A stretch of 64,000 nt of DNA from Hypomyces perniciosus (lineage: Eukaryota > Ascomycota > Sordariomycetes > Hypocreales > Hypocreaceae). Of the stretch, positions 1 through 64,000 are shown one piece after another. The notes under the pieces are model-generated. The model had not been told where the DNA came from. It worked only from the letters and a program-made list of their open reading frames with translations, and did no database searches. The DNA lies in contig SPDT01000009.1 in assembly GCA_008477525.1 (NCBI GenBank), positions 806,001 to 870,000 on the forward strand. The letters run 5' to 3'. A program made the position numbers and the translations under genes. Position 1 is the stretch's first letter. Each line of letters starts with the position of its first letter.

Positions 1-752
1 CTTCCGTGTAATTAGGCATTATAATTATAGAAATATTTTATTGAAAAAAAACGATAGAAAGGCGCAAGAAAACACGGTCGCGATGTTGTGGTATTGGTGT
101 TGAATTGGAATGATGAGGGTTGCGGGAAAATGGGTGGTCTGACTTATCGCATTGTTCGCATTCGGCTATCATCTCTTTTGTCACGTGACTTCACAAGGGC
201 TGTATCCACGGCACAAGTCCCTATGTTATGACAGGGCCGTTTTCGGGCCCTTCTGTCGCGTAAAGCGGATCGTATAGTCAGCACATTCATTTCACTATAC
301 GGTTCGAAAGGCACCTGAATTCTAGCTCTATTCATCTCTCCTGTCGGTTGTTGAAGAGCGATCGCCCGTATCTCTGATAGTTTCCTCGCCAGCCACTTTA
401 TAGTGTATCTGGAACGCGTCGCGTTCCTCTGTTCCACATAGCTCCTCCTCGAGTTCCACACCGCAATTTCCTTCCAACTTCAACAGAGTTTTCCACCTCG
501 TCCGCACTATCCAACACCCTCTTAGATGTAGTTTCTAGATAGCTTCGAGTCAGAGAGTTATACGAAGCTAACTACTACGCTCCACAGCTCGATCTGACAC
601 TTGCATATGGTTCCTGGATGCACAGAAAATCAAGACATACATATGGTTTCTGGGGGATTATACTAAAATTGAGAACGTCACAAGACGAGCTCGAGAAGCA
701 GTGCAACGTCAAACAACCACTAATTCCCGTTACGCTAGATGATCAGCCTAAG
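1..752. other. Intergenic, no supported gene
   Basis: Short open frames exist on both strands (for example 144-461 on the minus strand) but none shows a recognisable family, a convincing codon pattern or splice-linked extension. Nothing else is seen. Confidence 0.5.
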
Positions 753-1290
753 TCATTGGGATTTGCTTGGTCCAATCATTTTCCACATGCCGAAAATCCT
801 CATGTTTTCATCGACTTTTACTAGAGGTTTCTCCTTCACGAGGAACCTCGTGGTCGCTCCTTCCTCCGCATGTATTCCTCCAATTACCATCGGGCCATCA
901 AGCGGAAATAGGTGCGCTGGGAATCCGAATCCTTTGGGTGAGTATAAATACCCTTCGTAATGATCGTTAAATCTAAGGATAGTACTGAAATATCCTTGGA
1001 GCTATCCTTGTTAGTTGTGGGCGTTTCTAGAGTTGGTAGTATATGCTCACTTCCACAGCACTCAGACTTTCTTCCAATGGCCAGGTGACCATTTGCATCT
1101 CCAGGCGTTCCCCCTTCGTCTTGCGTTTTAATTGTTGTATACGGTCATCTTCTCCCTGTCGCGTACTGTTGTAAGCCGTCCAGTTAATGGAATCTCCATG
1201 TCGGTTCGCAAATGCCTCAATATCGGCTACGGCCTTTCGGCTGGTGTCGTCAAGTGGGATTTGGATTGCTTCTATTGCGTGCGAAGACAT
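753..1290 (-). CDS. Hypothetical two-exon gene, about 162 aa
   Basis: I do not recognise the family. Exon 1 is 1051-1290 (80 codons, starts MSSHAIEAIQIPLDD). A 49-bp intron at 1002-1050 has a GTGAGC donor, a CTAAC branch-like site close to the acceptor, and a TAG acceptor. Exon 2 is 753-1001 (83 codons with TGA stop). Both exons keep one frame, and exon 2 runs 82 codons without a stop although it has no start of its own, which is the main support for the model. The N-terminal half is charged (RQGEDDRIQQLKRKTKGER), and the C-terminal half is rich in Gly, Phe and Tyr, with segments such as GYLYSPKGFGFPAHLFPLDG. No signal peptide or membrane helix is apparent. Without the splice, the frame would stop seven codons after the donor, giving 87 aa. 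Conservation in another genome would be needed to be certain. Confidence 0.5.
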
Positions 1291-3218
1291 GGGGATATTG
1301 TATTAAGTCAGGGTAAATGGTGTAGCTCAGACTGGGGTTTGACGTTCAAAAAGAAGTGTTGCGATCCTAGGTGCCTGATAAATTTTTGGGCGTCGTCGTC
1401 ATGAGGGGTCAAAGTGTCATGTGACGTAAGTCCATACGCAACTGAATTATTACGTCACGGGATCCTTCTTGAAGGGTTGGTGGCATTGGATTGTTTTGTC
1501 GAAGCGAAAAAGTCGAAGAGGCAGAAATGCAGGAGAAACCCTCTAACTGACAAGAAAGTCCTGCAACCGGGCTGCTTTGGATATCAGCAACAACATGACA
1601 ACAAGCTGCCTATACCTTTACTGTGCGGGCGGAACAAGCTGGTTACTCTCACTCTAACCCTATCAGCCAGCCAGTACGGAGTCCGTGATTACAGACCTAA
1701 TAACATGCTGCCGAATCCTTCGGAGGGTCTCAACAACGAGCATCCCCGTCCAAGGATACGAGGGCGGGACACTGCCTTCATTTTCAACCCCTCTAAATTA
1801 ACCAACGCCAACTTATCGTCAACAATAACCCGCTGCCCTCAACGCCGCTATCCCTATTCCAGCAATTCCTACCTGTTTCCTTGGTAGAAAAATGAGTCAG
1901 CTAAATAAATGAAGGCCCCGTGCCGGGGCCAGAAGGTCATCCAATAAGGCGGTCGCAAAAGTTTCAATGGAAGCTGATCCTGACAACTGTTTATTCGGGT
2001 GACGAGTTTGAAGAACGCCTTCGCCGCCGACCAATAACAACAGAGCCACGGGCCCGGCCAGTCAAAGTTGGCAGGCAATAACATAGTCTTTTTCTTGTTG
2101 AAATTGCCCTCGTCAAGAACTATCTTCTTCAACAGCATAGCCGGCCTAGCTGGAAGACCTATACCAGTCAAATTGAGTGATGGCAGTGCCTAGTTAGTAA
2201 ACTTTGTGAGATGTGTCGCAACCAAGGTACAACAAGACAAAGATTCCAAGCTGGGGATGAACTTACGCCTATTACACAGCATAACCACATCCACCGCAAA
2301 AAACGGGCGTGTTGTCTAGATTGCTAAGGACTACAGCTTAGGCAGACCCAATTACGAAGCCAGGACCTCAGTGAATTGAAATGAAATGGCCTCAGTCTTT
2401 AAGCTAAGGCTATTGCGACTGCTATGGGCTGTGATCAGTGTGATGTAGCGATATGACTTCTATCATAGCCCAATTTGGCGGGGAAGTATAATGGCAAAGA
2501 TGCATTGCAAAGCGCTGATGTTGTGGACAGCGTGGTTAAATGCTAGATCAATTTCGGGCCAACTTTGGCTCTGCGAGAAGAGGTCTGTGAGTGTTGGATG
2601 CGTGTCTCCGTCATCACGAAACCACCGCGAACGACTGTACGCACTATGATCTCAGCATAATCGCGCACTCACGGTACAAGTCGAACGAGCCACCGCTTCC
2701 TTTATTGAAGTGCATGCCTAACGACCATTGCTGTACATAGTATGTCGCCGCTTCGCCCTCCGCTGAAGCCCCCACGCGCTAGTACGCTCGACAAAGTCCA
2801 CCCACCGTATTTGCTTTCGACATGCAGCATACCCCGAAAACGAGCAGCCGCTCTTGCGCCTGACGGCCGTCGATGGAGACGAGAGAGATGGAATCGATTA
2901 CGATATAGCGATACTTTCTTGCGGTATCGTCACTAGTAACACGTGGCCAGCCGGTTGGCTAGCAAGGAGGGACAACAATGACGCTTTTTTGGCCGTGGTT
3001 CGACCAAAAGATGGCATCTTCCGAGACAAGGAATACTATTGCTTTGCAGGCCAGCATACACCTCATTGTATAGCCCTCATTTGCCCTAGCCCGAGTACAG
3101 CTTTTCTCACAAGTCATCGCTGTGTAGACAAGTATCCCGTCATCATATACTTCGATCACTGGCGGTTCCCTTACAACAATCTGTCCAGTCCTTGGGATCA
3201 ACTCATTATGGATAGCCA
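1291..3218. other. Intergenic with unassigned open frames
   Basis: Open frames at 1414-1887 (plus), 1869-2171 (minus) and 2742-2936 (plus) have no family I recognise. The 2742-2936 frame carries a basic patch (IPRKRAAALAPDGRRWRR) that could be a remnant of the disordered N-terminus of the nuclease-like relic that follows, but this is only a guess. Confidence 0.3.
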
Positions 3219-3914
3219 TGTTGGATTTTCGTCAGGATCTTGAAGAAGATCGTCGGCCGCACGGAAGAATGCGACTTGGAGAATATGTCAGAAGCAGCTT
3301 GGAACGCCCGAGTGCATGAAGTTTTGCTGGACTTTGTCTTTTAATGCTTCGCTGGCTCAGTACGACATTGGGATGTGACTCCTGCACCTATTAACAAGTC
3401 CTATTTACCACGCCATAGCACTGGTGCTGATATACATTCTAAGATGGTTGACTTTTGTCCGACCCTTGCTGGGGATGATATTACTACTACGCAAAGGCGA
3501 CTCAAGACTGTCAATGACTTTGACTCTATCAACCATACATCTTATCAATCCATCCGAGACCGACCTATCGCCGTAAGCATTGGGACAAAAACGCCCGAGG
3601 GATCGAACCAGGGGGCTAAGGCGCAACTATCGGTCTGGACCACTGCACATCTCAAGTGTCTGCGGTCATTGGCGGGGATATCACGAAGTCCGCTAGTGGT
3701 CGACATTACGCTTCCTGTTATTTCCATCCGCAATGGGGACTGGTCTCTGTCATTTGTGAGGGATCAAGCAGAAAGCGTGGACCTGATTGAGACATTTTCG
3801 ATTGGGAGTACAAAGTCTCTTGTCGGGTGCTACAAGGTTGTTGCGTTCTTAAGGCATTTGGGTATTTGGGTGCAGGCTGGGATAGGATTGCAAGAGGAAT
3901 TTCTGGCTGGTTGA
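3219..3914 (+). pseudogene. Relic of fungal PD-(D/E)XK nuclease-like protein (PDDEXK_12 type)
   Basis: The reading frame around 3243-3914 matches the C-terminal domain of a large fungal family annotated as PD-(D/E)XK nuclease-like. Signature stretches in order are ECDLENMSEAAWNARVHEVL, SKMVDFCPTL, SYQSIRDRPIAVSIGTK, AKAQLSVWTTAHLKCLRSL, and a C-terminal IGSTKSLVGCYKVVAFLRHL. Two lesions are visible: an in-frame TAA at 3342-3344 between the first and second blocks, and Gly in place of the Glu usually found in the SIETK motif, which is expected to be part of the catalytic E-x-K. An open frame from 3375 gives 179 aa but lacks the upstream helices. The upstream start is not identifiable. The family's biological role is poorly known; the assignment is from motif memory, the lesions are seen directly. 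Confidence 0.7.
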
Positions 3915-4959
3915 AACCTGGGTTGGTTCACCCGCACTGAGAGCCGCTGATGGCCTCCGTACTCGACAATTATGGGAGCCAATTAGGGCGATGAGATAGC
4001 CTAGGACGTGGTCTTGCCCTTATGTGATTTGTGGTCATCGCGCCGTACATGTACCACGTTAATGACTATCCAATCCAATCCAAGCCATGTTCATGTAGGA
4101 AAGAAGAAAGTGCACTATTTTGCATGTCTCCGACAAATTTGTAAGAATAAAAGCCCAAGTCTGCCTCACCGTGGCGCTGCCTCGTAGAAGTAGTCTTAAG
4201 CCGGGCTTTCAGACGTTATGCCATCCTTTCGATGGGTGTCATTGGCCTCTCTCAAGTCCAAGTAGCAATGATCCATGCAAGTGCAAGCACAAGCTGGAAT
4301 CCGTCCACCGTCATTGCCTCCGCCTGACTGGCGTTATCACCTACTGTCCTCCACCCTGTCGCATCAATGTATGACCACTTGCAAGCAAGTTTATACATGG
4401 GGCATTTTGGGCCATGGGCCGTTGGAACCCCAATAACCAAACATACAGGAATCGGGGGCCTGGTGTACTTCCTTGCTTCTCCGTTACTACAAAGGTATCT
4501 CGAGTGGAGACCTCTAGCCATCCTCCGGACGCTCTCGGAATCCCTCCGGGATGGCCCATGAGATCATTGGGCTATGGTTCCGTGTGCTGCTTTTGGTCGC
4601 AACCAAATCTGTATCCAATAGCTTCTGGCTGTTCCTCGAACAATTCGTCACTCCGCTCACGCTCCGTTCCTCTTGCTACCCTCGCGGGTGGCAAGTCCAG
4701 AGCCGGGTCTCCGGCGGTGATAATACCGGGAGCGGTTGATGAAGTATGCGTTGGCGGATGATTAGTGATAGTGGAATGAGCATTATTGCTAATGTGTAAT
4801 GACTTTATGATAACTATGGTTCTCTTAGTTCTGGTTGCGTGTGTTTACCTTTTTTTTCTATTATCACGTGTCATCTCACGGGGGGCTGAATCTACTGGTT
4901 GAACGTGTAAGTCAGGTAAATATTGTCTGAGTACGGATAAATAGCTGTGGATAAGTCGT
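3915..4959. other. Intergenic
   Basis: Several overlapping open frames of 60-115 codons lie between 4120 and 4761 on both strands without a recognisable product. A stretch on the minus strand around 4570-4740 looks coding-like in composition but I cannot assign it. Confidence 0.3.
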
Positions 4960-5100
4960 CATGGAATCATTACGAGTTCGACAGATACGGAAAAACATGG
5001 GGCCAATCGGGAGGTCTGAACAATGGCAACCTTGTTATTGGCGAGAGCGATGGCAGCGATGATGAGTTCGATGGCGTTCACACCAATGTGGTGTTACGGG
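4960..5100 (-). pseudogene. Fragment resembling Ca2+/H+ exchanger (CAX/Vcx1) first repeat
   Basis: On the minus strand, 5010-5078 encodes NAIELIIAAIALANNKVAIVQTS (with a few residues upstream). This closely matches the conserved first alpha-repeat of fungal vacuolar calcium/proton exchangers, where the family reads GNAVELI followed by ALxxNxxxIVQxSLxGS. Immediately after, the frame must shift by one base to keep any resemblance (IGPMF where the family has IGSML), and the similarity then ends. There is a stop two residues before the motif. This is therefore a short, frameshifted scrap, not a working transporter. It rests on a motif of about 23 residues, so a chance match is possible but unlikely. 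Confidence 0.45.
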
Positions 5101-5879
5101 TATGTAACAAACCGATTTGTGAATTCAGCAATGTTGGCTGGTTGGATCTGGTTGGTGAAGGTGAATGGCTCCTTCGGCTGGGAATGGGAAGCGCGAGTTA
5201 GAGAATAGCCAGCTGCTCTTCTAGATGGCTGCCATCCCAGATGTCGGTCTGCGCTTTCGGTCTGTTCTGCCGCTTCGTTGATGGTGTTTCGCCTCAGTAA
5301 GGCCACTCAAGAATTATGTAGCACATGATCGATTACGCATTTCCCATGAGCTTCGCATCGGCATCATCGTAGTGATTAAGCCCAGTCCGTGATAAAGAGA
5401 GCGCTTCTTACCCACAAAGTACGCTGCCTACGTCACTCCTCTAGACCCTTTTTTGTCTTTCTTCGAAGCGACGAGGGGTTTGACCGTGGCAGTGTTCTGC
5501 GTGTTTTGACCCTTGAGCATGCTGGTTAGCAGCCAGTTTTGGCTTTTCATTGTCCCAGAGCGGGGGCTGAGAACGTCCGGCGGCTGGCAGTAGGGCAACC
5601 GAGGGAGGTGATGACACCTCGGGCATTTCTCGGAGGTGCAGATCGGAGAAGATTGTGGCTTGAAGAAGGCGTATGTACTCCGTAGCAGGGAGAAGATGTC
5701 TTATGCTAGACAGGAGAAAAGCCGGATTGCTCAAAGAGACTATGTAGATAGGAGTGCGGCGGAGCAAGAGCACATATGCTGGAGGCACTACTCTTGGAGT
5801 AGTCAACCTTGGACAATGAACTTGTAGGCTCAGAGGAAACTGGGACGGGGAAGGGCGAGTTGTGTGGTCAATGCAATGA
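5101..5879. other. Flank of hAT copy A, no assigned gene
   Basis: A minus-strand frame stays open from the transposon edge down to 5441, and a plus-strand frame is open from 5809 into the element. Neither has a known family. See the finding on the reconstructed empty site. Confidence 0.35.
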
Positions 5880-5887
5880 GGCAGACT
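5880..5887. repeat. 8-bp target-site duplication, left of hAT copy A
   Basis: GGCAGACT lies directly outside the left end of the transposon and is repeated perfectly at 9306-9313. An 8-bp duplication is the hAT superfamily hallmark. Confidence 0.93.
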
Positions 5888-5907
5888 CAGGGTGGCGATC
5901 CATTCCA
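5888..5907 (+). repeat. Left terminal inverted repeat, hAT copy A
   Basis: Begins CAGGGTGGCGATCC; pairs with 9286-9305 with one mismatch at position 5. The CAG start is common in hAT ends. Confidence 0.9.
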
Positions 5908-6623
5908 CGTCCATTTCCACGGGCGTCCATTTATGGAAATGGATGGCCCGTGCATCCATTTCCATCCATTCCATCGCGCCTGCCATTACATAATCCATCC
6001 ATCCACGGAAGGGTCCCGTGGATGGAAATGGAAGCAGGGGGGCGCTTAATCATCACCCTAAAATAGTATACTTACCATTGCCCAAGTCAGTGACATCATT
6101 ACCAGAGACTCCGTGCTTGTTCTACCTGACCCTCCGCCAACATACCCTATATATCATTGGAAGAGTAGGTAAACGAAACTAAATCTATATGCATTTAATA
6201 TATAGCTATATAGAGAGAAATGAATCTTATTATATATATTTTAGTATATTGCTAGAAAGGCCAACTCTATTCCAATTATAATAAATATCTTTTTTAAAAA
6301 CTGTATTTATGTACTCCGTAATAACTGTCAGGTTTTCGCATCAAGTTAAGCTATAAAAATACCTGCATCACTTAGCCTAGTATAAAACTAGAGGGACGCT
6401 AAACTTAAGTCACCACTAACAAATCACTATACATTTTGCTCTTACATATGTTAGTAGTGATTATGGAAGATTTTTTTTTTTTGGTAGCCAGGAGCGTGGA
6501 GATTTCGCGTTCTTAGTTACCGCGTTCAGGCGCGTTGAACTTCTATTAGGAGAAAGGGTTTTATGTACTTCGTATATGAATTTTTTATTAATGGAATCGC
6601 CATAAGCATAATTTATTAACCCT

Positions 6624-8963
6624 ATGCATCCTCAGATACAGGCCCAGGAGGACCAGGAGAACCTGTGGGACCTTTTCCCTTGGAAATACTTCCCTGGGTA
6701 TACTCAATCCCAGCGTTGCGCATCCATATCGTCATGGATATGGCAATTCGGTTACGATATCGAGAAGAGCGACGATGATACAAAGCGGCGATGGGTTTGC
6801 AAGGTCTGCGTAAAGAGTAGTAAGCAAAAACCTCACTCGACTGCCTCGAATGGCACACAGAACGCAGAGATCCACCTCTGGACCGACCACAGCATCTGGG
6901 ATCCTTCAGGCAGGCGGAAGCCGCCAAGTAAAGCAAAAGAGAATACGTCATCAAGGAATATCGCCGAGATGATGAAGCTGAACACATATAACTCGCGAGA
7001 ACAGCAGATTGCCAACCAGATCATCGGCCGTTTTGATCGATTAGCCTTCCAGCGCTTGGTAGTCTGTTGGATCATCAACAGTAATTCCTCCTTCCGACAA
7101 AGCGAAGATCCGTACCTCCGCGCAGTTTTCGAGTACCTCAATCCCCTCGTGAAGACGACCGAGGCACATATCACCCACGATACCGTTCGCAGACGCATCC
7201 TTAAGGTGTACGAAGAAAACATAGAGGAAATAAAGCGAGTGTTGGCGGCAGCCCCAGGGCTGATTCACATAGCGTTCGATGGCTGGAGGTCGAATAATCG
7301 CCATGCTCTATATGGAATCGTTTGCTATTTTCTTGATACCGTTGGCCAGCCACAAAAACTTGTCCTTGGACTTCCAGAGCTTGTCGATCGTCATTCTGGG
7401 GAGAATATTGCTGCTCATGTTGTCGATATCCTTCGGAGCTATGATATAACCCAGAAGGTCGGATACTTTACACTTGATAACGCCAGCAACAACGATACAG
7501 CGATGAAGGAAATCGGAAAAGCGCTGGGCTTTAAGGGAGAAACCCGGCGATTACGCTGCTTTGGCCATATCCTTAATCTTGCTGTTAAAGCGCTGCTTTT
7601 TGGCCATGACTCTGAGGCATTTGAGGATGATATCCTTGGAAATGAGGCGCTTAATGCGAAGGCCCATGAGATGTGGAGACGGAAAGGCCCTATTGGGAAA
7701 CTCCATAACCTTGTCGTTTGGATTCATCGTTCAGACTTACTAACTAATCTCCTTCGGTCTCTTCAGTTGGTCGCGTTCGAGAAGTCTGAGGATCCGACAA
7801 TACAAGCGAAAAAGCCTCTAGATGTCATTACTGATGTGGTAACTCGTTGGCTTTCTACTCTTTACATGATCCGACGCGCTCTTCTCCTGAAGGACTTCCT
7901 TGAAGAACTCTGGTATAGGCAGAAAAACGAGTGGGAAGGGTCAATTTTAAGGGGAAAGAAGTCGAGGAGTGAAATGCCACTTTGTCTCAGGGATGACAAC
8001 AAACTCGATGAGAAGGATTGGAATATTATCGCTCTTTTTAACGAGGTCCTCCAACATTTTGAGCATGTTTTAATTACCCTTGAAGGTGACGGTCGACAGC
8101 GGATGCGAAAGTATGGCTATACTAAAGCATATGGATGCTCTTGGGATCTTATGTTTGGCTACGAGTACCTGCTTAATAAAATGGAGGTATATAAGGCCGC
8201 TGCTCATCGATATCCCGACCCTGAGCACTTCAAGGTCAATATTAATCTCTGCTGGAAGAAACTTGATGAGTACTACTCGCGGCTTGATGAGACACCGGTC
8301 TATTATGCAGCTGTCGCGCTTCATCCAGCATATCGTTGGGGATACTTTGAGGACATATGGGCAGATCGCCCAGAATGGATCCAGACTGCAAAGTCCCTTG
8401 TGGAGGGGCTGTATAGGTCTCAATACGATCCGCAGGTCGTTTCTCGAGACCGAGAACCGGTTATGAAGAAGCAGCGAACTTATCGAAATCCCTTCAACGA
8501 GTACTGCGAGGAGTCTCGTCAGGCGCCGGCATTATTACAGTCGCCATTCACTCCTGCTTCGTCAGCTGTGGGAGATGAATATAACGATTGGTTTCGAGAC
8601 GTACATAAATCGGATCAGAGGATCCTGGATCCCATCAGCTATTGGTGCGACAGACGGGAGGAATATCCTCGCCTATCACGGATGGCCCTTGATGTTCTTT
8701 CTACTCTTCCAATGTCTGCTGACGTTGAGAGACTTTTCTCTACGGCCGGCAGAATGGTTCGAGATGACCGGGCAAATCTGGATGCTAGTACAATTGGAAT
8801 GACGCAGACGGTGAGATCGTGGCTTCGTGGGGGATATATTCGAAGTGTGGAGAAGCTTCTTGAAGAGGTTGAGTTATCGGATACCGATCCGCTTGCCGAA
8901 CTGAGCTTTATAGAAGCTCGTGAAGTAACAGGTGGGCGAATTGTATGTACTATCCCTCTCTAG
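6624..8963 (+). CDS. hAT-family transposase, 779 aa
   Basis: This enzyme cuts and rejoins the element. The N-terminus (about residues 20-95) has an atypical BED-like zinc-binding region: WVCKVC followed by a spaced HLWTDH. The central part carries RNase H-fold hAT landmarks: FDGWRSNNRHALYG (first catalytic Asp region), FTLDNASNND and LRCFGHILNLAVKALL. The C-terminal dimerisation block is classical: DPISYWCDRREEYPRLSRMA, then LSTLPMSADVERLFSTAGR. There are no stops, frameshifts or introns. The first ATG lies after an AT-rich leader and fits the usual 650-800 aa length. Compared with the copies at 45222 and 48099 it differs at one residue (Arg for Leu in the GETRRLRC motif) plus two silent sites. 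It could be active. Confidence 0.95.
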   Translation: MHPQIQAQEDQENLWDLFPWKYFPGYTQSQRCASISSWIWQFGYDIEKSDDDTKRRWVCKVCVKSSKQKPHSTASNGTQNAEIHLWTDHSIWDPSGRRKPPSKAKENTSSRNIAEMMKLNTYNSREQQIANQIIGRFDRLAFQRLVVCWIINSNSSFRQSEDPYLRAVFEYLNPLVKTTEAHITHDTVRRRILKVYEENIEEIKRVLAAAPGLIHIAFDGWRSNNRHALYGIVCYFLDTVGQPQKLVLGLPELVDRHSGENIAAHVVDILRSYDITQKVGYFTLDNASNNDTAMKEIGKALGFKGETRRLRCFGHILNLAVKALLFGHDSEAFEDDILGNEALNAKAHEMWRRKGPIGKLHNLVVWIHRSDLLTNLLRSLQLVAFEKSEDPTIQAKKPLDVITDVVTRWLSTLYMIRRALLLKDFLEELWYRQKNEWEGSILRGKKSRSEMPLCLRDDNKLDEKDWNIIALFNEVLQHFEHVLITLEGDGRQRMRKYGYTKAYGCSWDLMFGYEYLLNKMEVYKAAAHRYPDPEHFKVNINLCWKKLDEYYSRLDETPVYYAAVALHPAYRWGYFEDIWADRPEWIQTAKSLVEGLYRSQYDPQVVSRDREPVMKKQRTYRNPFNEYCEESRQAPALLQSPFTPASSAVGDEYNDWFRDVHKSDQRILDPISYWCDRREEYPRLSRMALDVLSTLPMSADVERLFSTAGRMVRDDRANLDASTIGMTQTVRSWLRGGYIRSVEKLLEEVELSDTDPLAELSFIEAREVTGGRIVCTIPL

Positions 8964-9285
8964 ACTTTATTTATAGCGCACTGGCTAGAGCCTGGGCTCA
9001 TTAAGAAAGTGCTTGTTTTAATTATGTATAATAAGAGAGATATCCTGTATAATGAATTTTGTTGCTTGGTGATCATTGAGATGGTTACAGTGACTGTGGT
9101 GAGTACTATATATAGTAACTAATCTATTAGCGCGATACCTTTCCTATTTAGGTAACCCCATCCACGCATCCATTTCCATTTCCATCCATTCCATGCGACT
9201 GCTCTGGGCGTCCATTCCACCCATTCCACTGCACGTTGACTGAAATGGACGTCCATCCACTCAGCTAAGGCTGCGTGGATGGAAA

Positions 9286-9305
9286 TGGAATGGATCGCCA
9301 GCCTG
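9286..9305 (-). repeat. Right terminal inverted repeat, hAT copy A
   Basis: Reads inward as CAGGCTGGCGATCC. It is the only right terminus of this element family left in the window, because both other copies lost theirs. Confidence 0.9.
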
Positions 9306-9313
9306 GGCAGACT
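9306..9313. repeat. 8-bp target-site duplication, right of hAT copy A
   Basis: GGCAGACT, identical to 5880-5887. Confidence 0.93.
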
Positions 9314-11207
9314 TCCGGCAATGGAAAAGGCGGCTGGTTGAGCTACAGCTTCCAGCTCCGTGTAAGAGAATTTACTTTCCGACAGCGAGCTTAACTCAGA
9401 AAGGCTCTCAATTGAAAAATTGTAATTGGCCAGAGTGACAATATGATAATTCAAGCCTAACTCCCACAACCATGGGAAGCTAACTGGGGAACATCTACGA
9501 GGTACCTCCTCGCATTCCGTCATACATGGGAGAGATGAGAATTGTATCAACAGAATAGTCACTAAATTTCTGACCTACCGACGGACACGCCCGCAGACAT
9601 CTCGGGGCACGGCTCTCCATGTCCCCCCGGAAAGCATCAAGTGGCTCCAGAGAAGCGTGGGAGGGTATCCAATATCCTTGGCGCGAAGCTCCATTCACAT
9701 GCAACTTAGATTGTGGCAGCCAACTCATGGCTCAAGGAGAGGCATCATATGTGGACTGAGCAAGTTAGGGTTTAAGCTAGGTCGAACCCGGTGTTGGAGA
9801 GAGGCTGACACCACTCTTGTCTGTCCCGTGCAGGAGATTGCAAAGCCCCCAACATGGGCGGGGCTGGGGGAGACTGGTGTTGTCCCCCTCGTGTCGTTGA
9901 GCTGGTGGTGGTGGTGGTGGTTTTACACAACATACTGGGCGAGCAGACAGAATATCCTGGTTGCATATTGCACGGGATCAACGGCAAAGCTAATGTATGC
10001 AGACGGAACCCCAGTGAGTTCAAGTCAGGATCTACTTCTCTCTTTTTTGTGTGTGTGCGTATGCGAGAGAGAGTTGGTTTGGTATGTACTTCGTACTCCG
10101 TACTTCGATTTCCAATTTCCTTTGGGGTGCGACTGAGTTGGGTGATTAAAGAAAGGCAACTAGCGCTAATGCGGGGACGTTGGAACACGACGTAACGTAT
10201 GCCCATCAATACCCGTAAGCTTGCAAGGCGGCTTCCTTTGGAAGACCATGGGCATTCGAGTACTTCCGGCTTGGCACTTGGCGGGTACTGCAGTTCGAAG
10301 CACACCACAAGGCAGGGATGTCCTTGCTAGTAGGGCGCACAGAACATCCTGTTCAAGGGTGTCGTTTGTACTCTCTAACAGCCAATGTGCAAGGTCCAAA
10401 GCACCAGTTCTCCGTCCGCCATCGCTTGTGCAGGTACCCTGCTAATTACACCCCAGGTACGTACCGATTACTATGCACACACCTCCCCGGTGTGGGATTG
10501 GAGAACATGGGCCACTACAATCCCGATCTAGATTGACACTGGGTCCTCCCGTTCCCTCCAATCAGAGGCCCTTCAAGCCAAACCACGTCTCCTTGTTCGA
10601 TTTGGTAACAAGGCGGCCGAGATTCAGCATTGCCCTGGTTTCGGGCGATCTCAACTTTGAAAGTTGTTGGTATTCGTCCCCACCTAACGATGCTTTCCCA
10701 TTTGCTTCTACAAATGGCCACTACCCTGACTTCTAATTTTACCACTCACACGTTTATATCCCCAGGTACCATGCTATTCTATCATTCGAACTCTAAGTAA
10801 TACATGGGAACGTACCTTGGTTGCCTTTCCCCCGCGCACATTCCGATACTTAGGCGCCCAAGTCTTCTCCATTCTCTGTTACGCTGTATCGAGCCCTGCA
10901 ATTTGCGAAATCACGTCACTTCTTGGGTCTCTTTTAGCTGGTGAGCGGAGCACCTAGTATTCACTCTGCCGCACCACGCAGTGGTGAGACCCCAAGCAGC
11001 ACCCATGGGTCAATACTGATGCAGTACTAGTAAATGTCAAACACGAAACAAGGTGCTATTACCCCCAAGCGAAAGTGACTCGAAAACGGGAAGGAATACG
11101 CCGAGAAGACAGAACTCCGGGCCTAAGCCTGGAGAGCGGGATGGGGAAACGCCCGTTCTAATACAATTTCAAACATCCAAAGACCTCAAACACGCCATAC
11201 AGGAGAG
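9314..11207. other. Long intergenic stretch upstream of the SET-domain gene
   Basis: Overlapping open frames on both strands (9657-10136 plus, 9772-10308 minus and others) have no family I recognise. A (GTG)n microsatellite sits near 9903-9922, a GT/GA-rich run near 10046-10072, and a TACTTCGTACTCCGTA cluster at 10085-10107. This region presumably holds the promoter of the next gene. Confidence 0.4.
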
Positions 11208-14200
11208 ATGTCGTATAGCTGCGACCTATGCAGACACAGGTTCTCGAGTGAGACGGAATCCAAAGAGTTACTTGCTGACCATAAGTGCAATGTCCACTAC
11301 GTATGTATGGCGCTTAGTGGGACAAAGTTTGAATGCTGACATTTTTAGGAATGTACCCAATGTGCGAATTACTTCGATCCCAGCTCATCTTCCTTCGAAA
11401 CCAGTTTTAAACTGCGAATACACCTAAGACATCACCATAGAGCGCAGGTAAACGCAGGAAACTACCCCTGGTCTAATGACGAAGACAATGCTTTTCTGGG
11501 TCAGGCTGAGGGCTTGACTGAAGAAACCGTCCTGGGCCATTTTCCCGGCCGCACCCTTGAACAGGTTCAGGAGCGTTTGCAACACCTGACAGAATACTCG
11601 GATCAGGAGCCAGTTTCATCCTCTTTGGCAAGTTCGCAGGCCGAACATTTTTCATTCGAACATGACGAACAACCCCGGGAGTTTATCTGCAGCCAATGCA
11701 ACACAGGGTTCAAATGTGAGGATTACCTCGAGATACACCGCAATAATGTTGAAAATTGTCGAAACGCAATGTCCGATGCACGGTTCAGAAAGTGGCCGGG
11801 AAGCTCCACATCAAACGTGACGGAGGGTAGCAAGTATCTTCATGGGTCGAGGAGTTGCTCTCCTGCCATATTAGACGGCGCGTCTTCGACGGACTGCGTT
11901 CACTATGAGCAAGATACATCTGCCATGGCCGCACTGCCGAGTGTCGTCCGGGATGGCAGTTTCCGGGCAGGTATGACGAGCACGCCTAATGATCAGGCAG
12001 CATCTGCAACGGAGTTAAATATAGGGTCCCAAAGCGCCACCACCACCTTGACGACGCACATGACGACACCCCATAAGGAGGCTGGATGCCACGCACCCGC
12101 GTTCAGGCTTCAGAATGCATCGCCCACTATATTTGTTGATGGAAGCAACCTCGAATACTTGGCCAGCCAAGCTTTGGATTTAGTACAATGCTCAAGCAAT
12201 CCATCTGCGACAGTAACTCGGCTGGAGGAGGGGAAACCACTTTTCGACGACGATATTGCGAAGTGTTTGGAATTCCACGATCGTAATTGCGCACAGGACT
12301 GGAGGTGGTTTTATCCTGGATACCCTAACAATAGTAGGGGCAAATTGACACGGCCCGAGTCTCTCAAGTCAAATCTTCTCTTCATCCTAAACATCAGCGA
12401 GCACTGGGTAGTGGTCCATCTCAATCACAGAGAGGGTTTCTGCAAACTCTATGACTCTGCTGCCACAACGGCCTATCGCCTGCCCGAGGTCAATGAAATT
12501 ATCAAAGGATGGCTCGAGATCCAAGGGTTCAACACAGAGGTAAAATCCTCCCAAAAGGTAAGCCAACCCATGAAATTACCAGTCCCCTTTTCTTGTCTCA
12601 TGTCGACATAGGAATGCCCACAACAAAACGACTCTGTCAACTGTGGGGTCTTTTGTTTAGCAATTGCTGCCGCACTCTTGACGGGTGAGTCAGTTCCCAC
12701 AAGCGTGGACCCCAAAAAAGCTCGAGAGCACTATGCCAGTCTGCTAAGCGGGTCCTCTCCCACACCGTCAGATCATCCATCTTTGACAGACAGCAGTGTT
12801 GAGAATATAGACGATGACGTCGCCTCTATCTGCAGTCCCTCACAGCATGCAACGCCACCTTCTTCCTCCTACATGACAGAGCGCCAGCTTGGAGTGATCA
12901 GCACCTGTAAGGCGCAGACGACTTCCACAACTGAATGGACTATTGAAAAAATCGCTAGCCGGCTGAGGGCCTTTAGTCAGGACGTCGGGGACGGCCACGC
13001 CCAACTTGTTGCATATGTCATCGAATCTACAAAGCCCGTTGAGCGACGCATCTTCCATGGCGATGATCTCTTTGCAGGTGTCAAAATTGATCAGATCCCA
13101 GAAAATAAGGGCCAAACAATGAGTGTCAAGTTAAAGGTGAGCCTCTCCCTCCTGTTAACATATCATTGCTTTCAATTAATAATGGTGCAAAGCAACACTT
13201 AAAGACCGAGAAGGATCACATAGAGGAGCATTACATGGCAGTTTGTATCAAGACAAACAAGGACGCCGTTCCTTCCTACCGCTTTCATCATGTGGAAATA
13301 AAAAAGAATATCCTAACGCCAAACACAATGCTGACTTTTATGCCTCATCTCCGGGATCTCAAGAGCTCCGAGGAGCCTACGTACAGTCGGTGGCTCAAGG
13401 AACTGAAGAATATCGATCTCAAGTCCGGGTTTAAGCAAATGAATTGCGAAGAAAAGCATACCCGCACTACCCAGTCGGAACGTGCTACGACTATTTCGCT
13501 TTACCTCGACTCCTGGCTTGATGCTCTTAATATGCCCCATTGCAACAAGCTCACGCTTATCAGATACATGGCCAGTCTGACTCCGCAACAAAAAACGGAT
13601 ATAATCGAATGGCACAGTGATGGTAACGACATGACAGCCGAGGCCCGAAATGCAGCAGAAATGTTTACAGCTGCTTTTCAACTCGTCTTCGAACAAGACC
13701 GGCCAGTCTCGAAGCAAGTCGATCTGCGGAAAGTCTTACTCCTGGATGAGTCTGTTAACGGTATTATGGAGAACACGTCAGCGGTCAAGGAGATTTTCAA
13801 TCCTAAGCATGACAATGAGGATGTCGTGGCTGAGTCCAATCTGGCTACATATGGCATCTTTGGATGCCTGATATGCTTCAGCCATTCTTGTGATCACGGG
13901 GAATATGATAACAAGAATTCGAAACGCACTTTCTCACTGTTGTCTCACTTCGAACTTTCAGACGTGTTGAAGAAGAAAAGAGCTGGTACAGCGGTCACGA
14001 ATGGCATAACTGAGACGAAGTGTCGGCGAAGATGTCATCGCCTCGGCGCATCTTCGAATTGGGACGCACAATCAAGACAATGGTCTGATGATGAGCGCAT
14101 TTTCTTGCGATCTCTGTTCATCGCTGTAAATCATAGCACGGCCAAGATGGACCCGATATGTCTTGCTGCGGAATTCTTGAATCGCAACTGCTGCGAAGTG

Positions 14201-15241
14201 TACGCCGAATTCCAATCACTAGGCATTTCAATACCCGAACCAAAACCAGCAGAGTCTGTTCGCCCCAGAAATATACAATGGTACGATCATCGCAAAAAAA
14301 TGCTTCAGGGCGATTGGCAAGAACGCACGGTCAGTCATGAGCACCAGCGGAGGGAAATCTTGGAGCCCTGTTTCCATGATGGCCCCTGTGCGCCGAAGGT
14401 GTGTGGTTGTGTGGATGCTGGAGTTCTCTGCGAAAAGTTCTGCGGTTGCACTGTGCAGAGCTGCTCCTACAAATTCACGGGTTGCGCGTGTCATGCGCAA
14501 GGTAGGACGTGCTACACGAAGCAGAAGGATAAACCGTGTATATGTGTGCAACTGAATCGCGAATGCGACCCACAACTCTGTGGCTCATGTGGTGCCCTGG
14601 AACGTGCTGACCCTGCTAATGCAGATAATCACTGGCTGCATTCCACAGGCTGTCAAAACTGTGAACTGCAACGTGGAGTCCATAAAAGTCTCCTTCTTGG
14701 CCAGAGTCAACTCGACGGAGTTGGCTACGGGCTCTTCACAGCCGAGGATATTGCCCTAGACGAGTTCATTATCGAGTATGTGGGAGAGCTTATCACACAT
14801 GACGAAGGCGTGCGTCGCGAAGCGAGGCGAAGCGATGTGTTCGATAAGGAATCCAATAACTCATATCTATTTACTCTTCTTGAGAACGAGGGAATTTGGA
14901 TCGATGCAGCCATCTATGGCAACCTGAGCCGCTATATCAACCATGCGTCAGAGCATGACACTTGCGGATGCAACATTACCCCACGGATCCTCTATGTCAA
15001 TGGAGAATATCGAATCAAGTTCATAGCGTTAAGAGACATCAAGGCTGGAGAAGAGCTATTCTTCGACTACGGCGAGAATTTCCCGAATCTCACAAAGAAA
15101 CCAGAGGCGACAAATGGCAAGCGGCGTCCACGGCTCGTGAAGGCAGATGACCAAGCGGCAAGGGTGGTGGAACCACGTAAGAAGCGGGGACAGAGCATGC
15201 GGGACCTAAAGCAGCTACACAAGAGACAAAGGATCACATAG
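11208..15241 (+). CDS. C2H2 / Ulp1-type protease / E(z)-like SET methyltransferase fusion, about 1291 aa
   Basis: There are four exons: 11208-11300, 11349-12557, 12612-13136 and 13193-15241. The 48-56 bp introns have GT-AG ends and all junctions fall between codons. Domains in order: two C2H2-like pairs (residues 4-60, YSCDLCRHRF and ECTQCANYF); a Myb/SANT-like segment (YPWSNDEDNAFL); another finger (FICSQCNTGF); and a C48 peptidase core. The core has His383 (EHWVVVH), Asp400 (LYDSA), Gln439 and Cys445 (QQNDSVNCGVF). The His-Asp spacing of 17 and Gln-Cys spacing of 6 match yeast Ulp1. After it come a CxxC/HxC block near 830, a second SANT (WSDDERIFLRSL, about 905-955), a CXC cysteine cluster (about 1000-1080) and a C-terminal SET domain (about 1115-1235). 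SET landmarks GYGLFTAEDI, EYVGELI, YINHA and ELFFDYG are present; NHA replaces the usual NHS. Predicted role: nuclear SUMO/ubiquitin-like deconjugation joined to histone H3K27-type methylation. Domain calls come from motifs; the biochemistry is inference. Confidence 0.85.
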
Positions 15242-16204
15242 AGCAGAGCCGTCTAATACCTCATCGACAAAAAATCGCAGCCAACCAGGTGCGCGAGGTA
15301 AACATACCGGAGGGCCTCTGGACTGTAGACGGTTTACACGATCGATGCTTAAGATTTAAGGCAGAGCCATTACGGAGGAACTGGGCAGGCGGTGATGAAC
15401 GAAATCCGAAATTTCGCAGGCCGAATATCAAGGAGAATCGTATTGCTCAGTTCAAAGGGGATCGACTGCTTGTCCATATCTTCTAACCCTACCTTGGAAT
15501 CACTTCTACATCCTATAACAGTGCTTGTATTATGTCGTGATACTGTCAGGAGCAAGCCGGAGGGCTACGAAAGCAACGCCCGCACAGCGGGGGAGACTCT
15601 AAGGAAGAGTGCCCGCACTGAAGGAAGGCTACGGGGGAAGGAAGCCGACTTTCGGAGTATAGGGACTATAATAGGGGCCCTTTCCACCTAGGAGGAAGGG
15701 GCAGAGATCAATACAGTCACTGCCTATGTGCCCACTTCGTACCTCTAGCTCTCCGACTCTATCACTCTCTTCCTGTGACCAGCCACTCTTGACAGATACC
15801 ATATTACCTCGAATGGATGCTCTGTTGATTATCTCGCAGCGGTGTCGTGTCATGGTCTAACCGTTGCCTCCGTTACAACGAATTTGAGCCCACTATTTTG
15901 GACAACAGCTGCTAGCGCGAGGGGAATTTTTACAGGGGAGTTGGCCCTTGGGCTCTATGACCAGGTGCGTTCCCTCACGCTGCTCGTCCGATCGCCAGCT
16001 TGCTTGCTTTCAAGTCAAGAATCGGCTTGAGCCCTTATAGTCCCGGACGCTGTCAGCCACCAAAACGCTTCGGGTGTACCCTCTGGCCGCTTCTTATTAG
16101 CCTCTTCTCCCCTTTCTCCCTCTTGCTTCTCTTACTCTCGTATAACTCACTCGATACTCGTGGCCCCTTGTTAACTCGGCGTACCTGGGAGTCGGCTGTG
16201 CGTT
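15242..16204. other. Intergenic, possible LTR relic
   Basis: No gene is supported. A segment near 15890-15935 (around GCTGCTAGCGCG) closely resembles about 40 bp near 25137-25180, suggesting a shared decayed repeat, perhaps a retroelement LTR. Confidence 0.3.
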
Positions 16205-16738
16205 TTACACCTTGAGGCGTTTCCTTCTCATTCCTGGCCTCTGGCCATTTTGATCCATACCTCTCCGGGCTCCGCATCCTCCTCTCCACCACTTCCCTCC
16301 CTCCCCTGCTGCGTTGAATAGCCGTTCTAGAAATTGATGCCAGATATGACTAACCTCCCGGAAGTTGGCCACCATCTGCGGCTGCAAGTGATTCGGAAAC
16401 CATTCATCGAGCACATAATGACGCTGAGCGTTTGCACTGCCGTGTGTAGACTGCAAATCAAAGACGTAACTGAATCTCCTGCCATCCTGCGCCTCGCCAG
16501 TAGCACCGTCCTCATACAACCTATCGTATGTCAAATTTCTTCCTTCTTTCATTGCTTCATTCCGGCTTGACTTCTAATAGAGCTATCACGAATTCAACAC
16601 ATCTAATTTATCAAGGGTAACTGAACCCATCCCCCAATCTGCTATTTTAATGAGAACCGGATTCGGTTCATCGTCGGTATCTGGACAAGCCAGATACTCA
16701 ACAAAGGTCACGAAGTCTGTTCTATTGGTTAGTTTCAT
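16205..16738 (-). pseudogene. Decayed coding pieces, one protein-kinase-like
   Basis: A 51-codon minus-strand frame at 16586-16738 reads like coding sequence and contains EPNPVLIKIADWGMG. This resembles the beta-8/DFG region of a protein kinase (IKIxDFG), with DWG in place of DFG. A second frame, 16205-16552, continues downstream without a known motif (FSYVFDLQSTHGSANAQRHY). No complete catalytic domain can be assembled in the neighbourhood: there is no glycine loop or HRD motif. I therefore treat these as pieces of a broken or strongly diverged gene. The kinase reading is a weak inference from one motif. Confidence 0.3.
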
Positions 16739-17515
16739 GTCAAACCTATAATGGATCTACAACCACTTATCCAAGTTATTTTATCCGTGATGGGTAATTA
16801 CGGCTATTCCATTCAGTCAGAACGGCTAATAGCTAGTTTTTCATGTATTTATGTCGCGTAAGGTATATAAGTTCATTTAAGCTACTACTGGCGATGGCAT
16901 CGTTGAGCTGTGAAGGAGTGGTGGTGTAGATGGTGGCCAGAGGCTTTGCGGTGCTCTCCCATCGGTCTGAATAAATTTAAAGAAACTTTATATATTTATT
17001 ACTAATACAAAGGCTATTTATTTATAGATTACTTACAACACGGAAGACCAACCCCCTGATCCTATTACTGCTGGTGCTTGCTCTTTAATATCAGGCATTA
17101 GCAGTATTGGAATGACCATAGCCGAAATGCCGGTCGACTTTATCAAAAATAGACAACACTCCGTGAATGAACGTTTGTCATTACGAGACAGTTCTAGTAA
17201 AACTGCTGGTCGGAAGTTGATGCTTGATTCGTTCGTCCTACACATCTATCATAACGTCATTGACAGGGCCGAGTGCTACGTTGGGCTTTGGGCGGACGCC
17301 TTGGGAGCAGTAGACCTACACTTTTGCGGTAGCGGTAAACTTGGCAATTTAAGCAGCAGTTTTCCCCACCTAACTTAGGATCAGCAAGAGTATCGAATTC
17401 CATCGTTTTCTCGTCATTCAATGATCCCTCATACCGTTGATCTGTGATTGATACTTCATTTAGTTAAGTGCCGTGTTTCCTATTTCACTTAGTAACGAGA
17501 AGACTTCCTATTCAC

Positions 17516-18260
17516 TCATTGGTCATCTATGGCCCCCAAACTGCTGTTAATCATTGATATTGTCAGATAACGGGCGACGATGATTCGATGGAGAGTAAAA
17601 GAGCCTGGAGAAATAACTGGCACGGGGTAAGCTCGTGTCACGCAAGAGAATTGAAGCCTATTGGTAGATGGGTGACTGTATTCATATCTGCCATTCTTTG
17701 AAGGAACATGCTGTATTTTATATACCCGTTCATACACAGACCCCTTACTACTTCGTCGCCAGATGCGGGTAGTGCTACCTTTTCCCTAATGCGTACAAAG
17801 TGTCTCCATTCCGGATGTGTATAGAGAAACGGGTCTTTAGGTTGCTCTTCTTTGTCTCCTGATAGGCATCATATTGTTGACACTCATAAATGAATGTTGG
17901 CGGGGCATTTAAGATTGTTGAAGCCTTCAATTTGTATCCTGAATACCTTGAATAAGCTCAAGGCACATCAACTTGCAGCCGTTGTCTGAAACGCACCTAG
18001 CAATCATGGACGCGTCATGAGGCTAGCGAACGACCATTATTGTCGATATTTGATTTATTAGGTTGAGGTCGCTCATCAGTATTCGGGGAAAGAACTGTGG
18101 CTTCCGTGAAATATCCCGTCGGCAACGTTTGGTCGGGAATCTCATCTAAAAGAGACATACTTTCCGCCCAATACAGTGTCACCGCATCATACTGGTTACT
18201 ATTATGGTCTGGTATGGGCGTAAGCGTTGGAGTTGCTGGTGGAGACGGTAATTTCGACAT
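17516..18260 (-). pseudogene. Unrecognised multi-exon gene or relic
   Basis: On the minus strand an 81-codon frame starts at 18260 (MSKLPSPPATPTLTPIP, a Pro/Thr-rich N-terminus). Further down, a stretch around 17640-17860 encodes DPFLYTHPEWRHFVRIRE and continues for about 70 residues to a stop. A third frame, 17516-17737, overlaps it. Possible splice signals join the first two (for example CTATCAG before the second stretch), but I could not find a consistent set of phases for the whole. It may be an intact gene with several small introns, or a relic. No family is recognised. Confidence 0.3.
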
Positions 18261-18770
18261 GGTATGATGTGTTTGTCGCTGGCGTTGAGGATGAAAATTT
18301 TTAAGGACCTTAATGCGCCTTTCTCGTGCAACTATTCTTGAAAGTTAGTAGGAGATAAAGTACAGCTGAACGATTGCTTAAAAGGGTCGAAGTGCAAGAC
18401 GCTCTCTTTAAATATCCTACTACATACAACCAATTAGTATTTTCGCCAAGTACATAAAATAATGTCCAAGTACGGCTTTATAAGAACTACGTGCCCAGCT
18501 CCATGCCTTAATGAACTCTTAACTGAATTGTACATACATAGACTTTGGACTATGTAACTCATTTTTCAAAGAGTTCATATGCATCCAGCAACATTGAAAT
18601 TGATACAGTAGAGGCCGAAATGAGTGTCTGCATTTTGTATGTATAGAAAGTTTCAGGGCACAGACCATGCCTCTGGTTTCTGTAGTCGATACTTCTATGA
18701 ACACAGCCTAACCGTGCTTTGTTAATGTTTACCTAACATTACATAAGAACAATTTCGCCATTGCTATACA

Positions 18771-19069
18771 GAGGGGAACGGCAAGAAACTGCCGAAAGTC
18801 GCTCTAGGCTCTTTATCAATAGAAAAACCTTTAGATCCAGAAGTGCTGTGTTTTAAAGTTGCTGTTCCTGAATTTTAAGAATAAGAAGGATCAAAATCCC
18901 AATTTACAACATTAAAATGCCACAAATGGCTTATGTTAGGCTAATGTTAGAGAACCACCTGCCAGGCTTTATTGTCTAGTAGTGGCTACAACAGCCCGCA
19001 GTCTGGTCCGTGCCCAGAGAGTTTCTAAATACGTAAATGGCGGACACTGGTTTCGGCCGCCACTGTACA
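18771..19069 (+). repeat. 299-bp dispersed repeat, copy 1
   Basis: This segment matches 51175-51473 over its full 299 bp with roughly 20 substitutions and no length change. It begins GAGGGGAACGGCAAG and ends CACTGTACA, directly before a (TACA)n microsatellite at 19065-19090. It is too short and ORF-poor for a gene; it might be a SINE, a MITE or part of a longer decayed repeat. A small hairpin (CGGCAAGAAACTGCCG) lies near its start. Confidence 0.8.
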
Positions 19070-20540
19070 TACATACATACATACATACATATTCATGATA
19101 CGACATATGTACAAGCAATGGCCGACATTAGTGCCAACAAGGGCTATTTTCGGACGAGTGTAGCTTGGTACACTAACATTTTTAATAGAGGCTAAAATTG
19201 GCTTATTCCAACATTCAACACCTGTTCAAGGCACCGTATACTTTTATTTTGCAATTCCACCTCTTAGGATACAATTCCGGCTATTTTCGTGCATCTGCGG
19301 CGCTGTCAAGTGGTCACGTACATACATACCGGTCATATTCATCATACAAATACTTGGTCCTCAGAAGCTTACAAGTATGATTGTGGTACATAATCTTGGT
19401 TACTGCAAATTTCCTGCCGCTTTCTACCGCCTTCCTACTAGGCAGCTGCCCACTTTCCATCTGCTGCTGCTTTAGGGATTTCTATAAGAATGCTTACTTC
19501 TTCCCTTTCCATCTCTCTATCCCTTGACGCGTCTCTTCGACCTTATAATTCGCCTCATCCGGCTCAATACTCTTAACAATCTTATCCACTCCCCTGCCTC
19601 CGCCCCATCACACGGCCCTTCTCCTAGACGATTTGACTAGCTCTACCGGCTACCTCTGCTATACCGTTTCCCTTTTATCTCTGCTGATAATAATGTTTTC
19701 CCGTCTATCCTTTGTCTCGAACAGATGAACTATATACTGCAATTGCCCGGTTCCAACATCTCCCTGCGCATAAAGCAATGTGCAAAAAAGGATGATGGTT
19801 ATAGCAATGCTAGGTAATCATTCGCCCCCTTGACTCTTGGCTATGGCTCACCAATTTTCCAACGTAGCAAGGTAGCTGAACCCACACCATGCCCGTAAAG
19901 GATCGTCTCGGTGTACACGATGAGGAGCAACAGTGAGAATACTACAGTGATTGAATGGCTGGAACTCCATGGATTGGACGATGGAACCGCATTGGTCTTC
20001 TGACAGAAGTACCACCGGCGTAGGTCCGCAACCTGCGACCACCTTTACCACGAGACATGGGCTATCTACGCGCTCATTCGTCGCCGGTGCCTTTATTTGC
20101 CGTCTAGGCAGACACGTGTCATATCATGGAGTCAGAAGACCTCGAGGGTGGCGTACGGGATGAGTCCATGATTCTCGGATCCAAGGCTTTCCGCGCCACG
20201 ACTCGTACCTCAAGGTCTTGCCATTGGTTAGGGTAAGGTATTGCGACGACAAATGGGCTCAATTTGCCGCTGGGCATAATTCTGTCCGATCCGCGTAACT
20301 TCCGATTACGGCTGATTGCATAGCAGAGCCTACTGGAGACGGAAAGGGAAACAGGATTCACGGATGACAGGGAAAGACACAGGAATTGAGACGGGGCAGA
20401 GTAGCAAGGGGCAAGTGGGACAGGGAACAGCAGTACGGCGCGGGCTCTCCTATTGACAATATGCCCCAAGGGATTATTACGTATGGGGTGAGGAGTATGC
20501 CAAAGCTGGTCGGCAAGGCGTCCACTCTGTCAGAATTGAA
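19070..20540. other. Intergenic, microsatellite at left edge
   Basis: (TACA)n/(CATA)n repeats lie at about 19065-19092 and again near 19317-19330. No gene is supported between here and the C2H2 gene. Confidence 0.4.
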
Positions 20541-20549
20541 TATATAAAG
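20541..20549 (+). promoter_or_regulatory. TATA-like box upstream of C2H2 gene
   Basis: TATATAAAG lies 83 bp upstream of the ATG at 20624, a normal spacing for a fungal core promoter. Confidence 0.45.
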
Positions 20550-20623
20550 CCTTTCGATCTGCAAAACGTCTTTTCTGAACAATTGTGTCCATCTACCTTG
20601 TTCTACAACAACCGACGACGGAA

Positions 20624-21252
20624 ATGGAGATTTTGAAACCCTCTTATCGACCTTTTTTAGTTCCTGGGCCAGTTGGCCTTAGGAACGATCCTTCCCTAGC
20701 TTCATTGGCCGCGCCAGCTAGAGCACGCAGCGGTTCCATTACTACTACCACGTGTGGCAGTTCTGGTTCTTGCGAATCTGTTGAATATGGCCCTGTATCG
20801 ACTCTTGGAAAATCGCAAGTGGACATTGGCACTATAGCCTCTACAGCATCCCAAGACATCGAAACAGCGACAGTTGCCGCTGAGATTGCACGTGCGGCGC
20901 TGAGGACGCCTCTAGTGGCTACCAGTAATAGTGACCTCTACACGCTCCTTTCTGAATGCTATCTTTGTCACCACACATTCAGCCAACTATCCAGTCTCAA
21001 TCAACACCTAAACTCGCCAACTTGTAGGTCATTCGTACCCTTACGTATCACAAACAGATTCTTAGTTAAAGAAATCAACTAGACTAACAGGTATTGTACC
21101 ATTATCCCGATCGGTCGTGTTATATGGACTTCAAGAGCCTTGCTGGGATTATTGATCATCTGGCGAGCGAGTCGTGCGGGTACACTAGATTCGAGCAGGT
21201 TCAGGAAAAGACCGGTAATTTCATCACCGGCAACCGCCTCATCACATTTTGA
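20624..21252 (+). CDS. Small C2H2 zinc-finger protein, about 190 aa
   Basis: Exon 1 is 20624-21034, the intron is 21035-21090 (56 bp, GTACCC donor, CTAACAG acceptor), and exon 2 is 21091-21252 (TGA stop). After a low-complexity Ser/Thr/Ala-rich N-terminal half comes a finger, CYLCHHTFSQLSSLNQHLNS. A second degenerate finger follows in exon 2, YPDRSCYMDFKSLAGIIDHL. The tail SESCGYTRFEQVQ ends in NRLITF. This is the typical end of a widespread ascomycete C2H2 family, where the second finger is CPN/CGREF-like and the last residues resemble SGKRMISF. The open frame extends upstream to a GTG at 20585, but the first ATG is 20624. A nucleic-acid-binding, possibly regulatory role is likely; targets are unknown. 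Confidence 0.75.
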
Positions 21253-21952
21253 CCCTATTGTCTCCCCCAAGCATCTCACAGCGCTTTTGGCTGCACAGAA
21301 CCCCGAGCCTGTACAGCATTCTCCGACCGTACTCAGCAAATGATGGTTCAGATGCAAGAATAACTCGATTTTGTAGCTGAGCCCCATAAGTGAGCTAGAG
21401 AAGCCAGGGGACGAAGAGAAGGGAGGACTCGCATGGCCCAAAGGGAGGGCAGTGTGGAGAGAAGCAGCAATAAGTGGGGCTCACTTGCGCCCGAGAATAG
21501 AAGCTCTACGCTCGCGGACCTCAAGTTGACCAAGTTATCCCACATCTATATATGCGAATTAACTCATTGTAATCTATGGTATCCATAGAGTCAACATTTT
21601 CCTGAGCGATTTCTATTACTTTTGGGTCACTAGTTAATACTTATATGAACATGTGTCACTATTGGTGCTTGTCGACCTGCATCACGGTGGGCACAATGGC
21701 GATGCAGACTATTGAGCTAGCCAACAAGGCGAAATTTGCTGTGGATGAAGACACTGTGCTGGTTCTAGTGCGGCATGTAGCCGTGTAGCGGGCTCTATCG
21801 GTCATACTCGGCATTCTCCGTTCTCGTTGCAAAAGGACTGGTGAAGGCATCTGGTCTCCTCAACTAGTAGAACAAGCGGCGGCGGGCGGTCTTGGAGGTG
21901 CGCTCTCTATGGAAGCTCGGAACCTGAAAGAAGACACGGCTGGGCAAGAGGA
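21253..21952. other. Intergenic
   Basis: Only short, family-less open frames lie here, between the convergent C2H2 and kinase-fusion genes. Confidence 0.4.
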
Positions 21953-24265
21953 TCATTTATACGCTGGGCCGATCGCCTTTTCCATCAAATACTTAGCACA
22001 TTGCAGCTCTCTCGCAAAGTCGTTTCCACGCTTTTGTGGTATCTCGCGCTTCCTCTTCCGGCCTTGGTCATTTGAGCTGATACAGCCTAGAGGTTGGCGG
22101 CTGCGGAACTCGGCCCGTTCGAAATCCACAATCATAATATTACCAGTATCCGTGTCATATAGCATATTGCGCATCTCGGCGTCGTGATGCAGGACCCGAA
22201 GTTTGTGAACCTGCTCTAAGGCCTCGACAGCTCCCTTGAGAAGACTCGCTTTGGTAGTTTGTTCGAAACAATCAAACAGAGGCTTCCCGGCCCAGCTCAG
22301 AAGCATGAAGTGGACATATACCCCGCAGTCATAGTAGTACGGCAGCACCAGGTCTATGTTGCCAAGACATACGGGGACGTACTTCCCCTGGATTGCCTGG
22401 AGTTGGTTGTATATGTCATTTTCGTGCTGGAGAAGCGCGCGGTCCATATCCTCCACGCCCTTTGCAACAAGCGTGTAGCCATGGGATGATAGCCGCAGCT
22501 TGAAAAGCGACCCTCGTGAACCGGTTAGATGGAGTGGTGTGCAATCTGCGTCATGGCCTCGATCAGTGGCAAGCTGGGCACGGATTAACTGGAGAAATTT
22601 GTGTCGGCTGATGTGCTTCCTTCTGTGATAATTTGCATTCGGACAGTTCTTGTCCAACGATTCACCATGTGCCAACCCGAAAAGGCATTCCTGCGTGCAG
22701 AATGGCCGGCTTTGTATACTTGGCTTGGTTCCCTGATGCTGGCTCTGTTCCGCACTAGCACCACCGCCGGAGCTCGTCCCAGTCGATGAAGCTGCTTTCT
22801 TGACCTGGCGAGGGGGCTGAGCCAGGCGAGCGGTAGGGGAAGGGGGATCCTCGTCATCATTTGCCAACGCTGGCTGGGCATCTTCCGATGGCTTGCATCT
22901 GGAACGGGTTCGAATTGGTGAGCGTTGGAATCCTTTCCAGCGCTGACCCTTATAGGGGGACTGCTGCTGTGGCTTGGGTTTGCGATCCTTTGGAGAGATG
23001 GTACGCAAGATGTCATCATACTCCACAGCCCAAGTATCCAGTTTTTCAGCCTCGTCGTGCCATGACTCCGGCGGTGGTCTCGCCCTGAGAGCTCGGAGGA
23101 TAAAAGCGAAGACCTGTGCGACAGCCATGCGATGGAGTCTTGCTTCGTCATCGTCCTGTACGTCTAGTTTCGGCACACATACTGAGAAGTACACAGTGGA
23201 GGGGTCATCGGGAATATGCAGAAAGATCAAGGTTTGCCCTGTGCATACGTAGCCGTGCTGAATGCCTTTGCCAATCATGTAGGAGAAGAGCTGGGTGACA
23301 ACAGCGGCACAGAGCCACCTAGCATTGAAGGCGAAGCCCTCGCCTTTTTGGTTGATTACATCGCGTTCCGGCTGAATTTCTGCTTCAAGCCCTTTGACGA
23401 CTTCATCAACGGACAGCTTATGCGGCGCCTTGTACTCGATAGCGAGTGCCGCGACACTTCGGCCTCCCGAAGTCTTGTATATGCAGAATTGATCCGCCCG
23501 GTTCCCCTTTCCCCTTGCCTTGCGACGTTTCTTGCGAGTTGGCGTCATGGGAGCTGAGGCTAAAACTGTGGAAGGAGTATCACCTTCGCTGAGACTCATT
23601 TTCTCTATGGACTCAGAAATTGAGTTGGTGGGATTCCCAAGATTCGTATGGCTTTCGAATGTTATCGTTCCTTCAAGGCCGACAGTATTTCGTACTAATG
23701 GATCGTTGAATGCCTCCTTCACTAGCCGCTCAACCGCATTTTCGACAGCGTCCCTTTCAACGTACCGCAACCCATCTTCACTGCTAACTGGATGGAGTGA
23801 GGATTTGACATATTGCAGTTGATGAAGAGATGGGAACAGGCGTTGCGATGAAAAAGAGGGGCTGATCGAGAGCTGGCCCCAGGTCTCTTCTTGCAAGGTC
23901 GGAAACTCCTCCCAAGGAATGATTCGTTTAGGGTATAGTCGGCCGGTCGGATCGGTCGGGGCGCCTTGCGTAGTCAAACTGCGTTCTGTCACCACTTCAA
24001 TAGCAAGGTCGATCGAGTGGCAGGCTTCGATGTATTGTGGGAGGGTCTGTAGCTGCGATTCAATGGACAGTTCTTCAGCCTGTTTGCGTCGACGCTGCTC
24101 CTCCAAGGTACGATGCTCCGCTTCCTCACGCTTCAGTTGTTCTTCCACGCGCTTCTTTTGCTCTTCCTCGCGCTTCTGTTGCTCCGCCGATGCACGACAC
24201 TCCGCTTCTTCGCGTTTCTGTTGCTCTTCTCGGAGTAAGCGTCGTAGCTCTTCAATATCGTCCAT
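21953..24265 (-). CDS. Coiled-coil / PD-(D/E)XK-like / protein-kinase fusion, 770 aa
   Basis: This is a single-exon gene. Residues 1-75 are a Glu/Lys/Arg/Gln-rich coiled coil. The central region holds SVAALAIEYKAPHKL, a strand with Glu277 and Lys279 that fits the E-x-K half of a PD-(D/E)XK nuclease fold. A Pro/Ser-rich linker follows, then a Cys/His patch (RPFCTQECLFGLAHG). The C-terminal quarter is a compact kinase-like domain: Lys602 in YTLVAKGVED, catalytic loop HHDAEMRN with Asp695 and Asn700, and VDFERAEF with Asp714 as the metal-binding DFG equivalent. Thus all core kinase residues are present. Similar REase-plus-kinase architectures are known among fungal and oomycete Crinkler-type effectors and conflict proteins. 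I infer kinship from architecture only. There is no signal peptide, so an intracellular role is likely. No lesions are seen. Confidence 0.7.
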   Translation of the reverse strand: MDDIEELRRLLREEQQKREEAECRASAEQQKREEEQKKRVEEQLKREEAEHRTLEEQRRRKQAEELSIESQLQTLPQYIEACHSIDLAIEVVTERSLTTQGAPTDPTGRLYPKRIIPWEEFPTLQEETWGQLSISPSFSSQRLFPSLHQLQYVKSSLHPVSSEDGLRYVERDAVENAVERLVKEAFNDPLVRNTVGLEGTITFESHTNLGNPTNSISESIEKMSLSEGDTPSTVLASAPMTPTRKKRRKARGKGNRADQFCIYKTSGGRSVAALAIEYKAPHKLSVDEVVKGLEAEIQPERDVINQKGEGFAFNARWLCAAVVTQLFSYMIGKGIQHGYVCTGQTLIFLHIPDDPSTVYFSVCVPKLDVQDDDEARLHRMAVAQVFAFILRALRARPPPESWHDEAEKLDTWAVEYDDILRTISPKDRKPKPQQQSPYKGQRWKGFQRSPIRTRSRCKPSEDAQPALANDDEDPPSPTARLAQPPRQVKKAASSTGTSSGGGASAEQSQHQGTKPSIQSRPFCTQECLFGLAHGESLDKNCPNANYHRRKHISRHKFLQLIRAQLATDRGHDADCTPLHLTGSRGSLFKLRLSSHGYTLVAKGVEDMDRALLQHENDIYNQLQAIQGKYVPVCLGNIDLVLPYYYDCGVYVHFMLLSWAGKPLFDCFEQTTKASLLKGAVEALEQVHKLRVLHHDAEMRNMLYDTDTGNIMIVDFERAEFRSRQPLGCISSNDQGRKRKREIPQKRGNDFARELQCAKYLMEKAIGPAYK

Positions 24266-27200
24266 TCTGAATCCTTCCCTTGGTGCACTAAGTCTGAGAA
24301 TGGTTGCTTCGGGGTTTGAAAGGGCAAGGGTTTTCTGGAGTTGTCGGAAGAGAGCAGAAAGAATTGGACGAACCTCCCTGTTGCGTTGCCAATGTTAAGT
24401 GTTTACGCCTTTAACGCCCCACTCAGCGCGCACGTGCGTCTATCGTCGCACCGGAAAAGCCACCAATCATTGAGATGGCCGGGGGTGAATGGCCGAATTA
24501 TTCTGTTGCAGTGCGGCATCACTAAGGTAGCCTGCTGCATACCCCGTTCTCCACCCATGCTCTTGGTTTTTGGCGCGGATGGCCTTGCTGTTGGTCAGAG
24601 CTTTAGATACAGTCAAGCCTGAGCAATTAAAGAGTGTAAGCAAAGACGTCTGAAAACACAGCCCACGAGCTTTTTACATCCTTCTATTCCACGCATTGAA
24701 ACAAATCACCTATAGTAAACCCGCAATCTTGTACAGTTTCACTCGCCTCACTCGTTCTCCAGGTAGGTTTACTCAGTGGAACGCATCCTTCGCCTTCGTC
24801 TTCGACCCAGGCCAAAACACTATCCACTGCTTTTGAGGCGAGCTCCTATGCTCGAGCAGGAATGCCAGGATCTGCACAGGGCTGAACATCCTTTCAGAGC
24901 AGGCCGAGGCTTGCGAGGCGACGTATTGTCGTTGTCTCTTAAGAGCCGCCATGTCGGTCGTGCCTCTTGCGAGGCAGCGTGTTGGCAGCGGAGCTGCACG
25001 AGTTGTGAGGCCAGCTCTCGAGGAAGGTGAAGCTCCCCGAATTCCTCCCTCTTTGTGCGCTGTTAGGACCCGATAGGCCTTAACGGAGAGACAGACCACT
25101 TGACCTGCAAAATTGCCCCGCCACACTAACAAGCCATAACGGCTGCTAGCGCGGGAGAATTTTCGCAGGAGAGAGTTGATATAGTCATCGTTGATAGCTA
25201 CTAATTTCCCTTTTCTCAAGCAATGTACCTTATCTTCTTTCGTCACACTTTACATATAAAATTCCGACAGACACTGATGTTGGTCACCCCTGTAGCAGTT
25301 TCCATTCCCCCCCATATAAATCTGTGCGAAGGCCATTCCAGCAACAAGGACATAGCTGACCAGGCTGGTTTTGCTTAAGCCCCATTTAATACCCTCCTTG
25401 ATATCTACATCTGGCTTTTTGCTAGACACTGTGATCCGATCGTCCTCTTTAAACTCTCTGTTCAAGGCTGCTTAACGGTAGTCTTCACAAAGGCCCTGTA
25501 CTAACCCAGTGACTACCACATCGTCCATTGCAATGAGCAGGGGTACTGATTGAGTTAGGCAAGCGCTACAGTATATAATAAGGTGGTGAATTGTGAACTT
25601 GCCCCATGACGAACTCTCGCCTTTGAGATAATATACCGTGTCCATGCTAATAGTAGTTGTAGGTGGCAAAGATTGGTTGTCTTCGAATAGGATAGTGACG
25701 TTTGCGCAAGCCTGGGCAGGAATAGTATAACAATATTAGCTTGAAGTATAATAGGTATATTCATTGCCGCTGTAAGGGGATTTCTGATAGACAAACCTTT
25801 TAAGTCGACGCATGGTAGGCAAAAGCGAACTTGGATGACTACTTTTTGTCAGTCAGGTACTGGGAAAACATGTGTTATATATATTACGAACACTATGTGC
25901 ACCACGGGCCTCAGGCTAAACACTCACATTGATGCCTCAATGCCAAGAATACACAATGCCGTATACGTGATGCAGACAGATTAACTAGTTAGCGAATCAA
26001 CATCTGCCAACTGGCTTCTTTATCCTGCCTCCTGGTCATGTCTCTGGTCGCCTAGTAGCCACTTTCCAGCACTTCAACCACCTCGGCCATATTCCTGCAG
26101 ATACACGAGAGCGAAGGTATCTTCCCTTCGATATCGTCGAGAGTTCTGCACCAGGCGACCATCCCCGATTATCACACCGCTAGACTTCTAGTTGCCTTGC
26201 ATAAAGCATACACTTAGAGAGTATCAAGTACTTATACCTTGGCATAGCCAAGGATCGAGCGACATCAACAGCCAGGGCCTGACTCAGAGGATCAACCATG
26301 CCGGCCAAAGGTTATTCTTCTAGTTTCAAATTGGATATCAGGGCATACACAATGCATAAGCCTTACCCTTGGCATTAGCAAGCGGTGAAATTATAGAGGC
26401 CACGAAGCAAGGCAGCTAATCACGACCTTTAAGTTTATTAATACCGGACCTTCAACCTCCCAAGCTATTGCCTGGATCCGCCATATACTTGCTTATATAG
26501 TTTTAAGAGAAGATTATCTTAACGTGTAGCTATTGCAATATGGATGCTTTGACGCTGGCAGGGGCTTGCATAAACCATTCTCAGGGCGATTCCCCAAAAC
26601 GTTATTCATTCGGCAACATTCCCCAGACAACTGCAAGAGCAGTAATGTCTTGGTAAAGTATTGGATAAATGGAAGAGACAAGTATTTTAGTCTTCCGAGT
26701 CTTTTGACATTCTCACAACCCCATAAAAGCATTGATAAATGGGCACGTGCGGTTTCTCCTTAAACCATCTAAACTTCGCCCGCTTCTGCTAAGAGCGTTG
26801 GGCCCGGTTTCCTAGGCCTGGATTACTACTCGTAGGTACCTGTACCTAGGCGTTATGAGTCCACCCGTAGCAGTACCAAACAAGGGTACTGTTCGGCGTG
26901 GAACTTAAGCCAAAGCGGGAAGCTGTGTCTTTCCAGTAAGCCACAACTGAAAGTTTGTGTTGCCTAGTACTTCCTACAAGGGAGAAGACCTCGGTGTTCT
27001 GCATGTACATGCTCGTATAAGCCTCTTCTATAACAAGGGGAGAATATGCTGGGGATGCGATGTGCCAATAGGATTCGTTCATCCGTCGCCAGCATATTAC
27101 TCATAGATGTGAATGCCTCGCTAATAATACGAAGTACGAGCAAGGCGATTTATTTTGGTTTGAAGTTTGCTTTGCGGCGCGATCTTGGCACCTTATGAGG

Positions 27201-27657
27201 TACGCAACACTGACCTAGGAATATCGCCGAGTTAGTTTGAGACGTGGTTCTTGAGGAGGGGCGTGCTCCTTTCACCCTACATGCTACTACTTCGTACTTC
27301 GTACAGACGTCGGAATCAGTCGGCTGGCCAGATGCCGGACTTACGCTAACCGTTTCAAGGAATCTATGCTACTTTTGCCACATGTGGGGCTTCGCTTGCA
27401 TCCCTTGAAAGTTTGAGGGCCGTGACTCGTAATCTCGCGAGCCCAGGGAGCTCATCCACACTCCCGCTGCTACCGGGTCCCAAAATTCTCACGAATAAGT
27501 CAACGAAGGTATTGCAGTGGATCAACAAGATGGCCACAAGTCTTCCACTTGGGGTTCATTGACTAGCGTAACAGTGGTGTTTGACTTAGTCACCTGGAGG
27601 CGCGGCTCCTCCATTAGTCCCTGCACGCGAGCCTCCTTTGACCGATAAAGCGTCATC
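24266..27657. other. Long gene-poor stretch with a possible relic at 24.8-25.8 kb
   Basis: Minus-strand frames at 24773-25246, 25250-25465 and 25472-25669 abut each other with stops between them. They read partly like one decayed protein (for example SLPPTTTISMDTVYYLKGES upstream of MDDVVVTGLVQG), but I cannot name it. A TGTTAGGACCCG at about 25060 and the GCTGCTAGCGCG motif shared with 15.9 kb hint at retroelement LTR debris. No gene is supported from 25.8 to 27.6 kb. Confidence 0.35.
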
Positions 27658-28923
27658 TTATGCTACGTCATTCGTCTTGAACAGACAGAGAAAAAATCGA
27701 ACGTAGTTTTCCTGTACATGCAGGCCCAACCCACAGTAAACAATAGCAAAATCAGCCCTCCATGTGAACCTCTGGGAATAGCCATGCTGGGATATCAGCT
27801 CAATATCATAAAACCCATTGAAGAGAGGAATGGCAACTGCTATCTCGTCCTCCTTTGCCCAAAATGCTCCAGGCGCATTCATACGATAACCTCTTGATGT
27901 CTCCCGCACATCTCTTGGAATCACCACCTCCTTCCCGTTGCGGTGTGCAAATGACCGGATGTCATTGGCCTGTCAGGGTTAGTCCGGACTACAAAGATTA
28001 ACAAAAAAAAGAAAGAAACAACCTACCCGGGAATTAAGGAAGGCATTCCCAAGCTCTATACACCGCTCTGGTGCATTATAGCTGTAGAGTGTATCCAACA
28101 AACGGGCTGGCAGTAGAATCATTACATCTGCCACTGCGCCCTGCCGTAGCTGGCTGTGGACGCCTGTGAGAAACGCATACTCGAGATGTAGATCCTCGAC
28201 TTCGTCTTTGTCGATCTCGAGCCAGCGCCTAATCTGAACAAGACTTACAACCTCTTAGGAACAGATGATCCATAACATCCCAGAGAGCTGACTTACCTCA
28301 CCCTACCCCCGTAAAGTGTATAAACAAGATCAGGGACCTTAAGCGAATTTGAGCATTCCCGATTGCACGGCTTGTAAATAGATTCGCATTCCAAGCGTAG
28401 ACACCTAACAGCTTCCCAGGAAATCGTCTGGCATTTGCTTAGGAGTTTCACTGTTCTCTTTTTGTTTTACACAGTTCGGCGCGAATTCGATATGCAACAT
28501 ACCACGCCATAGAATTTGCCACGCACAGGGCCCAACATATTCCTCTATAAATTCAAGAATTTGGAGGCACTTCGACAATGCATGTAGTTTATCTCTAGTA
28601 GTTCTTTCCTCGTTTGGAATAGCTCTAAGTAAAGCCTGAGGCAAGTTGTCTTCATTAGCTCTGTACTTTCCCGCCTTCTCTGCAACACGGTAGGCGGAAA
28701 GCAAGACAAGTTGGTACAGCTGCCAACAGTCGTTATCTCGGAACTCCGCACTCTTTCCAGCAAGAGTCTCAATCAAAGTCTCCCATCTTATGCTGGCACG
28801 TTCTTCAGGAGCGAATTCAGACAGAACAAGCCGCTGATGGAGCGTTTCAGGACTGATTAACGGCTTATCCTCCTCCCATTGCTGTTGGTCCTTGGGGAGC
28901 TTGCTGAGGAACCGCTCAATCAT
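27658..28923 (-). CDS. Hypothetical four-exon gene, about 345 aa
   Basis: The family is not recognised, but the gene model is coherent. Exons on the minus strand are 28503-28923, 28307-28404, 28027-28233 and 27658-27969. The introns are 98, 73, 57 and 57-73 bp class with GT-AG ends (GTATGT, GTAGGG and GTAGGT donors; TTAG, TTCAG and ACAG acceptors), and the phases close to a single 1038-nt frame. The N-terminal half is helical and charged (MIERFLSKLPKDQQQWEEDK, later CLQILEFIEEYVGPCAW). The middle has RRWLEIDKDEVEDLHLEYAF, and the C-terminal part has EVVIPRDVRETSRGYR and aromatic-rich strands up to NDVA. There is no signal peptide or clear membrane segment. Exon 1 alone reads on to a stop at 28405, so an unspliced reading would be misleading. 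The first acceptor (GTTAG) is the least certain junction. Confidence 0.6.
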
Positions 28924-29222
28924 CTACCGTTCATGTTCTGTTAGCTCTTGGCTACCCTGCTTTCCTTTACGGGTTCTCCGCCCATTTCCTGGGGTGGTAG
29001 AGAACGAGTGCAACATGGATTCCATGGCGGTTGAAGGAGGCTACATGTGCGTACCCCGCACTTTGCATCAGCACGCCAAAACACAGCTGTCCGTCCCACT
29101 ACTACTGTAGAAGCAAAGCACTCGGATATGTACGTCTGGTGCGGTTTTCTGGGGCACAAAGCCTCTTTTTGTGCATATGGAACTTGATGAATTTCTGTGG
29201 TAATACATGCGGAACTGTTCAT

Positions 29223-30033
29223 TCAAATCCCGGTTGACTCACTATTCTCCAAATCGTTCGATACCTCGACCGGCTTTCGACCCCACACAACCTTTTGTCG
29301 GAAGTAGGGATGGTTATCACGTCTTCGAAGCTCATTGCGCAGCCTGGCAGCGTAGACTTCAATCTGCGCTCGACTCCATCCCTGTGCATTGGTCGTATGG
29401 TCAATTATCCCGGAAGCATCACTCTCGAGGGCCTGGCGCGTAAATGCGCCGATCAGCTTAAGATTTTTATCCCGAGGCCATGAACCGATTGGAGTCTATC
29501 ATTTCGTCAAGTCTCTTCTCATTAGAGAGCCTCATAAAGGGACATGCCTTGAATTCCTTTTCTGCAATGTCGGTGAAACCGGCCTCCTCCATAGCCCACT
29601 TCTGTGTCCCATCTTCAACAATGGTGAACGACCGTCCTGATAGACGCCCGCCTGCGGCGAAAATCTCTCCCCATCCTCTTATGGCACTCCCTTCAGTCAC
29701 AAAACCATCGTCGCTTTCAAGGCGGGGTGAAGCCTCATGGCTCTCAAGGTATCCACCTGGTTTGAGGACCTTGTAAGCCTGCTTGAAAAGGGCATCCCAG
29801 TTGGGGACGCTGCCAAACAGCCGGCGTATGTGTATATAATCAACAGAATTCTCAGCAAATATCCAGCTCTGTGTATAGTCATCGAGCTCGCTGTTTGCAT
29901 CGATATAGGTTAGGAACGACTCAAGGCTACAAGGTATTCACTCACAACTGGAGATTCGGCGGTACCCAAGCAGGCTGAATCGATGAGATATCAGTACCAA
30001 TAACATGTGATCCAGGATGTTTATCGGCAAAAT
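29223..30033 (-). pseudogene. 5'-truncated LaeA/UMTA-like methyltransferase
   Basis: Three exons can be joined on the minus strand: 29946-30033, 29548-29890 and 29223-29495. They give a continuous C-terminal two thirds of a SAM-dependent methyltransferase of the fungal LaeA-like group. Landmarks are [29 protein letters not shown], the VDYIHIRRLFGSVPNWDALF block, KVLKPGGYLESHEASP, TIVEDGTQKWAMEEAGF and HPYFRQKVVWGRKP. The first intron is 55 bp (GTGAGT), and the second is 52 bp with a GC donor (AAG|GCATGT...GATAG). Upstream of 30033 I find neither the SAM-binding motif I (VLDxGTGTG) nor the usual N-terminus, only non-matching sequence up to the P450 gene. The gene therefore seems to have lost its 5' part. 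A functional enzyme is unlikely. Confidence 0.7.
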
Positions 30034-30460
30034 CTGTTAATACTAGTTAGTAATTTGATTGCAGCCCTGAATAGAAATTTCCAGTGAATCGCGGAGAATT
30101 TCGCCGCAATTTCTGTTCGGTACGCTGCACCAGCATCTACCTTATGGCAGAAATATTTTTGGATGTTATAGCCTTGACGAATGATGCTAATGTTGAAACA
30201 TCTATGGGCGATTTGCTTTATGTCGGCTAGTGTGTAAGGGGTATATCTGAAGTAGTTGCGGGAAAAAAAGAAACACCATCACCGCCAGTTCCAACCCACT
30301 ACAGACAAGATGATTGTGATGATAATTGCACCAATTGATGATCAACTCCGTGGCCTTGATAACGGAAGCTCTCTAAGACAACAGATCCGGTAGGGCAAAA
30401 ATGCTCATGCCCAGCTTGAAACTCGCCCCCTCAGGCCCTCGATACAGACGAACTGATCCG
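30034..30460. other. Intergenic
   Basis: No coding signal matching the missing methyltransferase N-terminus was found on either strand. Confidence 0.4.
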
Positions 30461-32105
30461 TTATGCATCTGGCACCAAACGGCACTTCACACCATTTTTA
30501 AGAGTCAATGATAGAGTTAGCTGTTCCTGCCACTCTGATTGATCCAAACTTTCAATGCTCTGGTATGCGCGCACGAGTCGGGCTATCGTGTAAGATGCCT
30601 CTGTCAATGCGAACTTTTGGCCAGGGCAGATCCGAGGGCCACCGTTAAAAGGCAGATACTCCCACCCGGTACGCAACGTTTCCCAGCGCTCGGGACGGAA
30701 GATTTCGGAGTCAGGGCCAAAGAGTTCAGGCCTGCGATGCATGACAAAGGTACTGTATGTCACGACATTGTCCTTTGCAACGAACAGGGGAGATTTGCCA
30801 TCAGGGCCGCCTCCGACGGGGAGAACTGTATCCTTATTCGCCATGCGGCTATTTGTAGCGATGGGTGGGAACAGACGAAGCGCTGCTGTGCGTTAGTTTA
30901 TCTGCGGATGGAATGGAGAGGAGAATAGTGAGTGCTTACTTTCTTGAAGAACGTATCGCAGATAAGTCATTTTCATAACAGCGTCATAATTCAACGGTTC
31001 ACAGTAATTCTCCAAAACCTCAGCGCGTAGCTTGGTCCATACGTCCTGTCTCTGCGCAAGCATCAAGAATGCGAAAGATAACAGGCCGGCAGTGGTATCA
31101 CGAGCCGCGAGCAGCATATTGACGATCTGGTCACGCAGAAGAATGGGATCCTCTGTATCTTTCGCCAGCTCATTGAGGAACACATACTTCCCATGACCGT
31201 CTTCTTTCTCGCTTGAGTCTGCTGGAAGCGCCGCTTGTTTTCGACGATATTCGAGAGCTTTGGTGACAAACTGCTCGGCATATGCATGCACTGTACGGCA
31301 AGACTCGCGGAACTTGCGATCATGATGGGCAAACATTAATTTGCCGAGCCGGAGACGCAAGATAGTCCCTTGTTGAGCGTAGTCGAGGGCTTCATGGAAT
31401 GTAGTGGCGGAATCGCTGGCCGTTTCGGACATCAATCCGACCGATTCTCCAAACATGTACTCGCTATTGGAATCGAGGACCTAAAAGTAACCTAGTCAGA
31501 ACTGGGTACACAGCACGTATTGGAACCTGACATACCATTCGGAAGAAAAGTTGTTGGAGGTCAACTGTGTAGTTTTGCCTTGCGATCAGTTTCAGCAACT
31601 GGTCGACGTGATGACCAAAGATTGTGAAATCAGTGACCTGTGCACGCACGAAACTAGGCCGAATCAATGCCCGCTGATGAGCCCATATTTGGTCATCGGT
31701 AGTAAAGATACCACGTCCCAGCAGAGGAGCAGCGCTGTTTCTTCTGAGGGGACCCATTCCAAAGTCGTGGAACTGAATGGCAAGGACATGTTGGATCAGT
31801 TGCGGATCACAGGTATTGATGGTGGTGCGAAGATAAGTTTGAGTTATAAAAGTCTGGCCGTTGGCAGCATGGCGAGACTGCAGGAGCTTCAGAAAGCCGT
31901 ATCTCTTTGCAGCACGAAGATTTTGTACGACAATGTCCGTTCCGAGAAAAGGATCAAGTTGAAAAATCTTCTTGGGGGGCAGACAGCCATGGTCACGCTT
32001 CATTATACATCGTCGCCGCCATCGGAAGAAGGCTCCGACGAGATAATTGAGACATAAAACAAAAAGCCCTACGGCAGTAATGATAAGTGAGACAGCCATC
32101 TTCAC
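30461..32105 (-). CDS. Cytochrome P450, CYP52-like, 510 aa
   Basis: Three exons: 31536-32105, 30940-31480 and 30461-30882. The introns are 55 bp (GTATGT...TTTTAG) and 57 bp (GTAAGC...CAGCAG), and the phases close to 511 codons. An N-terminal membrane anchor (VSLIITAVGLFVLCLNYLVG) places it in the ER. Motifs: proximal hinge CLPPKKIFQLDPFLGTD, I-helix AARDTTAG, the K-helix ExxR as ETLRLFPP (formed across intron 2), PVGGGPDG, PERW, and the heme loop FNGGPRICPGQKFAL with Cys ligand. Length and these features fit CYP52, whose members hydroxylate the omega end of alkanes and fatty acids. No lesions are seen. A TATTTATAAG box lies about 70 bp upstream. The truncated methyltransferase lies downstream on the same strand, and the reductase gene lies 1.5 kb upstream, transcribed divergently. 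Confidence 0.9.
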
Positions 32106-32172
32106 AACAAAGCCAAGACAAATCTCAATGATAATACATATTGATCTCAGACCACGGGGATGAAAACCGGGC

Positions 32173-32182
32173 CTTATAAATA
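32173..32182 (-). promoter_or_regulatory. TATA-like box of the P450 gene
   Basis: TATTTATAAG on the minus strand, 68-77 bp before the P450 ATG. Confidence 0.45.
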
Positions 32183-33641
32183 CCTGCAGGAGTACTTTTG
32201 CTAGTTGGTGCGTTGGGAACCTACAGCCCGGCGATAGGCTACAAGGTTATCGTTTCACCATGCCCTAATGGCAAGGGGAAGGTGACGACGACGAAGGGCA
32301 TACGAATCCTATCTCACATGTTGACTGTCTCGAACGGTATCTGCAGCAGCAGTTGTGATCTCTGCTTGGCAAAGCAACAGCATTACCAAAATCTGACTTT
32401 GTGGTTAGAGAGTGGATCAGATGTGGCGCTTGGGTTCGACCCATGTCATAACCTTAATGCATAATGGGAGATTTACTCCGTACGAAGGTAGAGCCGCAAA
32501 GAGAAGAGTCACTTCATAACCGACGGCACCCCTGCCACACAGTACGTATTAAGACCCTACCTATAAAAGCCAGCCAAGCCTGCTGTAATATACTGTAATA
32601 GTGGGCATATTCCCCTACACATGTCGCTATAGCTATCCCTTTTAGCGATCCTTCGGGGCCATGCTCACAAAAAAGCAACTAGACTTATTATTAGGTCTAT
32701 AGTTACCTAGTTTCTGGTCATTATCACCACTACTACTATAGCTGCTTAACTATACTCCGTAGTTTACTTTATATTCAGGATATATATTATTTGCTATAAA
32801 TGAAAATTTTTATTAAGTACTTAAGTAATTCTGATTGAAATTTGGCCTTTTATTGCAAGATAAAATACGTAATCTCTTATTAAATCAACAACCCTCGTGT
32901 AGCTGTTGTACTGTTTACTTTATACGCGTTTTACTAACAAGTAGGGATGTATGCTCTAAGTTCGCAAGCACAATAATAAGCCACATGATCCTAACTGCAA
33001 CTACGATTGGCAAAACGCTACTACAAATTGGGAATAGTTCTGAGTAAGCGTTCCATCATACGAGTGCGTATGTCTGTATATGGCCACCCACTTACTGGTA
33101 CACCTTGGTGTCTACCTAACTACTATCGCCTTGCAACTAGACTGGAGATTTGAGAGAGGCCGCACTAATTTGGAACCTCATTAACCAATCGAACATAAAC
33201 CACACATAATATCCGGGCGTAGTTTCGGCCGATTGCGCTGACAAAGGCCAGGATTAGATTACCTAGTCCGTGATCGTCCCTAAGCAGAGAGTCGGGATGT
33301 TCATGGGTATGTTAAGCATTACCTGGTCAGTTTCCATCAGCATTATTCGCGCATTCTCCCTTGCTAGTAGCCAGAAGTATGAGAGTTAGGATCCACTGTT
33401 GCGTGGTTCACTTTGTGTCATATTGCATAGCGGGGATGGTGTGAGGAAGTCCAGTGACTCCAGTCCAGCTATCATAGCACAGACTATATAAGATACGGCA
33501 GAGAGTGTTCCTTATACTTGGATCTGTGTACGTGCAACGTTAACCAAGTCTAAACGGATTATATATTTCTTGTGCCTCACGATATTCCTTCGATTTTGTG
33601 CCACCCTGACATTCCAAATCACCCGGTCTCCTCTCTCCGGT
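32183..33641. other. Divergent intergenic region between P450 and reductase
   Basis: No gene is seen. The region is AT-rich from 32.6 to 33.0 kb. TACTCCGTA-type motifs occur near 32472 and 32753. It probably contains both promoters. Confidence 0.4.
33484..33491 (+). promoter_or_regulatory. TATA-like box of the reductase gene
   Basis: TATATAAG about 150 bp upstream of the ATG at 33642. Confidence 0.35.
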
Positions 33642-34602
33642 ATGGCGTGCAAACAGAACATTGCGGTCGTGGGGGTTTGTGTATCAATGCCGTCGTTGTT
33701 GTCAACTTTAGCTAATGTGAACCTCGCAGGCTTCCGGTACGATCGGGCGTCCAATCCTGGCTCGTCTTATTGCCTCCAAACTCTTCACTGTTACAGTGCT
33801 CACACGAGACTCTAAACGGCCATTCCCTCAAGAGGTCAATGTTAAGGTCGTGGACTACGGCTCTGTGGAATCTCTTGAGCAAGCCCTTCAGGGACAACAT
33901 GGCCTGGTATCCGCCATGGCATTCGAGGCCATTGAAGAGCAAAAGAACCTTGTCATTGCAGCGGCCAATGCTGGCGTGACCCGCATGATTCCGTCAGAGT
34001 ATGGTAACGACACACTTAATCCCAAACTGGCCGACATACCGATTTACCAGCCGAAGATCTATATTCGGCAACTGTGTGAGAAATTGACTGCACAAGTTCC
34101 GTCATTTTCCTGGACAACCATCCAAAACGCATCATTCTTAGCCCCTGACTGGACCCTTGACTTCATTGTGGATGTTAAGCAGCGCAAGGCTGATATCAAG
34201 GATGGTGGAGACGTTCTTTTCGGCGCCACTACTTACGAGGACATAGCTCAGGCAGTAGTTGGCATTTTCACGCACTTGGATGAGACAGCCAACCGCCCAG
34301 TGAGGATTTCAAGCATCAATACTACTCAAAATGAAATCATCGCTATAGCAAAGGAGCTTGGCGTGACTGATGGCTGGGATCTCAAATATTCGCTCACGGA
34401 GGAGCAGGAGGTCGAGGCACTTAAGCGTTGGGCTGAGGGTGATCACAGTGACGAGGTCATTGCGATGTTTATCAACAGGGCCTTCCTTGGAAAAGGCTGG
34501 GGTGGGTTCTTCCCCAAGCTTGATAATGAGCTGCTGGGGATCAAAGGGCTTGAAAGACATGAATTTGTAGGCATTATCCAGGCCGCTATAGACAGGCAGT
34601 AA
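33642..34602 (+). CDS. NmrA/isoflavone-reductase-like NAD(P)-binding protein, 301 aa
   Basis: Exon 1 is 33642-33674 (11 codons), the intron is 33675-33729 (55 bp, GT...CGCAG), and exon 2 is 33730-34602. The splice rebuilds the dinucleotide-binding loop: VVG from exon 1 joined to ASGTIGRPILARL from exon 2, giving GxxGxxG at the N-terminus. VTVLTRDSK follows and would sit where NADP is contacted. Downstream are a variable Rossmann second half with RMIPSEYGND and the NmrA-type C-terminal substrate region. The length is normal for isoflavone-reductase-like fungal proteins, which reduce or isomerise small aromatic or secondary metabolites in the cytosol; the substrate cannot be told. Without the intron the start is missed, since the longest simple frame begins at 33796. 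No lesions are seen. Confidence 0.85.
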
Positions 34603-35652
34603 AGGCTCTGGCTACTAGACTCGTATATTAATGAATCCGGAATTTTCCGCTTACGGCAAAATGTTCCTTAAGTAACAGAATATAGCTCTGACGGGCAAAA
34701 GACCCAGGGACCCTCGCCATCATGCATCATCTGCTCGTGTTCAAGACTTTTGGCTAGTACTAGCTCTTGCAGCTCCACAGAGTGAGATCATATGGATTGT
34801 TTATTACTTTCCTAAACTAGATTCGGGAGTTGCGGATGTCCATTCGGCACCAGATGCTTTACCTCGGCGATCTAGGATATATGTTGTTGGCAGTGGCCAA
34901 TTTTCAACAAGGGGTCCGTGTAGCAAAGTCAAGGTCCTGAAAGAAAAGAACTTTTGTATTATACCCATATAAGACTAAGCGAGGCTTTACGGGCATATCT
35001 ATTCATCTTCGTGCTTCAAAATCTTGTTACAAATTCTCCTCTACGCTGCCTCAACTGCTCTCCTATGGCCTCTAGCCTAATGTGACGTTCCGGATGACTA
35101 ACGCCTCTACGCGTACTCCGCAGACTCCGGTCAAGGCACTCAGGGTCACTCGTGTCGCTGGGATTCACCCTAGCACTTGTACGGAGTACTGGAGGGGGTG
35201 TAGCCTAATAGCTAGCCATGCCCGTAAATGTCGGGATGTACGTACACTACCGATGTCGGAACTGCTGCTGTGTACAAAACGGTGACTGTGTGAGCACCCT
35301 GATGAGTGAGATCTCCGCTGTCTTGAAATTACGTACATAACTCATTCACCGCTATCTCTTAAAATGTCATCATTTGAAGCCTGCCCGACCCCTGTTAGCC
35401 TGTCGCAATGCAGTTGAATCATACTCTGTAAACCGATTTTTCCTGTAAGGTTGTTTTCACCAAGCTCGGCGAGGAGACCGGCAGCTGCGTCGGCTGTCCA
35501 ATTTTCACAGACCGACCGGACTCGCGAAGCCAAGTATAACGCAAACCAGCTGCCACCGGAGTTGGGTCTAGGAGGTGGGTTTTCCATGAGATAAATAATG
35601 CAAGGCAAGCTGACGTAGTGTCCCAGTCTGCTAATTTTATGTCGCGCAAGAT
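34603..35652. other. Intergenic plus sequence downstream of the DUF3638 break
   Basis: Frames at 35342-35608 and 35419-35649 (minus) follow the premature end of the DUF3638 gene but do not match its expected continuation. Their origin is unknown; one is leucine-rich and helical (AAAGLLAELGENNLTGKIG). Confidence 0.4.
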
Positions 35653-38600
35653 CTACAAGCGATGGGGTAATTCCTCTTGCACCAAATGCGCGACGCGCTT
35701 TACAATTCCAAGAACGTGCTGTATTAGGGTCCAGCGCTCAGGACTGAGTTCGATCGGCTTCTGTGTTCCCATTGTGTAGATAAGCTCGAACTTGACATTA
35801 AAATTCTCATCGCTTTCATCGACAAGGTCGCGTGAGCAGGTGTTGAAATAATGCTGCGTCTTGAGGAGAATTTGGCCAACTTCTTCTCGCGGGGCAAGCT
35901 GGTTCTCAATTCCCATGAGTTTAAACGAGAGGAGGTGCTCTGGCTGCATAAGCAGTATTCCACTGTTTTCGGCGCATTCCTTTGAGAGTCTGAGTATTGT
36001 GTGTGCGTCAGAGGTCGTCAGCTTAAGCGATCGGGAAAACGGCATCTCATATATGCGATGGTTCATCAGCCCCCCAAGCTTGGATACTAGGGTTCGACGA
36101 AGCTCCTTTGCTTGGGGCTTGGAAACAATGACGCGAATGAGCCTCTTACCGTCCGCAAGATGCGCCGCTACGATAGGAATAATCACAGAGGATTTGCCCT
36201 CACCCATGTTTAGTTGCATGACAGCGTTTTTGTTCTGCGGCGGCTTTCTCATCTGCGAAGCAATCTGCTCCTGAACTTCCCGAATCATGATGCCGCTTTC
36301 AACCTCTAATAGCAATGATTCGGGGTATTCCAGAGGGTCCCAATTTGTATGACCAGGATTCAACAGCTCCTTGACGAGTTCTATCTCATCACCCCGCTGA
36401 GCGAGCATCCGCTCGGCTCGCTGAACCATAGCAAGAGACTTCGCATACGTAACGATCGCTTTTTTCCACGCCGGGGAAAGATGTTGCCAATGAACTCGAG
36501 TCAGCCGACCAAGGAAGAAGGAAGGGGAGACCCTTGGCGCCATGTATCTCTTTGCAATCGATGTCGCTGAAGACACTGGATCGGTGAGGGGGCTGAAACG
36601 GACCATCTCGTCAAAACCGACTCCTTTTCCTAACAGATGATATATGTTGCCGCTTTTGGTCATACATTCCGATAGATATTGCTCCAGTATCTCAAAAAGA
36701 CTGGTTCCCGTGTGCTTGAGTCGATATGTAGCACTGAGATGTTCTTGAGACTTTTGGCTGCAATCCAACTCTTTCAAGTACTTGCGTTCGAATTCTCGAG
36801 AAGCTTTGTGTTGCAGAACTGCCACGAGCTTACCCAAATCGTCATTTCCTTTTTGTCCAATGGCTTCGGTATCAAGTAGATGAAGGTCAGGTTCAGGCAC
36901 ACCGCTTAATGAAGGCGGAGGATGAGCAAACAAATCCTCGTCATTGATGAACGGCCTTTGACCGACTATGACTTTGGCTGGCAGGAGTGAATAACTTGCA
37001 GGACTGGAAATTTGTCTTACTTTAGCTGAATGAAGAGCACTGGTGACAAATCTTAGGTATTCAAACAGCTGATAATTCTGATACCAGTTTTGCCAAGTCG
37101 GCAAAATATTTTCCATAATGCCGCTTTGATACAAATATTTGTCGGAGTTTTCTCCACTGGGGGTTATCGGTACATTACAAATCCATTGCTTTTGGAGTTG
37201 GTCAATGAAATGGCTGATAGCTGTATGCTGATTGTCTTCGAATTGTCTATAACGTCTTTGTTCCAGTTGCCGGTCACTCTCGTACAGGCGGCGTGGAAGA
37301 GATGTCTCTTGACTATTAGAAAACGGGACTAAGTGGTTTCCGACGGTGGCTTTAAGATAGAAATAGTCGATACTGTAGCCCTTGGAAGTCCGGAACACAT
37401 TCACATTAGGAACTTGAATCCTCCTGACAGCCTCCATATTTGCACATGCCGCAAGTGCTTGAACAGCATCAAGACTGCATTTTTGTGCGTATGCCATTGT
37501 AGCAAGACAGAACATAAGTCGAAAGCGACAAAAATGGACTTTTCCACTGCCTAAAGCTTGGTGAAACCTCCACCAATACTCCGAAAGTACGGATTTCGCA
37601 TCTGATAACCACATGGAGTCGTAGCCAATTTCATCATCGAGCAATGGCATATTTGGACCCTGTGTACCGTCCAGGCTGTTCAACAAATCCCACAACGTTG
37701 TGGAAAGATTATCAGATACAGAGACATGGAGAGTCTCTCTCCTTTCGGCCACCATGGTTGCGATGGCAAATGCGCTTTCGGATCTGTTTAGACGCTTCAT
37801 TCTGTCCCGTGCTTGATAGGTGACGTCGCGAGCAGTGGTATGGCTTTCGGCGCCAAATCCAAAGACGTAAAAGGTAGAAGCCCTGATTTGATGTCGCGCT
37901 TCTAGTGCGTAGTTCACATGTTTTAGTATCGGGTGCTTGATGTAAGAGTCACCATAGAAGAATTTGGTAGCATCAACCCCCTGCAGAATCGATTCCACCG
38001 AAGCATGTAGGTATCCATGCTGCGATAAGAAGCTGAGTTCACTATCCCAGTCGATAGTTTCCATGACATGTTCGTTTTCAGGATAATATGCTCTGGCAGG
38101 GGACAGTCTCGAGATGCGGCTGAGAATAGCAAGGTCTTCCTCCGAAAAATGCTTGAAAGACCGAACTGCTGCGGAATTAAGAATTGATAAACACTCCTCC
38201 GTTCCGGTCTTGAGGGTGAGCTCATCAGGCAAGCAGAATGAAGTGAGCGCATGGAGGTAGGCGAGGGAAAGTCTGCTCGGTGAACTGCCATTATCCACCA
38301 AACGCCCCAGTCTGGTGTCAATATCAAAGGGATGGACCCGATTCGAGCTGCCGTATTCAATTGTAACTTGTACATGCTGTGAGGGGCTCGAGTACCGAAT
38401 ATGACCGTTTGGGACTAGAACTTTCCGGTCATTAAGATCGTCGCACAACGTCAATTTGCTATGCAGTCCGGTCAGAGTTCCAATTCCTTGCCTCTTGTCC
38501 ACATACATGCCACGAAATTGTCGACAGAAGAGCTTAGGCAAGCCAGGTTGTAGGAAGAAGTCTAGACGAAGTCTAGGCAGACTGATGTTGAGCTCGAGCG

Positions 38601-41600
38601 TAGCGTCATCAAGGACCATATGTATGTGACTTCCGTGCTCAAGCGGTCTTAAGATGTTTCAGAGATGCTTAGCAGTAGGACCCGTTGGTCCAAGGAGTGA
38701 TTCTCCTTGCCTTTTGAGCGCCCATAAAGACCCAACTCTCCCCAGAAACCAGTTGTTGGGCGAAGAATGCCAAGGAAATTCCTTGGGCCGGAACTCGACT
38801 TTTCCAGAAAGATGATCGTACCAGTGCACATGATCATGAATGAAGCTTTTGGGTAGGGTCCCCTCGAAGACGCTATGTGGAATCAGGTCCAGCGTATGGA
38901 TTCCTTTGGACGCCACTAGGCGGAGCTCCGTAGAGTTTGGCCAATCAATCCCAAATGAGAGGGTATGCCCATGATAAGTCTTCATTGTAGAAAACTGCAT
39001 CCCAGGGACACTAGCAGGCATGACCTCTATCATTTCTCTTCCAAACAAAGTCTTGAAACTCGGGTGCTTCTCATACACATCCGGTAAGCGAGATGGAGGC
39101 AGGCCGTTCACTAACAGCTCGGCAGTCAAAAGATTAATTTGAATGGTCGAAGCATTCCTGCATTCACTCTCTGCAGTTTTTGTCTCCATCCAGTGATACT
39201 CAGCGCTCGACAATGGTTCCCATGCATTCCCCCCGGCATAAAATGGTAGTACTCTCCTTACAGCAAGGTCAAGACCTTGGTTTCTGGCCTCCAAGACCTC
39301 TCGCAAAAGAATCTGGTGAGATTTGTATAGAACACGTCCCCATTGCAATTTCAGGCCAAGGTGAATTGGGTCGAGACATTCCCCAACGCTGTGTGATAGA
39401 TTCTTGATGATGATTGAGCATTCGACCAAGATGCTGACTTGATCATGATTCGACAGTATACTCTCAAGGTGGGTCTCGTCGACGTCGAAAGAAGCGACAC
39501 AGATGAACGCGATTTGGGACGTAATGCAGAAAAAGTCTGCTCTTTGTTCATCATCCTCTATTGCCAATATCTTGCTTTGTAGCAGATGAATCCAACCAAT
39601 GGCCACCGAACGACATCGTACAAGGAATGAATGGTATGTGAGACACAGTGAAAGGGTTGGAGCCAAGTTCAGGGCTTTGATGGCGATAGCGATGAAACCC
39701 TTTAATGATATATAAGATTCCCAGTTCTTCTCTATTCTCTCCAGTGAGAGAGATAGGCCCTGGAGAAGCTTTTCGACAAATGCCTCCTCGCGGAGGAGTT
39801 GATGACTGGCACGATATACAGAGCCGTCGAGGGGTGGCCCTGCTTGATGAATGATCTGAAGTAACATGAGAACAGTATCTGGCTTGTTAAAGTCGATGGT
39901 TGGTGCAAATAGCTGAACGAGAATATTGGACCACTGTAGGCGGAATCCAATAGGCAGAGAAGCCACAGCCTTGAATTCCTCCAACGAAAGGTTTTCTGGA
40001 CAACAAGATTGTTCAGAAAGGACATGATTTGGGGAGAGGCCGTTCACCTTCCATGGCAGTCGAAAAATGAAGTCTTGAAGGCTTTTATTTCGCTCCGATA
40101 GCTTGTACATGCATGCTCTAGGAATCATTGCTGCTGTTTGGAATTTTGAAACAAAGGTGTCCCTCTGGACGTCGTAGAACCCATAGGTGAGACCGTTCTT
40201 TACTAAAATATCTCCTTCCTTCGCAATGTTGATCATTTTTCCTTTGCGATGTGTGCCGCGATTAGACTTAGTAGTCGAAACAAGCTCCAGCCGTCGCTTA
40301 ACACGATTGTAGTAAGAAGGCAAGTGCGTGCCTAGTTTAGCCACAACATTGTCTCGCCTTTCGGAGTAATGGCACCCCAGGACATCATTTATGATAAATA
40401 CGGTCATGTTCCGCCAGGCATTAAAACAGTAGGGAACTTCCAGCTCGAAAACTGTTGACTGAGCCTTCAGCTTATCGGCTGGGAGAGGCCATTCATGTAC
40501 CTCAATGGTTAGTGAATCGGCTTCGTTGCTAAGCCGACAGCTCATGCAATGTCGGCCATGCCCCTTGCATCGGTATCCTGTCCTCCAATCCGTATATTCA
40601 TAATAGGTGCAGTCAAGCTGATTCGAGCGAGTCTTCAGCTCGTTATATTTCATCTTTAGTCGATAGAATTCTCCCTTCTTCCGCTCCCTCTCTGCAGATG
40701 CAGTAGTCTCAATCTTCCCACGCAACAACTGATGCTTAGTTGACGTGGCGTAATAGCGGTTTGGAAAAGATTGTCTGTGTCCGAAAGAGGAGAAGATCGA
40801 GGGGCATCTAGTTTGAGTGCCATCGTATCGAGTCTTGATATACGCCTCGGCTTTAGCCAGTCTTTCCAAATGGCCCTTAGAATGCAGCAGCAAAGATTGC
40901 ATCAGGTCATACGGGACTTCTGGGCAATAATCAGGCAATAGGCTATTGCGTCTACATGCTGACTTATCGCAAGCAACCCACAGTTCCAAGACCGTGATGA
41001 GCGCGACAGATAGACTTTCGGGACACCCCGCGTAGCAGGTTTGTGCTAGGCTGTAATACTTTGTCGTAGCAGTCCACAATTGCTGGCAAGTTTCCTCATC
41101 TGCTAGATTGGACTCAATCCAAATGTCAAGTGACGACTTGACCCATTCCTCAAATTCTGCCAAGTTGAAGAAGATACTCTCGGGATGAATACCTTTCTTC
41201 AAAATCGGGATGCTTGATTTATCGAATTTCACAGCGATCCAAGGTGCTCGGAACTGGGTCACAGTCGGTTTATTGTGTCGAGAACCGATGCTGCGTATGA
41301 ATTCGTCAAGCTTTAGATACGGTTCGAAAATATCACCCAACGAAATCGGCTCCGACAATAATTGAAAGTCCAAAGACGGATCTGAATTCCGCAAGATGGA
41401 TGCCCAGCGTTCCTCGAGACAAGCCCGAGAGCGTGCCAACGTCTCATTGATGACCTGGAGCCAAGGGTATTCGAGTCCTTCGCGCAACTTCTTGAGTCGC
41501 CTTGCTAGTTTGGCAGCAATGCAATAAAGAATGTCACTTGGAAACCTCTGTTGCTGTGCAACCTCCAGAATACACCCCATGAGATATATCATGAACTCTT

Positions 41601-42513
41601 TGTAGAGTGGCCGATCCAAGTCGAGGCGGTCGAAATGTATTTGGAGCGTCACCCGAATAAGAAGCCAGACAGAAGATCTTCGCCAGGGCAGTTTCGCATT
41701 TTGCCAGAGGACTTCCTCACGAGTGTTCTTCCATATGCTATGAGTCTGTGTGGCCTCTCCAACGGCGTGAAGGACGTTGTAAAGGTAGTCGGAGACTAGG
41801 AAAGGATCCGTGGTGTCCCTTTCCTCGATATGGGCTTCGCCTTTCTTCATCACCTTCGGTTTTGCCTCCGCCACTTCCTGGTGACTCATTTTTGCAATGG
41901 TATGTGCCAAAGCTGCCCTGAGCCCGTCCTGGGCATAATTCTCAAGGGGAATCGAGATGGATGAGGCAGGAAAGCATCGCCGAAGCCGCCCTTCCGTACC
42001 TATAACCGCTTCATTCTTGGGAGACAACTCGAATGATTCGAGAAGGACAGATTTCGTTTCTCGCGACAGCATCATGCCAGCATTCTGGGCATTGATGTTT
42101 ATGGGGAAAAAGCCGTCTGATGAAAAGTTAGAGATGAAAGTCCTACGGGCAAGCCTCATACATAGACAGGAAAACATACCATTTTTGGTTAAATGACCGA
42201 GAATATTAGCAAGCTCTTGTTCGTTAACAAACCCTGAGTTATCTCTTATATTCTTATAGCGCCTCATGGCCAGCTGAGCTGATTTGATCGTCTTATAATA
42301 GGCGGGGCTGACGTAGGCCAAAAAATTACCAAGCGCCTCGATAGCCATACCTAAAAGAGCAGTCTCATGAGAAGTACTTTCCGGGTCATCCCCATTCTGA
42401 GGGAGCTGAGGAGGGAGGAACACATTGTGAATTATAAAGAGAACTGCTCTATCGTTTTCCAAGAAGTCGCTCAGCAAAGCCATGTTTTGCTTTGAGCAGC
42501 AAGTAGAACTCAA
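35653..42513 (-). pseudogene. DUF3638-family giant protein, nonsense-mutated and C-terminally truncated
   Basis: Two long minus-strand frames, 38659-42513 (1284 codons) and 35653-38619 (988 codons), lie in the same phase. They are separated only by one in-frame TGA (38659-38661) and 13 sense codons (NILRPLEHGSHIH), so one nonsense change splits a single gene. The protein belongs to the roughly 3000-residue fungal family with DUF6606, DUF3638 and DUF3645 domains. Recognisable parts are the central RQFRGMYVDKRQGIGTLTGL region and the DUF3638 block QLNMGEGKSSVIIPIVAAHL. That block has a P-loop-like GEGKS, followed by LVDESDENFNVKFELIYTMG. The frame ends soon after, at a TAG, before the expected last several hundred residues including DUF3645. 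The biochemical role of the family is unclear; the ATPase/helicase-like motif is suggestive only. Intact upstream coding of more than 2200 codons suggests recent inactivation. Confidence 0.8.
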
Positions 42514-42620
42514 AGATTTTGGTTGGAATATAGAGGAAAGAGGGGTGGATGGTGACCAATCAGGTGTTTGTCAACTAAGTAGTGTAAGCGAAGTTCTTGC
42601 CATAGCGTAAGTGTTGCTTT

Positions 42621-42630
42621 TTATATAAAG
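42621..42630 (-). promoter_or_regulatory. TATA-like box of the DUF3638 gene
   Basis: CTTTATATAA on the minus strand, about 110 bp upstream of the ATG at 42513. Confidence 0.4.
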
Positions 42631-44485
42631 TACGATCTCCCATTCCCAATTTCCAAACACGACCCACCGGCCCTCCCCCAATAGGTCCCCGACGTCTAGC
42701 TTCCTAGCGCCACAAGATGGTGACTCATTGATTCTCACGCAGGACGTACATGGGTGGCAAATGGATTGCATATGACAAAACAGTTTGATTATGGCCGAAA
42801 CTTACCTGCCAGTCGTTTGAGCTTGTATTCTACCGTGATAGGTACGTATCTTGGAATATGTTTAAGGCTTATTTGCTTTTGGAGTATGTATTGGCTGACC
42901 AGTTTATTTTTTTGCAAACAATAATATATTTCCTAAGCTGGAGGCTGCTGCAGTTCAGTGTAACTGTTTGACGGTGCAACTGCCATTTAACGTGGCTGTG
43001 GTGCGATGGACAATACCCGAATTTATTGAATTTACGGCACCCTATTGTGTACTTCGTGCTGTATAATTATGTCGTAATCTAAACATAGATTTTGAAATCA
43101 TCTTACCAGAGAAATACACATACTGTATTACTCGCTCAAGGAGCAGAAATTTCGATCAAGCCGAGACCCTAGGTTGTACTGCACGAACCAAGCGGCAGGA
43201 AAGTGGAAGAAAAGAGAAAGCAAGAAAAGAAGGAAGCGAAAACGAGTCCGGCCCAATGAATTACTGATGATTCCAGGAATACATCCTGGTACACACCAAC
43301 TCCAACCCATTGAGTAGTGTACCGATCATATCTGAGTAACCTCGATGCGAATGCATCAAACACAAGGCAGGCATCGGTTTTCTTTCTGCTCCGGCTGTAA
43401 ATCCTACGAGACAATGAAGTCATCCTGAAGTCGATTTTACGAGTAAGATAGCGGGTGAGTCATTTGTGATATTCAATCCTGACCACCAACTGGGATTGTG
43501 CAAAATACCACAAAGGAAGGAATACTCTGTCTCTCGGACATTCGGCGTCTGGAATGACGTACTAGATCTGACATTCTACAATTTAATTAGTTCGATGCAT
43601 GAAAATTAATAATACAACAACAACTATTTGAACTTTTTATTATTAGAATGCAGCTATGAGTAGCAATGTGGGTGTTCGTAGATTGGTGCTTATTGTATAT
43701 TGACATCTGCTCAGAAGTGATTAGCCGCGGAGCCAAAATCTATATATCTATATAGCACATTTAATGCCTACTACTACCTTGGGCCTCCCACCAAACGTCT
43801 TGTGTTTCGTTGATTTCCCTTCTTACTGCATTATATATGTTACAGGGTCGACCGGAACGAGTGTCCACCTGTTTTGGTCGGAAAATTGGTTGGAGCATAG
43901 GCCATGCGCGCCACATGTGGCTTTTACCGTGCCTCTACTGTGGTCCATACTCATTAAGCCAGAAGTGGCTGCTTGGTGCTGCAGGAACAGGGCTTAAGTG
44001 TTCAGGCATCTAGGCCACCTCCAGGCAAGCAGCTTATTTTTCCTGTTCCTGCTTTCTTACAAGGCAATTTCTGGGCTCTTCATACCACAGCCAGGACTGG
44101 CTATTCTAAATCACACTGATGGCACGGCAGCTAACCAGTTCCAAACACCAAGCCAATTCAGGCTTTATCCCTAACCGAAAATCGACACGCAAGATAGCCA
44201 GGATTGGCGTCCACCCACTCTTTGGGCATTTCTGAGCACGGACTCTCGGTACCTGCGCATACTTGGAGATACAAAGCCATGACTGGACAGTCGAAACTGG
44301 CCTTGGAATGGCCTATAAAATCCGGCCGATTATGGATTTTGCACCACCAAGTCCCGACCAGAAAGTAACCGTGAAGTCCTACTAAGTATATAGAGCAACT
44401 AACAAACCACGTGAGTGGTAGAAAGTGCGAAACCCAACGAAAAGTACAAAGTACCCTGCCCTAGGCACAAATTCTGGGGTTCAAT
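42631..44485. other. Intergenic
   Basis: No supported gene. Short frames at 43128-43423 (minus) and 43764-44013 (plus) have no family. The last 8 bases before the composite transposon are GGTTCAAT. Confidence 0.4.
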
Positions 44486-47400
44486 CAGGGTGGCGATCCA
44501 TTCCACGTCCATTTCCACGGGCGTCCATTTATGGAAATGGATGGCCCGTGCATCCATTTCCATCCATTCCATCGCGCCTGCCATTACATAATCCATCCAT
44601 CCACGGAAGGGTCCCGTGGATGGAAATGGAAGCAGGGGGGCGCTTAATCATCACCCTAAAATAGTATACTTACCATTGCCCAAGTCAGTGACATCATTAC
44701 CAGAGACTCCGTGCTTGTTCTACCTGACCCTCCGCCAACATACCCTATATATCATTGGAAGAGTAGGTAAACGAAACTAAATCTATATGCATTTAATATA
44801 TAGCTATATAGAGAGAAATGAATCTTATTATATATATTTTAGTATATTGCTAGAAAGGCCAACTCTATTCCAATTATAATAAATATCTTTTTTAAAAACT
44901 GTATTTATGTACTCCGTAATAACTGTCAGGTTTTCGCATCAAGTTAAGCTATAAAAATACCTGCATCACTTAGCCTAGTATAAAACTAGAGGGACGCTAA
45001 ACTTAAGTCACCACTAACAAATCACTATACATTTTGCTCTTACATATGTTAGTAGTGATTATGGAAGATTTTTTTTTTTTGGTAGCCAGGAGCGTGGAGA
45101 TTTCGCGTTCTTAGTTACCGCGTTCAGGCGCGTTGAACTTCTATTAGGAGAAAGGGTTTTATGTACTTCGTATATGAATTTTTTATTAATGGAATCGCCA
45201 TAAGCATAATTTATTAACCCTATGCATCCTCAGATACAGGCCCAGGAGGACCAGGAGAACCTGTGGGACCTTTTCCCTTGGAAATACTTCCCTGGGTATA
45301 CTCAATCCCAGCGTTGCGCATCCATATCGTCATGGATATGGCAATTCGGTTACGATATCGAGAAGAGCGACGATGATACAAAGCGGCGATGGGTTTGCAA
45401 GGTCTGCGTAAAGAGTAGTAAGCAAAAACCTCACTCGACTGCCTCGAATGGCACACAGAACGCAGAGATCCACCTCTGGACCGACCACAGTATCTGGGAT
45501 CCTTCAGGCAGGCGGAAGCCGCCAAGTAAAGCAAAAGAGAATACGTCATCAAGGAATATCGCCGAGATGATGAAGCTGAACACATATAACTCGCGAGAAC
45601 AGCAGATTGCCAACCAGATCATCGGCCGTTTTGATCGATTAGCCTTCCAGCGCTTGGTAGTCTGTTGGATCATCAACAGTAATTCCTCCTTCCGACAAAG
45701 CGAAGATCCGTACCTCCGCGCAGTTTTCGAGTACCTCAATCCCCTCGTGAAGACGACCGAGGCACATATCACCCACGATACCGTTCGCAGACGCATCCTT
45801 AAGGTGTACGAAGAAAACATAGAGGAAATAAAGCGAGTGTTGGCGGCAGCCCCAGGGCTGATTCACATAGCGTTCGATGGCTGGAGGTCGAATAATCGCC
45901 ATGCTCTATATGGAATCGTTTGCTATTTTCTTGATACCGTTGGCCAGCCACAAAAACTTGTCCTTGGACTTCCAGAGCTTGTCGATCGTCATTCTGGGGA
46001 GAATATTGCTGCTCATGTTGTCGATATCCTTCGGAGCTATGATATAACCCAGAAGGTCGGATACTTTACACTTGATAACGCCAGCAACAACGATACAGCG
46101 ATGAAGGAAATCGGAAAAGCGCTGGGCTTTAAGGGAGAAACCCGGCTATTACGCTGCTTTGGCCATATCCTTAATCTTGCTGTTAAAGCGCTGCTTTTTG
46201 GCCATGACTCTGAGGCATTTGAGGATGATATCCTTGGAAATGAGGCGCTTAATGCGAAGGCCCATGAGATGTGGAGACGGAAAGGCCCTATTGGGAAACT
46301 CCATAACCTTGTCGTTTGGATTCATCGTTCAGACTTACTAACTAATCTCCTTCGGTCTCTTCAGTTGGTCGCGTTCGAGAAGTCTGAGGATCCGACAATA
46401 CAAGCAAAAAAGCCTCTAGATGTCATTACTGATGTGGTAACTCGTTGGCTTTCTACTCTTTACATGATCCGACGCGCTCTTCTCCTGAAGGACTTCCTTG
46501 AAGAACTCTGGTATAGGCAGAAAAACGAGTGGGAAGGGTCAATTTTAAGGGGAAAGAAGTCGAGGAGTGAAATGCCACTTTGTCTCAGGGATGACAACAA
46601 ACTCGATGAGAAGGATTGGAATATTATCGCTCTTTTTAACGAGGTCCTCCAACATTTTGAGCATGTTTTAATTACCCTTGAAGGTGACGGTCGACAGCGG
46701 ATGCGAAAGTATGGCTATACTAAAGCATATGGATGCTCTTGGGATCTTATGTTTGGCTACGAGTACCTGCTTAATAAAATGGAGGTATATAAGGCCGCTG
46801 CTCATCGATATCCCGACCCTGAGCACTTCAAGGTCAATATTAATCTCTGCTGGAAGAAACTTGATGAGTACTACTCGCGGCTTGATGAGACACCGGTCTA
46901 TTATGCAGCTGTCGCGCTTCATCCAGCATATCGTTGGGGATACTTTGAGGACATATGGGCAGATCGCCCAGAATGGATCCAGACTGCAAAGTCCCTTGTG
47001 GAGGGGCTGTATAGGTCTCAATACGATCCGCAGGTCGTTTCTCGAGACCGAGAACCGGTTATGAAGAAGCAGCGAACTTATCGAAATCCCTTCAACGAGT
47101 ACTGCGAGGAGTCTCGTCAGGCGCCGGCATTATTACAGTCGCCATTCACTCCTGCTTCGTCAGCTGTGGGAGATGAATATAACGATTGGTTTCGAGACGT
47201 ACATAAATCGGATCAGAGGATCCTGGATCCCATCAGCTATTGGTGCGACAGACGGGAGGAATATCCTCGCCTATCACGGATGGCCCTTGATGTTCTTTCT
47301 ACTCTTCCAATGTCTGCTGACGTTGAGAGACTTTTCTCTACGGCCGGCAGAATGGTTCGAGATGACCGGGCAAATCTGGATGCTAGTACAATTGGAATGA

Positions 47401-47786
47401 CGCAGACGGTGAGATCGTGGCTTCGTGGGGGATATATTCGAAGTGTGGAGAAGCTTCTTGAAGAGGTTGAGTTATCGGATACCGATCCGCTTGCCGAACT
47501 GAGCTTTATAGAAGCTCGTGAAGTAACAGGTGGGCGAATTGTATGTACTATCCCTCTCTAGACTTTATTTATAGCGCACTGGCTAGAGCCTGGGCTCATT
47601 AAGAAAGTGCTTGTTTTAATTATGTATAATAAGAGAGATATCCTGTATAATGAATTTTGTTGCTTGGTGATCATTGAGATGGTTACAGTGACTGTGGTGA
47701 GTACTATATATAGTAACTAATCTATTAGCGCGATACCTTTCCTATTTAGGTAACCCCATCCACGCATCCATTTCCATTTCCATCCA
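44486..47786 (+). mobile_element. hAT transposon, copy B (right end missing)
   Basis: Colinear with copy A from its left terminus to the 13-bp junction motif. The last roughly 119 bp including the right terminal repeat are absent. Confidence 0.93.
45222..47561 (+). CDS. hAT-family transposase, 779 aa (copy B)
   Basis: Intact and identical in protein to copy C. It differs from copy A by a single residue (Leu instead of Arg in GETRLLRC) and by silent changes at the positions equivalent to 6891 and 7807. It has the same BED-like N-terminus, RNase H-type core and C-terminal dimerisation domain. It could supply transposase in trans even though this copy has lost its own right end. Confidence 0.95.
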   Translation: MHPQIQAQEDQENLWDLFPWKYFPGYTQSQRCASISSWIWQFGYDIEKSDDDTKRRWVCKVCVKSSKQKPHSTASNGTQNAEIHLWTDHSIWDPSGRRKPPSKAKENTSSRNIAEMMKLNTYNSREQQIANQIIGRFDRLAFQRLVVCWIINSNSSFRQSEDPYLRAVFEYLNPLVKTTEAHITHDTVRRRILKVYEENIEEIKRVLAAAPGLIHIAFDGWRSNNRHALYGIVCYFLDTVGQPQKLVLGLPELVDRHSGENIAAHVVDILRSYDITQKVGYFTLDNASNNDTAMKEIGKALGFKGETRLLRCFGHILNLAVKALLFGHDSEAFEDDILGNEALNAKAHEMWRRKGPIGKLHNLVVWIHRSDLLTNLLRSLQLVAFEKSEDPTIQAKKPLDVITDVVTRWLSTLYMIRRALLLKDFLEELWYRQKNEWEGSILRGKKSRSEMPLCLRDDNKLDEKDWNIIALFNEVLQHFEHVLITLEGDGRQRMRKYGYTKAYGCSWDLMFGYEYLLNKMEVYKAAAHRYPDPEHFKVNINLCWKKLDEYYSRLDETPVYYAAVALHPAYRWGYFEDIWADRPEWIQTAKSLVEGLYRSQYDPQVVSRDREPVMKKQRTYRNPFNEYCEESRQAPALLQSPFTPASSAVGDEYNDWFRDVHKSDQRILDPISYWCDRREEYPRLSRMALDVLSTLPMSADVERLFSTAGRMVRDDRANLDASTIGMTQTVRSWLRGGYIRSVEKLLEEVELSDTDPLAELSFIEAREVTGGRIVCTIPL

Positions 47787-50700
47787 CGCAGCCTTAGCTG
47801 AGTGGATGGACGTCCATTTCAGTCAACGTGCAGTGGAATGGGTGGAATGGACGCCCAGAGCAGTCGCATGGAATGGATGGAAATGGAAATGGATGCGTGG
47901 ATGGGGTTACCTAAATAGGAAAGGTATCGCGCTAATAGATTAGTTACTATATATAGTACTCACCACAGTCACTGTAACCATCTCAATGATCACCAAGCAA
48001 CAAAATTCATTATACAGGATATCTCTCTTATTATACATAATTAAAACAAGCACTTTCTTAATGAGCCCAGGCTCTAGCCAGTGCGCTATAAATAAAGTCT
48101 AGAGAGGGATAGTACATACAATTCGCCCACCTGTTACTTCACGAGCTTCTATAAAGCTCAGTTCGGCAAGCGGATCGGTATCCGATAACTCAACCTCTTC
48201 AAGAAGCTTCTCCACACTTCGAATATATCCCCCACGAAGCCACGATCTCACCGTCTGCGTCATTCCAATTGTACTAGCATCCAGATTTGCCCGGTCATCT
48301 CGAACCATTCTGCCGGCCGTAGAGAAAAGTCTCTCAACGTCAGCAGACATTGGAAGAGTAGAAAGAACATCAAGGGCCATCCGTGATAGGCGAGGATATT
48401 CCTCCCGTCTGTCGCACCAATAGCTGATGGGATCCAGGATCCTCTGATCCGATTTATGTACGTCTCGAAACCAATCGTTATATTCATCTCCCACAGCTGA
48501 CGAAGCAGGAGTGAATGGCGACTGTAATAATGCCGGCGCCTGACGAGACTCCTCGCAGTACTCGTTGAAGGGATTTCGATAAGTTCGCTGCTTCTTCATA
48601 ACCGGTTCTCGGTCTCGAGAAACGACCTGCGGATCGTATTGAGACCTATACAGCCCCTCCACAAGGGACTTTGCAGTCTGGATCCATTCTGGGCGATCTG
48701 CCCATATGTCCTCAAAGTATCCCCAACGATATGCTGGATGAAGCGCGACAGCTGCATAATAGACCGGTGTCTCATCAAGCCGCGAGTAGTACTCATCAAG
48801 TTTCTTCCAGCAGAGATTAATATTGACCTTGAAGTGCTCAGGGTCGGGATATCGATGAGCAGCGGCCTTATATACCTCCATTTTATTAAGCAGGTACTCG
48901 TAGCCAAACATAAGATCCCAAGAGCATCCATATGCTTTAGTATAGCCATACTTTCGCATCCGCTGTCGACCGTCACCTTCAAGGGTAATTAAAACATGCT
49001 CAAAATGTTGGAGGACCTCGTTAAAAAGAGCGATAATATTCCAATCCTTCTCATCGAGTTTGTTGTCATCCCTGAGACAAAGTGGCATTTCACTCCTCGA
49101 CTTCTTTCCCCTTAAAATTGACCCTTCCCACTCGTTTTTCTGCCTATACCAGAGTTCTTCAAGGAAGTCCTTCAGGAGAAGAGCGCGTCGGATCATGTAA
49201 AGAGTAGAAAGCCAACGAGTTACCACATCAGTAATGACATCTAGAGGCTTTTTTGCTTGTATTGTCGGATCCTCAGACTTCTCGAACGCGACCAACTGAA
49301 GAGACCGAAGGAGATTAGTTAGTAAGTCTGAACGATGAATCCAAACGACAAGGTTATGGAGTTTCCCAATAGGGCCTTTCCGTCTCCACATCTCATGGGC
49401 CTTCGCATTAAGCGCCTCATTTCCAAGGATATCATCCTCAAATGCCTCAGAGTCATGGCCAAAAAGCAGCGCTTTAACAGCAAGATTAAGGATATGGCCA
49501 AAGCAGCGTAATAGCCGGGTTTCTCCCTTAAAGCCCAGCGCTTTTCCGATTTCCTTCATCGCTGTATCGTTGTTGCTGGCGTTATCAAGTGTAAAGTATC
49601 CGACCTTCTGGGTTATATCATAGCTCCGAAGGATATCGACAACATGAGCAGCAATATTCTCCCCAGAATGACGATCGACAAGCTCTGGAAGTCCAAGGAC
49701 AAGTTTTTGTGGCTGGCCAACGGTATCAAGAAAATAGCAAACGATTCCATATAGAGCATGGCGATTATTCGACCTCCAGCCATCGAACGCTATGTGAATC
49801 AGCCCTGGGGCTGCCGCCAACACTCGCTTTATTTCCTCTATGTTTTCTTCGTACACCTTAAGGATGCGTCTGCGAACGGTATCGTGGGTGATATGTGCCT
49901 CGGTCGTCTTCACGAGGGGATTGAGGTACTCGAAAACTGCGCGGAGGTACGGATCTTCGCTTTGTCGGAAGGAGGAATTACTGTTGATGATCCAACAGAC
50001 TACCAAGCGCTGGAAGGCTAATCGATCAAAACGGCCGATGATCTGGTTGGCAATCTGCTGTTCTCGCGAGTTATATGTGTTCAGCTTCATCATCTCGGCG
50101 ATATTCCTTGATGACGTATTCTCTTTTGCTTTACTTGGCGGCTTCCGCCTGCCTGAAGGATCCCAGATACTGTGGTCGGTCCAGAGGTGGATCTCTGCGT
50201 TCTGTGTGCCATTCGAGGCAGTCGAGTGAGGTTTTTGCTTACTACTCTTTACGCAGACCTTGCAAACCCATCGCCGCTTTGTATCATCGTCGCTCTTCTC
50301 GATATCGTAACCGAATTGCCATATCCATGACGATATGGATGCGCAACGCTGGGATTGAGTATACCCAGGGAAGTATTTCCAAGGGAAAAGGTCCCACAGG
50401 TTCTCCTGGTCCTCCTGGGCCTGTATCTGAGGATGCATAGGGTTAATAAATTATGCTTATGGCGATTCCATTAATAAAAAATTCATATACGAAGTACATA
50501 AAACCCTTTCTCCTAATAGAAGTTCAACGCGCCTGAACGCGGTAACTAAGAACGCGAAATCTCCACGCTCCTGGCTACCAAAAAAAAAAAATCTTCCATA
50601 ATCACTACTAACATATGTAAGAGCAAAATGTATAGTGATTTGTTAGTGGTGACTTAAGTTTAGCGTCCCTCTAGTTTTATACTAGGCTAAGTGATGCAGG

Positions 50701-51174
50701 TATTTTTATAGCTTAACTTGATGCGAAAACCTGACAGTTATTACGGAGTACATAAATACAGTTTTTAAAAAAGATATTTATTATAATTGGAATAGAGTTG
50801 GCCTTTCTAGCAATATACTAAAATATATATAATAAGATTCATTTCTCTCTATATAGCTATATATTAAATGCATATAGATTTAGTTTCGTTTACCTACTCT
50901 TCCAATGATATATAGGGTATGTTGGCGGAGGGTCAGGTAGAACAAGCACGGAGTCTCTGGTAATGATGTCACTGACTTGGGCAATGGTAAGTATACTATT
51001 TTAGGGTGATGATTAAGCGCCCCCCTGCTTCCATTTCCATCCACGGGACCCTTCCGTGGATGGATGGATTATGTAATGGCAGGCGCGATGGAATGGATGG
51101 AAATGGATGCACGGGCCATTCATTTCCATAAATGGACGCCCGTGGAAATGGACGTGGAATGGATCGCCACCCTG
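47774..51174 (-). mobile_element. hAT transposon, copy C (terminal right TIR missing)
   Basis: Read on the minus strand it runs from the left terminus at 51174 to the junction. Only the final bases of its right end, including the terminal repeat, are missing; the right subterminal repeat block is kept. One base in the left subterminal region (GAATGG for GGATGG near 51117-51121) distinguishes it from copy B. Confidence 0.93.
48099..50438 (-). CDS. hAT-family transposase, 779 aa (copy C)
   Basis: Intact and with the same translation as copy B, including the Leu variant and the two silent differences from copy A. This shows B and C are sister copies. It ends 300 bp from the composite junction, converging with copy B. 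Confidence 0.95.
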   Translation of the reverse strand: MHPQIQAQEDQENLWDLFPWKYFPGYTQSQRCASISSWIWQFGYDIEKSDDDTKRRWVCKVCVKSSKQKPHSTASNGTQNAEIHLWTDHSIWDPSGRRKPPSKAKENTSSRNIAEMMKLNTYNSREQQIANQIIGRFDRLAFQRLVVCWIINSNSSFRQSEDPYLRAVFEYLNPLVKTTEAHITHDTVRRRILKVYEENIEEIKRVLAAAPGLIHIAFDGWRSNNRHALYGIVCYFLDTVGQPQKLVLGLPELVDRHSGENIAAHVVDILRSYDITQKVGYFTLDNASNNDTAMKEIGKALGFKGETRLLRCFGHILNLAVKALLFGHDSEAFEDDILGNEALNAKAHEMWRRKGPIGKLHNLVVWIHRSDLLTNLLRSLQLVAFEKSEDPTIQAKKPLDVITDVVTRWLSTLYMIRRALLLKDFLEELWYRQKNEWEGSILRGKKSRSEMPLCLRDDNKLDEKDWNIIALFNEVLQHFEHVLITLEGDGRQRMRKYGYTKAYGCSWDLMFGYEYLLNKMEVYKAAAHRYPDPEHFKVNINLCWKKLDEYYSRLDETPVYYAAVALHPAYRWGYFEDIWADRPEWIQTAKSLVEGLYRSQYDPQVVSRDREPVMKKQRTYRNPFNEYCEESRQAPALLQSPFTPASSAVGDEYNDWFRDVHKSDQRILDPISYWCDRREEYPRLSRMALDVLSTLPMSADVERLFSTAGRMVRDDRANLDASTIGMTQTVRSWLRGGYIRSVEKLLEEVELSDTDPLAELSFIEAREVTGGRIVCTIPL

Positions 51175-51473
51175 GAGGGGAGCGGCAAGAAACTGCCGAA
51201 AGTCGCTCTGGGCTCTGTATCAATAGAAAAACCTTTAGATCCAGAAGTGCTGTGTTTTAAAGTTGCTGTTCCTAACTTTTCAGAATAAGAAGGATTAAAA
51301 TCCCAATTTATAACATTAAAAAGCCACAAATGGCTTTTGTTAGGCTAATGCTAGAGAACAACCTGCCAAGCTTTATTGTATAGTAGTGGCTACAGCAGGC
51401 AGCAGTCTGGTCCGTGCCCAGAGAGTTTCTAAATACGCAAATGGCGGACACTGGTTTCGGCCGCTACTGTACA
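51175..51473 (+). repeat. 299-bp dispersed repeat, copy 2
   Basis: Same length and about 93% identical to 18771-19069. Its first base is the first base outside the composite hAT element, so the transposon edge coincides with the repeat boundary or cuts a longer repeat there. Confidence 0.8.
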
Positions 51474-51759
51474 CCACCACCGATACTCAGAGCAAAAACC
51501 GTAGTAGCGGCTGGCTAAGTATTATCCATGTTATGAATCCTACATGGGCTTTTAGGCTCTATAGTGATAATAGATCTTAATTCCCTATATAAAACTGACC
51601 CTAACCTGACCCCAAAGCCTTGTTTAGGCCCTACAATTCATTCCTTACCTGGTCGTAATCATCGGCTATAAGCCGACGAAACCATTAGATCCGAGGGGTA
51701 GGCGACAATTGATAATAGAAGAGTACCCCTAGTACCGGGCTAGTGCAGCATTTATATGC
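51474..51759. other. Short intergenic stretch
   Basis: Nothing recognisable was seen; low-complexity (CCA)n at the left edge. Confidence 0.35.
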
Positions 51760-52463
51760 TTACTTGTTTAACTCAATAAATGGGCCCAATGTCTTCCGGT
51801 CATTTTTGTTGGGGTCATCAAGGTACTTGACTACCTTAGATCCATACTCAAAAATAATGTAAACTGTAATGCCATCGAAATCTAGCGCTTTTCGTAGGCT
51901 TATCTCAATAGAGCAACTCACTTTATTACGCCGTAGTATGCCCGCAAGGTACGAGTCATGCATCGCAGTTCCCTTTGTTGTACGAGCCCATATAGTAGCG
52001 GCATAACCATCTGGAAACTTAATACCATCGTTTAAGATTATAGCGAGATATCCTGTTCGATCTCCGGGTTTATAAGGCATTGTATAGACAAATGTATGAG
52101 CATTCCCCGAGCTCCAGCTATCTCTCGGCTTCGTCCTGCATTCTTCTCCCGCCAGTAAGATACGACAAGGTTCATTGGTCATCACCATTACTGTGTTGCA
52201 TCGAAGAGATACATACTGTATAGTGTGGCAAAGATGAGAGAAATCATCAACTCATAGAGCCAGTCCGTTCTTTAATAGTGTACTTACAGACCAGAAAAGG
52301 CTGAGATCGCAAACTTGAAGGTGTCACACGCAATATGGCCTGCACTGTCAGCTACAATCGCTGAGATGTAGACTTCAATTTTGCTGGCCTGGTATGTACA
52401 ACGGATTGGCAGAAGCACAACGAGTATCGCCAGCGCCACTATAAAGAAGGAACGCCAATCACC
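51760..52463 (-). CDS. Candidate small secreted protein, unknown family
   Basis: The second exon holds 142 codons from ATG 52188 down to 51760 (starts MVMTNEPCRILLAGEECRTK). Upstream on the same strand, 52289-52463 encodes a convincing signal-peptide-like stretch, FFIVALAILVVLLPIRCTYQ. It is followed by IEVYISAIVADSAGHIACDT, which looks like the mature N-terminus. An ideal GTAAGT donor lies at 52282-52287 and CAG acceptors at 52216 and about 52192. However, the best donor does not keep phase with the 142-codon frame; only a weaker donor (GTCTGT) does, and no ATG is visible in front of the hydrophobic stretch. So the gene is either misjudged at its 5' end or slightly damaged. The mature part carries several cysteines and Gly/Asp-rich segments. 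It lies head to head with the NACHT receptor gene. Confidence 0.4.
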
Positions 52464-53049
52464 TTACTGTAGTACAGTTAGGAGCGAAACCGCCGTCCTG
52501 TCCAAGTAAACTCTTTTAAAACTAAAGCGCACGGACATGTAAATTACAGTGTTAATTACTGCCCATGCACACATGGTACTTGGGCCAAACCTAGCCATGA
52601 TGAAGAGACAAGTTGTGTCAAAATCCGAAATTTAAGCCTAAGGCGACAGGGCAGCAAATAACGGGCACTGGTGTGACAAGGCGTGGTGCAGTCACAGGAA
52701 ACACTATCACCACATCAGTTACAATAGCACCAAATCTTGTACTCACCTAGCGGCCTCTGGTTAAGGATGCAATCTACACTAAGAAATTGCTGTTATTAAT
52801 ACATGCGAGGCTATCGTTACTGTGCTGAGCTTATAGTTATTATGTCTTGATACATTCTCCGAGCTATCCGATTCGATGAGAGTGGGTCTCCCAGCGCATT
52901 GTACTTGCCTGATATACGAAAGCCTGGTTACCACGCCTTTAAGGCCCAGACAGAATATAAACACATCGCTGCCTATTAACCTCCACTAGCGGCCGAGTTT
53001 CTTACCTTAACTTCCTTTAGATGCGCTAACCCACCCGAGCCCCTACACG
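52464..53049. other. Divergent intergenic region
   Basis: No gene is supported. Contains the TATA-like box at 52956. Confidence 0.4.
52956..52961 (+). promoter_or_regulatory. TATA-like box of the phosphorylase-NACHT gene
   Basis: TATAAA 88 bp upstream of the ATG at 53050. Confidence 0.4.
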
Positions 53050-55960
53050 ATGAAGACGAGATTGGACAGCCCAGACTTCTACACTATAGGATGGATTGCT
53101 GCTCTCCCCATCGAGCGTGCAGCAGCCACGGCCTTGCTCGATAATCGCCACGAGACACCCGATGGCTTTGAACAACATCTGTCCGACGCAAATTCGTATA
53201 CATGGGGCCGGATAGGCGAGCACAATATTGTCATAGCCTCGCTTCCCGCCGGTGTATACGGAACAACTTCCGCGGCAACTACGGCGCTGAGTCTCCTCTC
53301 GTCCTTGCCTCAAATTAGAATCGGCTTGCTGGTGGGAATTGGGGGTGGTATCGCTCGACCAGATCAAGATCGGGATATCCGCCTCGGTGATGTTGTCGTC
53401 AGTCAGCCCGATGGAATAATAGGGGGGGTGGTCCAGTATGACCTAGGAAAGGCGAAATCGAATCAGACATGGGAGCGGAAAGGCTCCCTTAACAAGCCCC
53501 CTCCGGTCCTCCTCCATGCGCTGGCGAGCCTTCAGGCCGAGCACGAGATCGCGGCATCAAGGGTTCCTGATCTGCTCGAAGCGATGTGGACAGCCAATTC
53601 CCAGATGAAGAGACCAAAGAATAAAGTCCCTGGCTTTGTTCATCAAGGATTCGAGAACGATCGACTATTCGAACCGAGCATGGTCATGCTGGGGGCAGTA
53701 CTTGTGCCGACTGCGACTCATCCTGGGAAGTTAAGCGCGATGGGCGGGACACAACCGATCCAGAGATCCACTATGGGATCATCGCTTCCGGGAACACACT
53801 CATCAAGGATGCCACTACTCGGAATAAGATTGCAAACATTGCTGGGGACCAGTGCATATGTGTCGAAATGGAAGCTGCCGGCCTGATGGACCATTTTCCC
53901 TGCCTTGTAATTAGGGGCATTTGCGATTACGCTGATTCGCACAAGAACGATCGCTGGCAGCGGTATGCCTCTGCTACAGCGGCTGCATACGCAAAGGAGC
54001 TCCTCAGTTATGTTCCAGCCGGGCGCCTTAAAGCCACGCCACGGGCCATTGATGCAATCAGATCGAGTTAGTTTCCCTATAGAACTGGAGATATTTTAGC
54101 ATCGTTAACAGACCTAAAGTTGGCGAAGAGCTAAAGGAAGAAGTGCAAAGTCTACGGTGAGATGGCAAACATAGCTCTCGCATGCCTAAACCCAATAACT
54201 AACAGCATACAATTAGCATGGCCGTACTTGATGCCGACCAAAAGACAGTACTTAACCACCTTCCAGTTGCCACTGGAGCCTCCTTCGACTCCCACGCCGA
54301 AGAACAAAACCTGACCTGCTTGCCAGATACTCGGGTCGAACTCCTCGATCAAATAATAGAGTGGGCTAATAATTCGCGCACTGAGCCAATTTTCTGGCTG
54401 AATGGTATGGCGGGGACTGGGAAGTCAACCATTTCCCGCACTATCGCCCAGTCTTTTGCTAGCACCAGCCATTTAGGCGCTAGCTTTTTCTTCAAGAGAG
54501 GGGAGGGTGACCGAGGGAGCTCAGCCAAGCTTTTTACGACAATAGCCGCTCAACTAGCAACGAGGAAACCCGCTATCTCCCTTATATTAAGAACGCAATT
54601 GATGCCGACTCCGCTATCAGCAACAAGGGACTAAAGGAGCAGTTCGACAAGCTTATCTTGCAGCCTCTATCCGCGGTTTCACTAAATGCTGGAAAAGCCG
54701 AATCTCTTGTCATAGTTATCGATGCCCTAGATGAGTGCGAGCCGGAAGATGAAGTCAAACTCATCATTCATCTCTTTGGGCGTGCTAAGACCTTGGGGTT
54801 GAGAGTTTTTATCACCAGCCGGCCGGAGCTTCCAATTCGTCTCGGCTTTTCTGCAATCAGGGGCGGATATCAAGACGTCATTCTTCATGAAATATCCGAG
54901 CCCGTAATTAAGCGCGACTTATCGGTTTTCTTAAGGCATGAATTGGCGATAATCCGAGCAAAGTCTAATAGCTCAGTACAGGAATACCGACAACTGGACG
55001 CAGACTGGCCCGGTCAATCTAGTGTTGATGCTCTAGTGAACATGGCAATTCCGCTCTTTATCTTCGCCGCCACGGTGTGTCGCTTCCTCGCTGATCGCAA
55101 ATGTGGAAACCCCGACAAACGACTTCGCAAGGTTTTGGACTACCAGACCAAAAGTCAAGAGTCCAAACTTGATGCAACTTATCTACCCGTCCTTTATCAA
55201 CAGATCGCTGGGCTTTCGGCACGGGAGCGGAACGAGGTTCTGCAACAATTTCGACATATCGTTGGCTCAATCGTGCTTCTCGCAAGTCCCTTATCAACAT
55301 CTGCCCTAGCACAACTCCTTGACATTCCTAGAGACAGTATTGATGATAGATTAGATATGCTTCATTCGGTCCTAAGCATTCCACCATCAGCTGAGTCTCC
55401 GGTGAGGCTACTACATCTCTCCTTCCGCGAATTTCTGGTGGATCCCGAGAAGCAGGGACAGAACCCGTTCTGGATTGACGAAGCACAAACTCATACGCAG
55501 ATGGCAGCTTACTGTCTGCGCATTATGAAAAAATTCCTCCGAGCAGACATCTGTGGTCTACGATCATTAGGATTGGAAGGTTCTATAATTGACAGTCAAA
55601 AGGTCAACGCAGATATTCCTACTGAAGTCCAGTATGCCTGCCTAAACTGGGTATTCCACCTCCAAGGCGCACGAGATCACGCTAGTGATTATGAGGAAGT
55701 TTTCCAATTCCTAAAACAGCATTTCCTGCACTGGATTGAGGCGCTAAGCTTAATGCAACGAGTACCAGAAAGCATTAAGATAATTAAGAGTCTACAAGCT
55801 CTTCTACAGGTAAGTCTATATAATAATATATCAGATAGGTTTACTGACTTTATAATAGAAGGAGAGTAATAATGCGCTGTCTGACTTTTTAAAGGACTCC
55901 CTACGGATTCTTCAACCTAATTTATCAATTATTAATACCGCACCTCTTCAGATATATTCT
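53050..55960 (+). pseudogene. Nucleoside phosphorylase-NACHT NLR-like receptor, frameshifted and truncated
   Basis: The N-terminus is a PNP/UDP-phosphorylase-like domain: YTIGWIAALPIERAAATALL, GLLVGIGGGIARPDQDRDIR, then [20 protein letters not shown]. The NACHT NTPase follows, with Walker A GMAGTGKSTISR and Walker B LVIVIDALDECE, then ITSRPELPIRLGF and LLHLSFREFLVDPEKQG. Fungal proteins of this build act as cytosolic heterokaryon-incompatibility or immune-type receptors. Lesions: a one-base shift near 53684 (the second half of the PNP domain is in the next frame) and another near 54588, inside NACHT. Likely introns are 54161-54216 between PNP and NACHT, and 55810-55858 near the end. After the second intron the frame reads NNALSDFLKDSLRILQ and LSIINTAPLQIYS, then family similarity stops at about 55960. 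C-terminal WD40-type repeats would be expected there; LINE-like sequence follows instead. The two shifts could be assembly errors; the truncation is clear. Confidence 0.82.
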
Positions 55961-58900
55961 CAGCAAGCTTCCCTCCTACACCTACAGGTACCCCACCTTT
56001 TGGGTGCCTACTCACCAAAAATTCCATAACCTCTTAACTAGCTATCAAGAAAACAAGCCCAACAACGCTCTCTCGCCCCTCCTGGGCATCTAGAGAAAAA
56101 TAGCAAACGCTATTCGACTCTAGGCAAACCAGGGATAACTGAACCTCGCTGCCGCCGGGCGGGCAGCACTCCAGCGACTCGAGAAGGAGGGCACTCCTTC
56201 GCTCCTAGGGCAAAGGGAGACCATGGTCCTCCTACTCACGCCTAAGAAACGCCGCATTGACGACAAACGTATCGAAACTGACGTCCCCAGACTCAATTTT
56301 GGCTCTAATATGAGACCTAGCGTCTCTCTCTTCCTAAAAGGGACCCAGGAAGGCCTCTCTTCCTCCCTCTAGAGCGGGCCGATGGAAGCCCCCGCCTTTA
56401 TAAATAGAAAGCAATCAAATACAGCACTTAAAATCTTTGCCTAGATCAAAGAAATTAATTCAATTTAAAAGGCTAGGCAGGAAGTATTACTCTCAGTAGC
56501 CCAAGCTATCAACAACTGCCTAGCCAAACACTAAAGAAAGCACTATCTCCCAGCGGCCACGCTAGCAAGTAAAGCCCTCTCCGACACCCTTGAAAACCTC
56601 CTTTCCCCGGGGGCCCTCGCAGACCCCGAAAAATCGGGCAGGAACCTTCCTCCTGCCCAACCATTAACTGTCCAATCAGTCAGCAAAAAGCCCCGCCAAA
56701 ATAACGAACAACAAATCAAGCCTCGGCCCCCGAACAAGACTAGCGCGGGAACCCCCCCGCCAGCCAATGGCCCGAAACGAGTCACGTGGGCCACAGTTGC
56801 GGCCACGGGCATAAATAAAAACTCCTTGATATAAGGGAACGGAAACAAACCTACCCTCTAAAGCAATAGCGGGCCGGCCCCTATCGCTTGTGAAAACAAA
56901 TAAAAACAGGCGAAAACCACTCTAAAGACCAATGACAGGATCTTCCTCTAGGTCCCCCCAGACTATAGCTGGAAGAAGATTACTGCTATTAGCGCTAGGC
57001 AGGAGGTTATTAGAATTGGCAACCTTAAGAGCAAGGATATTACTTACTTCCAGGAAGTAAAGTCCAGGTTCGCACTCCGAACTAAAACAGAAGATATCAG
57101 GAAAAAGATCCTTGCCCTACCCCTAACCGCAGAGGCTAGCGGCCTAAGGATCAAGGAAGCACGCATATAGAGGAGTTTTCTCATGCAAGGCGTTCCTAAA
57201 TACTACACCAACACCTCAGGCACTTTCCCTACTAATGCGCTAGTCCCAATCGAGGCTTAAGGGAGCGCCAGGTCTAAAGAACCCCTAGTCTTTTGCTAGA
57301 AGGCCCTTTTTAGCGAGACCATTAATACCTGCCACTACTTTATCTCTTTCAGAGAGGAAGTTAAAATAGGCTTTAAACTCTTTAACTGCTTAGCCCTAGC
57401 AGAGCTCTAGACCTAAAAGGCATGGGTAACCTAATGCGATAGGTGCCTTGGCTTTTATAACCTTTAAGGATATACTAGAACTGTATAATATAAAAAGTGC
57501 AGTAAGCCTGCCTTTTAATACGCTAATAAAAATAAAGACTGCAACCACCTTACCTAATATATTAACTGCCTTAGACTATACTAATCTAATACTTTAAACT
57601 GCTATATACACCTAATTATTAAAGATAGTGTAAAAGTATATACTATTAAAGAATAATTTAAGAGCATTAGAGAACTTAGGACTTAGGAATTCTAAAAAAG
57701 GAACCTTGCCCCCCTTGCCCTTAAGCCTAAATCCGGCGCACCTAAGGGAAGAGCTCTTTAGGCCGCCCTGGCCGGATCTCTTACTGCTCCTGCTCCTAGG
57801 GCCCGGATCTGAGGACCCCTCCCTCCGAGCAGGACAATACCCCTTGCCCCTGCAGCAAGACCCCCTTAAAATGAAATCGACCTAATAAACGTCCCTGACA
57901 GCTTATTAAAGGAAAGCTTACTAGCCCGCTCTGCAGTAAAGGTTGCCGATTTAGATAACTTTATAAATAATGCCCCAGGGGAATCCCTTAAAGGAGATAA
58001 ACCCTATAAGTCTAATCTATAAATGATAGACCCTGTTAAAACTGCTGAAAAAACTCTAGCCTAAAAATCTTTTAGGCTAATATAGGAAAATAAGGATAGT
58101 ATTATAATACAGCCCTTTTACTAGCCTAGGAAAATAGTTTTAATATTATACTTATTTAAAAGCTATAGACTCGCTAGGATACTATATTGTCTAGGAGATA
58201 GATAAAATCTCACCCTAGCTTTTAAGCATTTAACCTATTTAATAATTAAAGGGAGACTAGACCTTTTATCCTTATATATATTAGAAAATTACTAAATTTA
58301 CTATACTAATAACTCTTGCCTTTAGGATTAAAAAGCGATTATATTTGCTAAGTAAAAGTCTGCGGCTATATTATTATTAACATTTACTGTAAGGCTTCCT
58401 TTAATACTGTAATAGAAACCCTTAAAAGGTAGGGTTAGCCCCCCTTAAACTTAATTATTGCAAGAGACTTTAATGCATTATACTAGATAGTAATTAGGCT
58501 AAGCCTTAGACGCTGCAGGCAATAGATTAGCTAAGTGGGCGGACAGGTATAACCTAATCCCCGCCCTTATAGATGCCTTTATAAAGGATTCCGGAAAGTG
58601 CATTGACCTCGTTTTCTCTAACTGCCCTATATCGATAACTATTGCAAAAAACCTAGATATAGGCTTAGACTACTATATAATTACTACTATACTCCTAAGC
58701 CTTATTAGGCTAATAGCTGATGCAGGAAAGAAATATATCCCCTTTAAGAGCCTATAGGAGTTTAGCCAGCTAATATATATATATGCCTAGCTCCTCCTAA
58801 AGGCGGATGCAATTAATTTAACTAAGGGAGACTTAGACGCGGCCGTATAAGCACTTTAGAGACTCTTCGCGGACTATATATAGTCCGCGGGCAAAAAGAG

Positions 58901-59932
58901 ATATTAGAATGGATATAGTGCCCCCTAATAGGATAAAGACTGCTAAATGGCCTACTCGGCTTATGTCGCGCCGCCCCCTAGGATTAACAAATAGAATAAG
59001 GTAAGGAAGATACTGCGCAATACTGTTAGATGTAAGAAACGCGACCACTAGGATAAAATCATAGCTAAAGCTAGCCTAGGCAGGGGTATCTGGCAGGTGG
59101 CCAAGTGGCGTAAAGCCATAGACCGTTTCTAACCCCCCCTTTAATAGACGGCGGCAGGAGTATCTTAGACCCTGGGGAGCGAGTGGCCTTCCTTGGGGAA
59201 TATTTACTATAGTGAAAGGGAGCTGAAAAAGATATCAAGAACCCTTAAAAACCCCGAGTACTAGAGAACCCTCGGATACTATAGGATAAGACAGTTACTA
59301 AAAAAAAGGCAAAAAAGGCTATAACTAAAGTAAGGAATACTGCGCCTAGCGCAGATAATATATCGGTTACCCTTCTATACTATATATAGCCTGCTATTAA
59401 AGAGTTTATTATAAACCTTTTTAAGGGTTACCTTAAGCTAGGATATTACCCCCTCCCTTTTAAGAATACTGAAATTACTATTATACCTAAGCCTAATAAG
59501 CCCGACTATATAACCTATAAAGCCTTTAAGCCTATTTTACTGCTATCCTATATAGGAAAAGGCTTTAAGAGGCTATTTACTAAAAGGGTATCCCTTTTAG
59601 CATTTAAATATAAAATCCTCTTAAAGTAGTATTTTAAGGCCCTTTTTAAAAAAGCAGCTATAGATTTAATCGCCTGCTTAATTTATAATATTAAAGTTGC
59701 CTTAAATAAAGGGAAATCGCAACTTTACTTACCTTTAATATCTCTAAGGCCTTCGATATCGTTATAAAGAATAGACTAATCCTATAGTTTAAGCAATAAG
59801 GCTAGCTTATCTAGTTTATAAGATAGGCAGAGTCTTTTATAAGTAATAGAATTGCTTTTATCCGTAAAAGAGATAGGATTAATTTACTAGACTTTACCTT
59901 TAAGTATAGTGCCTTATAAGGGTCCCCTATCT
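55961..59932 (+). mobile_element. RIP-degraded Tad1/LINE-type retrotransposon
   Basis: No long open frame survives, but fragments keep their order. A GC-rich leader lies at 55961-56900. A CCHC zinc-knuckle region of ORF1 is at about 57430-57600 (CDRCLGFYNL, KKCSKPAF). An endonuclease is at about 58450-58700 (LIIARDFNAL, then CIDLVFSNCPISIT). A reverse transcriptase is at about 59460-59930 (ITIIPKPNKPDYITYKAFKP, then KYSAL and GSPI). Trp codons are commonly TAG, and TA steps are abundant, as expected from CpA-to-TpA mutation (RIP). It lies directly against the truncated NACHT gene and is cut by the LTR-like insert inside the RT domain. The clade assignment (Tad1) rests on layout and motif feel, not alignment. 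Confidence 0.75.
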
Positions 59933-60318
59933 TGTCACGACCCGACCATTATAAGAACGTGACATGGTACGTACCCGGAGGAACCTCGGATGGACGAACC
60001 AATCAGCACTGGATCACTCGGGTCACCACGAACTATAAAGTGATCCCAGTGAGCCAACGGAAGGACTCACCATGGATCGTCAGGAAAACAAGTATGATCC
60101 AAGGTGATCCAAGATTATTCCCTTTGTATATATACGACTGGCTTGTCACTCATTTAGTATAGTTACTTAGACAGTCGTTAACAATTGCATTCACCAGAAC
60201 CGCCTGTTCTACAGAATCGTGACTACGTTACCCTGCTCAGTATTCATCCCTGACCTCTCTGTCAACATAAACCCACGAACCTCGGTTTATCCCTTGAGAA
60301 TCAACCCGGATCGTCACA
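59933..60318. repeat. LTR-like insert, 386 bp
   Basis: The segment starts TGTCACGACCCG and ends CGGATCGTCACA. These are inverted-repeat-like TG...CA ends of the form common in fungal Ty3/gypsy LTRs. It is not AT-skewed like its surroundings, so it is a younger insertion. It interrupts the LINE reverse transcriptase right after the GSPI motif. The 5-bp flanks (TATCT, AAATA) differ, and the RT does not resume on the other side, so a deletion accompanied or followed insertion. It appears to be a solo LTR. Confidence 0.6.
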
Positions 60319-60644
60319 AAATAGTGGCTATTAATAAGGCATCAGCTAGGGAAGACCCGTATAGTACACTTACAGAGGCTGCCAAGGAAAAACGCCGGAA
60401 ATATAGTGCCTTAGGCACTTCTTTCAGACCTATTATCCTCTCAGCCGGCGGCCTTATGGAAAAAACAACTGCTAAATTCTATAAAGAAATACAGCAGCTT
60501 ATTGGACCAACGGCAGCTAAGTGGCTAGACGGGCTTATTGGGCTAACCCTATCTAAGACTAGGGCCCAATCGGCTGTCTCTATAGCTAGGGAAATCCCTA
60601 GGTCTAATAACCTAAACCGACAAGCTAACCGGTCAAAAGTATAG
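60319..60644 (+). mobile_element. C-terminal piece of a LINE-like reverse transcriptase ORF
   Basis: An open frame ending at 60644 encodes EAAKEKRRKYSALGTSFRPI, then ILSAGGLMEKTTAKFY and KWLDGLIGLTLSKTRAQSA. This resembles the tail of LINE-type ORF2 proteins (a conserved SxGGxM block followed by a short helical end). The listed ATG of this frame lies in the LTR, so it is not a real start. It is much less mutated than the LINE to the left, so it may come from another copy. Confidence 0.45.
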
Positions 60645-60664
60645 TCTAATACCCCTTCTTTTAT

Positions 60665-60828
60665 CCTTTCCTTTATTTCCTTTATTTCCTTTATTTCCTT
60701 TATTTCCTTTATTTCCTTTATTTCCTTTATTTTCTTTATTCCCTTTATTTCCTTTATTTCCTTTATTTCCTTTATTCCCTTTATTTTCTTTATTTTCTTT
60801 ATCTTCCTTTATCCTTTATCCCTACTAT
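60665..60828 (+). repeat. 9-bp tandem repeat (TTTATTTCC)n
   Basis: About 18 units of TTTATTTCC with variants TTTATTCCC and TTTATTTTC. It follows the LINE-like ORF end, so it may be an expanded 3' tail. Confidence 0.85.
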
Positions 60829-63800
60829 CCCTTTACCTCTACCACTTTCCTTATCTCCTTTATACTATCCTTTACTATAACCCCTATTTCCTAGAAATCC
60901 TATAAAATACTCTCTCTTTATTTATACTCCTTTACTATTATGTAATTAGCTAGATAACAGTAGGGCAGAATGGCCTGGGCAGCTAAATATAGCCTAACCA
61001 AACCCTAGACTAACTGACTTTAATAAGGCTATTTTTAACCTGTTCCCTAAAATAATTCAACTATAATAAAGTGTATTTTATTTAATTATAAAGGGTAGGG
61101 TTATTTAGGGTAGAAATAGTACTTTTATTATTATTAAATAAAGAGGTTAGTTATTTAATTGGTTGATCTACCTTTTTATATAGGCTAATAAGCCACTAAA
61201 TCTCCCTAATAGCTTCTATAAAAGCTATAAACTCTACTTTTAATATAAAAAAACAGATAGTTAAGCCCCTTTTTAATTTCCAGTTAATTAGCTTATTAGT
61301 AACTATAATAATATAGCTATAAATCGATTTACTTAATTCTTTATCCCTAGTAAAATTATTATTACAATAACTAATAAATATAGGACTAGATTTTTGTTAA
61401 GTTAAGTAGGCTGGGGCCTTACTGCCTATTAGCGCTAAGGCTAGTGCTAAGGAGCTTTTATTTACTTTATTAACAGATATAAGTTAATATATATATTGTA
61501 TAAGCGATATATTAGACTATATAAACACTTATAGCGCTATATATAGTTTCTTCTTTATATTGGCTATATATATATATAGTAAAGCCATTATAGTATATTC
61601 TCTTTTATAGACTTAAACTTTATTTCCTGTCTCTCTATACTTTATATAGCTATACTGCACTTTATTACAATTTTTAATATATTAAATAACTAGATTCTAA
61701 GTACTATTTAAATACTATAATAGGTTATAGGCTGTATTTAAATACTCTTTATATAGGCCTTAAAATTATTTTACTAGCTATTAAATTAAAAAGCCAGTAT
61801 TTACTTAAATATAAATTATTAAGTAAATAATACTTTTAACTATAGCTTAAAAAAGCTTAGTATTAGCTTTATTTAGTTTAATTATAGTTTTATTAACTAG
61901 AAAAGAAGGCTATAAAGGTAATTAAATAGGCTTAAGGTTTTAAAGGTTAAAGAACTTTATAGCTTTAATAATATACTATTTTTAAGAAACCTAAAAAAAA
62001 CTTTTTTTTTTCTTTAACTATTTAAACCTTTAAAAAGAAAAAGGTAGGGCCTTTATCTTTTATAGTATAAACTATATTAAAACCTAGCTTTAACTAAGCT
62101 ATAGCTTCTTTATTTAGTTTAATAAAAAGATAGTTATTTATATAAGTCATAATAAAAATACTATTATTTAAATTATAAAAATTTATAGAGTTGGAAATTA
62201 AAGGCTTATATTTTAGTTTATTTTTTAAAGTTTATAAAGCCTATTATTATTCTTTAAAGGACTATTTAAGACTATAAAGAGCTTTCTATAACTAAATAAC
62301 TTAATCTATATTAAGGTTATTACTTAATTTCTTAAAAATAAATTTAATTTTAAGGGAAATTTAACTAATATAGTCTTGAAATCCTTTAGGGAAGTTAAGG
62401 AAAATAGTTTCTTTAAGTATTATTAAAAAGGAGGGCTAAAAAGCAAGGATTTCTATATAATTAGGTAACCTTCCTATTCTGGCTAGACCCGGAATTAGGC
62501 CTGATACTAGGACTAAGTTCCTGGAGGAACTTTGGTATAAGTCAGGAAATTTCTATTATCTTTAATAATAATAATTAAGCTAGGACCAGCTACCCCGCCT
62601 ACCCTAAACTCAATACAATGGCCATAATGGCTATTATGAAAAATCTGACTAAAATAGTTTCCTGTTTATATAGCTGTAAGTTAATTGGCCGATTTTCTAT
62701 ATAAATAAATTCTGCGGAAAATAAAAATAGGGCCACGAACCTAATTCTGCCGCTATATTCCTATTATCTAATTAGAGGACTATTATAGAAGACAAAGCTA
62801 TTGTTTATACAATTCACTTCTATACTAGCTATATATCACTAGATATTCTATAGCTTTCTAGCTATAATTCAGTTACAATTTAATTGTTTATCTATTATTA
62901 ACTTAATTAGACTCTTAGTCGTTTCCTTATTACTGCATTAGGTATACCTTCCTTAAAGCTGCACTTAAATAAGGTTCAGTATAACCTTGTTATTTTAATA
63001 ACCTTCTAGAAGCTAGTAATTTTCTTTAACTATAAATTATTTAGGAATATAATATTTATAGTATAATACTGCTTTGCAATCTTCCTGCTATATATTAACT
63101 ATAAATTAAATATAAAATTAAACTTATTTAACTATATAAACTTATTATTAGGCTTATTATTAAGCTCTGCACTATTATCCTTTACTTTAATTTTTTTAAT
63201 TGTAAAGCCTTTAACTTTGCGGCCTATCTTAATTAATATATACTAGTAGTTAAATACGCCTAGCTCTACTTCAGTAAACTAGGCTATTAGCGACACTAAC
63301 TGCTTACTAAACTCCGATATATCCTAATAGCCCTTAAACCCTAGCTAAGTATTTATTTAAAGTTATCTATTACTAAGTAACTAGATTATCTCCTTTTTTA
63401 ATACTTTTATTATCTTTATTATTAAAGCTATAGCTATAGCTATAGCTATAATACTATTAAACTATTATATTACCCTATTTAATACAAAACCCTTACTAAT
63501 AGCATTAACTAATATCTCTTAATATAGTAATAGCTCTTTAAGCAGTAGTAGCTATATAATATACATTACTATTATTTTGCCTATATACTTTAGTAAAAAG
63601 CGCGTAACCTTAATGCTAATATCCTAAATCACTTTACTTTTATTACAGTCTATAATTAAAAAGACTTACCTATTAAAGACAAAGATATTCTATATTAGCT
63701 GCTCTTTATTATAGTACTATATTATTATAATCTCGGGCCTGCGCCTTAACTGCCTACCCTAAGTATATATATTTACTAAATGCGCTAGCTTAAACTTATA

Positions 63801-64000
63801 TAATAGTATTAACTAGCGCTTTACTTTCCTTACTCGCTAACTACACTTTTTAATATCCTATAACTTATTTATTATTAACCTAAACACTTTACTAGAACTA
63901 TACTATAACTAGCTATTCTCTTTATACCCAGTAAATAAATTATTAATAGCGCCTTTTATAAAATTATCCTTAATATAATACAGATTAATCTCTTACTTAA
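60829..64000 (-). mobile_element. RIP-degraded Ty1/copia retrotransposon, antisense, cut by window edge
   Basis: On the minus strand, RNase H sequence is at about 61160-61330 (INWKLKRGLT, then VEFIAFIEAIREI). Upstream of it, reverse transcriptase is at about 62030-62410: PKGFQDYI, NNNRLYKL, then SIFIMTYINNYLFI where active copia elements have a YVDD core, and FNIVYTIKDKGP. The order RT before RNase H on the minus strand fits Ty1/copia. Further upstream (62.5-64 kb) is heavily TA-rich sequence that should hold integrase and gag, with only vague traces. In-frame stops are frequent and AT content is extreme. No LTR was identified. Confidence 0.6.

Follow-up and report, generated by a model that had tools for sequence, protein, structure and literature searches.

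A second kmt6 gene joined in frame to a C48 protease-like front end on a small chromosome of a hypocrealean fungus

A single gene on the plus strand (11208..15241) of the window, a 64,000-nucleotide stretch of contig C9 (G000:C9:806001-870000), reads through four exons in a single frame (1291 codons and a stop), and places a front end resembling the Ulp1-type (C48) proteases ahead of most of a Kmt6/EZH2-type methyltransferase. The methyltransferase half is a second copy of the kmt6 gene that the same genome carries on contig C4. The best explanation, in our view, is that a duplicate kmt6 was fused to a C48 front end and would work as an EZH2-type enzyme within PRC2, a reading for which we consider the chances of being right or wrong evenly balanced. 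The gene was read in one genome, a 44.0-Mb assembly of 23 contigs.

The four exons in one frame that had been proposed for this gene were borne out, and all three introns have GT-AG ends (Table 1). When intron 2 is left unspliced, the sole in-frame stop is the TAG of its own acceptor. The intron is supported by the C48 profile, which scores 28.3 bits after splicing and 15.8 and 11.7 bits on the two exons taken singly. Branch sites were judged by inspection against the consensus YTRAY. Intron 2 has no clean match, the motif in intron 3 is TTAAT against CTAAT in the standard kmt6 copy, and by this inspection the branch sites of introns 2 and 3 are the weak points of the gene model.

Table 1. Coordinates of the fusion gene, its parts and a neighbouring element, in window positions
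Feature	Position	Strand	Remarks
Exon 1	11208..11300	+	residues 1-31; first CxxC motif at residue 5
Intron 1	11301..11348	+	48 bp, GT-AG
Exon 2	11349..12557	+	residues 32-434; CxxC motifs at 33 and 145; weak Myb/SANT-like stretch; first part of C48 core, H383 and D400 included
Intron 2	12558..12611	+	54 bp, GT-AG, within C48 core
Exon 3	12612..13136	+	residues 435-609; C48 end (Gln, Cys), joint, Kmt6 start; one open frame
Intron 3	13137..13192	+	56 bp, GT-AG, ancestral kmt6 intron
Exon 4	13193..15241	+	residues 610-1291 and stop
Peptidase_C48 (PF02902)	12372..12701	+	residues 373-464, spans intron 2; Pfam 28.3 bits, cut-off 20.7
C48 catalytic codon starts	12402 His, 12453 Asp, 12624 Gln, 12642 Cys	+	H383, D400, Q439, C445
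Approximate fusion joint	12744..12749	+	residues 479/480, about residue 70 of standard Kmt6; by protein alignment
DNA similarity to standard kmt6	12899..15101	+	86.6% vs G000:C4:4385481-4387499, intron included
EZH2_N	13116..13408	+	residues 603-681, spans intron 3; Pfam 119.9 bits
Ezh2_MCSS_fung	13829..13981	+	residues 822-872; Pfam 83 bits
Ezh2-like fungal preSET CXC	14273..14413	+	residues 970-1016; Pfam 86.4 bits
preSET_CXC	14480..14596	+	residues 1039-1077; Pfam 28.1 bits
SET	14723..15073	+	residues 1120-1236; Pfam 76.6 bits
Divergent short C-terminus	15102..15241	+	long tail of standard Kmt6 missing
hAT transposon (neighbour, outside gene)	5887..9295	+	783-aa transposase ORF

Within the front end, the profile check of PF02902 placed Peptidase_C48 above its curated cut-off. 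The four catalytic residues named in the preliminary description, His383, Asp400, Gln439 and Cys445, are all present in the spliced protein. They follow the His-Asp-Gln-Cys order of the Ulp1/SENP (C48) family, with spacings (17 from His to Asp, 6 from Gln to Cys) that we take to be those of yeast Ulp1. The window protein differs from that family in that the similarity is weak (28.3 bits; best solved structure E 0.07), in that only positions 85-190 of the 217 in the profile are matched, and in being joined to a methyltransferase. The best solved-structure matches to the N-terminal half were Ulp1-like SUMO proteases, and these matches, not significant at E 0.07 and 0.64, are consistent with a Ulp1-like protease. 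The C2H2 fingers reported ahead of the core stood in part: three CxxC-led motifs are there (residues 5, 33 and 145), but their spacing is mostly irregular and no Pfam finger was found at E<=1. A Myb match in exon 2 (E 0.16) fell under its cut-off.

In a set of 5.8 billion proteins no relative of the front end was found at E<=0.001, either for residues 1-490 in their full-length context (7987 candidates scored) or for residues 1-479 alone (7995 candidates scored); this search requires shared 5-residue words, so that distant relatives escape it. The N-terminal half matched only itself in its own genome and had no relative among viral contigs. PF02902 has six matches in the genome, five besides the window gene, and kinship of the N-terminal half with those five other C48 genes was rejected, none being found at the protein level. 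As these searches gave no relative, selection on this half is not measurable. Its in-frame codon score was 0.111 bits, compared with a maximum of 0.075 in 48 control frames, and its own reverse strand reached 0.110, so that the codon score is weak support for coding of this half. An AlphaFold model of exon 2, made without relatives, had a pLDDT of 34 and was unusable. That the N-terminal half encodes an active protease is a tentative proposition that we lean against.

The spliced protein carries six Pfam domains, the C48 core and five of EZH2 type, all of them above their curated cut-offs. EZH2_N, MCSS, CXC and SET stand in the E(z)/Kmt6 order, as in standard fungal Kmt6/EZH2 (the C4 copy and 5bjs), and the profile check thus agrees with the E(z)-like assignment made at the outset. 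The SANT-CXC-SET tail described there does have the EZH2 order, but more than a tail is retained, since Kmt6 similarity begins at about residue 480 and takes in most of the enzyme. Exon 4 aligned over 632 residues (666 bits) with the EZH2 part of solved PRC2 5bjs, which we take to be a fungal complex. Among the best 60 of 111 solved-structure matches, EZH1/EZH2 chains scored 132-666 bits and the next SET family, EHMT1, 63 bits; judged by these scores, E(z) is the SET family nearest to the window enzyme. The alanine in place of the NHS serine is present as described (NHA) but is not a loss. It is shared with the standard enzymes and is invariant across 34 aligned rows, and is therefore normal in fungal Kmt6. 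Relative to standard Kmt6, the window copy has had its first ~70 residues swapped for the C48 front end, is missing the C-terminal tail, and evolves faster. AlphaFold, run on exon 4 with 34 rows, gave a pLDDT of 49 and an unusable model. The Kmt6 half may be an active methyltransferase, a point on which we incline neither way.

The standard kmt6 (contig C4, minus strand, at the coordinates in Table 1) was read as encoding 1083 aa, with a single 56-bp intron that matches intron 3 of the window gene in position, and has 85% amino acid identity to exon 4. Between the window copy and this gene 12.6% of bases differ, and clear Kmt6 similarity ends near residue 867 of the 1083 in the canonical protein. 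A quick LG+G4 tree was made from both own copies and 38 of the 120 homologues listed (of 441 in all); in it the two copies were sisters (SH-aLRT 99), in a group of 13 rows that also holds Cladobotryum mycophilum, Trichoderma and others. The phylogeny that had been asked of the SET domain therefore places the enzyme half with Kmt6 proteins, in a tree that held Kmt6 rows only. Nine Fusarium rows formed a separate group (SH-aLRT 100), and among these 38 homologues and two own copies the window copy lies outside the Fusarium accessory Kmt6b/c clade. By alignment and tree, the window gene is a lineage-specific duplicate of the genome's kmt6. The same homologues speak against the Eurotiales setting suggested before: the top named ones among the 120 listed of 441 belong to Cladobotryum and Trichoderma, also Metarhizium, and the canonical kmt6 adjoins a Bap31 gene, the two genes that a Trichoderma model, P0105, merges. 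Placement in the Hypocreales is based on kmt6 and this neighbour.

Several routes by which the copy might have arisen were considered and rejected. It is not a retrocopy, as the kmt6 intron is retained. Repeat-induced point mutation (RIP) was rejected because substitution counts between the copies are symmetrical (C>T 51, T>C 48, G>A 53, A>G 52). Capture by a transposon was likewise rejected, with only short repeats in 9296-18700 (direct ones of at most 19 nt, inverted ones with arms of at most 21 nt) and the hAT element ending ahead of the gene. Two stretches (17.5 kb) flanking the canonical kmt6 had no additional DNA match to the window at E 0.001. Downstream of 15241 a possible remnant of the lost kmt6 3' tail was looked for: the DNA score was 34.7 over the whole stretch (maximum of 100 shuffles 29.4) and 25.8 with the first 150 bases removed (shuffle maximum 28.1), and a tblastn match there had E 0.45. 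The longest run of identity between the copies measures 80 nt, where permutation gave a mean of 49 (p 0.01); this is no more than suggestive of gene conversion between them.

The joint lies in exon 3 where C48 ends, with no intron and no stop there, and canonical Kmt6 residues 73-130 match the window by tblastn at E 9e-12. The preliminary description had put a 56-bp intron between the halves. That intron is instead inside EZH2_N and is ancestral, the standard kmt6 having an equivalent one of 56 bp. It was right that no stop separates the halves, which meet in one open exon, and the worry that two adjacent genes had been wrongly merged is weaker than was thought, given a joint within open exon 3. 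The in-frame joint is almost certainly real DNA, and the fusion gene is probably made as one protein.

Alternatively, Kmt6 could be made alone by initiation at an internal methionine (Met522, Met604 or Met624), the upstream C48 gene having lost its stop and the joint being read-through DNA. In-frame methionines do stand shortly past the joint, the selection that was measured concerns the Kmt6 part, and accessory Kmt6 copies in Fusarium are functional, according to excerpts of PMC12774646, with the two that were scanned lacking C48. However, the joint contains neither a stop nor an intergenic remnant, the C48 cysteine and the start of Kmt6 similarity are both in exon 3, and Met604 and Met624 fall inside EZH2_N, leaving only Met522 ahead of it. 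We place this alternative on the unlikely side.

Selection could be followed across the Kmt6 half. Over 701 aligned codons of the two copies, dS was 0.425 and dN 0.075, a pairwise dN/dS of 0.176 (bootstrap 0.132-0.227), with regional values of 0.068 in CXC, 0.078 in SET and 0.30 in region 265-410. Differences at codon positions 1, 2 and 3 numbered 65, 47 and 152. When the 105 amino acid differences were polarised with nine near relatives as reference, 54 fell on the fusion branch and 13 on the canonical branch (binomial p 4e-7), with 38 unresolved; the dN/dS of the fusion branch would be near 0.3 as a rough estimate that assumes equal dS on both branches. Of the 164 positions at which the outgroup rows do not vary (at least 25 of 38 rows filled), the fusion keeps 159 and the standard copy all 164. 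Neutral simulation at 0.2 changes per site produced a mean of 10.7 stops, and none of 400 runs was stop-free; at 0.1, 0.05 and 0.02 changes per site, stop-free runs (n=400) made up 0.75%, 3.5% and 25%. Taken together, the dN/dS, the retained invariant sites and the lack of stops indicate that the Kmt6 half has been under selection for much of its history, with constraint relaxed. By these counts it is evolving faster than the standard copy, yet under purifying selection.

These same data bear on whether the gene is a relic, that is, a chance fusion that was tolerated and is now decaying in the manner of duplicates on repeat-rich chromosomes. Roughly fourfold more polarised changes on the fusion branch, the alteration of five otherwise invariant positions and the loss of the C-terminal tail would be expected of such decay, and the stop-free runs at the three lower simulated rates are compatible with a recent loss of function. 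Yet the 1291-codon frame is intact, the pairwise dN/dS is as low as 0.07-0.08 in CXC and SET, and no neutral run stayed open at 0.2 changes per site; we consider a relic quite unlikely. An assembly chimera or wrong gene model is highly improbable, for although the fusion is seen in one genome only and merged kmt6 models occur elsewhere (P0105, with Bap31), the joint is in frame within an exon, and the copy, with 12.6% of its bases unlike those of the standard kmt6, is not a displaced fragment of it.

A homologue carrying both halves, the lack of which the preliminary description had named as a refutation, did not come to light. All of the 120 homologues listed of 441 have EZH2_N and SET in their precomputed domains and none has PF02902, and the search with residues 1-490 was empty.

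Contig C9 is 1,362,776 bp long and has TTAGGG arrays at both ends; C8 (4.19 Mb) also has arrays at both ends, and the length of C4 is 6.94 Mb. For window positions 15110-19000, 52 of the 72 non-self matches are on C9, which makes up 3% of the assembly (40 of 286 candidates scored). The idea that the gene is carried by accessory DNA fits a small contig, telomere-to-telomere, whose repeats recur mostly within it, and we infer that C9 may be a dispensable chromosome. One of the 14 SET domains in the genome is on C9, that of the window gene, and none of the eight histone-fold matches in the assembly is located there. GC content was 0.358-0.488 in five pieces of C9 (33 kb), and 0.495 and 0.510 in two pieces beside the canonical kmt6. 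The neighbouring hAT element is not specific to C9, where 4 of its 39 non-self matches are found (40 of 54 candidates scored).

As to function, a free-standing enzyme had been envisaged. This is unlikely, as all EZH2 Pfam domains are retained and the genome has a SUZ12 gene on C8, with a VEFS box of 30.4 bits in a stretch that matches the end of EZH2-SUZ12 chimera chains of PRC2. With those domains kept and SUZ12 available, the product is most likely a PRC2-type methyltransferase. In the sequence of events we propose, a lineage-specific kmt6 duplicate would have arrived on the 1.36-Mb mini-chromosome, where its first ~70 codons were exchanged in frame for a zinc-finger-like/SANT-like/C48 front end and its C-terminal tail was lost. 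Most likely the EZH2-type product would join the SUZ12-containing PRC2, its predicted partner, and methylate H3K27 as the Fusarium accessory Kmt6b/c do. The front end would bring targeting to DNA or chromatin, as predicted from its CxxC and SANT-like motifs, both weak, and could possibly cleave SUMO or a related modifier. Polycomb proteins are among those on which SUMO acts.

The setting of this gene has a counterpart in Fusarium oxysporum. According to excerpts of PMC12774646, accessory chromosome 3 of strain Fol 4287 carries two additional Kmt6 genes, Kmt6b maintains subtelomeric H3K27me3 after deletion of the core gene, and further extra-Kmt6 homologues exist in other Fusarium species. In the same excerpts the authors present this, to their knowledge, as the first evidence that histone modifiers encoded on accessory chromosomes are functional, and they cite an accessory chromosome of Metarhizium that bears genes for histones and histone modifiers. 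Part of another report describes the supernumerary genome of F. poae as a refuge for gene duplications (PMC4994206). Like Kmt6b and Kmt6c of F. oxysporum, the window gene is an extra kmt6 on a non-core chromosome in the Hypocreales, if C9 is indeed non-core. Its origin is separate from theirs, as it is sister to the kmt6 of its own genome. Two Fusarium copies, P0082 and P0110, which from their names and the tree would belong to Kmt6b/c, had no C48 match at E<=0.001.

As such, extra functional Kmt6 genes on accessory chromosomes are already known, to judge from the passages of PMC12774646 on F. oxysporum, and the protease fusion appears to be the new part. The word 'fusion' is absent from the main text of that paper, and titles and abstract starts in open-licence PubMed Central yielded no described C48-EZH2 fusion, in keeping with the initial statement that none was known. 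The window gene would represent an extra EZH2 gene of independent derivation, outside Fusarium, on a small chromosome that may be non-core. The idea of chromosomes that carry their own chromatin writers, found in the excerpts of PMC12774646, is now testable in a second lineage. The joined protein, if produced, would naturally connect deconjugation with Polycomb methylation within a single chain.

The fusion gene joins a Peptidase_C48 (C48) protease-like front end to a Kmt6 half. Two directly repeated 18-nt copies that differ by a single mismatch lie at the start of its exon 4 (13211-13228) and around its stop codon (15229-15246). The genome's standard kmt6 differs in sequence at the counterpart of the first repeat site. 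Downstream of the gene lie collinear diverged copies of sequence found elsewhere on the same contig (C9), the second of which is a member of a repeat family concentrated on C9.

Features of the window
Feature	Position	Details
PDDEXK_12 nuclease-like ORF	3345-3911	141 bits
hAT elements (three)	5887-9295 and 44486-51174	783-aa transposase ORF
Collinear diverged copies	15544-17453 and 18604-19071	counterparts at C9:400039-400728 and just beyond; 79-84% identity
DUF6606 and DUF3638, two neighbouring long ORFs	35656-42570	minus strand
NACHT-like ORF, 452 aa	54511-55866	NPHP3_N match

The three hAT elements are 99.9% identical to one another, two of them forming an inverted pair, and the last ~306 bases of the element have at least 39 further genome matches at 99-100% identity. 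This looks like a recent burst in which RIP is not visible. Elsewhere in the window, the DUF6606 and DUF3638 ORFs are probably a single large gene, and a TANC1-like winged-helix match in the NACHT-like ORF falls just under its cut-off. Toward the window end GC drops from 0.47 to 0.26 across 58000-64000, an AT-rich block that is possibly centromeric or an old repeat.

Two other C48 ORFs of the genome, L004 and L005, located on contigs C22 and C8, are near-copies of one another; one of the two contains an in-frame stop, and an ORF that by its appearance is a putative transposase adjoins one of them. Given these near-copies and the adjoining putative transposase ORF, C48 domains may be carried by mobile elements in the H. 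perniciosus genome.
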